From Thermus oshimai DSM 12092 (GTDB lineage: Bacteria; Deinococcota; Deinococci; Deinococcales; Thermaceae), in NCBI RefSeq assembly GCF_000373145.1, contig NZ_KB890602.1:82854-146853 (forward strand): a stretch of 64,000 nucleotides of DNA, in the 5' to 3' direction. Shown here in pieces: positions 1 through 64,000 of the stretch. Under the pieces are notes generated by a model. That model was not told the origin of the DNA. It searched no databases and saw only the letters and a list, made by a program, of their open reading frames with translations. How positions within the stretch are numbered: position 1 is the stretch's first letter; each line of letters opens with the position of its first letter. Made by a program: the position numbers and the translations under genes.

Positions 1-66
1 GAGCCAGAAGCGGGGGCTCGCGAGGATGAGGGTGTTCCCCACGTCAAAGAGCACCGCCCGGACCAT
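1..66 (-). CDS. HAD-superfamily hydrolase, N-terminal part
   Basis: The first 22 codons of a gene that runs off the left edge on the minus strand. They begin MVRAVLFDVGNTL, which is HAD motif I (DxGxT form, nucleophile Asp8 followed by Val-Gly-Asn-Thr), so a phosphatase or phosphoglycolate-phosphatase-like enzyme is likely; the substrate cannot be told from this fragment. The ATG at 66 lies 7 bases after a TAGACT -10 box (73-78), so the transcript probably begins at the start codon. Confidence 0.75.
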   Translation of the reverse strand, partial: MVRAVLFDVGNTLILASPRFWL

Positions 67-72
67 GGCCTA

Positions 73-78
73 AGTCTA
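73..78 (-). promoter_or_regulatory. -10 box for the leaderless HAD gene
   Basis: TAGACT on the minus strand, ending 7 bases before the ATG at 66. No convincing -35 seen. The remainder of 79-155 holds no gene. Confidence 0.5.
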
Positions 79-155
79 CCCTCCTTTCCCCTTGGGGGTT
101 CCCTAACCCGTTTCTAACCTACGTGGGCTATGGTTTTCATAGCAAGGGGGACAGT

Positions 156-716
156 ATGCGAGCGCTTTGGGTATGGACGGCGGTCTTTTCCACCTTAGCC
201 CTGGCCCAGACCTTTGAGGTGGCCTCAGGGGAGGCCCGCTACCGGGTGCGGGAGGAGCTTTTGGGCGTGGGCGTGGCCGACGCGGTGGGGGCCACCAAGG
301 CGGTGACGGGCCGGGTGGTCCTAAAGGGCCCTGAGGCCCAGGGGGAGTTCGTGGTGGACCTAAGGGAGCTTAGGAGCGACCAGGCTCGGCGGGACAACTA
401 CCTCCGCCAGAACACCCTCCAGACGGACCGCTTCCCCACCGCCACCTTCCGCCCCAAGCGGGTGGAGGGCCTGCCCAACCCCCTTCCCCGCCAGGGCCGC
501 CACCCCGTACGGGTGGTGGGGGATCTTACCCTCCGGGACGTGACCCAGGAGGTGGTTTGGGAGGGGGAGGCGGTCTTCGGGGAGGAGGTGCGGGTTTCCT
601 TGAAGACGGAGTTCCCCTTTGAACGCTTCCGCCTGGTCCAGCCCCGGGTGCCGGTGGTGTTGGGGGTGGAGAACCGCATCCGGCTGGAAGTAGAGCTCAC
701 CTTGAGGCGGTTATGA
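156..716 (+). CDS. YceI-family exported lipid-binding protein
   Basis: A 186-residue protein with a cleavable Sec signal peptide (about residues 1-18, ending ALAQ) followed by a YceI lipocalin-like beta-barrel (about 20-185). The family binds polyisoprenoid or other amphiphilic lipids in the periplasm. The features seen are the TFEVASGEARYRV opening strand, the VTGRVVLKGP strand and the closing LGVENRIRLEVELTL strands. The start at 156 is chosen because it follows the purine-rich AAGGGGGA and places the signal peptide at the N-terminus; an in-frame ATG at 123 would add 11 unrelated residues. The stop overlaps the start of the dioxygenase gene by ATGA, so the two are co-translated. The ligand is not known. 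Confidence 0.85.
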   Translation: MRALWVWTAVFSTLALAQTFEVASGEARYRVREELLGVGVADAVGATKAVTGRVVLKGPEAQGEFVVDLRELRSDQARRDNYLRQNTLQTDRFPTATFRPKRVEGLPNPLPRQGRHPVRVVGDLTLRDVTQEVVWEGEAVFGEEVRVSLKTEFPFERFRLVQPRVPVVLGVENRIRLEVELTLRRL

Positions 717-1297
717 ACCGGCGCGCCCTTCTGAAGGCCCTGGCCCTAGCCCTTTCCGGGCCCGTTCTGGCCCAAGGGGCCTGCACCCCCACCCCGGCCC
801 TGGCCCAGGGCCCCTACTACCTGGCCGGGGTGCCGAGGAGGCGGGACTTAAGGGAGGGGGAGGGGGTTCCCTTCCGCCTCCGCCTCCTGGTGCAGGACGC
901 CCTCTGCCGCCCCCTTAGGGGGGCCCGGGTGGACCTCTGGCACGCGGACCCCTTGGGGCGGTACTCGGGCTTCCAAATGCCGGGGGTGGCCTTCCGGGGG
1001 TACGAGCTTGCGGACGAGGGGGGCGGGGTGGAGTTCCTCACCCATTTCCCCGGCTGGTACCCGGGGCGCACCCCCCACTTCCACCTGCGGGTGGAGGCGG
1101 GGGGGAGGGTTCTCGTGACCCAACTCTTTTTTCCCGAGGAGGTCATCGAGGCCGTCTACGCCCGGCCGCCCTACCGCACCCGGGGCCTCCCTAACGTGCG
1201 CAACCGTCAGGACGGGATCTTTAGGGCCGACCTTCTCCTCTCCCCCAAGGTGGAAGGGGAGGGGTTCGGGGCGGGCTTCACCCTGGTCCTGCGCTGA
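713..1297 (+). CDS. Exported intradiol ring-cleavage dioxygenase-like protein
   Basis: A 194-residue member of the intradiol (catechol/protocatechuate 3,4-) dioxygenase fold. Visible features: GPYYLAG near residue 33, the DLWHAD strand, GRYSGF (Tyr84), GWYPGRTPHFHLRV (Tyr116, His122, His124). The two Tyr and two His match the Fe(III) ligands of the family. The N-terminus NRRALLKALALAL resembles a twin-arginine signal, which would export the folded iron protein; cleavage is likely after VLAQ. It is shorter than classical catechol dioxygenases and stands apart from any aromatic catabolic genes; its partner is the YceI gene, with which it overlaps by 4 bases. Substrate unknown; such exported solitary members occur in many bacteria. 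Confidence 0.8.
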   Translation: MNRRALLKALALALSGPVLAQGACTPTPALAQGPYYLAGVPRRRDLREGEGVPFRLRLLVQDALCRPLRGARVDLWHADPLGRYSGFQMPGVAFRGYELADEGGGVEFLTHFPGWYPGRTPHFHLRVEAGGRVLVTQLFFPEEVIEAVYARPPYRTRGLPNVRNRQDGIFRADLLLSPKVEGEGFGAGFTLVLR

Positions 1298-1343
1298 GGC
1301 CCTTTAACGGCGGTTAACGCCCCGCCCCTTCCGCCCTCCGGAT

Positions 1344-1349
1344 TAAGCT
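1344..1349 (+). promoter_or_regulatory. -10 box for leaderless diguanylate cyclase gene
   Basis: TAAGCT ending 7 bases before the GTG start at 1356. Upstream, at about 1305-1318, lies a TTAACG..GTTAACG near-palindrome that could be an operator. Confidence 0.45.
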
Positions 1350-1355
1350 GAAAAG

Positions 1356-2393
1356 GTGCACCCCACCCTGGAGCTCCTGGACCCCCTGAACCCCCTGCGG
1401 CGGAGGGTGGCCCTGGTGCTCCTGCCCCTGGGGGGGGTTCTGGCCCTGGTGGCCCTCTTGACCTCGGGCCAGGGGGTGGACCCGGTGGACCGCCTCTTCC
1501 TCCCCCTCTTGGCCCTGGGGTTCAGCGCGCTGGCCCTGGTCCTCCTCTTCCGGCCCCAGGCGGCCGCCTGGGTCCTGCCCTCGGCCCACGCCGTGGTGGC
1601 CCTTTACCTCCTTGCCACCCTGGGCTACCAGCTCCTCCTGGCCCCCAACCCCTTGGGCCTCTCCCCCGCGGCCTTTTGGTTTCCCTTCGTTTACTTTTCC
1701 AGCTTCCTCTTCTTCCCAAGCGGGAGGGCGGTGCGCCTGGCGGTGATCTACCTCCTTTCCGCCTTCCTTCTGGCCCTCTTTGGGGGGGTGCGGGGGCATT
1801 TCCACCCCGTCCACCTGAACGCCCTGGCCCAGTTCTTCGGCTCCAACCTGGCCTACGTCCTCCTCCTCTACATGCTGGTGCGCATCAAGGAGGGGTACCT
1901 CGAGGCCCAGCTGGACGCCCACAAGGACTTCCTCACGGGCCTGCGCAACCGCCGCTACGCGGAGCTCATCCTGGAAAGGGAGCTCGCCCGGGTCCAGCGT
2001 TACGGAAGGCCGCTCTCCCTCATGGTCCTGGACCTGGACGATTTCAAGAAGGTGAACGACACCTTCGGGCACGACGTGGGGGACCAGGTCCTAAAGGCCC
2101 TGGCCCGGGTGTTGGAAGGGGGCATCCGGGTGAGCGACCGGGCGGTGCGCCTTGGGGGGGAGGAGTTTGCCGTCCTCCTCCCGGAGACGGAGCTGGCCCA
2201 GGCCCTCCCCCTGGCGGAGCGCCTGAGGCAGGCGGTGCGGGCCCTATCGGTGCCCCCCGTGCCTGGGCTTTCCGTGAGCATCGGGGTAGCCCAGGCCGCC
2301 CCCACGGACTCCCCCCTCTCCCTCCTCAAGCGGGCGGACGAGGCCCTCTACCGGGCCAAGCGCAAGGGCAAGAACCGGGTGGAGGTGGGCTAA
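1356..2393 (+). CDS. Membrane diguanylate cyclase (GGDEF)
   Basis: A 345-residue protein with five or six hydrophobic membrane segments (about residues 17-175) and a C-terminal GGDEF domain (about 185-343). It should make cyclic di-GMP from two GTP at the inner face of the membrane. The active-site motif is GGEEF (about 267-271), with the allosteric I-site RxxD exactly five residues upstream (RVSD, then RAVRL), so product inhibition is expected. The DFLTGLRNRRY opening motif and the DLDDFKKVND metal motif are intact. The GTG start follows a TAAGCT box with no room for a Shine-Dalgarno sequence. Its likely partners in this window are the HD-GYP protein at 40870 and the MshEN-type GspE at 49581. 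Confidence 0.9.
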   Translation: MHPTLELLDPLNPLRRRVALVLLPLGGVLALVALLTSGQGVDPVDRLFLPLLALGFSALALVLLFRPQAAAWVLPSAHAVVALYLLATLGYQLLLAPNPLGLSPAAFWFPFVYFSSFLFFPSGRAVRLAVIYLLSAFLLALFGGVRGHFHPVHLNALAQFFGSNLAYVLLLYMLVRIKEGYLEAQLDAHKDFLTGLRNRRYAELILERELARVQRYGRPLSLMVLDLDDFKKVNDTFGHDVGDQVLKALARVLEGGIRVSDRAVRLGGEEFAVLLPETELAQALPLAERLRQAVRALSVPPVPGLSVSIGVAQAAPTDSPLSLLKRADEALYRAKRKGKNRVEVG

Positions 2394-2398
2394 AAACG

Positions 2399-2426
2399 CC
2401 CCACCGGAGCAGAGGCTCCGGTGGGG
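2399..2426. terminator. Bidirectional hairpin terminator
   Basis: A perfect 12-bp stem (CCCCACCGGAGC / GCTCCGGTGGGG) with an AGAG loop between the converging diguanylate cyclase and metK genes. Flanked by A-rich sequence on the left, so it can serve metK with a U-run on the minus strand. Confidence 0.75.
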
Positions 2427-2439
2427 ATCCAAAGAAGGC

Positions 2440-3627
2440 TTAGAGCCCGGCCTCCTGCCTCAGGGCCTCCACCCGGTCCGTCTCCTCCCAGGGGAAGCCC
2501 GCCCGGCCGAAGTGGCCGTAGGCGGAGGTGGGGGTGTAGATGGGCCTCAGGAGGTCCAGCTCCTCAATGATGGCCTGGGGCCTGGGGTCAAAGACCTTGG
2601 CCACGATCTGGGTGAGCTTCTCGTCGGGGAGGATGCCGGTGCCGAAGGTCTCCACCCGCATGGACACGGGCCGGGCCTTGCCGATGGCGTAGGCCAGCTC
2701 CACCAGGGCCCTCCTGGCAAGCCCCGCCGCCACCAGGTTCTTGGCCATGTAGCGGGCGTAGTAGCTGGCGGAACGGTCCACCTTGGTGGGGTCCTTGCCG
2801 CTGAAGGCCCCGCCCCCGTGGGGCACCGCCCCCCCGTAGGTGTCCACGATGATCTTCCGCCCCGTCAGGCCGGTGTCCGCGTGGGGGCCCCCCAGGATGA
2901 ACCGGCCCGAGGGGTTGATGAGGTACTCCGTCTCCCCCTCCTTTAGGTACTCGGGGGGGATGGCCTGGCGCACCACCTCGCGGATGAGGTCCTCGCGGAG
3001 CTGGTCCTGCTCCACCTCGGGGGAGTGCTGGGCCGAGACCACCACGGTCTTCACGTAAAGGGGCCGGTCCCCCTCGTAGACCACGGTGACCTGGGCCTTG
3101 CCGTCGGGGCGGAGGTAGGGGAGGAGGCCCGTCTTGCGCACCTCCGCCAGGCGCATGGTGAGGCGGTGGGCCAGGGTGATGGGGAGGGGCATGAGCTCGG
3201 GGGTTTCGTCGGTGGCGTAGCCGAACATGAGGCCCTGGTCCCCCGCGCCCACCCGGTCCAGGGGGTCGGTGGACTTCAGGACCCGCCACTCGTAGGAGAG
3301 GTTGACCCCGCCCGCGATGTCCGGGGACTGCTCGTCTATGGCGGTGAGCACGGCGCAGGTGTCCGCGTCAAACCCGTACTTGGCCCGGGTGTAGCCCACC
3401 TCCCGCACCGTCTTGCGCACCAGCCCGGGGATGTCCACGTACCCTTCCGTGGTGATCTCCCCCGCCACGAAGACCAGACCCGTGGTGACCAGGGTCTCGG
3501 CCGCCACCCGGGCCTTCTTGTCCTGGGCGATGAGGGCGTCCAGGATGGCGTCGGAGACCCGGTCCGCCAGCTTGTCCGGGTGCCCTTCGGTAACGGATTC
3601 AGACGTGACCAGCCTCAACTTGCGCAC
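2440..3627 (-). CDS. metK: S-adenosylmethionine synthase
   Basis: Makes S-adenosylmethionine from methionine and ATP in the cytoplasm. The 395-residue protein is full length, with [11 protein letters not shown] (ATP and metal binding) near the N-terminus, [12 protein letters not shown] near residue 120 and the [16 protein letters not shown] loop near 260. Two starts are possible: GTG at 3627 ([11 protein letters not shown]) or TTG at 3618 (MRLVTSES), which has GGGAGG at good spacing; I give the longer. A TATACT -10 box lies at 3659-3664. SAM is the precursor of decarboxylated SAM for the aminopropyl transfers of Thermus polyamine synthesis, whose speA gene lies at 19130. Divergent from murI. 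Confidence 0.95.
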
Positions 3628-3658
3628 CTCCCAAGCGCCCCCTCGGGGCAACTCCGCT

Positions 3659-3664
3659 AGTATA
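3659..3664 (-). promoter_or_regulatory. -10 box for metK
   Basis: TATACT on the minus strand; start of transcription about 3652, giving metK a leader of 25-34 bases that contains GGGAGG. Confidence 0.5.
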
Positions 3665-3679
3665 GCACGCCCCCTAAAG

Positions 3680-3685
3680 TATGAT
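3680..3685 (+). promoter_or_regulatory. -10 box for leaderless murI
   Basis: TATGAT, 9 bases before the GTG at 3694. There is no room for a Shine-Dalgarno sequence. Confidence 0.5.
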
Positions 3686-3693
3686 GCCCCCTC

Positions 3694-4467
3694 GTGAGGG
3701 ACGTACGGAGGCCCATCGGGGTTTTTGATTCCGGGGTGGGGGGGCTTACGGTGCTTAGGGCCCTGAGGGAGCGCCTTCCCCGGGAGGACTTCCTCTACTT
3801 CGGGGACACCGCCCGCGTGCCCTATGGGGGCAAGCCCCTTCCCATGGTGCGCCGCTTTGCCTGGGAGATCGCGGGCTTTCTCCTCCGGGAGGGGGTAAAG
3901 GCCATCGTGGTGGCCTGCAACACCGCCTCGTCCGCTGCCCTTCCGGACCTGGCCGAGGACCTTTCCGTGCCCGTCTTTGGGGTGTTGGAGCCCGCGGCGG
4001 AGGAGGCCCGCGCCCACGCCAAGGTGGGCCTCATCGGCACCCAGGCCACGGTGGGAAGCGGGGCCTACGAGCGCCACCTGGACATCGCCTGGAAGAAGGC
4101 CTGCCCCCTCTTCGTCCCCCTGGTGGAGGAGGGGCTTTGGGAGGACCCCGTGGCCCTGTTGGTGGCCCGGCACTACCTGGAGGAGGCCCCCAAGGACCTC
4201 GAGGCCCTCATCCTGGGCTGCACCCACTACCCCTTCCTGAAGCCCGTGATCGGGCAGGTCCTCCCAGGGGTGCGGCTCATTGACTCCGCGGAGGCCACCG
4301 CCAAGAAGGTGGCCCGGGTTCTTGAGGCGGAGGGGCTTTTGAACCCGGAAGGCAGGGGGCGGGTGGTCCACTACGTCACCGGGGACCCCGAGGCCTACCG
4401 CGCCCTGGCCCAAAGGCTCGGGGAGGAGGTCTTGGAGGTGCGGCGGGTGGGCCTGGAGGAGTTATAA
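3694..4467 (+). CDS. murI: Glutamate racemase
   Basis: Converts L-glutamate to D-glutamate for peptidoglycan by a two-cysteine, cofactor-free mechanism. The 257-residue protein carries [15 protein letters not shown] at the N-terminus, [10 protein letters not shown] near residue 37, the first catalytic cysteine in VVACNTASS (Cys75) and the second in ILGCTHYPF (about Cys176). Length is normal. The GTG start is supported by the -10 box 9 bases upstream. A LOG-family gene follows after 6 bases, so the two form a small operon. Confidence 0.95.
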
Positions 4468-4473
4468 AGGGGC

Positions 4474-5115
4474 ATGCCCAAGAAGCCCCTCATTGACCAG
4501 CTCCACCACGGGGACGCCTGGCGGCTTTTCCGCATCATGGCGGAGTTCGTGGAGGGGTTTGAGGTCCTTTCCGAGATAGAGGTCCCCCTGGTTTCCGTCT
4601 TCGGCTCCGCCCGCTTTTCCGAGGGCCACCCCGCCTACGAGCTGGGCTACCGCCTGGGCCGAGCCCTGGCCCAGGCGGGCTACGGGGTGGTCACGGGGGG
4701 CGGCCCCGGGGTCATGGAGGCGGTGAACCGGGGGGCTTATGAGGCCGGAGGGGTGAGCGTGGGGCTCAACATCGAGCTCCCCCAGGAGCAGAAGCCCAAC
4801 CCCTACCAGACCCACGCCCTGCACCTGCGCTACTTCTTCGTGCGCAAGGTCCTCTTCGTGCGCTACGCCCAGGGGTTTGTCTTCCTTCCCGGGGGTTTCG
4901 GCACCCTGGACGAGCTTTCCGAGGTCCTGGTCCTCATCCAGACGGAGAAGGTCCACCCCTTTCCCGTCTTCGCCCTGGACCGGGCCTACTGGGAGGGGCT
5001 TCTCCGCTGGATGGCCTTTTTGGCGGAGGAGGGGGCCATCGCCCCGGAGGACCTTAGCCTCCTCACCCCCCTGGACACCCCGGAGGAGGTGGTGGCGGCC
5101 CTGAAAGGCCGTTAA
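4474..5115 (+). CDS. LOG-family phosphoribohydrolase (often mislabelled lysine decarboxylase)
   Basis: A 213-residue Rossmann-fold protein of the LOG/TIGR00730 family. GGGPGVMEAVNRGA (about residues 75-88) and PGGFGTLDELSE (about 139-150) form the nucleotide-binding and catalytic site. Members hydrolyse nucleoside 5'-monophosphates to base plus ribose 5-phosphate. Older annotations call the family lysine decarboxylase; the PGGxGTxxE motif shows that this is wrong, and there is no PLP site. AAAGGGG precedes the ATG. Lies 6 bases after murI. The natural substrate here is unknown. Confidence 0.85.
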   Translation: MPKKPLIDQLHHGDAWRLFRIMAEFVEGFEVLSEIEVPLVSVFGSARFSEGHPAYELGYRLGRALAQAGYGVVTGGGPGVMEAVNRGAYEAGGVSVGLNIELPQEQKPNPYQTHALHLRYFFVRKVLFVRYAQGFVFLPGGFGTLDELSEVLVLIQTEKVHPFPVFALDRAYWEGLLRWMAFLAEEGAIAPEDLSLLTPLDTPEEVVAALKGR

Positions 5116-5133
5116 CCCCGCCTTGGAACAGGG

Positions 5134-5139
5134 TAGGAT
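5134..5139 (+). promoter_or_regulatory. Possible -10 box for the PucR-type regulator
   Basis: TAGGAT; predicted transcription start about 5146, only 9 bases before the ATG at 5155. Confidence 0.35.
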
Positions 5140-5154
5140 GGAACCGCCACGCCC

Positions 5155-6540
5155 ATGCCGGGTCTGCCCCTAAGCCAGCTTTTGCAGCTTCCCTCCCTCT
5201 CCCGGGCCCGCCTGCTGGCGGGGGATGGGGGGCGGGCCGTGACCTGGGTGCACGTGGTGGACCTGCCGGAGCCCGCGCCCTGGGTGCGCAAGGGGCAGCT
5301 TCTCCTCTCCACAGGGTACGCCTGGCCCCGGGAGGTGGCGGCCCTGAGGCGCTTCGCCGGGGAGCTGGCGGCGGCGGAGCCCGCGGGGGTGGTTCTGGCG
5401 GTGCCCCAGTTCTTTGACCGGTTTCCCGAAGCGGCCCTGGAGGTCCTGGCCGAGGCGGGGGTGGCGGTTCTGGAGCTCCCTTGGGAGGTGCCCTTTGCCC
5501 AGGTCACGGAGGAGGTGCTGAGGCGGCTTTTGGCCCGCCAGCTGGAGGTGCAGGAGCGGGTCCAGGCCCTGCACCGGGCCCTCATGGCCGCCCTTTTGGA
5601 GCGGGAAGACCTGGCCTCCTTTCTCGCCTACCTTTCCCGTCTCCTAGGCCAGGAGGTGCGCTGGGCCGAGGCGCCCGAGGGGGGGGTGGCGGTGCCTGTG
5701 CCCCTGGGCCGGGACCGGGTGGGGTATCTGGTCCTGGAGGGGCCCCTGGAGGAGGCCGAGGCCCGGGCCCTGGAGAACGCCGCCCTGATGGCCGGGCTCA
5801 TCCTGGCCCACCAGCGGGCCTTGGCCGAGCGGGAAGCCCGCCTGGGCTACGCCTTCTTGGATGCCCTTTTGGAGGGGAAGCGGGAGGCCCTTACCCCGGA
5901 GCGGGCCCGGGCCTTTGGCTTGGACCTTAAGCGGCGGTACCGGCTGGGGGTGGCCCTCCTGCCCCTCAGCCTGCCCCTTTCGGAGCGGGCTTTCCAGGAG
6001 CGGGAGCGGGCCTTGGGGGAGGTGCGGGGCCTGCTTAGGGGCATGGGCGTGGGGGCGGTGCTCTCTGTGAACCTCAACCAGGTGCGCTTCCTCCTGCCCG
6101 AGGGGCTGGACCCCGAGGCCTTCGCCCGCGCCTTGGACCGGCCCTGGCCCCTGTACTTTTCCCGGGCCTACGCCCCTTTGGATCTGGCCCGGGCCTTGGA
6201 GGAGGTGGAGCGGCTTTCGGCCTTCACCGCCCCAGGGGTGTACCGGTACGAGGCCCACCTGGTCCCCCGCTTCCTCCTCGGGGACCTCGAGGCCCGGCAG
6301 GAGCTTTTAGCCCTCCTGAAGCCCCTCCGCCCCCGGGAGCGGGAAGCGCTTCTCGCCTGGGTGCGGGCGGGGTTTGCCTACCAGGGGGCCGCCCAGGCCT
6401 TGGGGGTCCACCTGAACACCCTCCGCTACCGCTTGAGGCGGCTGGAGGAGCGGCTTGGGGTATCGCTGGACAGCCCCGAGGACCGGTTCCTTCTGGAGCT
6501 TGCCGCCCGGGTTTGGGAGCTAGAGGACAAAAAGACTTGA
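5155..6540 (+). CDS. PucR/CdaR-type transcriptional regulator
   Basis: A 461-residue regulator. The N-terminal half matches the PucR ligand-sensing domain (about residues 5-125: LSRARLLAGDGGRAVTWVHV, then the LLLSTGYAWP segment). The middle resembles the degenerate GGDEF-like domain of CdaR proteins (about 240-370). The C-terminus is the PucR helix-turn-helix (about 405-455), with YQGAAQALGVHLNTLRYR as the recognition part. Family members act as activators of catabolic operons for purines, GABA or polyamines. It lies 71 bases upstream of the nine-gene amine operon and points the same way, so it is the obvious candidate regulator; the inducer is not deducible. Confidence 0.8.
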   Translation: MPGLPLSQLLQLPSLSRARLLAGDGGRAVTWVHVVDLPEPAPWVRKGQLLLSTGYAWPREVAALRRFAGELAAAEPAGVVLAVPQFFDRFPEAALEVLAEAGVAVLELPWEVPFAQVTEEVLRRLLARQLEVQERVQALHRALMAALLEREDLASFLAYLSRLLGQEVRWAEAPEGGVAVPVPLGRDRVGYLVLEGPLEEAEARALENAALMAGLILAHQRALAEREARLGYAFLDALLEGKREALTPERARAFGLDLKRRYRLGVALLPLSLPLSERAFQERERALGEVRGLLRGMGVGAVLSVNLNQVRFLLPEGLDPEAFARALDRPWPLYFSRAYAPLDLARALEEVERLSAFTAPGVYRYEAHLVPRFLLGDLEARQELLALLKPLRPREREALLAWVRAGFAYQGAAQALGVHLNTLRYRLRRLEERLGVSLDSPEDRFLLELAARVWELEDKKT

Positions 6541-6611
6541 GGATTTTTGTGCGAGCCATACATTGAAGGGCCGGGTTCCCCGGCGTATCCTTGGGCCTCA
6601 AAGGAGGCAAG

Positions 6612-7901
6612 GTGGCCCTCATGGAGTCGCGGAACCAGGCGCTTTGGCAGGCAAGGGAGCGGTTCGTGCCCCGGGGGGTGGCCCAGGCCCACCCCGTCTT
6701 CGTGGCCCGGGCCCAGGGGGTTCGTCTTTGGGACGTGGACGGCCGGGAGTACCTGGACTTCGCTGGGGGCATCGGGGTCATGAACGTGGGCCACGGGCAC
6801 CCCCGGGTCCTGCAGGCGGTGAGGGCCCAGCTGGAGCGCTTCACCCACGTGTGCTTCCAGGTGACCCCTTACGAACCCTATGTCCGCCTGGCGGAGCGGC
6901 TGGCCCTCATGACCCCGGGAGATTTTCCCAAGAAGACCCTTTTTCTCACCACGGGGGCGGAGGCGGTGGAGAACGCGGTGAAGATCGCCCGGGCCTACAC
7001 GAACCGGCCGGCGGTGGTGGCCCTCACCCACAGCTTTCACGGCCGTACCCTCCTGGGGATGTCCCTCACGGGCAAGGCCTCCTACTACAAGCAGAACTTC
7101 GGCCCCTTCGCCCCCGAGGTCTACCACGCCCCCGCCCCTTACCCCTACCGGGGGGTTTCCGAGGCCCAGGCCCTGGAGGGCCTGGAGGAGCTTTTCCGCA
7201 CCCAGGTGGACCCGGAGCGGGTGGCGGCCGTGATCCTCGAGCCCGTTCTGGGCGAAGGGGGGTTTATTCCCCTTTCCCCGGAGTATCTGCGGGCGGTGCG
7301 CCGGCTCACCGCGGCCCATGGCATCCTCCTGGTGGCCGACGAGATCCAGTCCGGGTTTGGCCGCACGGGAAGGATGTGGGCCATAGAGCACAGCGGGGTG
7401 GTCCCCGACCTCCTCACCTTTGCCAAAAGCGTGGCCGCGGGGCTCCCCTTGTCGGGGGTGGTGGGGCGGAGCGAGGTCATGGATGCCCCCCAGCCCGGGG
7501 GCCTGGGGGGCACCTACGCGGGCAACCCCTTGGCCTGCGCCGCGGGGCTTGCGGTGCTGGAGGTCTTCGCGGAGGAGCGCCTGCTGGAGAAGGCCGAGGC
7601 CCTGGGCCGGCGCCTTTGGGAAGGGTTAGAGCGGCTGAAGGCCCGTTTCCCTCAGGTGGGGGAGGTGCGGGGGCTTGGGCCCATGGTGGCCCTGGAACTG
7701 GTGCGGGACCCCGTGGGCAAAGAGCCCGCCCCCGAGCTGGCCCAGCGGGTCCTGGAAGCGGCCCGGGCGCGGGGCCTCATCCTCCTGAAGGCGGGGATGT
7801 TCGGCAACGTCCTGAGGGTGCTGGTCCCCCTGGTGGCCTCCCTTGAGGAGGTGGAGGAGGGGCTTGGGCGCCTGGAGGGGGCCCTGGAGGTGAGCGTGTG
7901 A
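6612..7901 (+). CDS. Class III (GABA/polyamine-type) aminotransferase 1
   Basis: A PLP enzyme of about 429 residues, similar to 4-aminobutyrate and putrescine aminotransferases. It moves an omega-amino group to 2-oxoglutarate (or pyruvate), leaving an aldehyde. Visible: YLDFAGGIGVMNVGH, TTGAEAVENAVKIAR (phosphate binding), SFHGRTLLGMSLTGK, EPVLGEGGF, DEIQSGFGRTG (Asp to the pyridine nitrogen), and the PLP lysine in TFAKSVAAGLP (Lys272 from the GTG start). AAAGGAGG precedes the GTG at 6612; ATG at 6621 is an alternative. First gene of the operon; its stop overlaps the next start by 4 bases (GTGA). It is a paralogue of the gene at 11673, sharing long motifs. Confidence 0.9.
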   Translation: MALMESRNQALWQARERFVPRGVAQAHPVFVARAQGVRLWDVDGREYLDFAGGIGVMNVGHGHPRVLQAVRAQLERFTHVCFQVTPYEPYVRLAERLALMTPGDFPKKTLFLTTGAEAVENAVKIARAYTNRPAVVALTHSFHGRTLLGMSLTGKASYYKQNFGPFAPEVYHAPAPYPYRGVSEAQALEGLEELFRTQVDPERVAAVILEPVLGEGGFIPLSPEYLRAVRRLTAAHGILLVADEIQSGFGRTGRMWAIEHSGVVPDLLTFAKSVAAGLPLSGVVGRSEVMDAPQPGGLGGTYAGNPLACAAGLAVLEVFAEERLLEKAEALGRRLWEGLERLKARFPQVGEVRGLGPMVALELVRDPVGKEPAPELAQRVLEAARARGLILLKAGMFGNVLRVLVPLVASLEEVEEGLGRLEGALEVSV

Positions 7902-8962
7902 CCTGGGGAAGGCCCGCGCTCAAGGATGCTAGGATGGCGGCCAAGGTGGAGGAAGGGACGGGGCTGGTCCTTCAGGACCTGCGCAAGCGCTTCGGGGAGG
8001 TGGAGGTCCTGAAGGGGATCTCCCTGGCGGTGCGGCCCGGGGAGTTTTTCACCCTCCTTGGGCCCTCGGGGTGCGGCAAGACCACCTTGCTCCGCCTCGT
8101 GGGGGGGTTTGAGATCCCCGACGAGGGCAGGGTGCTCCTGAACGGGCGGGACCTCACCCCTCTGCCCGCCCACAAGCGGCCGGTGAACACCGTCTTCCAG
8201 AACTACGCCCTTTTCCCCCACCTCACGGTGTACGAGAACGTGGCCTTCGGCCTGCGCAGCCGCCGCTTCCCTGAAGCGGAGGTGCGGGCCCGGGTGGGGT
8301 ACGCCCTGGGGCTTTTGCGCTTGGAGACCCTTTTGCACCGTTACCCCCACCAGCTCTCGGGGGGGCAGAAGCAGCGGGTGGCCCTGGCCCGGGCCCTGGT
8401 GAACGAACCCCAGGTGCTCCTTTTGGACGAGCCTTTGAGCGCCCTGGACGCCAAGCTCCGGGCCGAGGTGCAGGTGGAGCTCCGCAACCTGCAACGGCGT
8501 CTGGGCACCACCTTCATCCTGGTCACCCACGATCAGGAGGAGGCCATGGCCGTTTCCGACCGCATCGGGGTTATGGAGGCCGGGGCCCTCCTCCAGGTGG
8601 GCACCCCGGAGGAGGTGTACGAGCGCCCCAAGACCCGCTTCGTGGCGGAGTTTTTGGGGGTGGCCAACCTCATCCCTGCCCGCCGGGTGGGGGAGGGGGT
8701 GGAGACCCCCTTTGGGGTTTTCCCCCTACGGGTTCCCTGGGCGGAGGGGCTCCTTGCCCTCCGGCCCGAGCGGGTGGAGGTCTTTAAGGAGGCGGTCCCG
8801 GGGAGCTTCCCTGCCCGGGTGCGGGAGGTGGTCTACCGGGGGGCTTACCTGGAGGCTTTCCTGGAGCCTGCCCTTCGGGTGCGCACCGCTTTGAGGCTGG
8901 CCCCCGGGGAAGGGGTTTTCGTGCGCCTGCCTGAAGAGGGGCTGGTGGTGCTGGATGCCTAG
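7898..8962 (+). CDS. potA: Polyamine ABC importer ATPase
   Basis: ATPase of a spermidine/putrescine-type importer. Walker [10 protein letters not shown] (about residues 55-63), Q-loop in NTVFQNYALFPHL, signature [15 protein letters not shown], Walker B VLLLDEPLSALD and switch His in LVTHDQEEA, followed by a TOBE-type C-terminal domain (about 245-354). The GTG start has GGAGG seven bases upstream and overlaps the previous stop; ATG at 7934 with AAGGA is an alternative that removes 12 residues. Adjacent to both permeases and the binding protein, so the importer is complete. Confidence 0.9.
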   Translation: MTWGRPALKDARMAAKVEEGTGLVLQDLRKRFGEVEVLKGISLAVRPGEFFTLLGPSGCGKTTLLRLVGGFEIPDEGRVLLNGRDLTPLPAHKRPVNTVFQNYALFPHLTVYENVAFGLRSRRFPEAEVRARVGYALGLLRLETLLHRYPHQLSGGQKQRVALARALVNEPQVLLLDEPLSALDAKLRAEVQVELRNLQRRLGTTFILVTHDQEEAMAVSDRIGVMEAGALLQVGTPEEVYERPKTRFVAEFLGVANLIPARRVGEGVETPFGVFPLRVPWAEGLLALRPERVEVFKEAVPGSFPARVREVVYRGAYLEAFLEPALRVRTALRLAPGEGVFVRLPEEGLVVLDA

Positions 8963-9860
8963 GGTTTTGGTCTGGTACGGGGAGCTCACCGCGGCCTCGA
9001 GCCTGGCCCGCCGGGGGCTTTTCCTCCTCCTCCCCGGGCTTCTTTGGCTTCTCGCCTTTCTCCTCCTGCCAAGCCTCCTCCTCATCCCCCTCTCCTTCGC
9101 CCAGCGGGGGGCCTTCGGCGAGGTGGTCTGGGACTTCAGCCTGGAGAACTACCGCCGGCTTTTGGGCTTCGGGATCCTGGGCTTCAGCCTGGATAACCTC
9201 TTGGCCCTGGGGCGCACCCTTTGGGTGGCCTTCTGGACCACCTTGATCTGCGTGCTCCTGGCCTACCCCATCGCCTTCTTCATCCGGGCCCAGGAGGGGC
9301 GCCGCCGTTACCTTTTCCTGGCCCTGGTCCTCGTCCCCTTCTGGACCAACCTGGTGATCCGCACCTACGCCTGGCAGCTCCTCCTGGCCCCCGAGATGCC
9401 CCTGGCCCGCTTCCTGGTGGGTCTTGGCCTTTGGGAGCCCGGCATGGCCCTTTTCCCCAGCGCCTTCGCGGTGTACGTGGGGATGGTGAGCGCCTTTTTG
9501 CCCTTCATGGTCCTTCCCCTCTACTCCAGCGTGGAGCGCCTGGACCCGAGCCTGGTGGAGGCGGCGCAGGACCTTTACGGCGGGCCCTGGCGCACCTTTG
9601 TGCACGGGGTTTTGCCCCAGACCCTGCCTGGGCTCACCGTGGGGGTGATCCTCACCTTTATTCCCGCCATGGGCATGTTCGTGGTCCCCGACCTCCTGGG
9701 CGGGGCCAAGCACCTTCTGGTGGGGAACCTCGTCCAGCAGGCCTTCTACACCATGCGGGACTGGCCCTACGGGGCCGCCTTGAGCCTGGTCCTCATCCTC
9801 CTTACCCTGGTGGCCTTGCGCCTTTACCGCCGCTATGGAAAGGAGGTGGACCTGGCGTGA
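8955..9860 (+). CDS. potB: Polyamine ABC importer permease PotB
   Basis: A 301-residue inner-membrane permease with about six membrane segments and the EAA loop that docks on the ATPase (EAAQDLYGGPWRTF, about residues 199-212). The long periplasmic loop between the first two segments (about 38-70) is typical of PotB. The start overlaps potA by 8 bases and its stop overlaps potC by GTGA. Substrate class inferred from the whole PotABCD set. Confidence 0.88.
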   Translation: MPRVLVWYGELTAASSLARRGLFLLLPGLLWLLAFLLLPSLLLIPLSFAQRGAFGEVVWDFSLENYRRLLGFGILGFSLDNLLALGRTLWVAFWTTLICVLLAYPIAFFIRAQEGRRRYLFLALVLVPFWTNLVIRTYAWQLLLAPEMPLARFLVGLGLWEPGMALFPSAFAVYVGMVSAFLPFMVLPLYSSVERLDPSLVEAAQDLYGGPWRTFVHGVLPQTLPGLTVGVILTFIPAMGMFVVPDLLGGAKHLLVGNLVQQAFYTMRDWPYGAALSLVLILLTLVALRLYRRYGKEVDLA

Positions 9861-10648
9861 GGCTCTCCCTTTGGGTGCGGGCGGTGGCCTTGGCTTCTTT
9901 GGCCTTCCTTTACCTTCCCATGCTGGCGGTGGCCCTGTTCTCCTTCAACCGGACCCGCCACGGCCTCTCCTGGGGGGGGTTCACCCTGGACTGGTACCTG
10001 CGCCTCTTTTCCAACGAGGCCATCCTCGAGGCCGCCCGCAACACCTTCCTCCTGGCCCTCCTCTCCACCCTCCTCTCCACCCTTTTGGGCACCCTCTTCG
10101 CCCTGGGCCTGGAGCGCCACCCCTGGGGCCGGGGGTTCCGGGCCTTTTTGGAAAACGTCCTCTACCTCCCCGTGGTGACCCCCGACCTCATCCTGGCCGC
10201 GGCCTTGGTGGTGGCCTTCGGCTTCCTGAGAGCGGTTTCCAGTCTCTTTGAGCCGGGCCTCCTCACCATGGTGATCGGACACGTCACCTTCCAGGTGGCC
10301 TTTGTGGCCCTGGTGGTGGCCAGCCGCCTGCGGAGCCTTCCCCGGGACCTGGACGAGGCCGCCCGGGACCTCTACGCCACCTACCCCGTTTACCTAAGGC
10401 GGGTCCTCCTCCCCCTCCTGGCCCCCGGCATCGTGGCCGGGGCCATGCTGGCCTTTACCCTTTCCCTGGACGATTTCGTCATCAGCTTCTTCACCGCGGG
10501 GCCCGCCAGCCAGACCCTGCCCCTCATCATCTACGCCTCCACCCGGAGGGGCCTTACCCCAGAGATCCACGCGGTGTCCACCTTGATCTTCCTCGTGACC
10601 GTGGTCTTGGTCCTGAGCGCGGAGCGCTTGACAAGGAGGGCGGCATGA
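9857..10648 (+). CDS. potC: Polyamine ABC importer permease PotC
   Basis: A 263-residue permease with six membrane segments. The GTG start at 9857 (MRLSLWVRAVALASLAFLY) lies in the GTGA that ends potB; the open frame continues far upstream but only as shadow sequence. The EAA loop is EAARDLYATYPVYLRR, and LAFTLSLDDFVISFF is a strongly conserved PotC segment near residue 200. Its stop overlaps potD by ATGA. Confidence 0.9.
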   Translation: MRLSLWVRAVALASLAFLYLPMLAVALFSFNRTRHGLSWGGFTLDWYLRLFSNEAILEAARNTFLLALLSTLLSTLLGTLFALGLERHPWGRGFRAFLENVLYLPVVTPDLILAAALVVAFGFLRAVSSLFEPGLLTMVIGHVTFQVAFVALVVASRLRSLPRDLDEAARDLYATYPVYLRRVLLPLLAPGIVAGAMLAFTLSLDDFVISFFTAGPASQTLPLIIYASTRRGLTPEIHAVSTLIFLVTVVLVLSAERLTRRAA

Positions 10649-11667
10649 AAAGGATTCTGGCGGTGCTGGCGGTTTTATTGGCCCTGGGCCTGGCCCAGAA
10701 GGAGCTTCGGCTTTTCATCTGGTCGGAGTACATAGACCCCGCCATCCTCGAGGCCTTCAGCAAGCAGACCGGCCTCAAGGTGCGCGTGGACCTCTACGAG
10801 TCCAACGAGGAGCTCATCGCCAAGCTCCAGGCGGGCGGGGTGGGGCAGTACGACGTCATCTTTCCTTCGGACTTCTACGTGCCCTCCCTGATCCACCTGA
10901 AGCTGGTCCAGCCCCTGGACCAGGGCAAGATCCCCAACCTGAGAAACCTGGACGACAAGTTCAAGAACCCGCCCTTTGACCCCGGCAACCGCTACTCCGC
11001 CGCCTACCAGTGGGGCACCACCGGCCTCATCTACCGCAAGGACCGGACGGCGGAGCCTAAGACCTGGGGGGTGCTCTTCAAGGAGCCCAAGGCCCCCTTC
11101 ATCCTCATGGACTCCCCCCGGGAGATGCTGGGGATTGCCCTTAGGTACCTGGGCTATTCGGTGAACACCAAGAACCCCAAGGAGGTCCAGCGGGCGGGCC
11201 AGGTGCTCCTCGAGGCCAAGAAGAGCCGCTACTTCCTGGGGTTTGAAGGGGGGGTGGGGGGCAAGAACCGGGTGGTGGCTGGGGCCGCCGCCTACGCCGT
11301 GGTCTACAACGGGGACGCGGTGCGGGCCGCCGACGAGAACCCCGGCAAGGTGGCCTTCGCCATCCCACAAGAAGGGGCCACCTTGTGGGTGGATTCCATG
11401 ATGATCCCCGCCAAGGCCCCGAACCCTGAAGGGGCCCACCGCTTCATCAACTTCATCCTGGACCCCAAGGTGGGGGCCCAGCTTTCCAACTTCAACCGCT
11501 ACGCCACCCCCAACAAGGCGGCCCTGCCCTACATCAACCCCCAGGACCGCAAGAACCCCGCCATTTATCCTCCCGCCGAGATGATGAAGCGCATGGAGTT
11601 CATCCTGGACCTGGGCAAGGACAACCGCATCTACGACGAGGTCTGGACCGCGGTCAAGAGCCGGTAG
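10645..11667 (+). CDS. potD: Spermidine/putrescine-binding protein
   Basis: The 340-residue periplasmic binding protein of the importer. The signal peptide (residues 1-18, ending LGLAQ) has no lipobox cysteine, so this is a secreted soluble protein and not a lipoprotein, unlike many Gram-positive PotD. The mature start ELRLFIWSEYIDPAI is the classical PotD opening. Later segments include YDVIFPSDFYVPSLI, AYQWGTTGLIY and the WVDSMMIPAKAPNPEGAHRFINFIL hinge region near residue 250. Overlaps potC by 4 bases; the second aminotransferase follows after 5 bases. Confidence 0.92.
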   Translation: MKRILAVLAVLLALGLAQKELRLFIWSEYIDPAILEAFSKQTGLKVRVDLYESNEELIAKLQAGGVGQYDVIFPSDFYVPSLIHLKLVQPLDQGKIPNLRNLDDKFKNPPFDPGNRYSAAYQWGTTGLIYRKDRTAEPKTWGVLFKEPKAPFILMDSPREMLGIALRYLGYSVNTKNPKEVQRAGQVLLEAKKSRYFLGFEGGVGGKNRVVAGAAAYAVVYNGDAVRAADENPGKVAFAIPQEGATLWVDSMMIPAKAPNPEGAHRFINFILDPKVGAQLSNFNRYATPNKAALPYINPQDRKNPAIYPPAEMMKRMEFILDLGKDNRIYDEVWTAVKSR

Positions 11668-11672
11668 GAACC

Positions 11673-13016
11673 ATGGGATACATCCAGCTGAAAACCCCCA
11701 TTCCCGGCCCTAAGAGCCGGGCGCTCCAGGAGAGGCGGGCCCAGGCGGTCACCCGGGCCCTGGCCCAGGCCAACCCCATCGCCGTGGCCCGGGCCCACGG
11801 GGCCCTGGTGGAGGACGTGGACGGGAACGTCCTCATTGACCTGGCCGGGGGGATCGGGGCCTTGGCCGTGGGCCACACCCCGGAGGGCGTGGTGGAGGCC
11901 TTAAAGGCCCAGGCGGAGCGCCTCATCCACATGTGCGCCATTGTGGCCAACTACGAGCCCTACGTGGCCCTGGCCGAGGCTTTAAACCGCCTCTTTCCCG
12001 GCCCCGGCCCCGCCAAGACCCTCCTGGCCAACGGGGGGGCGGAGGCGGTGGAGAACGCGGTGAAGATCGCCCGGGCCTATACGGGTAGGCCTGCGGTGAT
12101 GGTGTTTGAAGGGGCCTACCACGGGCGCACCAACCTCACCATGGCCATGACCTCCAAGTACGCCCTTTTCAAAAAGGGCTTCGGCCCCTTCGCCCCTGAG
12201 GTCTACCGCCTGCCCGTGCCCAACCTCTACCGCACCCCCAAGGGGATGACGGAGGAGGCGTACCTGGACTGGTCCTTGTGGAACCTGGAAAACGCCCTCA
12301 TCGCCCACGTGGACGGCAGCGCCCTGGCGGCCATTGTCATTGAGCCCGTCCTGGGGGAGGGGGGGTTCATCCCCGTGCCCCACCCCTTTTTGCGTAAGCT
12401 CCGGGAGATCGCCGACCGCACCGGGGCCCTTTTGGTGGTGGACGAGGTCCAGTCGGGCTCGGGGCGCACGGGCAAGATGTGGGCCATTGAGCACGCGGGG
12501 GTGGCCCCGGACCTTCTGGTCTCCGCCAAGAGCCTGGGGGCGGGGATGCCCATCAGCGCCGTTACCGGGCGGGCGGAGGTCATGGACGCCCCCCACGTGG
12601 GCGGGGTAGGGAGCACCTACGGGGGGAACCCCCTGGCGGCGGCGGCGGCCTTGGAGGCCCTGAGGATCCTTGAGACCCCCGGCTTCCTGGAGCGGGCCCA
12701 GGCCATTGAGGCCAAGGTGCGGGAGGTTTTTGAGCCCCTAAAGGCCGAGGTCCCGGCCCTGGGGGATGTGCGGGGCGTGGGGGCCATGATGGCCCTGGAG
12801 TTTGTGAAGGACCCAAAGGGCAAGGAGCCTTGGCCCGAGTTCGTCCTGGAGCTGGTGCGCCGCAACGCGGAAAAGGGGGTCATCACCATCCGGGCCGGCC
12901 TCTACTCCAACGCCCTCCGCTTCCTGCCCCCTTTGGACATCCCCCTGGACATGCTGGAAGAGGCCTTAGAGGTGGTTCGGGAGAACATCCGGGAGGTGTA
13001 TGCCGCCCTTGCCTGA
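11673..13016 (+). CDS. Class III (GABA-type) aminotransferase 2
   Basis: A 447-residue PLP aminotransferase, paralogous to the operon's first gene. Motifs: LIDLAGGIGALAVGH, ANGGAEAVENAVKIAR, AYHGRTNLTMAMTSK, IEPVLGEGGFIPVP, DEVQSGSGRTG and the PLP lysine in VSAKSLGAGMP (Lys286). Of the two it looks closer to GABA aminotransferases (GabT), which give succinic semialdehyde; I infer that the pair act at successive steps, one on the diamine and one on the amino acid, but which does which cannot be told from sequence. Ends 17 bases inside the GNAT gene. Confidence 0.88.
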   Translation: MGYIQLKTPIPGPKSRALQERRAQAVTRALAQANPIAVARAHGALVEDVDGNVLIDLAGGIGALAVGHTPEGVVEALKAQAERLIHMCAIVANYEPYVALAEALNRLFPGPGPAKTLLANGGAEAVENAVKIARAYTGRPAVMVFEGAYHGRTNLTMAMTSKYALFKKGFGPFAPEVYRLPVPNLYRTPKGMTEEAYLDWSLWNLENALIAHVDGSALAAIVIEPVLGEGGFIPVPHPFLRKLREIADRTGALLVVDEVQSGSGRTGKMWAIEHAGVAPDLLVSAKSLGAGMPISAVTGRAEVMDAPHVGGVGSTYGGNPLAAAAALEALRILETPGFLERAQAIEAKVREVFEPLKAEVPALGDVRGVGAMMALEFVKDPKGKEPWPEFVLELVRRNAEKGVITIRAGLYSNALRFLPPLDIPLDMLEEALEVVRENIREVYAALA

Positions 13017-13668
13017 GCCCCTTTTGCTTTCCGAGGATGGGCGCTTCGCCGTGGTGCGCTCGGAACCCTGGATGGCGGAGGCTTTGGAGGAGATCCAGGA
13101 GAAGAGCTTTCCCACCCTTTCCCGGGAGGAGCGCATGACCCGGGAGCACTACCTCTCCCACCTGCGCATCTTCCCCGAGGGGCAGCACGCGGTGGTGGAG
13201 GTGGCCACGGGAAAGGTGGTGGCCTGCTCCACGGATTTCCGCACCCGGGTGGACTTCCACCATTACCAGCACCGCTACATCGAGGCGGTGGCGGGCAACT
13301 GGCTCACCAACCACGACCCGGAAGGGGACTGGCTTTACGGGGCGGACATCGGCGTCCTCCCCGAGTACCGGGGTCTGGGGCTTTCCCGGCTTTTGTACCA
13401 GGCCCGGCAGGACCTGGTGCGCCGCCTTGGGCTTAAGGGCCATGTGGCGGGGAGCATGCCCAAGGGCTACCACCTCCACGCCCGGGAGATGCCCATAGAG
13501 GAGTACGTGCACCGGGTGGTGCGGGGGGAGCTCACCGATCCTGTCCTCTCCGTGCAGCTCAGGCGGGGGTACCGGGTTTACGGCATCATCCCCGACTACC
13601 TGGAGGACCCCTCCTGCCTCAACTACGGGGTCTTCGTGGTCTGGCGGAACCCGGAGGTGGGCTGGTGA
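13000..13668 (+). CDS. GNAT-family N-acetyltransferase
   Basis: A 222-residue acetyltransferase; the acetyl-CoA loop is in DIGVLPEYRGLGLSRLLY (about residues 115-132), with the typical V/IxxxxRxxGxxxxL pattern. The N-terminal part is unusually long and carries paired His/Tyr (FHHYQHRYIE). In the operon context an amine or polyamine N-acetyltransferase is plausible, paired with the amidohydrolase that follows, but this is inference. Overlaps the preceding gene by 17 bases and the next by GTGA. Confidence 0.8.
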   Translation: MPPLPEPLLLSEDGRFAVVRSEPWMAEALEEIQEKSFPTLSREERMTREHYLSHLRIFPEGQHAVVEVATGKVVACSTDFRTRVDFHHYQHRYIEAVAGNWLTNHDPEGDWLYGADIGVLPEYRGLGLSRLLYQARQDLVRRLGLKGHVAGSMPKGYHLHAREMPIEEYVHRVVRGELTDPVLSVQLRRGYRVYGIIPDYLEDPSCLNYGVFVVWRNPEVGW

Positions 13669-15131
13669 GGCGGGTGGCGGGCCGGGTCTATGTCCCCGAC
13701 GCCCAGGGCCGGTACCGCCCCTACCGGGCCCTTTGGGTGAAGGAGGGGCGGGTGGCGGGCCTCGAGCCCGGGCAGGGGGAGGGGGAGGTGGTCCTGCCTG
13801 GCTTCCACGATGCCCACGTGCACATCTGGAAGATCGGCCAGCTCCTCACGGACCTCCTGGACCTCCGGGGGGTGGGGTCCCTCGAGGCGCTGAAGCGGCT
13901 CCTGCAAGAGCGGGACCGCCTCCTCCCCCCGGGGGCTTGGGTGCTCGGGCGGGGGTGGAACGAGGCCCTGCTGGGGGCCTGGCCCACCCGGGCCTTCCTG
14001 GACGGGATTCTTCCCCGCCGCCCGGTGCTCCTCACCCGCACCTGCGCCCACATCCACGTGGCCAACACCCAAGCCCTCCGCGCCGCGGGCATCGGTCCCG
14101 ACACCCCAAGCCCCCCGGGGGGCGAGGTGCGCTATGAGGAGGGGCTCCTTCTGGAACGGGCCTATGGCCTTCTGGAACGGGCCATGCCCCGGCGCACGGT
14201 GGAGGATTACCAGCGCTATGTCCTGGCGGGGGCCCATCACCTCCTCAGCCGGGGGATCACCTCCGCCCTGGAAGCGGGGGCCGACCCCCTTCTCCTGGAG
14301 GCCTACCGCCGCCTGGACCGGGAGGGCCGCCTGCCCCTACGGGTGAGCGTCCTGGCCGTGGTGCGGCCCGATGGGGAGGAGACCACCTACCCTCTGCCCG
14401 AGCCCTACCGTTCCGAGCGCCTGGTGGTGGCCGGGGTGAAGTTCTTCGCGGACGGGGGCCTTTCCGGCGCTTCCGCGGCGGTGAGCCGGCCCTACCGGGA
14501 GGTGGGGGGAAAGGGGGTGCTAAGGCTTTCCGCGGGGGAGCTCTTCGAGCTGGCCCTGCCCGCCCACGAGAGGGGCTTCTTCGTGGCCACCCACGCCATC
14601 GGGGACGTGGCCATCCTGGAGGTCCTGGAGGCCTACCGCCGGCTTTACCAGGCCCGGCCCCTTCCCGTCCGCCACCGCCTGGAGCACTTCGGCCTGCCGG
14701 GGCCCAAGGCTTTAAGCCTGGCCCGGGCCTTGGGAGTCTGGGCCGTCCCCCAACCTATCTTTTTGGAGGAGCTGAGGGAGAACTTCCTCCGCTACCTTCC
14801 CCAGGAATTCCTCCCCCGGTGCTACCCCCTGGCCCGCATGGCCCGGGCGGGGCTTTCCCTGGCCTTCTCCTCCGATGCCCCGGTGGTGCGGGAGGTAAGC
14901 CCTCTGAAGGGGGCCCTGGCCGCGGGGCGGCCCTTGATGGGGAGGGGCATCCCCTTGGCCCGGGCCCTTTTCTACTACACTCAGCCTGAGGCCAGCGGTC
15001 TGCCCCCCGCCTGGCTTTGGCCAGGGCATAAGGCGGACCTGGCGGTGTGGGACCGGGACCCCTTCCGGCATCCGGAGGAGGCCCGGGTGGTGCGCGTGGA
15101 GGTGGACGGTGCGGCGGTCTTTACGGCTTGA
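13665..15131 (+). CDS. YtcJ-type metal-dependent amidohydrolase
   Basis: A 488-residue TIM-barrel amidohydrolase of the amidohydrolase-3 (YtcJ) group. The HxH metal motif is in LPGFHDAHVHIWK (about residues 44-56); GRGWNEALLGAWPTR, KFFADGGLSGASAA, FVATHAIGDVAI and SSDAPVV are characteristic. It hydrolyses an amide or cyclic amide with a divalent metal. In this operon it could remove an acetyl or other acyl group from an amine intermediate, which would pair with the GNAT protein; the sequence does not settle this. GTG start in the GTGA overlap; ends 23 bases inside the aldehyde oxidoreductase gene. Confidence 0.82.
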   Translation: MRRVAGRVYVPDAQGRYRPYRALWVKEGRVAGLEPGQGEGEVVLPGFHDAHVHIWKIGQLLTDLLDLRGVGSLEALKRLLQERDRLLPPGAWVLGRGWNEALLGAWPTRAFLDGILPRRPVLLTRTCAHIHVANTQALRAAGIGPDTPSPPGGEVRYEEGLLLERAYGLLERAMPRRTVEDYQRYVLAGAHHLLSRGITSALEAGADPLLLEAYRRLDREGRLPLRVSVLAVVRPDGEETTYPLPEPYRSERLVVAGVKFFADGGLSGASAAVSRPYREVGGKGVLRLSAGELFELALPAHERGFFVATHAIGDVAILEVLEAYRRLYQARPLPVRHRLEHFGLPGPKALSLARALGVWAVPQPIFLEELRENFLRYLPQEFLPRCYPLARMARAGLSLAFSSDAPVVREVSPLKGALAAGRPLMGRGIPLARALFYYTQPEASGLPPAWLWPGHKADLAVWDRDPFRHPEEARVVRVEVDGAAVFTA

Positions 15132-16818
15132 CCTGAAGGAGAGGAAGGCCTTTTGGCAGGAGGTCCCCTTGGAGGAGGCCGCCTTCGGGGGGCGGTACCG
15201 GACGGCTAAGCTCCTCATGGAACGGGAGGCCTACCGCTTTGACCCCCTTTCCCCGGAGAACCCCCTGGTGTTCGCCGTGGGGCCCCTGGCGGGCACCAGC
15301 TTTTCCAACGCCAACCGCACCAGCGTGGGCACCCGGAGCCCCCTCACCCTAGGGATCAAGGAGGCCAACGGCGGGGGCACCTTCGGCTACGCCCTGGGGC
15401 AGCTGGGCCTTTCCTACCTGGTCCTGGAAGGCCAGGCCCCGGAGTGGACCGTCCTCCGCCTCACCCGGGAGGGGGAGGTCTTCTTTGAGCCCGCGGAAGG
15501 GCTTTTGGGACTGGGGAACTACGAGGCGGCGAGGAGGCTCTTTTCCGCCTACGGCCAGAAGATCGCCTTCGCCCTTTTGGGCCCCGTGGGGGAGTACGGG
15601 GGGCTCCTATCCGGCATCGCCTTCAGCGACGTGGACGGGCGCCCTTCCCGCCTGGCCGCCCGGGGCGGGGTGGGGGCGGTGATGGCCTCCAAGCGGGTGA
15701 AGGCCATCGTGGTGGAGGTGGCGGGCCGCCCCCTGGTGCAGGACAAGCCCAAGGCCACGGAGGCCCTGAGGCGCTACGCCGCCCTCCTCCGCCAGGACCC
15801 CCTGGTCATGCAGTTTTACAACGCCATCGGCACCATGGGGATGGCGGACTTCCAGAACGCCTTCGGGGGGCTGCCCGTGCGCAACTTCCGCGAAGGCCGC
15901 CTGGCCCCGCCGGAGGCCTTCCGCATGGGGGGCCAGTACATCGCCCCCCTCAACAAGGCCCGGGGGGGCAAGCACACCCACGCCTGCATGCCCGGGTGCG
16001 TGATCCAGTGCTCCAACGTCATCGTGGACGAAAGGGGAGAGGAGATCGTCTCCCCCCTGGAGTACGAGACCATCGGGCTCCTTGGCACCAACTGCGGCCT
16101 CAACGACCCCGACCAGGTGGCCCACCTGAACCGCCTGGCCAACGACCTGGGGATTGACACCATCGAGGCGGGGGCCACCCTGGCCCTCCTCCTGGAGAAG
16201 GGGGAGGCCCCTTGGGGGGACTACGCCTTCTTGCGGAAAAAGCTGGAAGCCCTCTACACCCCTACGGAGGAGGCCCGTTTCCTGGCCCAGGGGACGGCCC
16301 GGGTGGGGGAGGCCTTGGGGCTTAAGCGGGTGCCGGTGATCAAGCGGCAGGCCATCTCCGCCTACGACCCCCGGGTGGTGGAGGCCACAGGGGTGACCAT
16401 GATGGTCACCGCCCAAGGGGCGGACCACACCGCGGGGAACGCCCCCCGCCTCGAGACCCGGGCCATGCCGGTGGAGGAGATCCTTTTGGCGAGCCACCAG
16501 GCCCAGGTGAACGCCGCGGCCAACGACAGCCTGGGGCTTTGCGTGTTCGGGGGCAGCGTGACCAACAAGAACCAGGACCTGGTGCGGGAGGCCATCTTTG
16601 GGGTCTTGGGGGTGGAGCTTCCCGGGGAGTACTGGACCCGGCTCGGGGAGGAGGTGCTCCGGCTGGAGCACCGCTTCAACCACTTGGCGGGCTTCACCCA
16701 CGAGGACGACCGCCTGCCCGCCTTCTTCTACGAGGAGCCCCTTCCCCCCAAGGGCTACACCGCCCGCTTCCGTCCGGAGGACCTGGCGCCCCTTTACGCC
16801 AAGCTCCACGGGGACTAG
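15109..16818 (+). CDS. Tungsten-type aldehyde:ferredoxin oxidoreductase
   Basis: A 569-residue member of the AOR family, which oxidises aldehydes to acids with a tungsten bis-pterin cofactor and one [4Fe-4S] cluster, electrons going to ferredoxin. Motifs: FAVGPLAGTSFSNANR (pterin), ARGGVGAVMASKRVKAI (domain 1), the cluster cysteines CMPGCVIQC (Cys293, 297, 301) and the fourth in DSLGLCVFG (Cys478). The spacing C-x3-C-x3-C differs from C-x2-C-x3-C of the archaeal prototype. Last gene of the amine operon; it could take the amino-aldehydes made by the transaminases. No partner subunit or ferredoxin gene is beside it. Its stop meets the mutS2 stop tail to tail at CTAG. Confidence 0.88.
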   Translation: MRRSLRLDLKERKAFWQEVPLEEAAFGGRYRTAKLLMEREAYRFDPLSPENPLVFAVGPLAGTSFSNANRTSVGTRSPLTLGIKEANGGGTFGYALGQLGLSYLVLEGQAPEWTVLRLTREGEVFFEPAEGLLGLGNYEAARRLFSAYGQKIAFALLGPVGEYGGLLSGIAFSDVDGRPSRLAARGGVGAVMASKRVKAIVVEVAGRPLVQDKPKATEALRRYAALLRQDPLVMQFYNAIGTMGMADFQNAFGGLPVRNFREGRLAPPEAFRMGGQYIAPLNKARGGKHTHACMPGCVIQCSNVIVDERGEEIVSPLEYETIGLLGTNCGLNDPDQVAHLNRLANDLGIDTIEAGATLALLLEKGEAPWGDYAFLRKKLEALYTPTEEARFLAQGTARVGEALGLKRVPVIKRQAISAYDPRVVEATGVTMMVTAQGADHTAGNAPRLETRAMPVEEILLASHQAQVNAAANDSLGLCVFGGSVTNKNQDLVREAIFGVLGVELPGEYWTRLGEEVLRLEHRFNHLAGFTHEDDRLPAFFYEEPLPPKGYTARFRPEDLAPLYAKLHGD

Positions 16819-19046
16819 GCCTTCAGGACCACCACCGTGACCCCGTGCCCCCCTTCGTTAGGGGGGGCATCGGCGAAGCTCTCCACCCGCTTGTCCCGCC
16901 TTAGGGCCTCGCGGATGGCGTTCCTAAGGGCCCCCGTCCCCTTGCCGTGGAGGAGGCGGAGGGTGGAAAGGCCCAGGGCCCTGGCCTCCTCCAGGGCGTG
17001 GTCCACCTCCAAAAGGGCCTCCTCCACCGTGAGCCCCCTGAGGTCCACCTCCTTGACCTCCCGCTTGGGCCTAAGGGTGACGGCCTTGGGCGGGGCCTCC
17101 TCTTTGAGGGGTTTCAGCTCCGCTGTCTTGAGCCGGAGCTTGAGGGGGCCCACCTGCACCAGGGCCTCCTCCCCCAAAAGCTCCACCACCCGCCCCTTCT
17201 GCCCCAGGGAGGGGACCTCCACCGGGCTTCCCGGGGCCAGGCCGGGCGGGGGAGGGGGGGCTTCCCGCTTGGGGAGGTAGCGGGCCCTTAGGGCCATGAC
17301 CTCCTTCAGGGCGTCCCGTTTGCCTTCGGTGCGCGCCCGCTCCCGAAGGGCCTTGAGCTCGGCCTCGAGGCGCTTAAGCCGCTCGGAGGCCTCCCTTTCC
17401 AGGGCCTTTAGCCTCTCCGCCCGCTCCTCCTCCCAAAGGGCCTCCTTCCTGGCGAGCTCCGCCCTTAGGCGCTCCGCCTCGGCCTTTAGGGCCTCCAGGG
17501 CCTTCCGCTCCCCTTCCAGGGCAAGCCGTTCCCTCTCCAAGAGCTCCAGGAGGCCCTCCAGCCGCCCCGCCTCGGGGAGGAGGGCCTCGGCCCGGGCCAG
17601 GACCCCCTCGGGGAGGCCCAGCCTCCTTGCGATGGCGAAGGCGTAGCTCCGCCCCGGCACCCCCAGGAGCAGGCGGTAGGTGGGGCGGAGGGTCTTCAGG
17701 TCAAACTGCATGGAGGCGTTCAGGATCCCCTCCCGCCCTTGGGCGAAGGCCTTGAGGGGGGAGAGGTGGGTGGTGACGGCCCCCTTCACCCCAAGCTCCA
17801 GGAGGCGCTCCAGGATGGCCTGGGCGAGGGCGGCCCCCTCCTCGGGGTCGGTGCCGCTTCCGAGCTCGTCTATGAGGACGAGGCTTTTCTCCGTGGCCCC
17901 CTCCAGGGCCTCCTTGATGCGCACCAGGTGCCCCGCGAAGGTGGAGAGGCTTTCCTGCAGGGACTGCTCGTCCCCGATGTCGGCGAAGATGCGGTCCGGC
18001 CACTCCAGGGTGGCTTCCCGGGCGGCCACGAAGAGGCCGGCCTGGGCCATGAGCACCGCAAGGCCCAGGGTTTTGAGGAGGGCGGTCTTCCCCCCCATGT
18101 TGGGCCCGGAGATGAGGAGGAGGCGCCTGGCGCCATCCAGGCGGAGGTCGTTGGGGACGGGGTTTTGGATGAGGGGGTGGAAGGCCTCCTTGAGCGCGTA
18201 CCCCTCGCCGAAGCGGGGGGGCCTAAGCCCCAGGTCCCGGGCCAGGGCGGCCTGGGCCTGGAGGAGGTCCAAAAGGCCCAGGGCCTCGAGGGTTTCCGAA
18301 AGCCCCTCGTCCTCCGCCAGGAGGGCGGTGAGCTCGGAGAGGATGCGGGCCACCTCCTCTTCCTCCTGCAACCTTAGGCTTTGCAGGCGGTTGTTGAGCC
18401 GCACCACGGAGAAGGGCTCCACGAAGAGGGTGGCCCCGGACTCGGACTCGTCCAGGAGGATGCCGGGCACCTTGTGGGCCATTCCGGCCCGCACGGGGAT
18501 GCAGTAGCGCTCCCGCCTCAGGGTGATGAACCTTTCCCCGATGGCCTCCTTGTGGGCATCCATGAGGGCATAGAGCCGGTCCAGGATCTGCTGGCGAAGG
18601 GGCCCAAGCTCCCGGCGGATGGCCTTGAGGCGGGGGCTCGCCTCGTCCTTCACCCGGCCCTCCTCGTCGATGGCCCCCCGCACCCGCTTGGTGAAGCGGC
18701 CGTGGTCCCCGATGCCCTGGGCCACCGCCCCCAGGCCCTCCAGCCCCTTCAGCTCCTCCCTCAGGGCCTCGGCCTCCTCCAGGGCCTCGGCCGCCAGGAG
18801 GAGTTCTTGGCCGGAAAGCCTTCCCCCCCCGAGGGCCTTCTCGTAGGCCGCCCTCAGGCCCCCCGCGTCGGGGAGGCGGTAGGGGTAGGTCAGGGCCTCC
18901 TGCGTGAGGCGGTGGCGGCGCTCGGCCTCCTCCCGGGAAAGGGGGAGGAGGGCCAAGGCCCTTTCTTGGCCCAAAGGGGTCTGGGCCCTTTCCGCCAGGA
19001 GGGCTAGGACCTTGGGGAACTCCAGGACCTCGAGGACGTCCCGCAC
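16815..19046 (-). CDS. mutS2: MutS2 recombination/collision-rescue ATPase
   Basis: A protein of about 743 residues. Order: core and clamp helices (about 1-300), the MutS ATPase with GPNMGGKTALLKT (about 314-326), Walker B LVLIDELGSGTDPEEG and THLSPLKAFA, a long coiled coil (about 500-620), a KOW-like segment and the C-terminal Smr nuclease domain (VDLRGLTVEEA, LLHGKGTGALR). It lacks the mismatch-recognition domain of MutS. The family suppresses homologous recombination and splits collided ribosomes. GTG at 19046 is preferred to TTG at 19055 because a TATACT box (19055-19060) covers the TTG. Confidence 0.93.
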   Translation of the reverse strand: MRDVLEVLEFPKVLALLAERAQTPLGQERALALLPLSREEAERRHRLTQEALTYPYRLPDAGGLRAAYEKALGGGRLSGQELLLAAEALEEAEALREELKGLEGLGAVAQGIGDHGRFTKRVRGAIDEEGRVKDEASPRLKAIRRELGPLRQQILDRLYALMDAHKEAIGERFITLRRERYCIPVRAGMAHKVPGILLDESESGATLFVEPFSVVRLNNRLQSLRLQEEEEVARILSELTALLAEDEGLSETLEALGLLDLLQAQAALARDLGLRPPRFGEGYALKEAFHPLIQNPVPNDLRLDGARRLLLISGPNMGGKTALLKTLGLAVLMAQAGLFVAAREATLEWPDRIFADIGDEQSLQESLSTFAGHLVRIKEALEGATEKSLVLIDELGSGTDPEEGAALAQAILERLLELGVKGAVTTHLSPLKAFAQGREGILNASMQFDLKTLRPTYRLLLGVPGRSYAFAIARRLGLPEGVLARAEALLPEAGRLEGLLELLERERLALEGERKALEALKAEAERLRAELARKEALWEEERAERLKALEREASERLKRLEAELKALRERARTEGKRDALKEVMALRARYLPKREAPPPPPGLAPGSPVEVPSLGQKGRVVELLGEEALVQVGPLKLRLKTAELKPLKEEAPPKAVTLRPKREVKEVDLRGLTVEEALLEVDHALEEARALGLSTLRLLHGKGTGALRNAIREALRRDKRVESFADAPPNEGGHGVTVVVLKA

Positions 19047-19054
19047 AAAGGGCA

Positions 19055-19060
19055 AGTATA
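19055..19060 (-). promoter_or_regulatory. -10 box for leaderless mutS2
   Basis: TATACT on the minus strand, 9 bases before GTG 19046. It overlaps the alternative TTG start, so it decides the start if it is active. Confidence 0.5.
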
Positions 19061-19071
19061 GCTCAAGGCCA

Positions 19072-19099
19072 CCCCGCCCAAGCGAAGGCTTCGGCGGGG
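19072..19099 (-). terminator. Hairpin between speA and mutS2
   Basis: Stem CCCCGCC with GGCGGGG, one C-C mismatch, then AAGC with GCTT around a GAAG loop. It lies after the speA stop and before mutS2 and belongs to the family of related intergenic hairpins seen elsewhere in the window. Confidence 0.55.
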
Positions 19100-19129
19100 G
19101 CTTAGGGATTCTGGGAAAGGGCGGGCGCC

Positions 19130-21022
19130 TTAGTCTTCAAGGTAGGTGTAGCCCTGAAGCTCCCGGGCGTACCGCTCCAGGAAGGCCCCCTTGGCCGCGG
19201 GGGAAAGCCGGCTTTGCCGCACCAGCTTCTCCACCCCTAGGGCGAGCTCCCTTGCGGTGAAGCCCATCTTCTCAATGACCTTCTCCGCCGTTTCCCCGGG
19301 GACGAAGCGCTCAATGGCGAAGCCCTCCTCCCCCACGGTCACGTGGGCCTCCCCCACCTGGCCGAAGAGGTTGTGGTTGGAGCCCAGCACGTCCTGGTAG
19401 GCCCCCACCAGGAAGACCCCCAGGTAGTAGGGCTCCCCCGGGCGCACGGGGTGCACGGGGAGGGTGTGGCGCACGTCGTGCAGGTCAATGAAGCGGTCGA
19501 TTTTCCCGTCGGAGTCGCAGGAGATGTCCACCAGGGTGGCCCTCCGGGTGGGGCGCTCGTCCAGGCGGGAGAGGGGCACGATGGGGAAGAGCTGGTGGAT
19601 GGCCCAGGCGTCGGGGAGGCTTTGGAAAATGGAGAAGTTGCAGACCAGCTTGTCGGCCAGGAGCTTTTCCAGATCCTCCAGCTCGTCCGGGGTGTAGGGG
19701 AGCTCCTGGGCCAGGGCGTAGACCCGGCGGGCGATGTGGTAGAAGATCTCCTCCGCCAGCGCCCGGTCCCTCAAGGACACCAGGCCCAGGTCGTAGAGGG
19801 TCTGGAGGGTTTCCTTGTCGGAGAAGGCGTCGTGGTAGACCTCGCGGAAGTTCTTGGCGGAAAGGCCCTGAAGCCCCTCCCAAAGCTCCTGGACCAGGGG
19901 GTGGGCGTCCTCCGGGGGCGGGCTTGGGCGCGCCTCCCCCGGCGGGGTGATGACGTCCGTGACCTCCAGGACCAAGACGCTGTGGTAGGCGGTGAGGGCC
20001 CGGCCGGACTCCGTGACCAGGGTGGGGTGGGGCTCCCCCGCGGCCTCCACCACCTCCTTGGTCACGTACACCAGGTCCTCCGCGTACTCGGGCAGGGTGT
20101 AGTTGGCCGAGGCGTAGAAGTTGGTCTTGGAGCCGTCGTAGTCCACCGCCAGCCCCCCGCCCAGGTTCAGGTAGCGCACGGGGGCCCCGAGCTTCCGCAG
20201 TTGGACGTAGGTCTGGGCCGCCTCCCGCACCGCGGCCTTGATCTTGCGGATGTCCGTCACCTGGCTGCCGATGTGGGCGTGGACCATGACCAGGCTCTGG
20301 AGGAGGCCCTCCGCCTTCAGGATCTCCACCGCCTTCAGGATCTCCGGGGTGGTGAGGCCGAACTTGGCGTGCTCCCCGCCGCTGTTCTCCCACTGCCCGG
20401 CCCCCTTGGCCTTGAGCTTGTAGCGGATCCCGATCTGGGGCTCCACCCCAAGCTCCCGGGAAAGCCGCACCACCCGGGAAAGCTCCGCAAACTTTTCCAG
20501 GGTGACCACCACGTTCCGGCCCAGCTTCCTGCCCATGAGGGCCAGGCGGATGAAGTCGTCGTCCTTGAAGCCGTTGGTGGTGATGAGGGCCTCTTCGGAA
20601 AGGTCCTGGGCCAGGATGAGGGCCAGCTCGGCCTTGCTCCCCGCCTCGAGGCCGTGGTGGTAGGGCCTCCCCGCGCGGGCCACGGTTTCTAGGACCAGCC
20701 GGCGCTGGTTCACCTTCACCGGGTAGACCCCCCGGTAGCCCCCCCCGTAGCCGTACTTCTCCATGGCGCTCCGGAAGGCCTCGTTCAGTTCCCGCACCCG
20801 GGCCTCCAGGATCTGGGGGAAGCGGAGGAGCATGGGGAGGGGCCGCCCCTCGTCCCTAAGGGCCTCCACGATCTCCAGCATGCTCGCCGCGGGGCCCTTG
20901 GGGCCTAGGGGGGTCACCTCCAGCTCCCCCTCCTCGCCCACCCGGAAAAACCCCGCCCCCCAGTGGGGGACCAGGTAGATCTCCTCAGCCTCTTTGGGGG
21001 AAAAGCGCTTGGCCGCCTTCAA
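19130..21022 (-). CDS. speA: Biosynthetic arginine decarboxylase
   Basis: A 630-residue PLP enzyme of the SpeA group: arginine to agmatine plus CO2. The PLP lysine is in GVYPVKVNQRRLVLE (about residues 100-114); also GLEAGSKAELAL, ITTNGFKDDDFI, HAHIGSQVTDIRKIK, LNLGGGLAVDYDGS and the C-terminal HNLFGQVGEAHV. In Thermus the agmatine is aminopropylated directly and then hydrolysed to spermidine, the base for long and branched polyamines needed at high temperature. The start overlaps the DUF72 stop by ATGA. Last gene of the minus-strand operon beginning with prs. Confidence 0.95.
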   Translation of the reverse strand: MKAAKRFSPKEAEEIYLVPHWGAGFFRVGEEGELEVTPLGPKGPAASMLEIVEALRDEGRPLPMLLRFPQILEARVRELNEAFRSAMEKYGYGGGYRGVYPVKVNQRRLVLETVARAGRPYHHGLEAGSKAELALILAQDLSEEALITTNGFKDDDFIRLALMGRKLGRNVVVTLEKFAELSRVVRLSRELGVEPQIGIRYKLKAKGAGQWENSGGEHAKFGLTTPEILKAVEILKAEGLLQSLVMVHAHIGSQVTDIRKIKAAVREAAQTYVQLRKLGAPVRYLNLGGGLAVDYDGSKTNFYASANYTLPEYAEDLVYVTKEVVEAAGEPHPTLVTESGRALTAYHSVLVLEVTDVITPPGEARPSPPPEDAHPLVQELWEGLQGLSAKNFREVYHDAFSDKETLQTLYDLGLVSLRDRALAEEIFYHIARRVYALAQELPYTPDELEDLEKLLADKLVCNFSIFQSLPDAWAIHQLFPIVPLSRLDERPTRRATLVDISCDSDGKIDRFIDLHDVRHTLPVHPVRPGEPYYLGVFLVGAYQDVLGSNHNLFGQVGEAHVTVGEEGFAIERFVPGETAEKVIEKMGFTARELALGVEKLVRQSRLSPAAKGAFLERYARELQGYTYLED

Positions 21023-21570
21023 TCCGGGTCAACCTCCGCTATGAGTGTAGGTCCAGGGGGCGGGTTTGTGAAGTAGGCGAACCCCTCCCCCTCCTCCGGC
21101 ACCCGTTCGGGGTCCAGGAGGTAGAGGAAAGGTCCCCCTTCCTCGTTCACCAGGGCGTACCCCCGCTTTCGGATGGGCCCCCGGAGGGCTTCCGGGGCCT
21201 GGAAGGCGATGGGAGCGCGTCCGAGCTCCCCCTCCACCTCCTCCAAGAGGTCCAGCCAGGCCCCGAAGGCCTCGGGCTCTACCTCGGGCACCAAAAGGCG
21301 CACCGCCCCCCTCTTCTCCCCGAAAGCCCGAAAGCGGCGGAGGAAGCGCCTTAAGACCCGCCTTTCCTCCCCCGAGGGGCGGAAGGTGAGGTGCTTGTGG
21401 CCAAAGACGCTGAAGCGGAAGCCGGGGGGGGCCAGGGCCCTAAGCCGGGCGATGGTCTTGGGGTCCCCCGCCCGGTGCCACCAGGAGAGCTCCACCGTGG
21501 GGAAGGCCTTCCGGTAGGCCCTGAACCCCCCGGGGTAGCCCCGGTAGCCCTTCAGGCCCACCAGGACCAT
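21019..21570 (-). CDS. DUF72 (YecE-like) protein, short form
   Basis: A 183-residue protein with the DUF72 pattern: VELSWWHRAGDPKTIARLRALAPPGFRFSVFGHKHLTF corresponds to the conserved TVExNxTFY...W..TPxxFxFxxKxxxxxTH block. Family members are about 230-280 residues, so this is a shortened version and its TIM-like barrel may be incomplete at the N-terminus. The function of DUF72 is not established. One-base overlap (TGATG) with the hydrolase upstream and 4-base overlap with speA downstream indicate tight translational coupling. Confidence 0.7.
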   Translation of the reverse strand: MVLVGLKGYRGYPGGFRAYRKAFPTVELSWWHRAGDPKTIARLRALAPPGFRFSVFGHKHLTFRPSGEERRVLRRFLRRFRAFGEKRGAVRLLVPEVEPEAFGAWLDLLEEVEGELGRAPIAFQAPEALRGPIRKRGYALVNEEGGPFLYLLDPERVPEEGEGFAYFTNPPPGPTLIAEVDPD

Positions 21571-22280
21571 CAGGCCCCTTCCCCCCAGGCCTCGAGGAAG
21601 GCCAGGCCCACCCGGGCCATGAGGGGGGTGATGGTGTGCCCCGCCCCCTCCTCCACGAAGCGGGCCAGGCGGCCTTCGGGGTAGTGGGGCCTTAGGGCCT
21701 CCACCGTCTTCTCCATGCGCTCCAGGGGGACGATGAGGTCTTTGGTGCCGTGGAGGTGGAGAAGGGGCACCCCCCCGTAGCCCGCGCCCCTTAGGGCCGG
21801 GGGGGCTTCGTAGAGGGCCTGCACCCTGGGGTCTTCCAGGACCTGCCCCTTTGGGAGCTTCATGGGGAAGCCGCTTCCGATAAAGGCCAAAGCCGCCCTG
21901 GGCCGGAAGCCCTGGGAAAGGAGGAGGTGGGCCACGAAGGCCCCTAAGCTTCCCCCCGCCAGGTACAGGGGGAGGCCGAAACGCCTTTCCGCCTCCTCCG
22001 CCACCCTTAGGGCCTCTTCCTTGAACCCCAGGGCCGCCTGGTACACCTCCTCCACGTAGCGGGGGCTTTTGGCGGAAGGGGGCGGCCCCTCCCGTTCCCC
22101 GTGCCTGGGGGCGTCAAAGGCGAGAAGGGCGAAGCCCCTTTCCGCGTAGCCCGGAAGGAGACCCAGGATATGCTCCTTAGACCCCTGGAGGCCGTGGAGG
22201 ACGAGGAGGAGGCCCTTGGGGTTTTCCGGCCGCTTGAGGAGGGCGGGAAGCCCTGCGAGGCGGAGGCGTTCTTCCCTCAT
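21570..22280 (-). CDS. Alpha/beta hydrolase (esterase-like)
   Basis: A 236-residue cytoplasmic alpha/beta hydrolase. The catalytic set is visible: nucleophile Ser in [13 protein letters not shown] (about residue 113), acid in [12 protein letters not shown] and His in [10 protein letters not shown]. The oxyanion segment is [11 protein letters not shown]. The GGSLGA elbow departs from the usual GxSxG by having Gly-Gly before Ser. Carboxylesterase or acyl hydrolase activity is likely; the substrate is unknown. ATGA overlap with prs. Confidence 0.85.
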
Positions 22281-23209
22281 GTGAAGAGGCTGGAGACCGA
22301 CTCTCCCCGGTGGATGCGCCAGATGGCCTCGGCGAAGAGGGGGGCCACGGTGAGGGTCTTGAGCTTGGGGCCCTCCTTGGGGAGGCAGGTGTCGGTGGCC
22401 GCCACCTCCTTCACGGGGCTCTTGGCGATGCGCTCCAGGGCCGGACCCACGTAGACCCCGTGGGTGGCGGCGGCGTAGACCTCCTTGGCCCCCGCCTGGA
22501 GGAGGGCCTCCACCGCCTCCACCAGGCTGCCTGCGGTGGAGATCTCGTCGTCCACGATCAAGGCGGTTTTCCCCCTCACCTCCCCCACCAGCATCCGCAC
22601 CCGCACCTCGGTGTCGGATACCCGCTCCTTGTCGATGAAGGCCAGGGGAAGGCGGAGGCGCCGGGCCAGGGAGCTGGCCCTTTTCAGGTCGCCGGCATCC
22701 GGAGCCACCACCACGGCATTTTCCAGGTCCACCCGGGTGGCGAAGTGGTTGGCGATGACGGGCTCGGCGGAGAGGTGGTCCACGGGCACCTTGAAGAAGC
22801 CGTGGACCTGGGGGGAGTGTAGGGTCATGGTGAGGACCCGGTCGGCCCCGGCGGTCTGGAGGAGGTCGGCGATGAGCCGGGCGGCGATGGAGATGCGGGG
22901 GGCGTCCTTCTTGTCGCTACGGGCGTAGGAGAAGTAGGGGATGACCGCCGTGACCCTGGCGGCGCTGGCCCCCTTGGCCGCGTCCACCATCATGAGGAGC
23001 TCCATGAGGTGGTCCTGCACCGGGGGGGTGAGGGACTGGACGATGAAGACGTCGCCTTCCCTCAGGCTTTCCTCAAAGCGCACGAAGAGGTTGTCGTTGG
23101 CGAAACGCTGGGTGGTGCTTTTGCCCAAGGGCAGGCCTAGGGCCTCGGCGATGGCTTGGGCCAGGGGTTTGTTGGACTGGCCGGAGAAGATCAGGAGGGG
23201 GCGGTCCAT
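22277..23209 (-). CDS. prs: Ribose-phosphate pyrophosphokinase
   Basis: Makes PRPP from ribose 5-phosphate and ATP. The 310-residue protein has [37 protein letters not shown] (ATP and metal), [12 protein letters not shown] and the PRPP loop [13 protein letters not shown]. The start at 23209 ([11 protein letters not shown]) follows GGGGAACGGC; the open frame runs 13 codons further up but these have no support. Two UUCG-loop hairpins stand between the M24 peptidase gene and prs. Head of the prs-hydrolase-DUF72-speA chain, whose members all overlap. Confidence 0.94.
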
Positions 23210-23255
23210 GCCGTTCCCCAAGATACCACGGGAGAGGGGTATGCCCAAGTTGGCC

Positions 23256-23292
23256 CCGAAGGGGGCTACCTAGGTCAGCCCCGAAGGGGCTA
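23256..23292 (-). terminator. Tandem UUCG-tetraloop hairpins
   Basis: Read on the minus strand, two copies of GCCCC-UUCG-GGGGC type stems (23278-23292 and 23256-23269) follow the M24 peptidase stop directly, in near-identical 24-base units each ending in a TAG/TAC-like tail. C(UUCG)G loops are extra-stable. They may end the peptidase transcript or shield the prs leader. Confidence 0.6.
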
Positions 23293-23293
23293 C

Positions 23294-24424
23294 TTAAAGG
23301 AGGGTAAGGGCTTCCTGCAAGGGAGTGGTGACCTCCGGACCCGTGGGGTGCAGGTAGACGTTCACCTCGGTGCGCACCCCGAAGCCAGGCAGGTAAAGCC
23401 CGGGCTCCACGGTGAAGGCGAGCCCCGGCACCAAGGGGCGGAAGTCGTGGGTTTCCAGGTCATCCAGGTGAGGACCTGAGCCGTGGACCTCCTCCCCCAG
23501 GTTGTGCCCCGTGCGGTGGCGGAGGTAGGCCCCATACCCCGCCTCCTCCAGGACCTTGCGGCTCACCCGGTCCACCTCAAACCCCCTGGGGTACCGGCCC
23601 TCCCTATAGGCCTCCGCCACGAAGCGGATGGCCTCATCCCGGGCCCGCGCCACCGCGGCGAAGGCCTGGTGGGCGGCCTCGCCCACCCTAAGCCCCGCCA
23701 TCCAGGTGAGGTCCGCGTAGACCCCCCCGGGCTCCTTGGCCCAAAGGTCCAGAAGGACCACCTCGCCCTCTTCTAGCCGCGCCTCCCCCGGCTCGTGGTG
23801 GGGGTTGGCGGCGTTCTTCCCGAAGGCCACCATGGGGGGGTGGTCAAAGACGAGCCCCAGGGCGAGGAGGGTTTCGGCCATGGCCCCCTGGACCTCCTTT
23901 TCCGTGGCCTTGGGGTTCTCCTTGAGGAGGCCTAGGGCCCGGTCCCGCGCCCTTAGGAGCCCTTCCACCGCCCGGCGGTGGCTCTTTAGGGCCTCCTCCC
24001 CCCAGGTCTGGAAGAGGAGGAGGAGGGGCCAGGAGGAGACCGCCTCCACCCCAAGGGCCCGCAGGAGGTCCAGGGTGCCCCCGTCCACCCGGGAGAGGTA
24101 GGGGATGGCCCCCCCGGGCACGTACTCCAGGGCCACCCGCCTTTTCCCCTCCAAAAGCCGGGAGAGCTCTTCCCATAAGCCCCTCCAGGTGTGGTAGGTC
24201 CTCCGCGCTCCGGGAAGGGGGGGGAAGAGGCTTTCCTCTATGGCGTGGCAGAGAAGGGTGGGCGCCCCTTCCCGGGGGATGAGGTAGGCGAAGCGGCGGG
24301 TGAGGTGGAGGTGGGCTAGACCCAGGGCCTCGAGGGCCAAGGGGTTCCCCCGGCCGAAGCTATAGAGGAGCCACCCGTCCAGGCGCTCTTCCTTCAAGAC
24401 CTCCTGCACCTTGGCGATGTCCAC
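23294..24424 (-). CDS. M24-family (Xaa-Pro) peptidase
   Basis: A 376-residue aminopeptidase P/prolidase-type metalloenzyme. N-terminal creatinase-like domain (about 1-140), C-terminal pita-bread domain with five metal ligands: Asp in VVLLDLWAKE and YADLTWM, His in RTGHNLGEEVHG, Glu in FTVEPGLYLP and VRTEVNVYL. It should cleave N-terminal Xaa-Pro bonds in peptides with Mn or Co. GTG start exactly 7 bases after a TAGGAT box. Divergent from the Fe-S carrier gene. Confidence 0.9.
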   Translation of the reverse strand: MDIAKVQEVLKEERLDGWLLYSFGRGNPLALEALGLAHLHLTRRFAYLIPREGAPTLLCHAIEESLFPPLPGARRTYHTWRGLWEELSRLLEGKRRVALEYVPGGAIPYLSRVDGGTLDLLRALGVEAVSSWPLLLLFQTWGEEALKSHRRAVEGLLRARDRALGLLKENPKATEKEVQGAMAETLLALGLVFDHPPMVAFGKNAANPHHEPGEARLEEGEVVLLDLWAKEPGGVYADLTWMAGLRVGEAAHQAFAAVARARDEAIRFVAEAYREGRYPRGFEVDRVSRKVLEEAGYGAYLRHRTGHNLGEEVHGSGPHLDDLETHDFRPLVPGLAFTVEPGLYLPGFGVRTEVNVYLHPTGPEVTTPLQEALTLL

Positions 24425-24430
24425 GCCCCC

Positions 24431-24436
24431 ATCCTA
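24431..24436 (-). promoter_or_regulatory. -10 box for the leaderless M24 peptidase gene
   Basis: TAGGAT on the minus strand, ending 7 bases before the GTG at 24424. Confidence 0.5.
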
Positions 24437-24479
24437 ATCCCTTTCCGTGAGCCACTTCACCCTTGCTTACCCTTCCCCT

Positions 24480-24485
24480 GATAAT
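24480..24485 (+). promoter_or_regulatory. -10 box for the A-type Fe-S carrier gene
   Basis: GATAAT with TTCACC 18 bases upstream (24456-24461). Predicted start about 24492, leaving a 15-base leader with GGGAGG. Confidence 0.5.
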
Positions 24486-24506
24486 GTGGGGGGTAGGGAG
24501 GCGGGT

Positions 24507-24881
24507 ATGGTCCAAGAGACGGTGCTGAGCATCACCCCCCAGGCGGCACAAAAGGCCAAGGAGATCCTGGCCCGCTACGGCAAGGAGCACGCGGCCATCC
24601 GCGTCTACATCAAGTCCGGGGGGTGCTCGGGCTTCCAGTACGGCATGGCGGTGGACGAAAGGGAACTGGAGGGGGACACCTTCGTGGAGATGCACGGGGT
24701 GCGCCTGGTGGTGGACCCCATGTCCTTGCCCTACCTGGTGGGCTCAGAGATTGACTGGGTGGAGAGCCTCATGGGGGGCGGCTTCACCGTGCACAACCCC
24801 AACGCCGCCAGCACCTGCGGGTGCGGCCACTCCTTCCGCACCAAGGACCAGGAGGGGGAGGCCCGCACCTGCGGCCACTGA
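24507..24881 (+). CDS. A-type iron-sulfur carrier (IscA/SufA/ErpA)
   Basis: A 124-residue Fe-S cluster carrier that passes [2Fe-2S] or [4Fe-4S] clusters to apoproteins. The three conserved cysteines are in [12 protein letters not shown] (Cys40) and STCGCGHSF (Cys104, Cys106). After the last pair there is a short tail with an extra Cys-Gly-His end (TCGH), not usual for the family. Start at 24507 follows GGGAGG; an upstream in-frame ATG at 24447 lies before the predicted promoter. A single-gene transcript; the next gene has its own strong promoter. Confidence 0.92.
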
Positions 24882-24956
24882 AGATTTTTTGGGTGCCTGG
24901 GGGGCCTGGGTCAAGGCCCCCTTAACCTTCTTCCCATCCCCCTTAGCGTTTTCCCA

Positions 24957-24984
24957 TTGACCTATCGGGAAGGGGCCTTATAAT
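24957..24984 (+). promoter_or_regulatory. Strong promoter of the peptide ABC operon
   Basis: TTGACC (24957-24962), 16-base spacer, TATAAT (24979-24984): the closest match to the sigma-A consensus in the window. Transcription start about 24991, giving a leader of about 39 bases ending in GAAAGGAGG four bases before the ATG. Confidence 0.85.
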
Positions 24985-25029
24985 ACCCTTGGCCACTAAG
25001 GTAGTGCCGCAACCACGAAAGGAGGCCGT

Positions 25030-26898
25030 ATGAGAAAAGTAGGCAAGCTGGCTGTACTCGGTTTAACCGCCCTGGGCCTGGCCCTGGCGGGGCCTCAGGA
25101 CAACAGCCTGGTGATCGGGGCTTCCCAGGAGCCCAGGGTGCTGGCAGGGGACTTCCTCAACATCATCTCCAACCAGTCCATCAAGAGCGAGATTGAGCAG
25201 TACCTCTTCGCTCCCCTGATCGGCTTCAACGCCAACAGCCAGAACTTCCCCGTTCTGGCCACCGAGGTGCCCACCCAGCAGAACGGGCGCCTGCGGGTCC
25301 GGGACATCGGCGGCGGCAAGAAGCGCCTGGAGATGGACCTCACCATCCGCCCAGACGCCCGCTGGTCCGACGGCCGCCCTATCACCACCGAGGACGTGGC
25401 CTTCTACTACGAGGTGGGCAAGGCCAAGGGCATGCCCGTCCTTAACCCCGACTACTGGGAGCGCGTGCAGCTCCAGGTGAAGGACGCCCGCAACTTCACC
25501 GTGATCTTTGAACCCGCCTACTACTACGACACCTACGGCTCCCCCATCGGCTACGCCCCCAAGCACATCATGGGGCCCGAGTGGGAGAAGGTGAAGGCGG
25601 CGGCCCGAAGCCTGGATCCTGATAAGGATGCCCAGCGCCTCAACGAGCTCTACCGCAACTTCTTCCTGAAGTTTTCCACCCCGGCGCAGCTCAATAAGGG
25701 CGCCATGGTCTACTCCGGTGCCTTCAAGCTGAAGCGCTGGGTGCCGGGGAACTCCATTGAGATGGAGCGGAACCCCAACTTCCCCATCAAGCCCGAGGGC
25801 GGGGAGAGCAAGTACGTGCAGAAGGTGGTCTACCGCTTCATCCAGAACACCAACTCCCTCCTGGTGGCGGTGATCGGCGGGTCCATTGACGCCACCTCCA
25901 GCGTGGCCCTCACCTTTGACCAGGGCCGCAGCCGCCAGCTCACCTCCCGTGCCCCCGGCCGCTTTGACATCTGGTTCGTCCCCGGGGCCATCTGGGAGCA
26001 CATCGACATCAACAAGTTTGAGAGCTGCCAGACCGTGCGGGACCTGGGCCTGAACGACAAGCGCACCCGTCAGGCCCTCCTGCACGCCATGAACCGCGAG
26101 GGCTTGGTCAAGGCCTTCTTCGATGGCCTCCAGCCCGTGGCCCACACCTGGATCGCCCCCGTCAACCCCCTCTTCAACCCCAACGTGAAGAAGTACGAGT
26201 TTGACCTGAAGAAGGCCGAGGCCCTCTTGGCGGAGATGGGCTGGAGGAAGGGCCCGGATGGGATCCTCCAGCGCACCGTGGGCGGGCGCACCGTGCGCTT
26301 TGAGATCGAGTTCGTGACCACCGCCGGCAACGCCATCCGCGAGCGCACCCAGCAGTTCTTCGCCGAGGACCTGAAGAAGATCGGCATCGCGGTCAAGATC
26401 AACAACGCCCCCTCCGCCGTGGTCTTCGCCGACGAGTTCATCCAGCGGGCCAGCGAGTGCAAGTGGACGGGGATGCTTGAGTTCGCCTGGGTCTCCAACC
26501 TGCAGGAGGACGGTGGCCTCTTCCAGTACAAGAACCTGAACACCGGGGCCATCCTGGTGCCCACCAAGGAGAACAACTACCAGGGCCAGAACATCGGCGG
26601 CTGGCGCAACGACGAGTTTGACCGCCTGACCAGCCAGGGCGTCCTGGAGTTTGACGAGAACCGCAGGAAGCAGCTCTTCGCCCGGGCCCAGGAGATCTGG
26701 GCCGAGGAGCTCCCCGCCCTGCCCCTCTACTTCCGCGCCAACCCCTACGTGGTGCGCCAGGGCCTCGTGAACTACGTGGCCAGCGCCTACTCCGGCGGCT
26801 ACGGCTACCCCGGCTGGAACGCCTGGGAGATCGGCTGGGCCAGCCGCGGCGCCGTGAAGAAGTGGGACCAGGCGAAGTACGCCCTTTCCACCAAGTAG
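25030..26898 (+). CDS. Peptide-type ABC transporter binding protein (SBP family 5)
   Basis: A 622-residue periplasmic binding protein of the DppA/OppA/SBP_bac_5 family, which binds peptides, nickel, or sugars. Signal peptide about 1-21 (LGLALAG), no lipobox cysteine. Family segments: ARWSDGRPITTEDVAFYYE (about residue 110), the GNSIEMERNPNF block, and HAMNREGLVKAFF near 350. Ends in the RANPYVVRQGLVNY region. It has the best promoter and an AGGAGG site, and a strong terminator follows, as expected for a binding protein made in excess over its permeases. The ligand is not deducible. Confidence 0.9.
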   Translation: MRKVGKLAVLGLTALGLALAGPQDNSLVIGASQEPRVLAGDFLNIISNQSIKSEIEQYLFAPLIGFNANSQNFPVLATEVPTQQNGRLRVRDIGGGKKRLEMDLTIRPDARWSDGRPITTEDVAFYYEVGKAKGMPVLNPDYWERVQLQVKDARNFTVIFEPAYYYDTYGSPIGYAPKHIMGPEWEKVKAAARSLDPDKDAQRLNELYRNFFLKFSTPAQLNKGAMVYSGAFKLKRWVPGNSIEMERNPNFPIKPEGGESKYVQKVVYRFIQNTNSLLVAVIGGSIDATSSVALTFDQGRSRQLTSRAPGRFDIWFVPGAIWEHIDINKFESCQTVRDLGLNDKRTRQALLHAMNREGLVKAFFDGLQPVAHTWIAPVNPLFNPNVKKYEFDLKKAEALLAEMGWRKGPDGILQRTVGGRTVRFEIEFVTTAGNAIRERTQQFFAEDLKKIGIAVKINNAPSAVVFADEFIQRASECKWTGMLEFAWVSNLQEDGGLFQYKNLNTGAILVPTKENNYQGQNIGGWRNDEFDRLTSQGVLEFDENRRKQLFARAQEIWAEELPALPLYFRANPYVVRQGLVNYVASAYSGGYGYPGWNAWEIGWASRGAVKKWDQAKYALSTK

Positions 26899-26916
26899 CC
26901 TGGGTGGTATAGTGGG

Positions 26917-26946
26917 GCCCGCTGGGGTTTTCCCAGCGGGCTTTTT
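26917..26946 (+). terminator. Intrinsic terminator/attenuator after the binding protein gene
   Basis: A perfect 10-bp stem (GCCCGCTGGG / CCCAGCGGGC) with a 5-base loop, followed by TTTTT. It lies between the binding protein and the first permease in the same operon, so partial read-through would set the ratio of the products. Confidence 0.85.
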
Positions 26947-26991
26947 CACGCCCAAGAAGGGCTTTGAGGTCCAAAACCAGGAGGTAAAACG

Positions 26992-28002
26992 GTGTTTGCC
27001 TACACGGTGCGAAGGCTTTTACAGATGATTCCCCTGCTGTTTGCGGCCAGCGTGGTCATCTACGCCCTCCTCGCCCTGCAGCCGGGGGACCCTTTGGAGG
27101 AGCTCAAGCGGCAGAACCCGCGCATGACCGCGGAGCAGTTTGAGGCCCTGAAGCGGGCCTACGGCCTGGACCAGCCCCTGCACATCCGCTACTTCAAGTG
27201 GCTCTCCCGGGCGGTGCGGGGCGATTTGGGCTACAGCCGCACCTACGGGATCCCCGCCGCGGAGTACATCTTCGTCCAGCGCCTGCCCAAGACCCTGGTC
27301 CTTTCGGGGCTCGCCCTCACCCTGGCCCTTTTGGTGGCCATTCCCGTGGGGGTCTTTTCCGCGGTGCGCCAGTACTCCCTGGCGGACTACGCCATCACCT
27401 TCCTCTCCTTTGTGGGCTTTTCCATGCCCGTGTTTTTCCTGGGGATCCTCCTCCTCTACCTTTTCGCCATCGTCCTGCCGGAGCGCATTCCCGGCTTCCC
27501 CCAGTTCCCCACCGGGGGCGTGCCCCCCATCCTTTGGGAGGACGTGCGCTCCGGGGCGGTGAGCTTTGGGGCCTTCCTGGGCCAGTGGGCCTGGCACCTG
27601 ATCCTGCCCGTCCTCACCCTTTCCGCCCTGCAGATGGCCGAGTGGACCCGGTTCATGCGGGCCTCCCTTTTGGAGGTGCTTTCCCAGGACTACATCCGCA
27701 CCGCCCGGGCCAAGGGGCTTTCCGAACGGGTGGTGCTCTACAAGCATGCCCTCCGGAACGCCCTCATCCCCATCGTGACCCTGGTGGGCCTGGCCATCCC
27801 CGGGGTCTTGGGCGGGGCCACCATCACCGAGACCATCTTCAGCTACCCCGGGATGGGCCGGGCCATCTTTGACGCCTTGGTGGAGAAGGACTACAACGTG
27901 GCCATGGCGGCCCTGGCCTTCCTGGCCTTGATGACCGCGCTTTTTAACCTGTTGGCGGACCTGGCCTATGCGGTGGTGGACCCCCGCATCCGCTACAGCT
28001 AG
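26992..28002 (+). CDS. Peptide-type ABC permease (DppB-like)
   Basis: A 336-residue inner-membrane permease. MFAYTVRRLLQMIPLLFAASVVIYALL is the typical first segment of DppB proteins; about six membrane segments; the EAA-type ATPase docking loop is ARAKGLSERVVLYKHALRNA (about 237-256), followed by IVTLVGLAIPGVLGGATITETIFSYPGMG. GTG start after AGGAGGT. Nine bases before the partner permease. Confidence 0.92.
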   Translation: MFAYTVRRLLQMIPLLFAASVVIYALLALQPGDPLEELKRQNPRMTAEQFEALKRAYGLDQPLHIRYFKWLSRAVRGDLGYSRTYGIPAAEYIFVQRLPKTLVLSGLALTLALLVAIPVGVFSAVRQYSLADYAITFLSFVGFSMPVFFLGILLLYLFAIVLPERIPGFPQFPTGGVPPILWEDVRSGAVSFGAFLGQWAWHLILPVLTLSALQMAEWTRFMRASLLEVLSQDYIRTARAKGLSERVVLYKHALRNALIPIVTLVGLAIPGVLGGATITETIFSYPGMGRAIFDALVEKDYNVAMAALAFLALMTALFNLLADLAYAVVDPRIRYS

Positions 28003-28011
28003 AGGTGGAGC

Positions 28012-29205
28012 ATGGCGACACAAGCGCACCCAACTAAAGCCAAGCCCCGCACCTTTTTCAGCCTCTTCTGGCGCCGCTTAAGGCGGCACAAGATGGCCAT
28101 GGCGGGGTTGGTGGTTATCATTTTCCTGATTCTGATGGCCATTTTTGCCCCTTGGATTGCCCCTTACGATCCCACGGCCCAGCCTACGGGGGAGGACGTA
28201 GGCCAGTACTATTTCAACCCTCCTTCCCGGGAGCACCTTCTGGGCACCGATGACCTGGGGCGCGATGTGCTTTCCCGCATCATCTATGGCTCCCGCATCT
28301 CCCTCTTGGTGGGCTTTGCCGTGGCCTTTTCCAGCGTGATCCTGGGTACCATCATGGGTACCCTGGCGGGGTACTTCTCGGGCCGGCCCTTGCGATTCTA
28401 CCTGGGGCCTTTAAGGCGGGAGCGGGAAGGGTTTTATCCCTGGAGCTTTGCCCTGTGGCGGGTGTTTTCCTGGTTCCTCTATTACGGCGCTTTGTACATG
28501 GCGCTTTCCATCGCCTGGGCCTTGGCCAAGGACGGCTTGCAGGCGGGAAGCCTGGTGAGCTACCTGGGCTTCGGTTTGACCTTGGCCCTGGTGCTCTGGG
28601 CGGCATGGTATGGGCTTAAGGGGGAGATCCGCCTGGATTTGGACGTGGCCATAAGCCGTCTTATCGACTTCATGCTCACCATCCCCACCCTTCCCCTTCT
28701 TCTTGTGCTTTCCGCCTTGTTGCGCGACCCCGGGGTGAAGGTGGGGCAGTGGGCCCAGGGAGTCTTCGGCGATGCGGCCAGCGTTTTCATCATCATCGCC
28801 ATCCTGGTGCTCTTCGGCTGGTTGGGCACGGCCCGGCTGGTGCGGGGGAATATCCTTTCCTTAAGGGAGCAGGATTACGCCACGGCCGCCCAGGCCTTGG
28901 GGGCCAGGGACGCCCGCATCATGTTCCGCCACCTGGTGCCCAACACCCTGGCCCCCCTGATCGTCCAGGCCACCTTGCAGATCGGCGGGGCCATCCTGGT
29001 GGAGGCGGCCCTTTCCTTCCTGGGCTTTGGCATCCAGCCCCCCGTGGCCACCTGGGGTAACATGCTCACCAACGCCCAGGAGTACATCTTCACCGCCCCC
29101 TGGCTGGCCCTGCCTCCGGGGTTCATGATCTTCATCACCGTCCTGGCCTTTAACTACCTGGGGGATGGGCTTAGGGACGCCTTGGACCCCAGGAGCCGGC
29201 TCTGA
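28012..29205 (+). CDS. Peptide-type ABC permease (DppC-like) with a central insertion
   Basis: A 397-residue permease, about 100 longer than typical DppC (about 300). The N-terminal segment and the AYFSG-like loop after GTIMGTLAGYF are normal, then about 85-95 residues (roughly 122-215) containing two extra hydrophobic segments (WRVFSWFLYYGALYMAL and LVSYLGFGLTLALVLWAAWYG) are inserted before the conserved DVAISRLIDFMLTIPTL. The docking loop AQALGARDARIMFRHLVPNT is present. The gene has more T-rich codons than its neighbours in the first 900 bases. No ATPase gene follows, so a shared or distant ATPase must be used. Confidence 0.88.
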   Translation: MATQAHPTKAKPRTFFSLFWRRLRRHKMAMAGLVVIIFLILMAIFAPWIAPYDPTAQPTGEDVGQYYFNPPSREHLLGTDDLGRDVLSRIIYGSRISLLVGFAVAFSSVILGTIMGTLAGYFSGRPLRFYLGPLRREREGFYPWSFALWRVFSWFLYYGALYMALSIAWALAKDGLQAGSLVSYLGFGLTLALVLWAAWYGLKGEIRLDLDVAISRLIDFMLTIPTLPLLLVLSALLRDPGVKVGQWAQGVFGDAASVFIIIAILVLFGWLGTARLVRGNILSLREQDYATAAQALGARDARIMFRHLVPNTLAPLIVQATLQIGGAILVEAALSFLGFGIQPPVATWGNMLTNAQEYIFTAPWLALPPGFMIFITVLAFNYLGDGLRDALDPRSRL

Positions 29206-29260
29206 GTCCAAAGCTTCGGTGGGTCTCCTTCACTTTCCGCCGCAGGGGGTTCTATCGGGG
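29206..29260. other. Short intergenic region with half of a repeated hairpin
   Basis: Contains AAAGCTTCGGTGGG (about 29213-29226), which matches the right arm of the hairpin at 55493-55520, but here without a left arm. Lies between the converging permease and truA genes. Confidence 0.4.
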
Positions 29261-30016
29261 TTATAGCTCGTAAGTGGCCTCCACGAAGTAAAGCCCTTGG
29301 GGAGGGGCGCTTGGCCCGGCCAGGCGCCTCTCGCCCGTTTCCAGGATGGCCTTTAGGCTCTCCTTGGGCCTCTTTCCCCGGCCGACCTCCACCAGGGTCC
29401 CCACCATGCCCCTGACCTGGCCCCTTAGGAAGCTATTCCCCCGGAAGTAGAGGCGCACCTCGAGGCCGACCTCCCCCTCCAGGGCCTCGAGGCGGGCCTC
29501 GTAGAGCTCCCTTTCCCCCTGGCGCACCTCCTCCTTGGCGAAGCCCAGGAAGTTGTGCCGGCCGAGGAGGAGGGGAAGGGCTTCCTCCATGGCCCTTAGG
29601 TCCAAGGGCCCCTTAAGCCACCAGGCCCGCTGGCGCAGGAGGGGGGAGGGGTGGGGCCTGAGGAGGAGGCGGTAGAGGTAGGTGCGGCTTTTGGCGTCCC
29701 GCCGGGCGTGGAAGGTGGGGGGCACCTCCCGGGCGGAAAGGGCCTTTAGGTCCTCGGGGAGGAGGCGGTTTAGGGCCTCGGGGATCTTTTCCGTGGGGAT
29801 GCGCCCTGGGAGGTCAAAGTGGAAGGGCATGGCCAGGGCGTGGACCCCTGCGTCCGTCCGCCCCGCGGCCACCGCCTTGGGGAGGGCCCCGATGGCGGAA
29901 AGGGCCTTCTCCAGCTCCCCTTGCACCGTGCGCAGGCCCGCCCGCTGCCTTTGAAGCCCCGCAAAGCCGCTTCCGTCGTACTCCAGAAGGAGGAGGATCC
30001 GCCGCACGCCCTCCAA
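29261..30016 (-). CDS. truA: tRNA pseudouridine(38-40) synthase
   Basis: Makes pseudouridine at positions 38-40 of tRNA anticodon arms. The 251-residue protein has [14 protein letters not shown] near the N-terminus and the catalytic Asp in [14 protein letters not shown] (about residue 53); later [16 protein letters not shown] and the [22 protein letters not shown] motif. TTG start at 30016 follows AAGG with 6-base spacing; GTG at 30007 is an alternative with GGAGGG too close. The start lies 1 base past the stop of the ABC ATPase gene, so it is probably transcribed with the iron ABC operon. Confidence 0.93.
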
Positions 30017-30017
30017 T

Positions 30018-31061
30018 CTACGCCTTTTGCGTGCGCACCGCCTTGGGGGCCTCCCCTTCCAGGACCACCCCGAAGCCCTCCACCCTGACCCCCACCGCTT
30101 CCCCTTCCCGGTAGGGGCAGCCCGGGGCTTCCTGCACCAGGACCTCCCGGTCGGGGAGGCGCACCCGGTAGGTGAGGTCGTGGCCCTTGAAGGCTCGGGC
30201 CACCACCACCCCCCCCACCCCCTCCCCGGGAGGGCTGAGGCGCAGGGCCTCAGGGCGCAAGGAGAGGAGGACGGGCCCGTGGGCGGGCTCCAGGAGGGGC
30301 ACCTTCCCCAGGCAGGTTTCCGCGTACCGCCCCCGGGCCTCCCCCGGAAGAAGGTTGGTCCGCCCCAGGAACTGGGCCACGAAGGGGGTCTTTGGGCGCA
30401 GGTAGACCTCCTCCGGGGTGCCCACCTGCTCCAGCCTCCCCCCCCGCATCACCCCGATCCGGTCGGCGAAGGAAAGGGCCTCCTCCTGGTCGTGGGTGAC
30501 GAGGAGGGCGGCGGTGCCCGTTTCTTTGAGGATCCGGCGCACCTCCTCCCGGGTGCTCTCCCTCAGCCCCGCGTCCAGGCTGGAGAAGGGCTCGTCCAGG
30601 AGGACCAGCTTAGGGCCAGGGGCCAGGGCCCGGGCCAGGGCCACCCGCTGCTGCTGGCCGCCGGAGAGTTCGTGGGGCCTCCGGTCCTTGAAAAGGGTCA
30701 TCCCCACCCGGTCCAGGGCCTTTAAGGCCTTTTCCAGGCGGTCTTTCCCCTTAAGGCCGAAGGCCACGTTGCCGAGGGCGGTGAGGTGGGGGAAGAGGGC
30801 GTAGTCCTGGAAGACGAAGCCGATGCCCCTTTTCTCCGGGGGGAGGTGGGTGATGTCCTTCCTCTCCAGGAGGACCCGTCCCCCCTCGGGGACCTCGAGG
30901 CCCGCCACCACCCGGAGAAGGGTGGTCTTCCCGCACCCCGAGGGCCCCAGGAGGGCCAGGATCTCCCCCGGGTAGAGGGCCAGGTTCACCCCCTTCAGGA
31001 CCTCTAGCCCCCCGAAGCGCTTTTGAATGCCCTCCAGTTCTAGTAGCGGCGCTCGCTCCAA
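30018..31061 (-). CDS. fbpC: Ferric iron-type ABC importer ATPase
   Basis: A 347-residue ATPase: Walker [11 protein letters not shown]-loop [13 protein letters not shown], signature [15 protein letters not shown], Walker [13 protein letters not shown], His in LVTHDQEEA, then a TOBE-like C-terminal domain. The order binding protein-permease-ATPase and the two-domain permease point to an Fe(III) (FbpABC) importer; a thiamine or sulfate role cannot be excluded by this protein alone. TTG start (31061) lies 22 bases inside the permease gene, with GGGGGTG upstream. Confidence 0.85.
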
Positions 31062-32593
31062 AGCAACACCCCCACGAAGGCCGCGGAGAGGAGGAGGATG
31101 AAGAGGGCGAAGGGCGCGGCCTCGGCGAACATGGCTTCCTGAGTGTAGCTGAAAACCCGGGTGGAAAGGGTGCTGTAGCCCATGGGGGCCAGGAGAAGGG
31201 TGATGGGGAGCTCCTTCACCGCCCCGATGAAGGCCAGGGCCCCCGCGGCCACCGCCCCCCGCCAGAGGAGGGGGAAGGTGACCCGGAAGAAGGCCCCCGT
31301 GGGGGTTTCCCCTAGGGTCCTGGCGGCCTCCTCCAGCCTCCTTGGCACCTGGTAAAGCGCCCCCCGCACGGGGCCTAAGGCCTCTGCCAGGAAGTGGAAG
31401 GCCAGGACGAGGACGAGAAGGGGCAGGGTGCCGTAGAGGAAGGGGACCCCGCGCAGGCTGAAGAAGATCCAGGCCAGGGCGAAGGCCAGGGGGGGGATGG
31501 TGTACCCCAGGTAGGCCAGGCGCTCCAGGGTCTGGGAGGCCGGGGAGGGCTGGCGCACCCTCAGGTAGGCGATGGGGAGGGCCATCCCCACCGCCAGGAG
31601 GGCGGCGGGCAGGGCCACCAGGGCGGAGTGCCAGAAGGCCTCCTGCAGGCCCACCAGGCCCCCAGCGGGGAAGCGGCTCGCCAGGTGGAAAAGGGCGAAG
31701 AGGGGGAAAAGAAGGGCCAGGAGGAGGGGCAGGAGGAGGAGGGCGTAGGCCAGGGGCCGGAAGGCCCCTAAGGAGAGGGGCCTTCCCTTGCTCCCCAGGC
31801 CCTTCCCCGAGCGGGCCAGGTGGAGCCGCCTCAAAAGAAGCCCCTCCAGGAGGAGGAGCCCTCCCGTGAGGAGGAGGAGGAAGAGGGCCAGCCAGGCGGC
31901 GTAGGTCCGGTCAAAGGCCGCGTTGTACTGGAGGTAGATGGCGTAGGAGAAGGTCTCGTAGCGGAGGAGGCTCACCGTGCCGAAGTCCCCCACCACGTGC
32001 AGGGCCACCACCAGGGCCCCGGAGAGGAAGGCGGGAAAGAGCTGGGGCAGGGTCACCTGGAAGAAGGCCCGCAACGGGGTTTTGCCCAGGGTTCTCGCCG
32101 CCTCCTCCAGGCCCGGGTCCAGGCCCAAAAAGGCCGCCCTGAGGGCCAGGAAGAGGTAGGGGTAGGTGGTGAAGCCCAGGACCAGGACCGCCCCCCAGTA
32201 CCCCTCGAGGCGGGGCAGGGGGAGCACCCCCCCGGGCCCCGTGGCCGCCAGGAGGACGTAGGCCCCCACGTACCCCGGCACCGCCAGGGGCAGGGCCAGG
32301 AGGGTGGCCCAGAGGCGCTTCCCCCTAAGGTCCGTGCGGGTGGTGAGGAAGGCCAGGGGCAGGGCCAGGAGGGTGGCGAGGAGGAGGACCCCCAGGAGGA
32401 GGGCCAGGGTGTTGAGGAGGAGCTCCAGGTTCTTGGGCCGAAGGAGGATCTCAAAAAAGGCCTTGGGCTCGGCCTCCAGGGCCCTTAAGAGGAGGTAGAG
32501 GAGGGGGAGCACCACCCCGCCCCCCGTGAGGAGGGCGGGGAGGAGGAAGGGGAGGAGCCCCGGGAGCTGATGGCGGACGCGAACCAGGGTCAT
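31040..32593 (-). CDS. fbpB: Ferric iron-type ABC importer permease (fused two-domain)
   Basis: A 517-residue permease made of two homologous halves, each with about six membrane segments and an EAA loop: EEAARTLGKTPLRAFFQVTLP (about 165-185) and EEAARTLGETPTGAFFRVTFP (about 425-445). This fused form is typical of FbpB/AfuB iron permeases. Follows fbpA by 16 bases and overlaps fbpC by 22. Confidence 0.88.
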   Translation of the reverse strand: MTLVRVRHQLPGLLPFLLPALLTGGGVVLPLLYLLLRALEAEPKAFFEILLRPKNLELLLNTLALLLGVLLLATLLALPLAFLTTRTDLRGKRLWATLLALPLAVPGYVGAYVLLAATGPGGVLPLPRLEGYWGAVLVLGFTTYPYLFLALRAAFLGLDPGLEEAARTLGKTPLRAFFQVTLPQLFPAFLSGALVVALHVVGDFGTVSLLRYETFSYAIYLQYNAAFDRTYAAWLALFLLLLTGGLLLLEGLLLRRLHLARSGKGLGSKGRPLSLGAFRPLAYALLLLPLLLALLFPLFALFHLASRFPAGGLVGLQEAFWHSALVALPAALLAVGMALPIAYLRVRQPSPASQTLERLAYLGYTIPPLAFALAWIFFSLRGVPFLYGTLPLLVLVLAFHFLAEALGPVRGALYQVPRRLEEAARTLGETPTGAFFRVTFPLLWRGAVAAGALAFIGAVKELPITLLLAPMGYSTLSTRVFSYTQEAMFAEAAPFALFILLLSAAFVGVLLWSERRY

Positions 32594-32609
32594 CCCGGGG
32601 CCACCTCCC

Positions 32610-33590
32610 TTAGAGAACCCCGAGCTCCCGGAGGAGCCTCAGGGCCCGGTCCAGGTCCAGCTTCTCAAAGTCCAGCCTGGGCGTCTTCCTGAGGGCCTCC
32701 TCCAGGGAAAGGAGCCTGGGGTCCGGCACCACCCCCTTCACCAGGGGGTACTCCCCCACGTTGCCCACGAAGTACTGCTGGGCCTTGGGGGAGAGGAGGT
32801 AGGTGAGGAAGCGGGTGGCCGCGGAAAGGTTTTTGCCCGTCTTCAGGATCCCCGCCCCCGTCACCAGGGCCAGGTTGCCCGCGTCCCCATCCTTGAAGTG
32901 GTGGACCCCAAAGGTGTAGCCCGCCCGCTGGAAGCGGAGGACGTAGTAGTGGTTGGTGGAGCCGAGGTCCACCTCCCCCGCGCGGATGGCGTCCAGCATG
33001 GCGGGGTTGGAGGCGTAGCTCTTGGGGGAGAGGGCCTTCATCTCCTGGAGCCACCGGCGGGTGGCCTCTTCCCCATGGAGCAGGATCATCCCTGCCACCA
33101 TGTCCTGGAAGCTGGAGTAGGTGGGGGTCCAGCCCACCTTGAGCCCCTTCTCCCGGGCGAAGCGGGGGAGGTCCAGGATGCTTTGGGGCAGCTCCTCCGC
33201 CTTGACCTTGGCGGGGTTATAGGCCAGGACCCGCAGGCGCAGGGTGACGGGCACCCAGGTCTTGGAAGCCGGCACAAAGCCCACGGGCACCTTCAGGAGG
33301 CTTTCCCCCAAAGGCCTTAGGAGGCCCCGCTCCGCCGCCTGGCCTAAGGCGCCCGAGGTGTTGGCCCAGAAGATGTCCGCGGGGGAGCGGCTCCCCTCCT
33401 CCTGGAGGGTGGCCAGGATCTGGGCGTCGGTGCCGTAGCGCACCTGGACTCGGATGCCCGTGTCCTGCTCAAACTGCTTCACCAGGGGCTCCACCAGGCT
33501 CTGCCCCCGCCCGCTGTAGACCGTAAGGGTTTGCTGGGCCATCCCGAGGCCCAGGGCCATTAGACCGATAAGGGGTAGGACTCGCTTCAC
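32610..33590 (-). CDS. fbpA: Ferric iron-type binding protein
   Basis: A 326-residue periplasmic binding protein. Signal peptide about 1-18 (MALGLGMAQ), no lipobox. The mature start TLTVYSGRGQSLVEPLVKQFEQDTGI is characteristic of FbpA/AfuA; NHYYVLRF (about residue 225) holds a Tyr pair in the position of the Fe ligands of the family. GTG start at 33590 with GGAGG seven bases before it; longer versions of the open frame would run through the promoter. Expression signals: TTGACA-N17-TAGACT promoter, a leader with competing hairpins, and a Fur-like box upstream. Confidence 0.87.
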   Translation of the reverse strand: MKRVLPLIGLMALGLGMAQQTLTVYSGRGQSLVEPLVKQFEQDTGIRVQVRYGTDAQILATLQEEGSRSPADIFWANTSGALGQAAERGLLRPLGESLLKVPVGFVPASKTWVPVTLRLRVLAYNPAKVKAEELPQSILDLPRFAREKGLKVGWTPTYSSFQDMVAGMILLHGEEATRRWLQEMKALSPKSYASNPAMLDAIRAGEVDLGSTNHYYVLRFQRAGYTFGVHHFKDGDAGNLALVTGAGILKTGKNLSAATRFLTYLLSPKAQQYFVGNVGEYPLVKGVVPDPRLLSLEEALRKTPRLDFEKLDLDRALRLLRELGVL

Positions 33591-33592
33591 CG

Positions 33593-33620
33593 GTTCACCT
33601 CCAGAAGGAGGGCGCCCTCC
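33593..33620 (-). promoter_or_regulatory. fbpA leader with two mutually exclusive hairpins
   Basis: On the transcript, GGAGG-GCGC-CCTCC is followed by TTCT and the real ribosome site GGAGG. The middle CCTCC can pair with the first GGAGG (loop GCGC) or with the ribosome site (loop TTCT), not both. The first 14 bases form a perfect palindrome beginning at the predicted +1. Confidence 0.5.
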
Positions 33621-33627
33621 GCCCCCA

Positions 33628-33656
33628 AGTCTAGGGGGGTGGGGGGATAATGTCAA
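33628..33656 (-). promoter_or_regulatory. Promoter of the iron ABC operon
   Basis: TTGACA (33651-33656), 17-base spacer with a long C-run, TAGACT (33628-33633), minus strand. The -35 box contains the TGA stop of the upstream gene. Start of transcription about 33621. Confidence 0.8.
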
Positions 33657-34426
33657 GTATTCCGCTCGGATTTCTTGTATTTAGAAGTGATAATCGTTTG
33701 CAACCAGGGGAGGAAGCCGGTGAGGTCCCGGGGTGGGGGCGGGGCGGGCGCGGTGGAGACCAGGGGCACGGGGTTCAGGGTGTGGTGGGGGTGCCAGGGC
33801 TCCTCGGCGTTGCCGTGGTCGGATACGAGGAGGAGTTCCCCGCCTGCTTCCAGAAAGCTTTCCATAAAAAGCCCCAGTTCTTGGAAGCACCGGGGCAGGG
33901 TTTCCGGGGCCCGGTGGGCGGCCAGGTCCAGGGCCCAGTACTCCAGCACCACCAGGGGGAAGTCCCGGGCCAGGCGGGCCGCTTTCTTCCCCCAGGCCCC
34001 GGGGTCTTCCAGAAGGGGGGAGAGGGCCAGGGGGTGGCCCAGGGGGAGGAGGGGGAGGCCCGCCAGGTGGGCGGAGAGGGCGAAGGCGGAAAGGCGGAGC
34101 CGCTTGGGGTCTAGGGCCCGTTTTAGGTACTCCTCCCGGTAGCCGTTGGCGTGGAGGACGGGAAGACCCTCTTCTTTGGCCCAGGCGTAGAGGCTCCGCT
34201 TTAGGAGGGGCCTGAGGCTCGGGGCGGGGTAGGGCCCCTGGTGGCGCCCGAGGAGGCGGGGGGCGTTCACGCCCGTAAGGAGGGCCGTCTGCCCCGTGCC
34301 CGACTGGGGCAGGCCCTCCACCCCCAAGGTGGCGTCCAGAGGCTGGGGCTTGAGGGCGAGGAGGAGGGGGAAAAGCTCTTCCAAGGCCCCGCCCAGCCCC
34401 AGGCCGTCCACGAAGAGGAGGAGCAC
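33653..34426 (-). CDS. Alkaline-phosphatase-superfamily metalloenzyme (phosphoglycerate mutase-like)
   Basis: A 257-residue protein with the core of the metal-dependent phosphatase/phosphomutase superfamily: LLLFVDGLGLG (first metal Asp), SGTGQTALLTGVNAP (nucleophile Ser/Thr region), VVLEYWALDLAAHR (Asp and His) and LLLVSDHGNAEEP...HTLNPVPLV. The order matches iPGM-like enzymes but the protein is half the length of true iPGM (about 500), lacking the inserted domain. Function unassigned. The last 16 residues are Lys/Ser/Thr-rich and lie in the AT-rich region holding the fbpA regulatory sites. GTG start exactly 7 bases after a TAGGAT box. Confidence 0.75.
   Translation of the reverse strand: MLLLFVDGLGLGGALEELFPLLLALKPQPLDATLGVEGLPQSGTGQTALLTGVNAPRLLGRHQGPYPAPSLRPLLKRSLYAWAKEEGLPVLHANGYREEYLKRALDPKRLRLSAFALSAHLAGLPLLPLGHPLALSPLLEDPGAWGKKAARLARDFPLVVLEYWALDLAAHRAPETLPRCFQELGLFMESFLEAGGELLLVSDHGNAEEPWHPHHTLNPVPLVSTAPAPPPPRDLTGFLPWLQTIITSKYKKSERNT
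33688..33702. promoter_or_regulatory. Fur-like box
   Basis: TGATAATCGTTTGCA matches 11 of 14 specified positions of the 7-1-7 Fur consensus TGATAATNATTATCA, the left half perfectly. It lies about 67-81 bases upstream of the fbpA start of transcription, inside the 3' end of the upstream gene, in a local AT-rich patch. Confidence 0.4.
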
Positions 34427-34432
34427 CCCTCC

Positions 34433-34438
34433 ATCCTA
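34433..34438 (-). promoter_or_regulatory. -10 box for the leaderless metalloenzyme gene
   Basis: TAGGAT on the minus strand, ending 7 bases before GTG 34426. Five bases away from the opposing -10 box at 34443. Confidence 0.5.
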
Positions 34439-34442
34439 AGGC

Positions 34443-34448
34443 TAGACT
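34443..34448 (+). promoter_or_regulatory. -10 box for the leaderless SdpI-like gene
   Basis: TAGACT ending 7 bases before GTG 34455. Confidence 0.5.
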
Positions 34449-34454
34449 GGGGGT

Positions 34455-35065
34455 GTGCGCGGGTACGGCTTCCTGGTGGCCCTTCCCCTCTTCCTCCTGT
34501 GGGGGGTGGCCCTTTGGCTCTACCCCAGGCTTCCCGAGCCCCTGCCCGTCCACTGGAACCTCTGGGGGGAGCCCGACCGCTTCGGAAGCCGCCTCGAGGC
34601 CCTCTTCCTCTTCCCCTTGGCCATGACGGCCCTTCTTCCCCCCTTGGCCCTCCTTCCCCGGCTGGACCCTAAGGGCAAGGGGCTGGAGGGGCTTATGGTG
34701 GGCCTGGCCTGGTTTTTCTTCTTCCTCTACCTGGCCTTCGTGGGGGTTTATGCGGGCTGGTGGGCGGAGCCCCCCCTTTTCCGCGTGGCGGGGCTTTTCT
34801 TCCTCTTCCTGGCCCTTTACCTCCCCCGGATTCCCCAGAACCCCTTCGCCGGGGTGCGCACCCCCTGGACCCTGGGAGACCCCAGGGTGTGGCGGCGGGT
34901 CCACCGGGCCGCGGCCTGGGGGCTTGGGGCCTTGGGGGGGTGGCCCTTTTCCTGCCCCCGAGGGGCCTGGGGCTTTTGGCCTTCCTGGGGCTTCTCCTTT
35001 TGGTTTCCCTCTCCCTGGTCCTCTACTCCTACGCCCTTGGGAAACGTAAGGCGGGGCAGGATTAG
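34455..35065 (+). pseudogene. SdpI/DUF1648-like membrane protein, frameshifted at a G7 run
   Basis: The first part (about residues 1-160) reads as an SdpI-family membrane protein: a DUF1648 start (PRLPEPLPVHWNLWGEPDRFG), several hydrophobic segments, and the family motif NPFAGVRTPWTLGDPRVWRRVHR. After the run of seven G at 34934-34940 this frame becomes soluble nonsense that overlaps the next gene. The -1 frame continues the family pattern (GGVALFLPPRGLGLLAFLGLLLLVSLSLVLYSY) and stops at 35065, leaving a normal gap. A one-base indel, a sequencing error, or slippage on the G-run would explain it. The role in SdpI relatives is immunity or membrane stress; here unknown. Confidence 0.75.
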
Positions 35066-35103
35066 AGCGGAAGGCCCTTTTAAAGTGGGAGCCGGAGGTC
35101 CTT

Positions 35104-35532
35104 ATGCCGGTACGAAAGGCCAGCGCGGTATGGGAAGGCGGGTTGCGCACGGGCAAGGGCTCCATGCGGCTAGAGAGCCAGGCTTTTGAGGGGCCCTACT
35201 CCTTCCCCTCCCGGTTTGAAGAGGGGGCGGGCACCAACCCCGAGGAGCTCATCGCCGCGGCCCACGCGGGCTGCTTCTCCATGGCCCTCTCCGGCGCTTT
35301 GGAGCGGGCGGGCTACCCCCCCAAGCGGGTTGCCACCCAGGCCCACGTGCACCTGGAGATGGTGGAGGGCCGGCCCACCATTACCCGCATAGACCTGGTC
35401 ACGGAGGCCGAGGTGCCGGGGATCGCCCCGGAAGAGTTCTTGCGCATCGCCGAGGAGGCCAAGGCGGGCTGTCCCGTCTCCCGGGCCCTGGCCGGGGTGG
35501 GGGAGATCCGCCTTACGGCCCGGCTTGTCTAA
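35104..35532 (+). CDS. OsmC-family peroxidase
   Basis: A 142-residue OsmC/Ohr-fold thiol peroxidase that reduces organic hydroperoxides. The two catalytic cysteines are in AHAGCFSMAL (Cys57) and KAGCPVSRAL (Cys123), with the Arg/Glu partner region FPSRFEEGAGTNPEELI upstream. GGAGGTCCTT precedes the ATG. The stop shares bases with the stop of the Zn-ribbon gene on the other strand (TCTAA). Confidence 0.92.
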   Translation: MPVRKASAVWEGGLRTGKGSMRLESQAFEGPYSFPSRFEEGAGTNPEELIAAAHAGCFSMALSGALERAGYPPKRVATQAHVHLEMVEGRPTITRIDLVTEAEVPGIAPEEFLRIAEEAKAGCPVSRALAGVGEIRLTARLV

Positions 35533-36281
35533 TCCCCCTTAAGGAGCAGGCGGCCGCAGGTGGGGCAGCGCACCACCTGCCCCTGCACCACCTTCTGGGC
35601 CACGTGGGTGGGCAGGACCACGTTGCACCCCTCGCAGCGGAAGGCGTTCCCCTGCCTTTGCATGCGCACGATGCCCATGCCCTTCCGGGCCCGGCGGATG
35701 GCCTCGTACTCCTTGAGGAGGGCCTGGGGGATGCCCTGGGCCATGGCCTGCCGCTCCTCCTCCTTGAGGGCGATGACCCCCTTAAGCCCCTCCACCCGTC
35801 GGGCGTTCTCCTCCAGGAGGGCTTCCAGGCGGGGCCGGATCTGGGAAAGGGCTTCCTCCACCTGGGCGATCTCCGCCTCGAGGCTCTCCATGGCCTCCAT
35901 GAGGGGGGTGGAGAGCTCCAAAAGCTCGCGGATGCGGTCCCGGATCTGCTGGATGCGGTTCTCGTACTGGGTCTGCTCCTTGGCGCTTTGGGCCTGGCGC
36001 TGCTCGGCCTCGGCCTGCTTCTCCTTGGCGGTGAGGTCCTCCAGGTCCAGGCTGTGGCGGTTGTACTCCTTCTGCAGCTCCGCCTGCCTCTCCAAAAGCT
36101 CCGCCAACCGTTCCTCCAGGGCCTCCACCTGGGTTCGCACGGAAAGGAGCTCCTGGGGCAGGGCCTCCGCCTCCTCCTTTAGCCGGTCCAGCTCCAGGTC
36201 CTTTTCCTGAAGGCCGTAAAGGGCCTTGAGCGCTTCCAGCTGTCCCTTTTGGGGAGCGTCCGCCCCGTTCACGCTTCCCAT
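35529..36281 (-). CDS. Coiled-coil protein with C4 zinc ribbon
   Basis: A 250-residue protein of the CT398-like/C4-type zinc ribbon family: a long antiparallel coiled coil (about residues 20-185) rich in Glu, Leu and Gln, then a zinc ribbon with FRCEGCNVVLP and VVRCPTCGRLLL. Members are predicted to bind nucleic acid or act as flagellum/secretion adaptors; the function is not settled. ATG at 36281 overlaps the MBL gene by 13 bases. A TAGAAT box (36280-36285) would instead favour a leaderless GTG at 36272, removing three residues. Transcribed with the MBL and rhodanese genes. Confidence 0.8.
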   Translation of the reverse strand: MGSVNGADAPQKGQLEALKALYGLQEKDLELDRLKEEAEALPQELLSVRTQVEALEERLAELLERQAELQKEYNRHSLDLEDLTAKEKQAEAEQRQAQSAKEQTQYENRIQQIRDRIRELLELSTPLMEAMESLEAEIAQVEEALSQIRPRLEALLEENARRVEGLKGVIALKEEERQAMAQGIPQALLKEYEAIRRARKGMGIVRMQRQGNAFRCEGCNVVLPTHVAQKVVQGQVVRCPTCGRLLLKGD

Positions 36282-36892
36282 TCTAACCCCATCAGGAAGG
36301 GGTTCGTCTGGGCCTCGAGGCCCAGGGTGGTCTCCGGCCCGTGCCCCGGCAGGATGCGCGTTTCGGGGGGAAGGGTCAAAAGCCGCTTTAGGGAGCGGAA
36401 AAGGGCCTTGGGGTCCGCCCCCGGCAGGTCGTAGCGGCCGATGCTCCCCCGGAAGAGGAGGTCCCCCGAGAGGGCCAGAGGGGGGTCCGGGTGCAGGAAG
36501 GCCACGTGCCCCGGGCTATGCCCGGGCAGGTGCCAGACGGTGAACCCGAAAAGCCGCATCCCCTCCTCCAGGGGCTTTACGGGAAGGGGGGGCTTGGGGA
36601 TGGAAAACCCCCAAAGGGCCGCGGCCTCCTCCGCCCGTTCGTAAAGGGGCAGGTCCAGGGGGTGGAGGTAGACGGGAAGGTCCAGGGCCTCCACCAAAGG
36701 GGCCACCGCCCCCAGGTGGTCAAAGTGGGCGTGGGTGAGGAGGATGGCCTTGGGGGTGAGCCCAACCTCCTGGGCGAGGTCCAGGATCCTTTGCGCCTCG
36801 TCCCCGGGGTCTATCAGCGCCGCCCCTTCCGGGGTTTCCACCAGGTAGGCGTTTTCCCCCAAGGGGCCCACGGTGAGGCGGTAGACCCTCAT
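36269..36892 (-). CDS. MBL-fold metallohydrolase (glyoxalase II-like)
   Basis: A 207-residue metallo-beta-lactamase-fold hydrolase. The metal motif is THAHFDHLGA (HxHxDH, about residues 52-61), then WHLPGHSPGHV, SGDLLF and the final ILPGHGPET. These match the YcbL/glyoxalase II-like group that hydrolyses thioesters or acts on persulfides. Start MRVYRLTVGPLGENAYLV at 36892 overlaps the rhodanese stop by ATGA; the neighbouring rhodanese suggests a role in sulfide or persulfide handling (inference). Confidence 0.88.
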   Translation of the reverse strand: MRVYRLTVGPLGENAYLVETPEGAALIDPGDEAQRILDLAQEVGLTPKAILLTHAHFDHLGAVAPLVEALDLPVYLHPLDLPLYERAEEAAALWGFSIPKPPLPVKPLEEGMRLFGFTVWHLPGHSPGHVAFLHPDPPLALSGDLLFRGSIGRYDLPGADPKALFRSLKRLLTLPPETRILPGHGPETTLGLEAQTNPFLMGLEWEA

Positions 36893-37581
36893 GGCTCGGT
36901 GGGAAGGCCCTCCTGGAGCCACTCGTGCATGGAGCCCAGGTAGTTTCGCGCCCGCACCCCCAGGCTCCTCAGGATGAAGAAGGCCACCGCGCTCCGGGCC
37001 CCGGAGTGGCAGTAGACCCCCACCTCCTCCCCCGGCTTCAGGCCCAGCTTCTCCAGGAGCCCGTCTGGGCTAAGGAAAAGCTCTAAGGGGGCGCTCCGGC
37101 TCCCCGGGATCCGCCCCCCCCGGGGGCAGCAGGGGGGGTGGACCAGGCCCCTATGCTCCTCGGGACTCCGCACGTCCAGAAGAAGGGGGTGCCGGGCCGC
37201 CTCGTCCGCGGTGAGGAGCCAGTCCCGCCGTAGGCGGGCGGTGGTGTCCGTGCGCTTGGGGCGCACCTCCCCCGTTTCCATGGCCAGGGGCTCCCAGCCC
37301 TCCGTCCAAAGCTCCACCTCCAGCCCCCCAAGCCCCAGGAAGAAGGCCGTGCGGCAGAGGCGGCTGGTGAGCCCTTCGTCGTAGAGGACCACGGGGCTTT
37401 TGAGCCCCAGACCCTGGAAGAGCTCCGTGAGGCCCTCTTCTAGGGCCTGGAGTTCCGCCTCCTCCCTAAGGCGCAACCGGGGGGCGGAGAGGTCCAGGTG
37501 CCGGGCCCCGGGCAGGTGGCCTTGGAGGTAGGCCTCCTTGGGCCGGGTGTCCACCAGCACCCTGTCTTCGGGCAGCTCCAT
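36889..37581 (-). CDS. Two-domain rhodanese (sulfurtransferase)
   Basis: A 230-residue protein with two rhodanese domains. The C-terminal domain has the active cysteine in VGVYCHSGARSAVAF (Cys191) and the DVRSPEEHRG motif; the N-terminal domain (VDTRPKEAYLQGHLPGARHLD) has YDEG in place of the Cys loop and is structural, as in thiosulfate:cyanide sulfurtransferases. Transfers sulfane sulfur. ATG exactly 7 bases after TATAAT; divergent from hsp20. Confidence 0.9.
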   Translation of the reverse strand: MELPEDRVLVDTRPKEAYLQGHLPGARHLDLSAPRLRLREEAELQALEEGLTELFQGLGLKSPVVLYDEGLTSRLCRTAFFLGLGGLEVELWTEGWEPLAMETGEVRPKRTDTTARLRRDWLLTADEAARHPLLLDVRSPEEHRGLVHPPCCPRGGRIPGSRSAPLELFLSPDGLLEKLGLKPGEEVGVYCHSGARSAVAFFILRSLGVRARNYLGSMHEWLQEGLPTEP

Positions 37582-37587
37582 GCCTTG

Positions 37588-37593
37588 ATTATA
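37588..37593 (-). promoter_or_regulatory. -10 box for the leaderless rhodanese gene
   Basis: TATAAT, a perfect -10, ending 7 bases before the ATG at 37581. Confidence 0.6.
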
Positions 37594-37629
37594 GGGGGCG
37601 CATGGGTAAGCGCATGGGCAGGAGGGTAC

Positions 37630-37658
37630 TTGACAATACTAGGCGCATATGATATAAG
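37630..37658 (+). promoter_or_regulatory. Promoter of the hsp20 gene
   Basis: TTGACA (37630-37635), 17-base spacer, TATAAG (37653-37658). Transcription start about 37665, which excludes the ATG at 37663. A direct repeat GCGCATGGG occurs twice just upstream (about 37599 and 37612) and may be an operator. No CIRCE element seen. Confidence 0.8.
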
Positions 37659-37677
37659 CAGGATGGAGGTGATGAGC

Positions 37678-38136
37678 ATGACCCTGGTACGTCGGGACGG
37701 CCGCGAACTCACGCCCTTCCGGACCTGGGGTCCTTTCTCCCTTCTCGAGGAGGTGAACCGGCTCTTTGAGGAGACCTTGGGCGACCTGGCCCGGCCCGCG
37801 GTGGCCTACGTGGCCCCGGCGGACCTCTACGAGACGGACGAGGCCCTGATCCTGGAGATGGCCGTGCCCGGCCTCTCCCCTGAGGACCTGGAGGTGAGCC
37901 TCGAGGGCAACAAGCTCACCGTGCGCGGCCAGGTGCGGCCCAGCACGGACGAGAAGGCCCGGCGCTACTACCTCCAGGAGATGGCCCACGGCTCCTTCGT
38001 CCGCACCTTCGCCCTGCCCGTGGAGGTGGACGCCAGCGGGGCCAAGGCCGAGTTCCGCCACGGCATCCTCCGCCTCACCATGCCCAAGGTGGCGGAGGCC
38101 CGGGCCAAGCGGATCCCCGTGGAGGTGGTCCAGTAA
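37678..38136 (+). CDS. Hsp20/alpha-crystallin small heat shock protein
   Basis: A 152-residue small heat shock protein holding unfolded proteins without ATP. The alpha-crystallin domain (about 42-135) starts VAPADLYETDEALILEMAVPG and has the LEVSLEGNKLTVRG and GSFVRTFALPVEVD strands; the C-terminal I-x-I/V motif is RIPVEVV. The ATG at 37678 is chosen because the predicted start of transcription is about 37665 and GGAGGTGA stands 4-5 bases before it, giving an mRNA leader of only about 13 bases. A hairpin terminator follows. Confidence 0.92.
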   Translation: MTLVRRDGRELTPFRTWGPFSLLEEVNRLFEETLGDLARPAVAYVAPADLYETDEALILEMAVPGLSPEDLEVSLEGNKLTVRGQVRPSTDEKARRYYLQEMAHGSFVRTFALPVEVDASGAKAEFRHGILRLTMPKVAEARAKRIPVEVVQ

Positions 38137-38145
38137 GGGCCTAGG

Positions 38146-38174
38146 AAAACCCCCCGCCCGGAGGCGGGGGGTTT
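38146..38174. terminator. Hairpin terminator between hsp20 and the PatB-like gene
   Basis: A perfect 9-bp stem (CCCCCCGCC / GGCGGGGGG) with CGGA loop, flanked by AAAA and TTT so that it works in both directions. Confidence 0.8.
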
Positions 38175-38182
38175 AAGCGCTT

Positions 38183-39253
38183 TTAGCCCTGGTCTAGGGC
38201 CTGTTGCAGGCGCCCTAGGGCCTCCTCCAGCACCTCGGGGTAGGTGGCGAAGTTGAGGCGCACGTACGCCCCGTACCCCTCCCCAAAGTTCTCCCCCGGG
38301 TTCAGGGCCACCTTGGCCCTTTCCAGGAAGAAGGCCGCGGCCTTGGGGATGGGGGTCTTGAGCCAGGCCAGGTAGGTCCCCTCCGGGGGAAAGTGGCCGA
38401 GGCCCACGGCTTTGGCCCAGGCGGCCACCCGGTCGCGGTTGGCCCGGAGTTGCCGCAGGGTTTCCGCAAGCCAGACCCCCCCCTCCAGGAGGGCGGCCTT
38501 CCAGGCGGCCATGGCCAGGACGTTGGGGAAGGTGTGGGGTAGGTGGCGTTTTAGGGCTTCCACCAAGGGTTTGGGTCCGATGGCCGCCCCCATGGGCAGG
38601 CCCGCCAGGTTGTAGGCCTTGCCCGGGCCCACCAGGGTGAGGGTCCGTTCGGGGAGGAAGCGGGCCAGGGGGGTGTGGGGCCTCTCGTAGGTGAGGGGGG
38701 CGTGGAGCTCGTCGGAGACCACGATGAGGTCGTGCTTGCGGGCGATGTGGGCGATGGCCTCCAGCTCCTCCTCGGTGAAGACCCGGCCCGTGGGGTTTTG
38801 CGGGTGGCAGAAGAGGAGGAGCCTCGAGGCGTAGGCCAGCCTTTCCAGGCCCTGGAGGTCCAGCCGCCACCCCGCCTCCGTTTCCCTTAGGGGGTTGGCG
38901 AGAAGGGTGCGCTTCTGCTCCCGGATGGCGGCGAGGAAGGGGGGGTAGATGGGCACCTGGGTGAGGACCCCCTGCCCGGGGGCGGTGAAGGCGGCCACCG
39001 CGGCGTAGAGCCCCACCACCACCCCAGGCATGAAGACGAGCTCCCCTTCCAGCCCCGCCCTTTCCAGGATGAGCCCCCTAAGCTCCCCATCCCCCTCCCT
39101 GGGGGGGTAGCCCAAAAACCCCTCCGCCCGCTCCTTCAAGGCCTTCTGGATGGGCTCGGCCACGGGGAAGTCCATGTCCGCCACCCAGAGGGGCAGGACC
39201 CCCTCGGGGTAGGCGCTCCACTTCAAGGAGTCCCGGCGCGGGGGAAGCCTCAT
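38183..39253 (-). CDS. PatB/MalY-like PLP C-S lyase or aminotransferase
   Basis: A 356-residue fold-type I PLP enzyme of the PatB group (cystathionine beta-lyase-like). [13 protein letters not shown] is the family's N-terminal signature; [11 protein letters not shown] and [10 protein letters not shown] bind PLP; the lysine is in [13 protein letters not shown] (Lys212). It may cleave C-S bonds of cystathionine or cysteine conjugates, or act as an aminotransferase. Members are usually about 385-390 residues, so this is short at both ends. ATG exactly 7 bases after a TAAGAT box. Confidence 0.85.
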
Positions 39254-39259
39254 GGGGTC

Positions 39260-39265
39260 ATCTTA
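39260..39265 (-). promoter_or_regulatory. -10 box for the leaderless PatB-like gene
   Basis: TAAGAT ending 7 bases before the ATG at 39253; it lies between trmB and this gene and may supply transcription independent of trmB. Confidence 0.45.
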
Positions 39266-40201
39266 CTAGGTGTGGTCCTGGACCACCCTAAGGCCCAAGG
39301 CCTTTAGGCGCTCCACCAGGCCCCGCACCGCCCCCTTCACCCCCTCGGTGATGAGGGGGTGGCCGAAGCGGCTCACCCCGGCGTAGACCCCGTGGGCGCT
39401 CCTCCTTACCTCCAGAAGGAGGTCCTGGGTGAGGTCCTCCTCCTCCACGTGGGCCAGCACGTAAAACCCCTCCTCGTCCTTAAGGGCCTTTAGGAGCACC
39501 GCCACCCCCCCTTCCAGGGGGAGGACGGTCTTGGAAAGGGGCAGGTGTTCCGGTAAGGGGCCTTCCAGAAGGGCGTGGGCCATGGGGTACCTCCTTAGGG
39601 GGGGCCAGGGGGCGTGGTCCTCGGCCTCTTTGGTGAAGACCGCGTGGAAGAAGGGGCGGCCTTCTCCCTTCCACTTCTCCGCGTACTTGGTCGTGAGGTG
39701 GAGGGGCGGGGGCGGGGGGGTTTCCACCCGGTAAAGCCCCGTGGACAGGGCCTCCTCCAGGGCGAAGCGGAAGTATTCCTCGTGGTCCGTGGTGAGAAGG
39801 AGCCTCCCCCCTTCCACCAGCCTGGTGGAAAGCTTACGGAAAAACCCCCTCTGGAGGAGGCGATTTTCCTGGTGGCGCTTCTTGGGCCAGGGGTCCGGGA
39901 AGTTGACGATGACCTCTAAGACGCTCCTCGGGGGCACCAGGTTTCTCAGGGCGAAGGCCCCTTCCCCGTGGTAGATGCGGACGTTTTCCACCCCTTCCCG
40001 CCGGAAGCGCCTTAGGGCCCTAACCACGCTCCCCGAAGAGACCTCCGCCCCCAGGACGAGCCTTTCCGGGTGAAGCTTGGCGTAGAGGGCGGTGAAGCGC
40101 CCGTCCCCAAACCCCACCTCCACCACCAAAGGCCCTGCCCGGCCGAAAAGGCCTTCGGGGGGTGGGGGAAGGTCTTTGAGGAGGGCGGGGCGCACCAACA
40201 C
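39266..40201 (-). CDS. trmB: tRNA (guanine-N7)-methyltransferase, long form
   Basis: Methylates G46 of tRNA with SAM. The SAM-binding motif is [12 protein letters not shown] (about residues 26-37), and the TrmB signature [17 protein letters not shown] is intact, as is TTDHEEYF. The protein is about 311 residues, roughly 100 longer than typical TrmB; the C-terminal extension (about 205-311) resembles that of other thermophilic TrmB and may bind tRNA. GTG at 40201 is chosen because a TAGAAT box (40210-40215) leaves no room for a leader; TTG at 40219 would add six residues. Confidence 0.9.
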
Positions 40202-40209
40202 GAAAGGCC

Positions 40210-40215
40210 ATTCTA
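40210..40215 (-). promoter_or_regulatory. -10 box for leaderless trmB
   Basis: TAGAAT on the minus strand, 9 bases before GTG 40201, with GTGAAA 17 bases upstream as a weak -35. Confidence 0.45.
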
Positions 40216-40275
40216 GCAAACTTTCAAGGGTTTTTCACAGGACGTGTCTATCCTACATGGTAGGAGGCGGGTTTT

Positions 40276-40866
40276 ATGGCTTTGGTTGGCAACCTCAAGG
40301 ATTTGCCCTTGGATGAACTCCTGCAGGCCTTGGGCCACAAGGAGGGGGCGCTGGAGATTTGGAACGTGAAGGGGGTACCCGCCACCACCCTTTACCTCAA
40401 GCCGGGCTACCTCCGCTCCCTAGACCAGAAGGGGAAACCCCTTCCCCCCTTGGCCGCCAAGGCGGTGCTCCAGGCCCTCCTTAGGGCCCGGGAGGGGAGC
40501 TTTGAGTTCATCCCCCAGGCCAGGCCACCTCACAAGCACCGCCTGAACTGGCCTTTGGACCGGGCCCTCCTCAGCCTGGTGACCCTCACGGACGAGCTGG
40601 AGCGCGCCCGGGATACGCTTCCCCCCAAAGAGGCCCGCTTCAAGCTTAGCCCGGATGGGCTGACCAAGCTTAGCCCTGACGGGGTGGGCCCCCTTCCCGC
40701 CCAGGTCCCCTGCCGGGACCTCCTGAAGGCCGCGGGGGACCTCCTGGCCCGGGGGGCCTCGGTGGGGGAGATCGCCGAAAGGCTCGGCCTTCCCTGGGAC
40801 TACGTGGCCTTCTGCCTGCACCGCCTGGCCTCCGCGGGGGCGGTGCGCCCCACGGTGGGGAGGTAA
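40276..40866 (+). CDS. DUF4388-domain protein
   Basis: A 196-residue protein. The N-terminal 90 residues (LVGNLKDLPLDELLQALGHKEGALEIW, then TLYLKPGYLRSLDQ) match the DUF4388/PATAN pattern seen with two-component proteins. The C-terminal part (about 150-195: GASVGEIAERLGLPWDYVAFCLHRLASAG) looks like a winged-helix. Between them is a short internal repeat (KLSPDGLTKLSPDG). GGAGG stands 9 bases before the ATG. Three bases before the HD-GYP response regulator, with which it must work; its own role is unknown. Confidence 0.75.
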   Translation: MALVGNLKDLPLDELLQALGHKEGALEIWNVKGVPATTLYLKPGYLRSLDQKGKPLPPLAAKAVLQALLRAREGSFEFIPQARPPHKHRLNWPLDRALLSLVTLTDELERARDTLPPKEARFKLSPDGLTKLSPDGVGPLPAQVPCRDLLKAAGDLLARGASVGEIAERLGLPWDYVAFCLHRLASAGAVRPTVGR

Positions 40867-40869
40867 GGG

Positions 40870-41820
40870 ATGCGGGTTCTGGTGGTGGACGACGAGCCCA
40901 CGCAGCGCCTTCTCCTCATGCGGGCCCTGGCCCCCTTGGGGGTGGAGGTGGCGGAGGCCAGGAACGGGAAGGAAGCCCTGGACCTTTTACGGGAAAAGTT
41001 CTTCCACCTGGTCCTCACCGACCTCCACATGCCCGTGATGGACGGCCTCGAGCTCATCCGGGCGGTGAAGGCCCAGGACCCCTTCCTGCCCGTCATTCTC
41101 CTCACCGCGGATGGGGAGCGGGAGACCCGCCTGAAGGGCCTCGAGGCGGGGGCGGACGACTTCCTAAACCGCCCCCTGGACCTGGCCGAGCTCCGCCTAA
41201 GGGTGAAGGGCCAGCTGGAAAGGCGGCGGCTGCAGGAGGAGGTGGAGGAGCTGGAAAAGACCCTTCTCGTCCTCATGCGGGCGGTGGAGGCCAAGGACGC
41301 CTACACCGCGGGCCACGGGGAGCGGGTGGCCCGGTATGCCCTCTGGACCGGGGAGGAGCTTGGGGCTTCCCCAGAGGAGCTTAAGGACCTCAAGATGGGG
41401 GCCCTGCTTCACGACATCGGCAAGATCGCCATCCCCGACCACATCCTGCGGGGGGACTACCCCCTTACGGAGGCGGAGTGGGCCTTCATCCGCCGGCACC
41501 CCGAGGTGGGGGACGAGATCCTAAAGCCCCTCCGGGCCCACCCCCGCCTACGGCCCTACGTGCGCTGGCACCACGAGAAGCCGGACGGCTCCGGCTACCC
41601 CGACGGCCTCACCGAGGTGCCCCTTTTGGTGCAGGCCCTCTCCGCGGCGGACATCTACGATGCCCTCACCAGCGTGCGCGCGTACCGGGAGCCCCTACCC
41701 CCGGAGGAGGCCTTGGAGGCCTTGGCCAAGGAGGCCGCCCAGGGCCGCCTGGACAAGGAGGTGGTCCGGGCCTTTAGGAGCGCCCTCCTCCGGAACCGCG
41801 CTGGGGTGCTTAGGGGTTGA
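40870..41820 (+). CDS. HD-GYP response regulator (c-di-GMP phosphodiesterase)
   Basis: A 316-residue two-domain protein. Receiver (about 1-118): acidic pair DD (residues 7-8), phospho-acceptor Asp51 in VLTDLHMPVMDG, Thr in LLTADG; the usual Lys-Pro near the end is replaced by Arg-Pro (FLNRPLDL). A short helix follows, then the HD-GYP domain (about 135-310) with HDIGK (181-185) and HHEKPDGSGYP (234-244), the full metal and c-di-GMP set. It should hydrolyse c-di-GMP, countering the GGDEF protein at 1356. No histidine kinase gene is adjacent. Confidence 0.9.
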   Translation: MRVLVVDDEPTQRLLLMRALAPLGVEVAEARNGKEALDLLREKFFHLVLTDLHMPVMDGLELIRAVKAQDPFLPVILLTADGERETRLKGLEAGADDFLNRPLDLAELRLRVKGQLERRRLQEEVEELEKTLLVLMRAVEAKDAYTAGHGERVARYALWTGEELGASPEELKDLKMGALLHDIGKIAIPDHILRGDYPLTEAEWAFIRRHPEVGDEILKPLRAHPRLRPYVRWHHEKPDGSGYPDGLTEVPLLVQALSAADIYDALTSVRAYREPLPPEEALEALAKEAAQGRLDKEVVRAFRSALLRNRAGVLRG

Positions 41821-41846
41821 CAAAAGGCCCTCTTTCCCCCTAAATG
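41817..41846 (+). promoter_or_regulatory. Promoter of leaderless topA
   Basis: TTGACA (41817-41822), 18-base spacer, TAAATG (41841-41846). The -35 contains the TGA stop of the HD-GYP gene. Predicted start of transcription coincides with the ATG at 41853. Confidence 0.7.
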
Positions 41847-41852
41847 GGGGCG

Positions 41853-44312
41853 ATGCCGGCTAAACGGGGCCAGTCCAGGCGCAGTGAACCCCAGGGGGGC
41901 GGGGGGGTTTTGGTGGTGGTGGAGTCCCCCGCCAAGGCGAGGAGCATCGGCAAGATGCTGGGCCCTGGGTACGAGGTTAGGGCCAGCAAGGGCCACGTGG
42001 TGGACCTCCCCGAAAGGACCCTGGGGGTGGACGTGGCGAACAACTTCGCCCCCACCTACGAGGTGAAGAAGGAGAAGAAGGGGGTGGTGGAGGAGCTGAA
42101 AAAGGCCGCAAAGGGCAGGCGCCTCCTCATCGCCACCGACCCCGACCGGGAGGGGGAGGCCATCGGCTGGCACATCGCCCGCCTCCTGGGCCGGAATCCG
42201 GAAGAGCCCATCCGGGTGGAGTTCCACGAGATCACCCCCAAGGTGGTGCGCCAGGCGGTGGAGGCCCCCAGGCCCATAGACCAGAACCTGGTGGACGCCC
42301 AGCAGGCCCGTAGGGTCTTAGACCGGCTCCTGGGCTACAACCTCTCCCCCCTCCTCTCCCAGGCCTTCCGCAAGCGGGCCCTCTCCGCAGGCCGCGTCCA
42401 GAGCGTGGCCTTGAGGCTCGTGGTGGAGCGGGAGGAGGAGATCGAGGCCTTCAAGAAGGAGGTCTACTGGCTCCTCCACGGCCGCTTCCAGGCGGAGGGG
42501 CAGGACCTTTGGGCTTCCCTTTACGAGGTGGAGGGGAAGCGGCTTTGGACGGGGCAGGGGGAGAAGGAGGGGAGGCTCCACCTGAAGGGGGAGGGGGAGG
42601 CCAGGCGGCTTGCGCAGGAAGCCCTGCGCTTCCCCTACCGGGTGGAGCGGGTGGAGGTCAAGGAGCGGCGCAAGGCCCCCCCACCCCCCTTCACCACCTC
42701 CACCCTGCAGCAGGCGGCCTCCTCGAGGCTCGGCTACACCGCAAGCCGCACCATGCGCATCGCCCAGCGCCTCTACGAGGGGGTGGACCTGCCCGAGGGC
42801 ACCGTGGGCCTCATCACCTACATGCGCACGGACTCCGTGCGGGTCTCCCCCGAGGCCCTGGCCCTGGCCCGGGGGGTGATCGGGGAGGTCTTCGGACCGG
42901 AGTACCTGCCCGAAAGCCCCAGGGTGTACAGAAACCGCAAGGAGGGGGTGCAGGACGCCCACGAGGCCATCCGCCCCACGGACCCTAGGCGCACCCCCGA
43001 GTCCGTCCGGCCCCACCTTTCGGAGGAGGAGTACCGCCTCTACGACCTCATCTGGCGCCGCTTCCTGGCGAGCCAGATGCGGGACGCCCTCTACGAGAGC
43101 ACGGTGGTCTTCCTGAAGGGGGGGCCTTTCCTCTTCCGGGCCTCGGGTTCGGTGCTAAAGTTTGAGGGCTACCTCAAGGTCTGGGGGCGGGAGGAGGACG
43201 AGGAGGAGCCCCCGGTGCCCGCCCTGCCCCAAGGGGCCGAGGCCCGGCTTTTGGAAGTGAAGCCGGAGGAGAAGACCACCGAGCCCCCGCCCCGCTACAC
43301 CGACGCCACCTTGGTGAAGACCCTGGAGGAGCTTGGCATCGGCCGGCCCTCCACCTACGCCCCCACCCTCGAGACCCTGGAGAAGCGGGGGTATGTGGAA
43401 AGGAAGGGCCGCACCCTCCTCCCCACCCCCTTAGGCCGGGAGGTCACGGACTACCTGAGGCGCCACTTCCCCCAGGTGGTGGCCTACGAGTTCACCGCCC
43501 GTATGGAGGACCGCCTGGACCAGGTGGAGGAGGGGAAGGCCCCCTGGCCCAAGGTGGTCCTGGAGTTCTACGAGCCCTTCCTTCAGGAGCTCGCCCAGGT
43601 GCCCAAGAAGACCTGCCCCAAGTGCGGCCGCCCCCTGGAGCTCAAGGTGAGCCGCTACGGGCAGTTCCTAGGCTGCACGGGCTACCCCGAGTGCACCTAC
43701 ACCGAGCCCTTGGAGGTGGACGAGCCCCTGGAGGAGGCCTGCCCCAAGTGCGGCCGCCCCCTGGTGCGCAAGCGGGGCCGCTACGGGCTTTTCATCGCCT
43801 GCACGGGCTACCCGGAGTGCGACTACACCCGGGACGACGCCAAGGTGACCTCCTGGACCTGCCCCAAGTGCGGGGGAAGGGTCTTGGAGAAGCGGAGCCA
43901 GCGGGGGAAGGCCTACTACCGCTGCGAGAACAAGGCCTGCGACTTCCTCTCCTTCTACCCCCTTCTCCCCACCCCCTGCCCCGGGTGCGGCTGGCCTTTG
44001 GTGAAGAAGGGGGAGGGGGCTTGCATCAACCCCGCCTGCTCCCTCCACGACCCCGCCCTTCTCCCCAAGGAAGCCCCCAAAGGCCAAGGGGGGGCCTCGA
44101 GGAAAAAGGGGCTTCCCAAGGGTAAGCCCCAGGACTGGGAGGAGCTTCGGCCCTTCCTTTCCGAGCTTTCCCCGGAGGAACGGGGGGCCTTAGAGGCCCT
44201 GGCCCAGGGGAAGGCGTTGGGCGAGGCCGAGGCCAGGTTGGCAAAGAAGGCCCTCTTCAAGCTCCGCATGCGAAAGGGCCGGGCCAAGAAGGAAGCCGTG
44301 GCGGGCGCCTGA
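41853..44312 (+). CDS. topA: DNA topoisomerase I
   Basis: Relaxes negative supercoils by single-strand passage. About 819 residues: TOPRIM domain (VLVVVESPAKARSIGKML; ATDPDREGEAIGWHIA), the 5Y-CAP region with active Tyr323 in GLITYMRTDSVRV, and a C-terminal tail (about 585-720) of four zinc ribbons, each with four cysteines. The first two ribbons are near-duplicates in protein and DNA. A basic tail ends the protein. ATG at 41853 is preferred to 41844 because the TAAATG box overlaps the latter. The cupin-like gene follows with a TGATG overlap. Confidence 0.95.
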   Translation: MPAKRGQSRRSEPQGGGGVLVVVESPAKARSIGKMLGPGYEVRASKGHVVDLPERTLGVDVANNFAPTYEVKKEKKGVVEELKKAAKGRRLLIATDPDREGEAIGWHIARLLGRNPEEPIRVEFHEITPKVVRQAVEAPRPIDQNLVDAQQARRVLDRLLGYNLSPLLSQAFRKRALSAGRVQSVALRLVVEREEEIEAFKKEVYWLLHGRFQAEGQDLWASLYEVEGKRLWTGQGEKEGRLHLKGEGEARRLAQEALRFPYRVERVEVKERRKAPPPPFTTSTLQQAASSRLGYTASRTMRIAQRLYEGVDLPEGTVGLITYMRTDSVRVSPEALALARGVIGEVFGPEYLPESPRVYRNRKEGVQDAHEAIRPTDPRRTPESVRPHLSEEEYRLYDLIWRRFLASQMRDALYESTVVFLKGGPFLFRASGSVLKFEGYLKVWGREEDEEEPPVPALPQGAEARLLEVKPEEKTTEPPPRYTDATLVKTLEELGIGRPSTYAPTLETLEKRGYVERKGRTLLPTPLGREVTDYLRRHFPQVVAYEFTARMEDRLDQVEEGKAPWPKVVLEFYEPFLQELAQVPKKTCPKCGRPLELKVSRYGQFLGCTGYPECTYTEPLEVDEPLEEACPKCGRPLVRKRGRYGLFIACTGYPECDYTRDDAKVTSWTCPKCGGRVLEKRSQRGKAYYRCENKACDFLSFYPLLPTPCPGCGWPLVKKGEGACINPACSLHDPALLPKEAPKGQGGASRKKGLPKGKPQDWEELRPFLSELSPEERGALEALAQGKALGEAEARLAKKALFKLRMRKGRAKKEAVAGA

Positions 44313-44578
44313 TGGAAAGCTTCAAGCTCCACCTCCTGCGCCTCGCCCGCCAGGGTCCTTTGGAGGTCCCCGGGCTTCCCCTAAGGGCCTACCCCCTGGA
44401 GGCCCCCGAGGCGCGCCCCGGCCTCCCCAGGCTTTACTTCCTCCTGGAAGGGGAGCTGGTGATTGACCTCCCTGAGGGGCGCTACCTGCACCTGAAACGG
44501 GGGGAGGCCGCCCGGGTCACGGAGCCCCACCGCCTCCTGCCGGTGGAGCGGGCGGTGCTCCTGGAGCTCGTGGGCTAG
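44312..44578 (+). CDS. Small cupin-like protein
   Basis: An 88-residue protein with a cupin-like beta-barrel pattern (LYFLLEGELVIDLPEGRYLHLKRGEAARV); metal-binding histidines are mostly absent, so it is probably a non-enzymatic or degenerate cupin. TGATG coupling with topA. Its last 62 bases overlap the 3' end of the VanW gene on the other strand. Function unknown. Confidence 0.65.
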   Translation: MESFKLHLLRLARQGPLEVPGLPLRAYPLEAPEARPGLPRLYFLLEGELVIDLPEGRYLHLKRGEAARVTEPHRLLPVERAVLLELVG

Positions 44579-45650
44579 GCCCCACCAGGTACACCGCCCC
44601 CCAGGGGCGGTAGCGGCTTAAGAAGCGTTCCTCCACCCCCCGCCCGTCCCCGTAGCGCACGTAGCGCCTTACCTCCACCACCGCCCCTTCTGCGGCGAAG
44701 TCCACCTGCTTCCTCGCCCCGGGGGGGAGGGTGGGGTCCGGGATTTCCTTGGGGGGAAGGGGCGGGGTCCTTTCCAGGAAGATGGGCCCTTTCCAGGCCA
44801 CGGTCCGGTCCTTGGTGCCGAAGAGGTGAAACCGCAGGGTGTACCCCTGGATGGAGGCCTGCACCCAAAGGGCCCCTGGGGTGTCGTTCATCACCTTAAG
44901 GTCCTTGTGGGGCTGGAAGACCGCGGCGTCCAGGCCCGTGGGCCGGTAGTAGGCCACCTGGTAGCTGTGGGCGTGGCGCTCGCGGATGGGAAGGCCCGCA
45001 AAGAAGAAGGCCCGGAAGAGGGTGGTGGACACCTGGCACACCCCGCCCCCAAGGCCCTGTTCCGTGCGGTCCCCCACGATGACGAAGGCCTCCTTGAAGC
45101 CCCTTTCCTCCGTGATGGGGCCTAGGGCCTGGTTAAAGGAGAAAAGCCCCTTGGGGATCAGGATCCCGTCCAAAAGCGAGGTGGCGGTCCGGATGTTGTG
45201 GACCCTTTCCGGGCTGGACCCCCTAAAACCCGTCTCCCCCGTGGCCAGGTGCTCCCGTACCCCCTGGGCGTAGAGGTCTCTTAGGCTCGGGCTTGGGAGG
45301 GTGTAGCGCACGGGGAGGCGGAAGCTCTTCCTCCCCGCCCTAAGGGCCTCCCGGTAAGCGGCCAGGGCCTCCTCCTCCACGAAGCTCAGGCCCCGCTTCT
45401 CCACCCCTTTCCAGCGGTCCTCCTCCAGGATAAAGCGGGGGGGCTTGGGGGGGCGGGCGAGCCGCTTGAGGAGGGTCCTAAGCTCCGCCTCGCTTCCCAC
45501 GGGGTAGGCCTGGCTCCCCACGTAGGTGCGCAAAGCCCCCTCTTCCAGCACGGTTTCCTCCAGGACCAGGATGGCCGTGAGCGCCCTTTGGGCCCCAGGA
45601 GGGTTTTCCTGGGCCAGGGCCAGGGAGAAGAGAAGGAGGAGAAGGTGCAT
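44517..45650 (-). CDS. VanW-family exported protein
   Basis: A 377-residue protein with a signal peptide (about 1-14, SLALAQ) and a VanW domain (about 125-290): SSPERVHNIRTATSLLDGILIPKGLFSFNQALGP, VIVGDRTEQGLGGGVCQVSTTLF and RHAHSYQVAYY. The family is found near vancomycin-resistance and cell-wall genes but its biochemical role is unknown. The C-terminus is Pro/Ala/Gly-rich. ATG exactly 7 bases after TAAGCT (45657-45662). Convergent 62-base overlap with the cupin-like gene. Confidence 0.85.
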   Translation of the reverse strand: MHLLLLLFSLALAQENPPGAQRALTAILVLEETVLEEGALRTYVGSQAYPVGSEAELRTLLKRLARPPKPPRFILEEDRWKGVEKRGLSFVEEEALAAYREALRAGRKSFRLPVRYTLPSPSLRDLYAQGVREHLATGETGFRGSSPERVHNIRTATSLLDGILIPKGLFSFNQALGPITEERGFKEAFVIVGDRTEQGLGGGVCQVSTTLFRAFFFAGLPIRERHAHSYQVAYYRPTGLDAAVFQPHKDLKVMNDTPGALWVQASIQGYTLRFHLFGTKDRTVAWKGPIFLERTPPLPPKEIPDPTLPPGARKQVDFAAEGAVVEVRRYVRYGDGRGVEERFLSRYRPWGAVYLVGPSPRAPGAPPAPPAGGGGAP

Positions 45651-45656
45651 TGCCCT

Positions 45657-45662
45657 AGCTTA
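45657..45662 (-). promoter_or_regulatory. -10 box for the leaderless VanW gene
   Basis: TAAGCT ending 7 bases before the ATG at 45650. Confidence 0.45.
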
Positions 45663-45706
45663 AAGGGGGGCCGGGGTTTGGGGTGTGAGGGATTCCCCAA
45701 AGGGGG

Positions 45707-45737
45707 TTGCGGAGGGAGCGGGGGGGTTTGTTAAGAT
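45707..45737 (+). promoter_or_regulatory. Possible promoter of the pilin locus
   Basis: TTGCGG (45707-45712), 19-base spacer, TAAGAT (45732-45737); would give a leader of about 80 bases with two CACAGG/CACACC direct repeats. The remainder of 45651-45825 shows no gene. Weak match. Confidence 0.3.
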
Positions 45738-45825
45738 GGCGCCGCCCTGGGGCTTTCACAGGTTTTTCACACCCTCTTTTTAGCCTCAGGGTGAGGGCGG
45801 ATGAGCGCCCTGGAAGGAGGCAGAG

Positions 45826-46230
45826 ATGAGGAACAGCAAGGGCTTCACGTTGATAGAGTTGGCCATCGTTATCGTCATCATCGGCATCCTGGTGGCCATC
45901 GCGGTGCCGCGGTTTGTGGATATGACCACGGAGGCGCGCAGGTCCCAGCGCCAGGCAACTCTAAGTTCTATCCGCTCGGCCTACGCGATTTACATCGCAA
46001 AGAATAGTGGTAACTATCCAAACTGGACTCAACTCCAAGGAGCTCTTCAGGATGCTCCAACGGAGTTGAAGCTTGCTTCCACCGGGGGCGTTGTTTACAT
46101 GGACTACGACGGTGATGGCACGGCTGACACTGGTGAGGGAGTGGCTACCCTTTACTCCAATGATGCCTGTTCTACTGCTGTAGCTGACGCCACTACTGCC
46201 ATTCGGTGCATCAAGGGCAACATTGACTAA
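45826..46230 (+). CDS. Major type IV pilin/GspG-like pseudopilin
   Basis: A 134-residue prepilin: short basic leader MRNSKG, cleavage before Phe, then FTLIELAIVIVIIGILVAIAVPRF with Glu5. It resembles GspG-type pseudopilins and the narrow-pilus pilin (PilA5) of Thermus; which of the two it is cannot be decided here. The C-terminal domain has a D-rich loop (MDYDGDGTADTGEGV), which could bind Ca2+ as in GspG, and a disulfide pair near the end (DACS...IRC). AGGAGG precedes the ATG. From about codon 45 the bases become less GC-rich than in neighbouring genes. A perfect hairpin follows. Confidence 0.88.
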   Translation: MRNSKGFTLIELAIVIVIIGILVAIAVPRFVDMTTEARRSQRQATLSSIRSAYAIYIAKNSGNYPNWTQLQGALQDAPTELKLASTGGVVYMDYDGDGTADTGEGVATLYSNDACSTAVADATTAIRCIKGNID

Positions 46231-46253
46231 ATAAGGAGATCCATGGAGACAGT

Positions 46254-46284
46254 GCAAACCCCCGGGCATGGCCCGGGGGTTTGC
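46254..46284 (+). terminator. Perfect hairpin after the major pilin gene
   Basis: A 14-bp perfect stem (GCAAACCCCCGGGC / GCCCGGGGGTTTGC) with a 3-base loop ATG, followed by CCTTATAAGG. No long T-run, so it may act as a partial terminator or a 3'-end stabiliser that keeps pilin mRNA above that of the minor pseudopilins. Confidence 0.7.
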
Positions 46285-46302
46285 CCTTATAAGGGGCAGC
46301 GA

Positions 46303-46740
46303 GTGGTGGCTAGAGGGCTGACCCTGGTTGAGTTACCTGTGATCTTACTCATTTTGGGCCTCCTAACCGTGGTGGTCCTTCCCCATTACCTGGACCTCCA
46401 GGCGGAGGCCCGGAAAACCCAGAGGCAAGAAACCCTGCGGAACCTCCGCTCGGCCTACGCCATCCATGTGGCCAGCCACCGCACCGCCCCCACCTGGAAC
46501 CAGCTCAAAGCCCTTATGGGTAGCCCCACCGACCTGCGCCTTTCCTCCTCCTGCCCTTCCGAAAGGAACGCTACCCTGGCCTACTGGGACCATAACGGGA
46601 ACGCCCGGTGCAACCCGGGGGAGCGCCTAGCCTACCTCTTCGCCGACGAGGCCTGCGCTGTTCCTCTCATCGCCGTGAACTCCAGCACGGTAACTGTGCC
46701 CATCCGCTGCCTTAGGGGGCACCCCGACACCGTAAACTGA
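46303..46740 (+). CDS. Pseudopilin 2
   Basis: A prepilin-like protein of about 145 residues: leader VVARG, then LTLVELPVILLILGLLTVVVLPHYLDL with Glu5. The segment TQRQETLRNLRSAYAIHVASH closely repeats the preceding pilin (SQRQATLSSIRSAYAIYIA), so the two arose by duplication. GTG at 46303 follows AAGGGG and gives a normal short leader; an ATG at 46243 with AAGGAG would give a 25-residue leader translated through the hairpin. Confidence 0.8.
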   Translation: MVARGLTLVELPVILLILGLLTVVVLPHYLDLQAEARKTQRQETLRNLRSAYAIHVASHRTAPTWNQLKALMGSPTDLRLSSSCPSERNATLAYWDHNGNARCNPGERLAYLFADEACAVPLIAVNSSTVTVPIRCLRGHPDTVN

Positions 46741-46749
46741 GGGAGGCAC

Positions 46750-47142
46750 ATGCAAAGGGGTAGCGCCCTTCTCTACATCCTGGTGGCGGTGCTGGTCCTC
46801 GCCGCCCTAGCCCTTCCGGTTTCCCTGCTCCACTACATGGACGTCCAGCGCTACCGCCACGAGGTGGCCCGGCTCCAGGCCCGCTACCTGGCGGAAAGCG
46901 CGGTGTTCCGTGCCGTGGCTGAGGGGGCTACTACCCCCAACACCTGGTTCTCTGTGAGCGTGGACGGCCAGAGCCTGGGGCGCTACCGGTACCTTCCCCC
47001 AGAGAGCGTAGCCGGGGGTACCCGGTACGTGGGGGAAGGGGAGACCGCGGGCGGCCCCCTAACCTATGGCCTCACGGTGCGCTGGAGGGTGGCGGCCACG
47101 GTGAGCGGGGGGAGCATCGTGGCCTGGGAGGAGAACCCATGA
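46750..47142 (+). CDS. Pseudopilin 3 (GspK/PilX-like, no Glu5)
   Basis: A 130-residue protein: leader MQRG then SALLYILVAVLVLAALALPVSLL. Position 5 of the mature form is Tyr, not Glu, as in GspK and PilX, the tip pseudopilins. Far shorter than classical GspK (about 300), so only the helix and a small domain are present. GGGAGG precedes the ATG. ATGA overlap with the next gene. Confidence 0.75.
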   Translation: MQRGSALLYILVAVLVLAALALPVSLLHYMDVQRYRHEVARLQARYLAESAVFRAVAEGATTPNTWFSVSVDGQSLGRYRYLPPESVAGGTRYVGEGETAGGPLTYGLTVRWRVAATVSGGSIVAWEENP

Positions 47143-47513
47143 GGCTCTTAGGTGGGCCGAAGCCTGCCGGGTCAGGGAAGACAAGGGGTCTTACCCTGCT
47201 GGAAATCGCCTTTGCGCTCCTCGCCCTTTCCATCCTCGCGCTTTTTGTCCTGGAGCCCTTTACCCGGGTTCTCCTGGCCTCTCAGGAGATGGCGGCCCTC
47301 GAGGAGGCCCTGACCCAAGCCCAGGCAGTCCTGGAGGGCTACCGGGCCGATCCCACCCCTCCTCTGGAAGGCTGCGATCTGCCGGAAGACCTGAGCGGAG
47401 GGTTTTCCTACCAGGTCTGCTCCTTTAGCGAGGGAACCCTAACCCGGTATGAGGTGCGGATCCTCAAAGGGAACCAGCTGGTGACCGCTCTGGTCACCCA
47501 TCAGAGGTTCTGA
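47139..47513 (+). CDS. Pseudopilin 4 (GspI/PilV-like)
   Basis: A 124-residue prepilin with a longer leader (to KTRG, about residue 17), then LTLLEIAFALLALSILALFVL with Glu5 and a small C-terminal domain with a likely disulfide (EGCDLPED...QVCSF). Length and pattern fit GspI/PilV. Overlaps the preceding gene by 4 bases; two bases before the next ATG. Confidence 0.78.
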   Translation: MRLLGGPKPAGSGKTRGLTLLEIAFALLALSILALFVLEPFTRVLLASQEMAALEEALTQAQAVLEGYRADPTPPLEGCDLPEDLSGGFSYQVCSFSEGTLTRYEVRILKGNQLVTALVTHQRF

Positions 47514-47515
47514 CC

Positions 47516-48406
47516 ATGAAGCGTGGCCTGACCTTAGTCGAACTGGCGGTGGCCTTGGCCCTCCTGGGGGTTCTCGCCCTGGGGTTGGCTCTCCTTTTGG
47601 GGCGGATGGGGGAGGGAAGCCGGCGGGCCCAGGCGGAGGCCCAGCTCCAGGCGGACCTGCAGGAGGTCCGGGCCCGCCTCACGGAGGACGTTCTCCTGAG
47701 TGCCGCCCTGACCTGCACCCCCACAGAAGCCAACCTCAGCCTACCTTCTGGTCCTGTGACCTACGCCCTTTCTGAGGGGCAGGTTTTGCGGAACGGGGTC
47801 CCCCTTACCCTGCAGGGGGGGTATGGGGGCGGGTTTAGCTGCGATGGGCGCAGCCTTACCTTAGACCTGACCTGGGGGGGGGAACCGGTGGCCACGATAA
47901 CGGCTACCCGGCGAGTGGGGCTTGCCCTTGGAGGCCAACCGCTACCTGGTTCAGATGACTTTCCGATTGATCTTTCCAGAGCACACTTAGCGCAGGGCGT
48001 GGGTAATCGGGAAGTCAGGGATGTTAGGTGGGTTAATCAGAGTGGGCGACCTCTCTATTTGCAGCAAATAGAGGTTCTTAGGCCTTCAGGGTATCGGGTA
48101 TGGATTGTGGAGCTGGGGTGGGGGAGCTACAACCAGTTCCTTTCGTGTTATTACTACCAAAACTTCTCACCCCCAACTCAAGTCCCGGTTTCCTTTCAGA
48201 TACCTTCCTGTGAAGTTTCTACATCAGGGCAGAAGCAAACACTAGTGTTGCGACGGCTAAGATTCAACAATCCTGTTTCCAATACACCGATACACCTTGC
48301 ATTGATTTTCTGCATGACCAACGCTTCTCCTTGTCCTTCCGGGCAAAGGATTCGCTTGGAGTATGGCTTTTCTTGTAGGCCCAACGGACCGTGTAGAGCC
48401 CTGTAG
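47516..48406 (+). CDS. Pseudopilin 5 (GspJ/PilW-like) with AT-rich C-terminal half
   Basis: A 296-residue prepilin: MKRG leader, LTLVELAVALALLGVLALGLAL with Glu5. The first about 145 residues have normal Thermus codon use; from about 47940 onward the gene turns AT-rich (TATTTGCAGCAAATAGAGG-like stretches) and encodes an aromatic and Cys-rich domain (SCYYYQNFS, FCMTNASPCP, FSCRPNGPC). Such a break suggests that the exposed domain was swapped in from elsewhere or evolves fast. In GspIJK-type tips this protein would sit near the end of the pseudopilus. Confidence 0.8.
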   Translation: MKRGLTLVELAVALALLGVLALGLALLLGRMGEGSRRAQAEAQLQADLQEVRARLTEDVLLSAALTCTPTEANLSLPSGPVTYALSEGQVLRNGVPLTLQGGYGGGFSCDGRSLTLDLTWGGEPVATITATRRVGLALGGQPLPGSDDFPIDLSRAHLAQGVGNREVRDVRWVNQSGRPLYLQQIEVLRPSGYRVWIVELGWGSYNQFLSCYYYQNFSPPTQVPVSFQIPSCEVSTSGQKQTLVLRRLRFNNPVSNTPIHLALIFCMTNASPCPSGQRIRLEYGFSCRPNGPCRAL

Positions 48407-48409
48407 GCT
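48404..48409 (+). promoter_or_regulatory. Possible internal -10 box before the GspL-like gene
   Basis: TAGGCT, which contains the stop of the preceding gene and ends 7 bases before ATG 48416. Confidence 0.35.
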
Positions 48410-48415
48410 ATAGCT

Positions 48416-49603
48416 ATGTCCCTCTTCTTTCCTCTCCGCGACCGCGTTCTCCGCCTGAAGGGTGGGGAGGTGGGGGCCTTTTCCGTGGAGGGACTCCTGG
48501 ACGGGGAAGGCCGCCCTCGGTACGAAAGGCTCCTCCGGGCCCTTAGGGAGGCGGGGGCGGGCCGGGGGTACGTCGGGCTTGGCCCCGAGTTCGCCCTTTT
48601 GCGTTTCCAGGCCTTTCCCAGCCTCGAGGGCTTCCCCCTGGAGGAGGCGGTCCTGGCCGAGGCCGAGCGGAGCCCCCTCTTTTCGGGGGAGGAGCTCCTT
48701 GCCGACTACTTCCTGGTGGGGCCGGAGGACGAAAGGCGGGTGCGGGTCCTCTACGCCGCCCTGCCCCGGAAGGGGGCGGCCCTCCTTTCCCGGCTTCGGC
48801 CCTTCCGGGTGGAGCCCCTGCCCCTGGCCCTTTGGCGCTACGCCCTGGCCAAAGGGGAGGGGCATAGCCTCTTGGTGGTGGAGAACCTGGCCCACAGCGT
48901 GGCCCTCTTTGAAGGGGGGGTCCTGAAGGGCTTCCGCTACCTTACCCTCCCCGCGGACGAGGGCACCCCGGAGCTTGCGGAGGAGATCCGCCGCTCCCTG
49001 GCCCTTTTCGGGCGGCCGGACCCGGTGGACGAGGCCTGGCTTTTGGGCCTACCCGAACCCCCCCGCCTCCCAGCGGAGCTTCCGGCTCGGCGGGTGGAGC
49101 AAAAGGTACCTCTGGACCTGGAGGACTTCATTACCGCTTCCGGGCCCCTTTTGGACCTCCGCTACCGCCGGAGGGCCCTGGGGGAGGGCCTTCCCCGGGA
49201 GGCGCAGCTTGCGGCCTTCTTGGCCGCCCTTTTCTTTGTCTTTGGGCTTCTTGGGCAGAGCTTTCTGGGCCAGAGGGCGGAAAGGGAACGGGCCCAGGCC
49301 GAGGCTCTAAGGCGCCAGGTGGCCCTTCTCCGGGAGCAGGCTTTTCAGCCCGCAAGGCCCCAGGGGTTGGGCCTCGAGGCCATCCTGAAGGTGGCGGGGG
49401 AGCGGCCGGGGACCCTCTGGCTCACCCGCCTGGAGGCCCGGGAGGACCGCCTGCACCTAAAGGGCCTGGCCCTGGACCCCTACGCCCCCCTGACCCTGGC
49501 CATGAGGCTTGGGGGGCGGGTGGGCCCCTTGCAGCAGAGCGCCCTCGGGGCGAGGACCGTCTACGCCTGGGAGGTGGAGGTTGCTCCGGCCCAAGCTCGG
49601 TGA
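48416..49603 (+). CDS. GspL-like (PilM-PilN fusion) assembly protein
   Basis: A 395-residue bitopic inner-membrane protein: a cytoplasmic actin-like part (about 1-215, weakly conserved), one membrane segment (about 261-283, AFLAALFFVFGLLGQSF), a short coiled coil and a periplasmic ferredoxin-like domain. This is the GspL layout, equivalent to PilM plus PilN of pilus systems. It would hold the GspE ATPase on the inner face. Its end overlaps gspE by 23 bases. Confidence 0.72.
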   Translation: MSLFFPLRDRVLRLKGGEVGAFSVEGLLDGEGRPRYERLLRALREAGAGRGYVGLGPEFALLRFQAFPSLEGFPLEEAVLAEAERSPLFSGEELLADYFLVGPEDERRVRVLYAALPRKGAALLSRLRPFRVEPLPLALWRYALAKGEGHSLLVVENLAHSVALFEGGVLKGFRYLTLPADEGTPELAEEIRRSLALFGRPDPVDEAWLLGLPEPPRLPAELPARRVEQKVPLDLEDFITASGPLLDLRYRRRALGEGLPREAQLAAFLAALFFVFGLLGQSFLGQRAERERAQAEALRRQVALLREQAFQPARPQGLGLEAILKVAGERPGTLWLTRLEAREDRLHLKGLALDPYAPLTLAMRLGGRVGPLQQSALGARTVYAWEVEVAPAQAR

Positions 49604-51233
49604 GTTTCTCCTAAGGCTCGGCTACCTGAGAGAGGACCAGCTCCAGGCCGCTTTGGAGGAGCAGGCCCGCACGGGGGAGCTTCTGGGCCAGATCCTCCTC
49701 AAGCGGGGGTACGTGAAGGAGGAGGACCTCCTCCGGGCCCTGGCCGACCAGCAACGGGCCCCCCTGGTCCACCTGGCGGAGGTCCAGGCGGACCCCCAGG
49801 CCCTGCGCCTCCTGGACCCCCGCCTGGCCCGGGAAAAGCGGGTCTTCCCCTTCAAGGTGGAGGGGAACCGCCTGCACGCGGCCATGGCCCACCCTTCGGA
49901 CCTCGCCCTTCTGGACGAGCTTCGTTTCCTCACGGGCAAGGAGATCGTGCCCTACCTGGCCGCGGACCGGGAGATCCTGGAGGCCTTGGACCGCCTCCTA
50001 GCGGAGGAGGCCCGCCCCAAGGGCGAACCGGTTCGGAGGGGCCAGGAGGGGGCCGCCCAGGTGGACCTCACCCTCGAGGCCATGCCCGCGGTGCGCCTGG
50101 CCCAGGCCCTCCTGGAGCGGGCCATCGCCCTTTCCGCCAGCGACCTCCACCTGGACCCCGAGGAGACCCACCTCCGGGTGCGGGCCCGGGTGGACGGGGT
50201 GATGCAGGAACTGGAGCGCCTGCCCAAGGACCTGGAGGGGCCCCTGGCTGCCCGCTACAAGGTCCTGGCGGGCATGGACATCGCCGAGAAGCGCCGTCCC
50301 CAGGACGGGCACTTCACCTTTACCTTTGAGGGGGGGCGCTACGAGGTGCGGGTGGCCTCCGTGGGCACCCTCCACGGGGAGAAGCTCACCCTGCGCATCA
50401 TCTACCCCACCGGGGTCCGCCTGGGGCTTTCGGAACTCGGTATGCTCCCAGAGGAGCTCGCCCTCTTCCAGCGCCTCTTGAAGCGCCCTTACGGCATCCT
50501 TTTCGTTACCGGGCCCACGGGAAGCGGCAAGACCACCACCCTTTACGCCGCCCTGGAACAGCTCTACACCCGGGAGAAGACCTTCATCACCATAGAAGAC
50601 CCAGTGGAGTTCCCCCTGGAAGGGGTGGTGCAGATTCCCATCCAGCCCAAGGTGGGCCTGACCTTCGCCGAGGCCTTGAGGAGCGTGCTCCGGCTGGACC
50701 CGGACGTGATCCTGGTGGGGGAGGTGCGGGACGCCGACACCCTAGACACCGCCTTGAGGGCCGCCCTCACCGGCCACCTGGTCCTGGCCACCCTGCACGC
50801 CAACGACGCCCTCGCCGCCGTGACCCGGCTTTTGGAGATGGGGGCGGAGCGCCACCTCCTGGCCTCCACCCTCATCGGCACCGTGGCCCAGCGCCTGGTG
50901 CGCCGGGTCTGCCCCCAGTGCGCCAGGCCCGCGCCCCTTTCCGAGGAGGCCCGCCTCTTCTTCGGGGAGGAGGCCCCAGAAGGGGAGATGCGGGGGGAGG
51001 GGTGCCCGTTCTGCCGGGGCACGGGGTACCGTGGGCGGGTTGGGCTTTACGAGGTGTACGCCCCCGACCGGGAGGACCTTTACCTCCTGGGCCAAGGGGC
51101 AGGGGAGGGGGAGCTCAGGGCCCGGGCCCGGGCCAAAGGGCACCGGGGTCTTCCCCAGGTGGGGCTCTTCCAGGTGCGGGCCGGGGTGACCACGGGAAGC
51201 GAGCTCCTCCGGGTGCTCGGGCTTTGGGAGTAA
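49581..51233 (+). CDS. gspE: GspE/PilB-type assembly ATPase with MshEN repeats
   Basis: A 550-residue hexameric ATPase that powers pseudopilus assembly. N-terminus: two tandem MshEN-type units, KLGEFLLRLGYLREDQLQAAL and LLGQILLKRGYVKEEDLLRAL, the fold known to bind c-di-GMP in MshE and in Thermus PilF. Then Walker A GPTGSGKTT (about 311-319), Asp box TIEDPVEFPLEG, Walker B DPDVILVGEVRD, His box TGHLVLATLHAND and a zinc site of two Cys pairs (444/447 and 475/478). TTG start at 49581 has GGAGGT five bases upstream and keeps the 23-base overlap with the GspL-like gene; the open frame extends further but as shadow. Confidence 0.92.
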   Translation: MLRPKLGEFLLRLGYLREDQLQAALEEQARTGELLGQILLKRGYVKEEDLLRALADQQRAPLVHLAEVQADPQALRLLDPRLAREKRVFPFKVEGNRLHAAMAHPSDLALLDELRFLTGKEIVPYLAADREILEALDRLLAEEARPKGEPVRRGQEGAAQVDLTLEAMPAVRLAQALLERAIALSASDLHLDPEETHLRVRARVDGVMQELERLPKDLEGPLAARYKVLAGMDIAEKRRPQDGHFTFTFEGGRYEVRVASVGTLHGEKLTLRIIYPTGVRLGLSELGMLPEELALFQRLLKRPYGILFVTGPTGSGKTTTLYAALEQLYTREKTFITIEDPVEFPLEGVVQIPIQPKVGLTFAEALRSVLRLDPDVILVGEVRDADTLDTALRAALTGHLVLATLHANDALAAVTRLLEMGAERHLLASTLIGTVAQRLVRRVCPQCARPAPLSEEARLFFGEEAPEGEMRGEGCPFCRGTGYRGRVGLYEVYAPDREDLYLLGQGAGEGELRARARAKGHRGLPQVGLFQVRAGVTTGSELLRVLGLWE

Positions 51234-51236
51234 GGC

Positions 51237-52427
51237 ATGCGCTTCCTCTACGAGGCCACGGACGAACGGGGCGAGCGGGTCTTCCGGGGGGTGGTGGAGG
51301 CGGAAAGCCCCCAAGGGGCCAGGCGGCGCCTAAGGGAGATGGGCCTTTACCCCCTGCGCTTGGAGCGGGTCCGGCGCCCCCCTCGAGGCGGGGTGCCTTT
51401 GCCGGAGCTGGTCCTCTTCATGGAGGAGTTCGCCACCCTGGTGGGGGCGGGGGTGCCCGTGGCCCAGGCCCTGCACACCCTCTCCCTGGAAAGCCGCCAC
51501 CCCCTCCTAAAGGAGGCCGCCCGGGGGGTGCGGGAGCGGGTGGAGGGCGGGGAGGGGCTGGCCCAGGCCATGGAGAGCTATCCCGCCGTCTTTCCCCCTT
51601 TGGTGCGGGCCCTGGTGGGGGCGGCGGAGGTGGGGGGGGCCTTGGAGGTGGTCCTCCGGCGCATCGCGGAGTACCTGGACCGGAGCCACGACCTCAGGGA
51701 AAAGGTGAGAACCGCCCTGCTTTACCCCACCTTCGTGGTGGCGGTGATGGGGCTTGCGGTGGCGGTGCTCCTCCTCTTCGTCATCCCCGTCTTCGCCCGG
51801 CTTTACGGGGCGGCGGGGGCGGAGCTCCCCCTGCCCACGCGCCTCCTCATCGGGGCTTCCCTGTTCGCCCGCGCTAACCTGCCCTGGATCCTCCTGGCCC
51901 TGGTGGCGGGGCTCTACCTCCTCCGGGCCTACCGCCGCACCCCCGTGGGGGCCAGGGTCCTGGACGGGCTCCTCCTGCGGCTTCCCTTGGTGGGGCCGGT
52001 GCTCCACAAGGCGGCCATCGCCCGCTTCGCCCGCACCCTGGCCACCCTCTACGAGGGGGGGGTCCTCATCACCCAGGCCCTCGAGGCCACCCGGGACACC
52101 CTGGGGAACGCCGCCTTGGCGGAGGCCTTGGACCGGGTCCTGGAGCGGGTGGTGCGGGGGGAGTCCTTAAGCGTGGCCCTGGCCCGGGAACCCCTCTTCC
52201 CCCCCATCCTGGTGCGCCTTACCTTGGTGGGGGAGGAGGCGGGCAGCCTGGAAAGGATGCTCTACCAGGCGGCCTTCCACCTGGAAAGGGAGGTGGACCA
52301 CGGGGTGAAGCGCCTCTCCTCCAGCATAGAACCTGCCCTTACGGTCTTTTTAGGAGGTATAATGCTCCTCGTCGCCTTGGCCCTGTATCTGCCCCTCTTT
52401 GACCTCTCCCGCATACTTCGCCGATGA
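51237..52427 (+). CDS. gspF: GspF/PilC-type inner-membrane platform protein
   Basis: A 396-residue protein with two homologous cytoplasmic helical domains (about 60-170 and 265-370) and three membrane segments (about 165-190, 215-235, 370-392). Family segments: LVLFMEEFATLVGAGVPVAQAL and RFARTLATLYEGGVLITQALEA. It is the membrane partner of GspE. Three bases after gspE; ATGA overlap with the GspM-like gene. Confidence 0.92.
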   Translation: MRFLYEATDERGERVFRGVVEAESPQGARRRLREMGLYPLRLERVRRPPRGGVPLPELVLFMEEFATLVGAGVPVAQALHTLSLESRHPLLKEAARGVRERVEGGEGLAQAMESYPAVFPPLVRALVGAAEVGGALEVVLRRIAEYLDRSHDLREKVRTALLYPTFVVAVMGLAVAVLLLFVIPVFARLYGAAGAELPLPTRLLIGASLFARANLPWILLALVAGLYLLRAYRRTPVGARVLDGLLLRLPLVGPVLHKAAIARFARTLATLYEGGVLITQALEATRDTLGNAALAEALDRVLERVVRGESLSVALAREPLFPPILVRLTLVGEEAGSLERMLYQAAFHLEREVDHGVKRLSSSIEPALTVFLGGIMLLVALALYLPLFDLSRILRR

Positions 52428-52891
52428 AGCTACCCGCCTGGCTATGGTTCCTCCTGCCCCTCTTGGTGCTCCTCTGGAGCGCCCGGGGAGTGGTGTCCGC
52501 CTACGCGTGGTACGAGGAGGCGCGGCGGGAGGTTAGGGCCTTGGAGCGGGAGGCGGAGGCCCTGGCCCAGAGGCTCCCCCAGGCCCTGGCCGAGGCCCCG
52601 GTGGGGCCGGGGGAGCTCCCTTCCGTCTACGAAACCCTTCTCCGGCTGGCGGAGGAGGAGGGCTTGGAGCTTCTGGCCCTGCGTCCGGGGGAAGCGGAGG
52701 CCGTGGGGGAGGTGCGGGCCTGGCGCCTGGCCCTGGAGTTTCGGGGACCCTACGCCGGGGTCCTGGGCTACCTCGAGGCCCTCTCCGCCCTCAAGGCCCC
52801 CCTTTGGGTGGAAAGCTACGCCCTGGAGCCGGCGGAAGCCGGGGGGGAGCCCTTGGAGCTGAGCCTCAGCCTACGGGTGCTCGCCCCCTAG
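52424..52891 (+). CDS. GspM/PilO-like assembly protein
   Basis: A 155-residue bitopic protein: one N-terminal membrane segment (about 5-25), a coiled coil (about 30-52) and a small ferredoxin-like periplasmic domain. Size, topology and place after gspEF fit GspM or PilO, the partner of the GspL-like protein. Last gene of the locus. Its last 21 bases overlap the pseudouridine synthase gene on the other strand. Confidence 0.7.
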   Translation: MKLPAWLWFLLPLLVLLWSARGVVSAYAWYEEARREVRALEREAEALAQRLPQALAEAPVGPGELPSVYETLLRLAEEEGLELLALRPGEAEAVGEVRAWRLALEFRGPYAGVLGYLEALSALKAPLWVESYALEPAEAGGEPLELSLSLRVLAP

Positions 52892-53584
52892 CCCCACCGC
52901 CCGGTAGAGCGCCCTTTCCTCTTCCCCTTCCAAGACCCGGGCCGCCCCCAAGGGGAGGTTCCCCAGCTCCAGGGGCCCGAAGGCGAGCCGCTTGAGGTAG
53001 AGGACCCGGTTGCCCCGTTGGGCGAACATGCGCTTCACCTGGTGGTAGCGCCCCTCCCTTAGGACGAGCTCCACCCGGGTGGGGTCCTCCCCTATGAGGA
53101 GCTCCGCAGGGAGAAGCCTTTCCCCATCCAGGAAGAGCCCTTCCCGGAAGGCCCTCTGGTCTTCTGCCGTGGCGGGGCGCTCCAGGTGGACCAGGTAGCG
53201 CTTCGCCACCTTGAAGCGGGGGTGGGTGAGGCGGTGGAGGAGCTCCCCGTCGGTGGTGAAGAGGAGGAGCCCCTCCGTGTCCTTGTCCAGCCGGCCCACG
53301 GGGGAGAGGTCCCGGGTGGGGAAGCCCTGAAGGAGGGCGTAGACGGAGGGCCCTTCCGTGCGGCTCGTCACGTAGCCTTTGGGCTTGTGGAGGAGGACGT
53401 GGAGGTGGCGGAAGACCCGCACCGGCCTCCCCTCCACCTCCAAAAGGGCCCCTTCCCCCACCTTGAAGCCGGGGTCCAGGACCACCTCCCCCCCCACCCG
53501 CACCCCTCCTGCGCGGATGAGCCGGCCCACCTCCTTGCGGCTTCCTAGGCCCAGGCGGGCAAGGAGCCGGTCCAGGCGCTCCAC
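52871..53584 (-). CDS. RsuA/RluB-family rRNA pseudouridine synthase
   Basis: A 237-residue enzyme: N-terminal S4 RNA-binding domain (about 1-60, ERLDRLLARLGLGSRKEVGRLIRAGGV), then the synthase domain with the catalytic Asp in SPVGRLDKDTEGLLLFT and the VELVLREGRYHQVKRMF motif. It modifies 16S (RsuA) or 23S (RluB/E/F) rRNA; the size slightly favours RsuA. GTG start exactly 7 bases after TATCCT. Confidence 0.88.
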   Translation of the reverse strand: MERLDRLLARLGLGSRKEVGRLIRAGGVRVGGEVVLDPGFKVGEGALLEVEGRPVRVFRHLHVLLHKPKGYVTSRTEGPSVYALLQGFPTRDLSPVGRLDKDTEGLLLFTTDGELLHRLTHPRFKVAKRYLVHLERPATAEDQRAFREGLFLDGERLLPAELLIGEDPTRVELVLREGRYHQVKRMFAQRGNRVLYLKRLAFGPLELGNLPLGAARVLEGEEERALYRAVGLGGEHP

Positions 53585-53589
53585 CCCTT

Positions 53590-53596
53590 TAGGATA
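53590..53596. promoter_or_regulatory. Shared bidirectional -10 region (pseudouridine synthase / alaX)
   Basis: TAGGAT on the plus strand (53590-53595) and TATCCT on the minus strand (53591-53596) use the same bases. Each ends exactly 7 bases before its start codon, ATG 53602 and GTG 53584, within a 17-base intergenic region. Confidence 0.55.
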
Positions 53597-53601
53597 AGGG
53601 G

Positions 53602-54732
53602 ATGAGGCTCTACCTCGAGGACAGCTACGCCACCCGCTTCCAGGCCAAAGTCCAGCGGGCCTGGAGCGACGCCGAAGGGCACCGCGCGGTCCTTTCCCAG
53701 ACCCTCTTCTACCCCGAGGCGGGGGGGCAGCCCGCGGACCACGGGGTCCTAAGGGGGGAGTTCGGCGAGGTGCGGGTCCTCCACGTCTACGAGGAGGAAA
53801 AGGCCTTTGGGGACGTGGTGCACGTGCTTTCCGCCCCCATCCCTGAGGGGGCGGAGGTGGAGGGGGAGATCGACTGGAAAAGGCGCTTCCGCCACATGCA
53901 GCGCCACACCGCCCAGCACATCCTCTCCCAGGCCCTCCTCCGGGCCGGGGGGTACCGCACGGTGGCCGTGAGCCTGGACGGGCCCGTGTGCACGGTGGAC
54001 CTGGGGGAGGAGGTGGAGGAGGAAAGGGTGCGGGAGGCGGAGGCCCTGGCCAACTACGCGGTGTACGCGGACTACCCGGTGAGGGCCTTCTATGTGGAGG
54101 AGTCCGAGCTTGCCCGCTACCCCCTGAGGCGCCCCCCCAAGGTGAGGGGCCAGGTCCGCCTGGTGGAGATCGGGGACTTTGACCTGGCGGCCTGCGGGGG
54201 GACCCACCTGAAGACCAGCGCCCAGGCGGGGCCCATCAAGGTCCTCAGGTGGGAGCGGTACAAGGGGGGAACGCGGGTCCACTTCATGGCGGGGTGGGAG
54301 GCCCTGGAGGACTACCACGCCAAGCACGCCCTCCTCCAGCGCCTCGCCCTTTCCTTCTCCACCCAGCCTTTAGATCTGGAAAAGCCCTTAAGGAAGCTCC
54401 AGGAGGAGCTTTACGCCCTCAAGGGGGAGAACCTGGCCCTGAAGGAGGCCCTGGTGGAGGCCCTCCTCCCCAGGGCCCTGGAGGAAAAGGCCCTCCTGGT
54501 GCCCGCTCCCGTTCTCGGGGAGCTCGCCAAAAGGCTCCTCGCCTGGGATGGGACCTTCCTCCTCCTTTCCCCCGAGGGGCGCTTCGCCCTCCTCGGGCCT
54601 GGGCGGGAAGGGGTCTTCCAGCGCCTGAAGGCCCTCGGGGCCAAGGGGGGCGGAAAGGAGATCTACCAGGGGGCGCTTCCCCGGGAGCGGGTGATGGAGG
54701 CCCTGGAGGAGGTGCGGGATGGGGCTCTTTGA
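53602..54732 (+). CDS. alaX: AlaX-type alanyl-tRNA editing protein (long form)
   Basis: A 376-residue free-standing editing protein that removes Ser or Gly wrongly attached to tRNA-Ala. Zinc ligands: HTAQH (His102, His106) and CGGTH (Cys198, His202). An N-terminal beta-barrel like that of AlaRS precedes them, and the C-terminal third (about 260-376) with coiled coil and Gly-rich GAKGGGKE is a DHHA1 domain, making this an AlaX-L. Ends 14 bases inside the SDR gene. Confidence 0.92.
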
Positions 54733-55489
54733 GGGCAAGGGGGTTCTGGTCACGGGGGCGGCCCGGGGCATCGGCCGGGCCATCGCCCAGGCCTTCGCCC
54801 GGGAGGGGGCCTTCTTGGCCCTTTTGGACCTCCGCCCCGAGGGGCGGGAGGTGGCCGAGGCCTTGGGGGGGTTTTTCGTCCAGGGGGATCTGGCCGACGA
54901 ACGGGACCGAGTGCGCTTCGTGGAGGAGGCGGAGCACGCCTTGGGGCGGATTGACGTCCTGGTGAACAACGCGGCCATCTCCGCCCCGGGCTCGGCCCTT
55001 ACCGTGGGCTTGGGGGAGTGGCGGAAGGTCCTGGAGGTGAACCTCACCGCCCCCATGCACCTTTCCGCCCTGGCCGCCCGCAGGATGATGCGGGTGGGGG
55101 GTGGGGCCATCGTGAACGTGGCCAGCGTCCAGGGGCTTTTCGCCGAGCAGGAGAACGCCGCCTACAACGCCTCCAAGGGGGGTTTGGTGAACCTCACCCG
55201 CTCCCTGGCCCTGGACCTCGCCCCCCTGAACATCCGGGTGAACGCGGTGGCCCCCGGGGCCATCGCCACGGAGGCGGTCCTCGAGGCCATCGCCCTTTCC
55301 GAGGACCCCGAAAGGACCCGGAGGGACTGGGAGGACCTCCACGCCCTAAGGCGCCTGGGCCGCCCCGAGGAGGTGGCGGAGGCGGTGCTCTTTTTGGCCT
55401 CGGAGAAGGCGAGCTTCATCACCGGGGCCATCCTCCCCGTGGACGGGGGGATGACCGCGAGCTTCATGATGGCGGGAAGGCCCGTCTAG
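54719..55489 (+). CDS. Short-chain dehydrogenase/reductase
   Basis: A 256-residue classical SDR: NAD(P) motif TGAARGIG (12-19), Asp after beta-2 (LLDLRPEG), which favours NAD, NNAAIS, catalytic Ser in VNVASVQG and YNASKGG (Tyr about 149, Lys about 153), and [23 protein letters not shown]. Substrate not deducible. Overlaps alaX by 14 bases; followed by a strong hairpin. Confidence 0.88.
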
Positions 55490-55492
55490 GTA

Positions 55493-55520
55493 CCCCACCG
55501 AAGCGAAAGCTTCGGTGGGG
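55493..55520. terminator. Perfect GAAA-loop hairpin terminator
   Basis: A 12-bp perfect stem (CCCCACCGAAGC / GCTTCGGTGGGG) with a GAAA loop, between the converging SDR and flavoprotein genes. The rest of 55521-55587 holds GCGCC...GGGCGC arms around a T-run, a second possible weak hairpin, and no gene. Confidence 0.75.
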
Positions 55521-55587
55521 GCCCCAGGAAAAATGCCCAGCGCGCCTTTCCTGCGAGCGCCATGAGGGTTTTTCAACCCCAGGGCGC

Positions 55588-56130
55588 TTAGGTCGTGTGG
55601 TCCTTGTAGGGCTCCCCCCGCAGGTCGGAGACCAGGGCCACGGCCACATAGGCCCCGTCCCCCGCGCTCACGATGGCGTGGCCGGGCACCTTCCCCCGGG
55701 CCACCCCCGCGGCGTAGACCCGGGGGTAGCGGGTGCGCCCCTTCTCGTCGGTGTGGATGAAATCCCCCTGGCGCTCGAGGCCCAAGAGGCTCGGCAGGGT
55801 GGGGTCCTTATGGGTGCAGAGGAGGAGCCTTTCCGCCTCCACCGCCCCTTCCTCCGTCTCCACCTCAAAGACCCCGCCCAGGTCGCGGATGCCCTTCACC
55901 GTGCCCGGCCTTACCTCGGCCCCGTAGCGCTCCGCGTGGGCCTTTAGCCGGTCCAAAAGCTCTTCCCCAGAGGGTTCCTCTAAGAGGCCCGGGAAGTTCG
56001 GCACCCGGCTCACCCCCTTGAGTTTGGAGCGGCCCCCATCCAGCACCAGCACCTTCAGCCCGGCCCGGGCTAGGAAAAGGGCCGCGGAAAGCCCAGCAGG
56101 TCCTCCACCCACCACCAAAACGTCCCACAT
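55588..56130 (-). CDS. One-domain FAD-binding protein (thioredoxin reductase-like)
   Basis: A 180-residue flavoprotein: GGGPAGLSAALFLARAG (FAD Rossmann motif), the FPGL loop region and the C-terminal YAAGVARGKVPGHAIVSAGDGAYVAVAL (second FAD motif). Only the FAD domain of the thioredoxin reductase fold is present: the NADPH domain is missing and there is no redox CxxC. It may be an electron carrier or sensor, or part of a complex. It is not a broken gene: start, both FAD motifs and stop are intact. Divergent from the PASTA gene with shared -10. Confidence 0.8.
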   Translation of the reverse strand: MWDVLVVGGGPAGLSAALFLARAGLKVLVLDGGRSKLKGVSRVPNFPGLLEEPSGEELLDRLKAHAERYGAEVRPGTVKGIRDLGGVFEVETEEGAVEAERLLLCTHKDPTLPSLLGLERQGDFIHTDEKGRTRYPRVYAAGVARGKVPGHAIVSAGDGAYVAVALVSDLRGEPYKDHTT

Positions 56131-56139
56131 ACCGCCCGT

Positions 56140-56147
56140 AGTATAAT
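56140..56147. promoter_or_regulatory. Shared bidirectional -10 region (flavoprotein / PASTA)
   Basis: TATAAT on the plus strand (56142-56147) and TATACT on the minus strand (56140-56145) overlap by four bases. Each ends 10 bases before its ATG (56157 and 56130). Confidence 0.6.
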
Positions 56148-56156
56148 CGCCCCCGC

Positions 56157-57488
56157 ATGGTGATCGACGAGCGCTACCCGGTGCTGGAGACCCTGGAGGC
56201 CAGGGACGGGGTCACCCTGTACCGGGTGGAGGGGGGGGTCCTCTTCCTCTTTGACGTCCGCACCCCCGAGGACAAGGAGCGCTTCTACCGCTACCGGGCC
56301 GCCCTCCGCCGCCTGGAGGAGATGGGGCTTTTGGAGGCCACGGTGTCGGCCAAGCCCGGGCGCTACTACGCCTTTTTCCCGGAAAAACCCCTCTCCCGCA
56401 AGGCCCCACCCAAGGCGGCCCTGGAGGCCCTCGTGCCCTTGGGCTTCGGCCCCCAACACCTGGCCATGGCCGAGGGGGGGGTGGCCTACCTGGCCCCCTG
56501 GCCCCTCCTCCGCCGTCCCCCGGGGGGAAAGCCCGGGGGCTTCTGGGTGCGGGTGGCCCCGGGGCTTCTTCTGGCCCTCCTGGGCCTGCTCCTCCTCCTC
56601 CAGGGGCTTTACCGCTACTTCAACCCTCCGGAGTACGCGGTCCCCGACCTGGTGGGCCGCTCCGCCCGGGAGGCCTTCGCCCTCCTTAAGGACACGGGGC
56701 TGGAGCTTTTGGTGGAGGAGGGGAACGACCCCACCAAGCCCAAGGAGGCGGTCCTGGCCCAGGACCCCCCTCCGGGGACCCGGCTCAGGGCGGGGCGGAC
56801 GGTGCGCATCACCCTGAACCAGGCCCGCCTCACCCCCCTGCCCGACCTGAAGGGCCTCCGCCGGGAGGAGGCGGAGGAGCGCCTTAGGGCCATGGGGTTT
56901 CTCCTCGGCCGGGTGGCGGAGGTGGAGGGGGAGGCCCCCCTGGGCACGGTCCTTTCCAGCTTCCCCCCCGCGGGCACCCCCCTCGCCCCAGGGGCTTCTG
57001 TGGACCTCCTGGTCTCCCGGGGGCAGGGGGTGGGGGAGGCGGTGCCCCTGCCCGACCTCCGGGGTTTGGGGCGGGAGGAGGCCCTCTTCCTCCTGAACGC
57101 CGCAGGGTTCTTGGCCCAGGTGGAGGAGGAGCCCTCGGGGAGGCCCCAGGGGGAGGTTCTGGACCAGGCCCCCGCCCCCGGCACCCCCCTTCCCCCTGGG
57201 AGCGGGGTCAGGCTTCGGGTGGCGGTCCAGGGCCGGGTGGAGGTGCCCGACCTTCCCCCCGAGCCTCCGGCTCCCCAGACCCGGACGGTGGAGCTCAGCC
57301 TGACCCTGCCCCCGGAGGCCGAGGGGCAAGGGGTGCGGGTCACCCTCCTGGACGCCCGGGGGGAGCGGGTGGTCTACGAGGGGGAGGGCCAGGCGGGCCT
57401 CCTCCTTCAGGGGAGCTACGAGGCCCTGGGCGAGGCCCGCTTCCGGCTCTACCTGGACGGGGTTCCGGTGCAGGAATGGGCGCCTTAA
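56157..57488 (+). CDS. PASTA-domain membrane protein with a kinase N-lobe remnant
   Basis: A 443-residue protein. Residues 1-110 resemble the start of a Ser/Thr kinase N-lobe ([30 protein letters not shown]) but have no glycine loop, catalytic lysine, or C-lobe. One membrane segment (about 131-152) follows, then three PASTA domains (about 157-222, 223-295, 298-362), each beginning with PDL, and a beta-rich end. PASTA domains bind peptidoglycan fragments or beta-lactams. So it is an outside sensor without its own kinase. Ends 13 bases inside the UPF0102 gene. Confidence 0.82.
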
Positions 57489-57814
57489 GGGGGCGCTGGG
57501 CGGAGGAGGTGGCCTGCCGGTACCTCCTGGAGCGGGGCTACCGCCTTTTGGGGCGGAACCGGCGCACGCCTTTTGGGGAGGTGGACCTCCTTATGGAAAA
57601 GGACGGGGTGTACGTGGTGGTGGAGGTGAAGCAGCGCGCCACCCCGGCCTTCGGGACCCCCCTCGAGGCCCTAACCCCAAAGAAGGTACGCCGCCTTCTA
57701 AAAAGCGCCCTCTTCCTCCTCGGGCGGGACGACCTCCCGGTGCGCCTCGAGGCCGTCTTGGTCCACGGCTCCCCCAAGGCCTTCCGGCTGGAGCACCGGG
57801 TGCTGGAAGTGTAG
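57476..57814 (+). CDS. UPF0102 (YraN) family nuclease-like protein
   Basis: A 112-residue protein with the restriction-endonuclease-like fold pattern of Yra[39 protein letters not shown] (Asp and Glu-x-Lys active site) and [12 protein letters not shown]. Function unproven; thought to act in DNA repair or recombination. Overlaps the PASTA gene by 13 bases. Confidence 0.88.
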
Positions 57815-57846
57815 CCCCTCGGGTTTCCGGACCCCGGGGGAAAGGG

Positions 57847-57852
57847 TAAGCT
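57847..57852 (+). promoter_or_regulatory. -10 box for the leaderless ubiD gene
   Basis: TAAGCT ending 8 bases before GTG 57860. Confidence 0.4.
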
Positions 57853-57859
57853 TCTCCCT

Positions 57860-59647
57860 GTGTTTAGGAACCTCGGGGCCTACCTGGAGGCGCTGGAGCG
57901 GCGGGGGGAGCTTAGGCGGGTGAGGGTCCCCGTCACGAGCGAGCTGGAGATCACCGAGATCGCAGACCGCCTGGTGAAGCGGGGCGGCCCCGCCCTACTC
58001 TTTGAAAAGGTGGTGGGGAAGGACTTCCCCCTGGCCATCGGCCTTTTCGGCACCCGGGCACGCACGGCCTTTGCCCTGGGGGTGGAGGACCTGGACGAGC
58101 TCGCCCGCAAGGTGGAAACCCTCCTGGCCCTAAACCCAGGGAAGGGAGGGCTTTCCGCCCTCCTGGGCCTCCTCCCCAAGCTGCCCCTCCTCAAGGGGTT
58201 CTTCCCGAAGAGGGTGGCCCGGGCCCCGGTGCAGGAGGTGGTCCTAAGGGGCGAGGCGGTGGACCTCTTCCGCCTTCCCGTCCTCAAGTGCTGGCCCCTG
58301 GACGGGGGGCCCTTCATCACCCTGCCCCTCGTCATCACCCGGGACCCGGAGACGGGGGAGCTCAACCTCGGCATGTACCGCATGCAGGTGCTGGATCAAA
58401 GGTCCACCGCCATGCACTGGCAGCTCCACAAGGTGGGCCGCCGCCACCTGGAAAAGGCCAAGCGGCTTGGGCAAAAGCTTCCGGTGGCCGTGGCCCTGGG
58501 GGGGGACCCCGTCCTCACCTACGCGGCCACCGCCCCCCTGCCCCCCCTCCCCGGCGTGAGCGAGTTCCACCTGGCGGGCTTCCTCCGGGGGGCCCCCATG
58601 GAGCTCGCCCGGGGGGTCATGGTGGACCTCCCGGTGCCCGCGGAGGCGGAGTTCGTCCTCGAGGGCTACATTGACCCGGAAGAGCCCCTGGTGGAGGAGG
58701 GCCCCTTCGGGGACCACACCGGCTTCTACACCCCGGTGGACCTCTACCCCCGCTTCCACGTGACGGCCATCACCCACCGAAAGGGTGCGGTCTACCCCGC
58801 CACCATCGTGGGCGTGCCCCCCATGGAGGACGCCTACCTGATTGAGGCCACCGAAAGGCTCTTCCTCCCCGCCCTCCGCCTGGTCCTGCCCGAGGTGGCG
58901 GACTACCACCTGCCCCCGGAGGGGGTGGCCCACAACTGGGTGAACGTGGCCCTGAGGAAGGAGTACCCGGGGCAGGCCTACAAGGTGGCCTACGGCCTTT
59001 TGGGCCTCGGGCAGATGATGTTCGCCAAGGTCCTGGTGGTGGTGGACGAGGGCGTGCCCCTAAAGCCCGGTTTTGAGACCCTCCTCCGCGCCCTACGGCA
59101 CGCCCTCCCCGGGCGGGACACCCTTTTCCTTAGGGGGCCTATGGATGTCCTGGACCACAGCGCCCGGGCCTTCGCCTATGGGGGAAAGCTGGTCATAGAC
59201 GGCACGCGCAAGCTCCCCGAGGAGGGGGAGGAGGTGCCCTTCACCCCGAAGGCGCATTCCCACCTTCCCGAGGACCCGGAGGCCCTGGCCCAGCGCCAGT
59301 GGCCGGGGGTCTGGGGCGTGACCCTAAGGAAGGAGGCCCCGGGCCAGGCCTTCCGCCTGGCGGAGAGGCTCCTTAGGACCCCGGAAAGCGCGGGGATCCG
59401 CCTCCTCCTCCTGGCGGACCACGACACCGCCCTGAGCCCGGAGGAGCTCCTCTGGGCGGTGCTCAACAACATAGACCCCGAGCGGGACGCGCGGGTGATG
59501 GACGGGGTGGAGGGGCCGGTTCTGGTCCTGGACGGAACCAAGAAGCTCCCCGAGGAGGGCTTCACCCGGGTCTGGCCGGAAAGGATCCGCATGGACGAGC
59601 GGATAAAGGCCCTGGTGGACGCCCGCTGGGCGGAGTACGGGATTTAA
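57860..59647 (+). CDS. UbiD-family prenyl-FMN decarboxylase
   Basis: A 595-residue UbiD-family decarboxylase that uses prenylated FMN made by UbiX. Segments: FRNLGAYLEALERRGELRRV, NLGMYRMQVLDQRSTAMHWQLHKVGRRH (prFMN and Mn binding), and EEGPFGDHTGFYTP (catalytic Glu). Since Thermus makes menaquinone, a menaquinone (futalosine-type MqnL-like) role is plausible, but no other quinone gene is adjacent; it is longer than E. coli UbiD (497). GTG start by position relative to the -10 box. Confidence 0.88.
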   Translation: MFRNLGAYLEALERRGELRRVRVPVTSELEITEIADRLVKRGGPALLFEKVVGKDFPLAIGLFGTRARTAFALGVEDLDELARKVETLLALNPGKGGLSALLGLLPKLPLLKGFFPKRVARAPVQEVVLRGEAVDLFRLPVLKCWPLDGGPFITLPLVITRDPETGELNLGMYRMQVLDQRSTAMHWQLHKVGRRHLEKAKRLGQKLPVAVALGGDPVLTYAATAPLPPLPGVSEFHLAGFLRGAPMELARGVMVDLPVPAEAEFVLEGYIDPEEPLVEEGPFGDHTGFYTPVDLYPRFHVTAITHRKGAVYPATIVGVPPMEDAYLIEATERLFLPALRLVLPEVADYHLPPEGVAHNWVNVALRKEYPGQAYKVAYGLLGLGQMMFAKVLVVVDEGVPLKPGFETLLRALRHALPGRDTLFLRGPMDVLDHSARAFAYGGKLVIDGTRKLPEEGEEVPFTPKAHSHLPEDPEALAQRQWPGVWGVTLRKEAPGQAFRLAERLLRTPESAGIRLLLLADHDTALSPEELLWAVLNNIDPERDARVMDGVEGPVLVLDGTKKLPEEGFTRVWPERIRMDERIKALVDARWAEYGI

Positions 59648-59761
59648 GTACCCCACCGAAGCTCCCCAGGAAGGGGGTTCGGCGCGCTTTTACCCGGAGG
59701 TGGGGATTTTTCGCTAGAAAAGGTGCTTCGGCGCTCCGCCAAGGAGCCCCACCGAAAGCCC
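59648..59761. other. Structured intergenic region between ubiD-like gene and der
   Basis: Convergent ends. CCCCACC (59651-59657) can pair with GGTGGGG (59699-59705), which is followed by ATTTTT; inside lies CCGAA paired with TTCGG around CCCC/GGGG arms. A second copy of CCCCACCGAA (about 59747) is in the same orientation. It shares segments with the region after 55490. No gene. Confidence 0.5.
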
Positions 59762-61069
59762 TCAGCGTTCGCTCCCTTCCTCCCGCCTCCCGCGGAAGAC
59801 CAGGCGGAAGGGAACCTCCTTTAGGCCTAGGTCCTCCCCGATGCGGTTTTTCAGGTAGTTTTCAAAGGCCCGGGTTACGAACTCCGGATGGTTCACGAAG
59901 AAGACGAAGGTGGGGGGGGCCACCTCGGGCTGGGTGGCGTAGAGGATCTTCAGGGGCTTGCCCTTGAAGTTGGGCATCTGCACCCGGCTGGTCCAGACGC
60001 CCACCCAGCGGTTGAGCTCCGAGGTGGGGATGCGGGTGTGGTTGAGCTCGTGGAGGCGCACCGCCTCCTGGAAGATCCTCTCCAGGTTCTGCCGGGTGAG
60101 GGCGGAGGTGTAGACCCGGGGCAGATGGTCCAGGTGGGCGAGCTTCTCCTTTAGGAGGCGGCGCATCCTTTGGGCCTCCTCCTTGGGCACCAGGTCCCAC
60201 TTGGTGATGACCAGCACCACCGGCTTTCCCTTCTCCAAGGCCTCGTTGGCGAGCTTCAGTTCCCGGTCCCCCACCTGGAAGGGGTCCACCACCAGGAGGA
60301 CCACGTCCGCTTCCCCTATGGCCCTGAGGCTCCGCCGTATGGCCAGCTCCTCCACAAAGGTCTCGGGGCGCTTGCGGATGCCCGCGGTGTCCAGCAGGAT
60401 AAAGCGCTGGCCCCCGATGTCCACGGGGACGTCAATGGTGTCCCGGGTGGTGCCGGGCTCCTCGGAGACGATGACCCGCTCCTCCCCCAGGATGGCGTTT
60501 AAGAGGCTACTTTTCCCGGCGTTGGGCCGCCCCACGATGGCCAGGCGGATGGCGGCCACCTCGGGCTCGGACTCCTCCTGGCGCACGGGAAGCCGCTGCC
60601 AGATGGCCTCAATGAGGTCCTCGAGGCCCCGCGCGTGCTCGCTGGAGGTGGGGATGGGGTCCCCGAAGCCCAGGGCGTAGAGGGGGCCCAGGTAGTGCTC
60701 GTGGGTGGGGTGGTCCACCTTGGTGGCCACCAGGAGCACGGGCTTGCCCTTCCGGCGCAGGTACTCGGCCACCTCGTGGTCCGCCGGGGTGAGGTCCGCG
60801 CGGCCGTCCACGGCGAAGAGGACCAGGTCCGCCTCCTCCAGGGCCCGGTCCACCTTCTCCTGGATCTTCTTCTCCCACCGGTCCCCGGACCAAAGCCCCC
60901 CGGTGTCCACCAGGAGGAAGCGGCCGGTGTCCGTCTCCACCACCTCCTCCTTGAGGTCCCGGGTCACCCCGGGGGTGTCGGCCACCACCGCGCTTTTCCT
61001 CCCCACGAGGCGGTTAAAAAGGCTGGATTTGCCCACGTTGGGCCGGCCTACGATGACAACCCTGTACAT
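59762..61069 (-). CDS. der: Ribosome-assembly GTPase Der
   Basis: A 435-residue protein with two GTPase domains, needed for 50S assembly: first P-loop GRPNVGKSSLFN, DTPGV; second GRPNAGKSSLLN (about residue 186), DTAGI and TKWD; then a KH-like domain (about 345-435). ATG at 61069 (MYRVVIVG); the open frame extends 11 codons upstream but through a leader hairpin. The -10 box TACACT lies at 61113-61118. Confidence 0.95.
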   Translation of the reverse strand: MYRVVIVGRPNVGKSSLFNRLVGRKSAVVADTPGVTRDLKEEVVETDTGRFLLVDTGGLWSGDRWEKKIQEKVDRALEEADLVLFAVDGRADLTPADHEVAEYLRRKGKPVLLVATKVDHPTHEHYLGPLYALGFGDPIPTSSEHARGLEDLIEAIWQRLPVRQEESEPEVAAIRLAIVGRPNAGKSSLLNAILGEERVIVSEEPGTTRDTIDVPVDIGGQRFILLDTAGIRKRPETFVEELAIRRSLRAIGEADVVLLVVDPFQVGDRELKLANEALEKGKPVVLVITKWDLVPKEEAQRMRRLLKEKLAHLDHLPRVYTSALTRQNLERIFQEAVRLHELNHTRIPTSELNRWVGVWTSRVQMPNFKGKPLKILYATQPEVAPPTFVFFVNHPEFVTRAFENYLKNRIGEDLGLKEVPFRLVFRGRREEGSER

Positions 61070-61085
61070 GCTCCCCCACGAAAAG

Positions 61086-61118
61086 GGGTGGGCTAACCCC
61101 ACCCATCCCCTAAGTGTA
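61086..61118 (-). promoter_or_regulatory. der promoter -10 and leader hairpin
   Basis: TACACT (61113-61118) predicts transcription from about 61106. The leader then contains GGGTGGG-GTTAG-CCCACCC (about 61086-61104), a 7-bp stem close to the 5' end, followed by GGGGGAG before the ATG. Confidence 0.45.
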
Positions 61119-61129
61119 CCACGGGCTGG

Positions 61130-61135
61130 TATACT
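61130..61135 (+). promoter_or_regulatory. -10 box for the leaderless acyltransferase gene
   Basis: TATACT ending 8 bases before the ATG at 61143. Confidence 0.5.
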
Positions 61136-61142
61136 TGGCGTT

Positions 61143-61712
61143 ATGCGGTTTTTGGCCAGGCTTCTCCTTCGCCTCCTGGGGTGGCGGCTGGTGGAACACC
61201 TACCCCCGGGGAAGCGCTACGTCCTCATCGGCGCGCCCCACACCTCCAACTGGGACTTCCTCTTCGCCCTTCTCGGCCTTTGGGCCTTGGGGATCCGGGG
61301 GCGGTGGCTGGGGAAGAAGGAGCTTTTCCGCTCCCCTCCCTTGGGCTTCCTCTTAAGGGCCTTGGGGGGGATCTCCGTGGACCGGAGCCGGAGGACGGGG
61401 CTGGTGGAGGAGGTGGCCGAGCTTTTGAAGAAGGAAGATCTGGTCATCCTCATCACCCCCGAGGGCACCCGCGCCCAGGCCCCCTACTGGCGGAGCGGCT
61501 TCTACCACATGGCGAGGGCGGCGGGGGTCCCCATCGCCTTCGGTTACCTGGACGCGAAGCGCAAGGAGCTCGGGGTGGGGGGGTACCTCCAGCCCAGCGG
61601 GAACCTCCTCCAGGACTTCGCCCAGATCCGGGCCTTCTACCAGGACAAGGTGGGCCTAAAACCCCACAAGCAAGGCCCCATCCGCCTGAGGGAGGAAGCG
61701 GAGATGGGGTAA
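61143..61712 (+). CDS. PlsC-like acyltransferase (short form)
   Basis: A 189-residue protein of the 1-acylglycerol-3-phosphate acyltransferase superfamily. The catalytic HTSNWD (Hx4D, about residues 33-38), GGISVDRSRR and TPEGTRA (about 108-114) motifs are in order. It is at the short end of the family, and the HTSNWDF form is seen in glycerol acyltransferase-like enzymes that may make wax esters or modify glycolipids. Membrane-associated. Next gene 9 bases away. Confidence 0.85.
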   Translation: MRFLARLLLRLLGWRLVEHLPPGKRYVLIGAPHTSNWDFLFALLGLWALGIRGRWLGKKELFRSPPLGFLLRALGGISVDRSRRTGLVEEVAELLKKEDLVILITPEGTRAQAPYWRSGFYHMARAAGVPIAFGYLDAKRKELGVGGYLQPSGNLLQDFAQIRAFYQDKVGLKPHKQGPIRLREEAEMG

Positions 61713-61721
61713 GCTTGGGCC

Positions 61722-62061
61722 ATGAACCCCAAGCCCTTTGAGGAAACGGAGCGCACCTGGGCGGTGGTGGCCCACCTGGCCCCTTTGGTGGGGTACTTTC
61801 TCCTCATCGGCCAGATCCTCCTTCCCCTGGCCATCCTCCTTTGGGGGCCTAAAAGCGCTTTCGTGCAGGCCCACGCCAAGGAGTCCCTAAACGGCCAGGT
61901 GAGCTACACCCTCTACGGCCTCGCCCTTTTGCTCCTGGCCCTCACGGTGGTGGGCCTGGTGGTGGCGGTGCCCCTGGGCCTTTTCCTCCTTTTCCTCATG
62001 CTCTGGAACATGGTCCAGGGGGCTTTGGCCGCGGGTCGGGGGGAGGTTTACCGCTACGCCC

Positions 62062-62081
<20 letters not shown>
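61722..62081 (+). CDS. DUF4870 membrane protein
   Basis: A 119-residue protein with three hydrophobic segments and the DUF4870 opening (ERTWAVVAHLAPLVGYFLLIGQILLPLAIL), then AKESLNGQVSYTLYG. Function unknown. Its last 20 bases overlap acpS on the other strand. Confidence 0.82.

Positions 62082-64000
<1,919 letters not shown>

Follow-up and report, generated by a model that had tools for sequence, protein, structure and literature searches.

Which aldehyde is oxidised by the tungsten-type aldehyde oxidoreductase (AOR) encoded at the end of an amine-related gene cluster in Thermus oshimai DSM 12092? The cluster was analysed in a 64,000-nucleotide stretch of contig NZ_KB890602.1 (hereafter the window). 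Tungsten-type AORs in Thermus have been in print since 2005 (PMC1274311, in excerpt), and only 5 of 92 clades of the WOR family have a defined physiological role according to an excerpt of a 2026 survey (PMC13328260). The searched literature (open-licence papers) yielded no report of a tungsten enzyme for succinic semialdehyde (SSA) and none combining tungsten, an AOR and polyamines. We propose, with moderate confidence, that positions 6612-16818 form a GABA-type amine-catabolic operon in which the AOR oxidises SSA in place of an NAD(P)-type SSA dehydrogenase (SSADH). The presence of a WOR beside GABA transaminases, at the place of the SSADH of relatives, would provide a concrete candidate substrate for an uncharacterised WOR subgroup and, if true, a ferredoxin-linked step in the GABA breakdown of an aerobic thermophile.

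Organisation of the gene cluster

ORF calls and profile searches place a PucR-type regulator and nine tightly packed genes, all on the forward strand, at positions 5155-16818 (Table 1). Within the nine-gene run (6612-16818), neighbouring genes overlap by 4-23 bases, with the sole exception of PotD and GabT2, which are separated by a 5-base gap. Both the ORF calls and the family matches bear out the first-pass annotation, which had described nine overlapping or nearly touching genes behind PucR as one operon-like unit. This arrangement is more than chance, since five further Thermus genomes share its order, as does a genome of a sister genus (G071, locus L072), where the run has two extra genes. 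GabT1 starts at a GTG with the Shine-Dalgarno sequence AAAGGAGG four bases upstream, the longest ORF beginning at 6591, and PotC, which also has a GTG start, overlaps the PotB stop. The best NCBIfam model for PucR is PmfR (50 bits, far under its cut-off of 800). The name YtcJ for the amidohydrolase is the label of the first-pass annotation. The speA gene lies behind MutS2 on the opposite strand and is therefore not part of the operon.

Table 1. Predicted features of the amine-related cluster and of the nearby speA gene (positions in the window).
Feature	Position	Strand	Profile matches
PucR-type transcriptional regulator	5155..6540	+	PF07905 96 bits; PF13556 64 bits
GabT1, GABA-type class III aminotransferase	6612..7901	+	TIGR00700 550.5 bits (cut-off 506.7)
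PotA, ABC transporter ATPase	7898..8962	+	best NCBIfam PotA PRK09452 370 bits (cut-off 482)
PotB, permease	8955..9860	+	best NCBIfam PotB 221 bits (cut-off 348)
PotC, permease	9857..10648	+	best NCBIfam PotC 216 bits (cut-off 326), scanned from 9851
PotD, solute-binding protein	10645..11667	+	best NCBIfam PotD 215 bits (cut-off 582)
GabT2, GABA-type class III aminotransferase	11673..13016	+	PRK06058 505 bits (cut-off 639); TIGR00700 486.5 bits (cut-off 506.7)
GNAT-type N-acetyltransferase	13000..13668	+	PF00583 25.1 bits
YtcJ-type amidohydrolase	13665..15131	+	PF07969 221 bits
AOR, WOR family, single large subunit	15109..16818	+	PF02730 177 bits; PF01314 197 bits
speA	19130..21022	-	

Transaminases and importer

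GabT1 is 50.8% identical to E. coli GabT and exceeds the cut-off of the equivalog model TIGR00700, under which GabT2 falls; the two models matched by GabT2, PRK06058 and TIGR00700, are both GABA-T models. Each enzyme keeps 11 of the 13 compared positions of E. coli GabT, the roles of which we take to be those of the E. coli residues: positions 138 and 393 are not kept in GabT1 and positions 79 and 296 differ in GabT2, so that nine positions are common to both and these four occur in one only. Arg141, Glu211, Lys268 and Arg398 are present in both. A PatA-type putrescine transaminase was considered and rejected, as F50 and K141 of PatA are I50 and R141 in both Thermus enzymes, with an identity of 33-36%. 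Since both transaminases are of the GABA-T type, unlike PatA, they should yield SSA or a similar compound, not 4-aminobutanal. The conversion of a di- or polyamine to an aminoaldehyde as substrate of the AOR, inferred in the first-pass annotation, is therefore not supported.

The importer is of the polyamine type, as the first-pass annotation had inferred. Indeed, PotD matches the E. coli PotD chain 1pot at 4e-61 and retains the amine-contact residues Glu36, Glu171 and Asp257; among the 12 site positions compared, which we take to be those of the E. coli site, seven are kept and five (85, 168, 211, 229 and 327) are changed. Pot models are the best NCBIfam models for PotA, PotB, PotC and PotD, yet all four matches are below cut-off.

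This importer would also suit the pathway originally suggested, in which transamination of a di- or polyamine gives 4-aminobutanal or 3-aminopropanal, which is oxidised by the AOR before a second transamination. The GNAT and the amidohydrolase would suit an acetylated amine, speA precedes GabT2 on the same strand in the relative L083, and a PRK07046-type transaminase of unassigned substrate occurs in the clusters of some relatives. We nevertheless consider this pathway improbable: besides the GABA-T type of both transaminases, the enzyme found elsewhere in the slot of the AOR is an SSADH, and locus L072 of the sister genus encodes a separate aminobutyraldehyde dehydrogenase (771 bits, cut-off 615) in the cluster alongside the AOR. 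The first aldehyde therefore has its own enzyme there, which would leave SSA for the AOR.

The aldehyde oxidoreductase

The AOR (569 aa) comprises AFOR_N (PF02730) and AFOR_C (PF01314), both above their cut-offs, and matches PfAOR (1aor) at 5e-58. Its residues T242, E320, Y419 and H440 correspond to the second-shell residues T243, E313, Y427 and H448 of PfAOR and are found in 109-110 of 110 homologues; as the second-shell set typical of AORs that oxidise aldehydes is thus complete, it supports an aldehyde-oxidising member. With respect to the Fe4S4 cysteine spacing of PfAOR, whose ligand positions are assumed here, C293, C297 and C478 are kept, the first cysteine of CxxCxxxC is T290, and an additional cysteine (Cys301) is shared by 108 of 110 homologues. 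As in Class I WORs, no small-subunit gene adjoins the AOR gene, its neighbours being the amidohydrolase and MutS2 (the latter named by reading). In summary, it resembles PfAOR and Class I WORs in its single large subunit, AFOR_N and AFOR_C domains and four second-shell residues, but differs from PfAOR in Thr290, Cys301, its length and its amine-operon setting.

BmWOR and the other clade 83 enzymes are likewise WOR-family members of aerobes, and this clade includes Thermus members (PMC9424855, in excerpt). The window AOR was rejected as a clade 83 WOR, as it scores 146 bits to WOR83 (9q1t) versus 200 bits to 1aor; judged by scores, the clade 83-like enzyme of Thermus is a different paralogue, L001, which reaches 677 bits against 9q1t. 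The genome encodes MoaC and a ModAB pair, which is counted in favour of an SSA step; in the search for a tungstate transporter, the WtpB model gave only matches below cut-off, the best being ModB beside ModA.

Alternation of AOR and SSADH behind the amidohydrolase

The GNAT (746 homologues among 1566 candidates) is present in 54 of the 111 genomes searched across the phylum, and 28 GNAT loci from these were compared. Gene presence and order in relatives rest on tblastn, because a simple gene caller missed or fused some genes. The AOR lies directly behind YtcJ in all seven cluster-bearing genomes (six of 27 Thermus genomes and G071) and is present in none of the 21 other GNAT loci. YtcJ occurs in 13 of these 21, and in five of the 13 (L077, L078, L087, L091 and L088) it is followed on the same strand by an SSADH, with two small called ORFs in between in L088. 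These five loci span three families, that of Thermus included. The best NCBIfam model of all five proteins is SSADH (556-576 bits), yet below the cut-off of 646, and the L078 protein shares 47.9% identity with E. coli GabD. The AOR thus occupies a place that in several relatives is taken by an NAD(P)-type aldehyde dehydrogenase, and it therefore likely performs the last step instead. The idea that it replaces an NAD-aldehyde dehydrogenase is upheld as to position, but the slot is that of SSADH and not that of an aminobutyraldehyde dehydrogenase. Against a replacement of SSADH, a PRK07046-type transaminase branch lies behind YtcJ in the other 8 of the 13 loci (genes of this type were scanned in L079, L072 and L106, the rest being assigned by shared BLAST group).

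Among the 10 aldehyde dehydrogenase matches of the window genome, none has SSADH or aminobutyraldehyde dehydrogenase as its best model; the best of them shares 41% identity with the L078 SSADH, a value that reaches 58-64% in close homologues from other parts of the family. No SSADH match of at least 58% is present in the cluster-bearing genomes G000, G001, G013 and G019. The cluster-bearing G006, G018 and G071 carry an SSADH (59-60%) elsewhere in the genome, which counts against replacement. Complementarity between SSADH and the cluster was not found across Thermus, SSADH being present in 2 of 6 cluster-bearing genomes versus 5 of 21 others.

In the proposed pathway, (i) PucR would turn the operon on in response to an amine or its product, (ii) PotABCD would import a cationic amine, (iii) the GNAT and the amidohydrolase could be an acylation/deacylation pair leading to GABA or a like omega-amino acid, (iv) GabT1 and GabT2 would transaminate this compound to SSA, and (v) the AOR, with a predicted tungstopterin, one Fe-S cluster and no adjoining partner subunit, would oxidise SSA or a related semialdehyde and pass electrons to ferredoxin, the succinate entering the TCA cycle. 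P. furiosus FOR, a relative of AOR, binds glutarate and has been proposed to oxidise glutaric semialdehyde (PMC12096430, in excerpt). This proposed carboxy-semialdehyde oxidation supports an SSA step for the AOR. FOR comes from a hyperthermophilic archaeon and, to our knowledge, has no link to a GABA operon. More tentatively, the sequences suggest that aerobic Thermus could have a tungsten-dependent, ferredoxin-linked GABA branch, in which a new WOR subgroup with shifted Fe-S cysteines (CxxxCxxxC...C) displaced the NAD(P)-linked SSADH.

Retention of the AOR outside the cluster

Of the 27 Thermus genomes, 26 encode the AOR and six carry the cluster. An exclusive role in the amine operon is ruled out, because 20 of the 26 AOR-bearing genomes lack the cluster. 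In G005 and G008, an intact AOR adjoins remnants of a deleted cluster, and in the fragmentary G020 (locus L012) the end of YtcJ precedes a split AOR. A short YtcJ-like stretch before the AOR in G003, G009, G022 and G026 was not counted as a remnant, because it shares bases with the start of the AOR gene and with its ribosome site. In 16 loci of AOR relatives (51-60%) outside Thermus, some covering only 3-8 kb, GNAT, YtcJ, PotB, PotC and PotD were all absent.

This distribution would suit a general aldehyde-clearing enzyme of Thermus, which merely lies behind the amine cluster and may oxidise leaked aldehydes, without being a dedicated SSA step; the single-subunit WORs PfAOR and BmWOR are likewise described as broad aldehyde enzymes in excerpts of PMC9424855 and PMC13328260. 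We regard such a role as rather unlikely, given the constant position of the AOR behind YtcJ in cluster-bearing genomes, the SSADH at this place elsewhere, and G000, in which cluster and AOR lie together, apart from the usual Thermus neighbours. Cluster-bearing genomes do not group in the AOR tree (a MutS2 tree, with a long G000 branch, served as species proxy), and the seven YtcJ-AOR adjacencies may stem from one ancestral event. We read the AOR as an enzyme that is also useful elsewhere and stands in for SSADH in a GABA-type operon.

Possible role of the acetyltransferase

The acetylated diamine route as such is known. Here, the GNAT would acetylate a diamine, an oxidase from outside the operon would give 4-acetamidobutanal, the AOR would oxidise it, the amidohydrolase would release GABA, and GabT with some dehydrogenase would complete the pathway. 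In many loci the GNAT does lie beside a hydrolase, either YtcJ or, in L092-L094, a C45-type hydrolase (scanned in L092 only), and an amine-oxidase-type flavoprotein (PF01593) occurs in the L077 cluster and beside the GNAT in L093, where it also adjoins GabT2, and L094 (PF01593 was scanned in L077 and L093). The window operon encodes no amine oxidase, and the strongest PF01593 match of G000 was rejected as the missing first step, being likely a heme-pathway enzyme because it adjoins ferrochelatase and hemE; a second match of G000 has 111 bits. This route therefore appears the least probable of those considered.

Comparison with known amine pathways

In E. coli, the Puu and PatA/PatD pathways degrade putrescine via GABA to succinate. 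The proposed Thermus pathway resembles them in amine uptake and in the flow via GABA to succinate, but PuuA and PuuB are absent among the ten genes and the transaminases are not of the PatA type. It shares with E. coli gabT-gabD a GABA transaminase followed by SSA oxidation, with key GabT residues kept and an SSADH behind YtcJ in relatives. In contrast to gabT-gabD, Thermus has an AOR in place of GabD and a PotABCD-type importer in place of GabP, and adds a second GabT paralogue, a GNAT and an amidohydrolase.

Gene content and predicted amine catabolism

The ten genes of the first-pass annotation were recovered by ORF calling and a Pfam/NCBIfam scan, all on the + strand of the Thermus genome G000. 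The scan identified a PucR regulator, two class III aminotransferases (GabT1 and GabT2), four Pot-type transporter parts (PotA-D), an Amidohydro_3 protein (YtcJ) and a tungsten-type aldehyde oxidoreductase (AOR; AFOR_N/AFOR_C), together with a weak domain match for the GNAT gene. Neighbours in the nine-gene run overlap by 4-23 bases, with a single exception (a 5-base gap). This cluster is probably an amine-catabolic operon with flow through GABA.

GabT1 and GabT2 share 50.8% and 42.7% identity with E. coli GabT, and each keeps 11 of 13 compared positions. Nine are common to both (I50, R141, E206, E211, D239, Q242, K268, T297, R398); positions 138 and 393 are changed in GabT1, and 79 and 296 in GabT2. 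E. coli PatA keeps seven of the 13, with F50 and K141 instead. For PotD, seven of 12 compared positions, which we take to form the binding site, are kept (85, 168, 211, 229 and 327 are changed). In the alignment, PotD retains Glu36, Glu171 and Asp257, described as spermidine contacts of E. coli PotD (PMC4096761), and these residues point to a cationic amine as ligand, without fixing which one.

Coordinates of the features described in the window and in loci of relatives
Feature	Locus	Coordinates	Details
Amine cluster with AOR last	window (G000)	5155-16818	+ strand
MutS2	window (G000)	16815-19055	
Frame fusing PucR start to YtcJ end	L095 (G005)	10650-11429	PucR residues 17-161 (55%), YtcJ 333-488 (61%); BLAST spans overlap
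YtcJ remnant	L147 (G008)	6981-7139	53 residues near YtcJ end (434-486, 66%)
YtcJ remnant	L012 (G020)	6017-6322	YtcJ end (386-486, 77%)
Small acetyltransferase behind YtcJ	L076 (Thermaceae relative)	14465-14896	NCBIfam AAC(6'), 155 over cut-off 140
Amine-oxidase-fold flavoprotein	L077 (Thermaceae relative)	14456-16132	PF01593, 182 bits; between GabT1 and PotA

Aldehyde oxidoreductase

The four second-shell residues listed for aldehyde-oxidising members in PMC12096430 and PMC13328260 are all kept in AOR (T242, E320, Y419, H440), each in 109 or 110 of 110 homologues (120 matches listed minus 10 near-identical ones). The Fe-S region is unusual compared with the P. furiosus AOR (PfAOR) and paralogue L001: Thr290 replaces the first Cys of CxxCxxxC, and an extra cysteine downstream, C301, is a putative ligand. 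Across the 110 homologues, each of C293, C297, C301 and C478 is conserved in 108-110. According to the review PMC12096430, WOR4 has lost one cluster Cys, carries Fe3S4 and showed no activity, and an Asp serves in place of a cluster Cys in ASOR.

Two further AOR paralogues are encoded on G000 contig C13: L001 matches WOR83 of Haloferax volcanii (677 bits) and L002 is nearest PfAOR (387 bits). Tungsten-type AOR paralogues of T. thermophilus were counted already in a 2005 genome comparison (PMC1274311). Judged by score, the cluster AOR (146 bits to the WOR83 chain 9q1t, 200 to PfAOR) differs from the clade 83 enzyme described in Thermus; by the same measure that enzyme is L001 (677 bits to 9q1t).

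We predict, with about even confidence, that AOR is the succinic semialdehyde (SSA) enzyme of the operon. The first-pass annotation had proposed an amino-aldehyde as substrate. However, in G071, a genome of a sister genus to Thermus, the cluster holds its own aminobutyraldehyde dehydrogenase (771 bits, cut-off 615) besides AOR, and it is mainly because the two enzymes divide labour there that SSA rather than 4-aminobutanal was assigned to AOR. For a carboxy-semialdehyde substrate, P. furiosus FOR offers the closest precedent (PMC12096430). The electron acceptor would be ferredoxin, since all characterised Class I WORs are described as using it (PMC13328260).

Ten aldehyde dehydrogenase matches were found in G000, and the NAD(P)-type SSA dehydrogenase (SSADH) is the top NCBIfam model for none. 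In brief, the best models are HpaE (three: one well above cut-off, two below), betaine-aldehyde dehydrogenase (two, below cut-off), ketoglutarate-semialdehyde dehydrogenase (below cut-off), P5C, methylmalonate-semialdehyde, PaaZ and ProA. An SSADH of at least 58% identity was not found in cluster bearers G001, G013 and G019 either; in G006, G018 and G071 one lies elsewhere in the genome. MoaC and a ModAB pair are encoded in G000 and provide a basis for a Mo/W cofactor.

The AOR position in relatives

GNAT is present in 54 of the 111 genomes searched in the phylum. Among 21 GNAT loci compared outside Thermus and G071, none has AOR and 13 have YtcJ. Behind YtcJ, on the same strand, five of the 13 carry SSADH, in three families: Thermaceae (L077, L078), a second (L087, L088, the latter with two small called ORFs between) and a third (L091). 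For all five the best NCBIfam model is SSADH, at 556-576 bits, below the 646 cut-off; the L078 enzyme shares 47.9% identity with E. coli GabD. A PRK07046-type transaminase follows YtcJ in the other eight, with one or two small genes between in six. Across 20 GNAT-bearing Thermaceae genomes outside Thermus, SSADH (at least 58% identity) lies within 3 kb of GNAT in two and shares its contig at a distance of 13-60 kb in seven (G053, G061, G064-G068); two have it farther away, and the remaining nine carry it on a different contig.

Genes similar to the small acetyltransferase of L076 occur behind YtcJ in some other relatives. In L092-L094, from another family of the phylum, the place of YtcJ beside GNAT is taken by an autoproteolytic hydrolase of C45 type (L092 was the one scanned).

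Sixteen AOR loci outside Thermus (51-60% identity; L013-L027, L029) belong, by title, mostly to Chloroflexota and Rokubacteriota, with one Trueperaceae and one gammaproteobacterium. GNAT, YtcJ, PotB, PotC and PotD were found in none of the 16, some of which are just 3-8 kb long; a class III transaminase matches weakly on the opposite strand in three, and an ABC-ATPase matches PotA in five. That the subgroup mostly lacks amine neighbours favours a broad aldehyde role, AOR presumably having been brought into the operon within the Thermus lineage.

Loss of the cluster and retention of AOR

An AOR orthologue is present in 26 of 27 Thermus genomes (23 full length, three partial or in pieces) and absent only from G014. 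GNAT is found in six, the same six that have GabT2 (at least 87%) and PotD (at least 84%); in all six and in G071, AOR lies directly behind YtcJ. In five of these six Thermus genomes, the cluster sits between an ABC-ATPase gene (PF09818) and AOR, in a row of conserved order: galactokinase, ZnuA-like, another class III transaminase, ABC-ATPase, cluster, AOR, acyl-CoA dehydrogenase (the first two and the last were identified by reading). The cluster-less genomes of L073, L074, L075 and L100 have this row without the cluster, as has L096, minus the ZnuA match. In G000, cluster and AOR stand together at another site, near genes read as murI and mutS2, and the ABC-ATPase row is on a separate contig, where an amine-oxidase-fold gene, ferrochelatase and hemE come next.

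The cluster has been lost more than once, with AOR retained. Of the 17 Thermus genomes that lack the cluster but have full-length AOR, two showed remnants: (i) in G005, a single open frame directly before an intact AOR fuses PucR to YtcJ, and an in-place deletion therefore took out the remainder of the cluster; (ii) in G008, a YtcJ fragment is left before AOR. Of the partial-AOR genomes (G020, G010, G016), the first two were scanned: fragmentary G020 has a YtcJ end before an AOR split in two frames, and G010 has no YtcJ remnant before AOR. The AOR tree pairs bearers with non-bearers (G018/G005, G006/G026, G001/G002). It follows that AOR is of use even where the cluster is missing, and that the seven YtcJ-AOR adjacencies are not seven independent events.

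In L004, L008-L010, L073-L075 and others, AOR is preceded by another class III transaminase and a PF09818 gene; this transaminase, seen in many Thermus, matches the PRK06062 model (scanned in L008). The G000 MutS2 shares 74-78% identity with its counterparts in 25 other Thermus genomes and sits on a long branch in the tree of Thermus MutS2.
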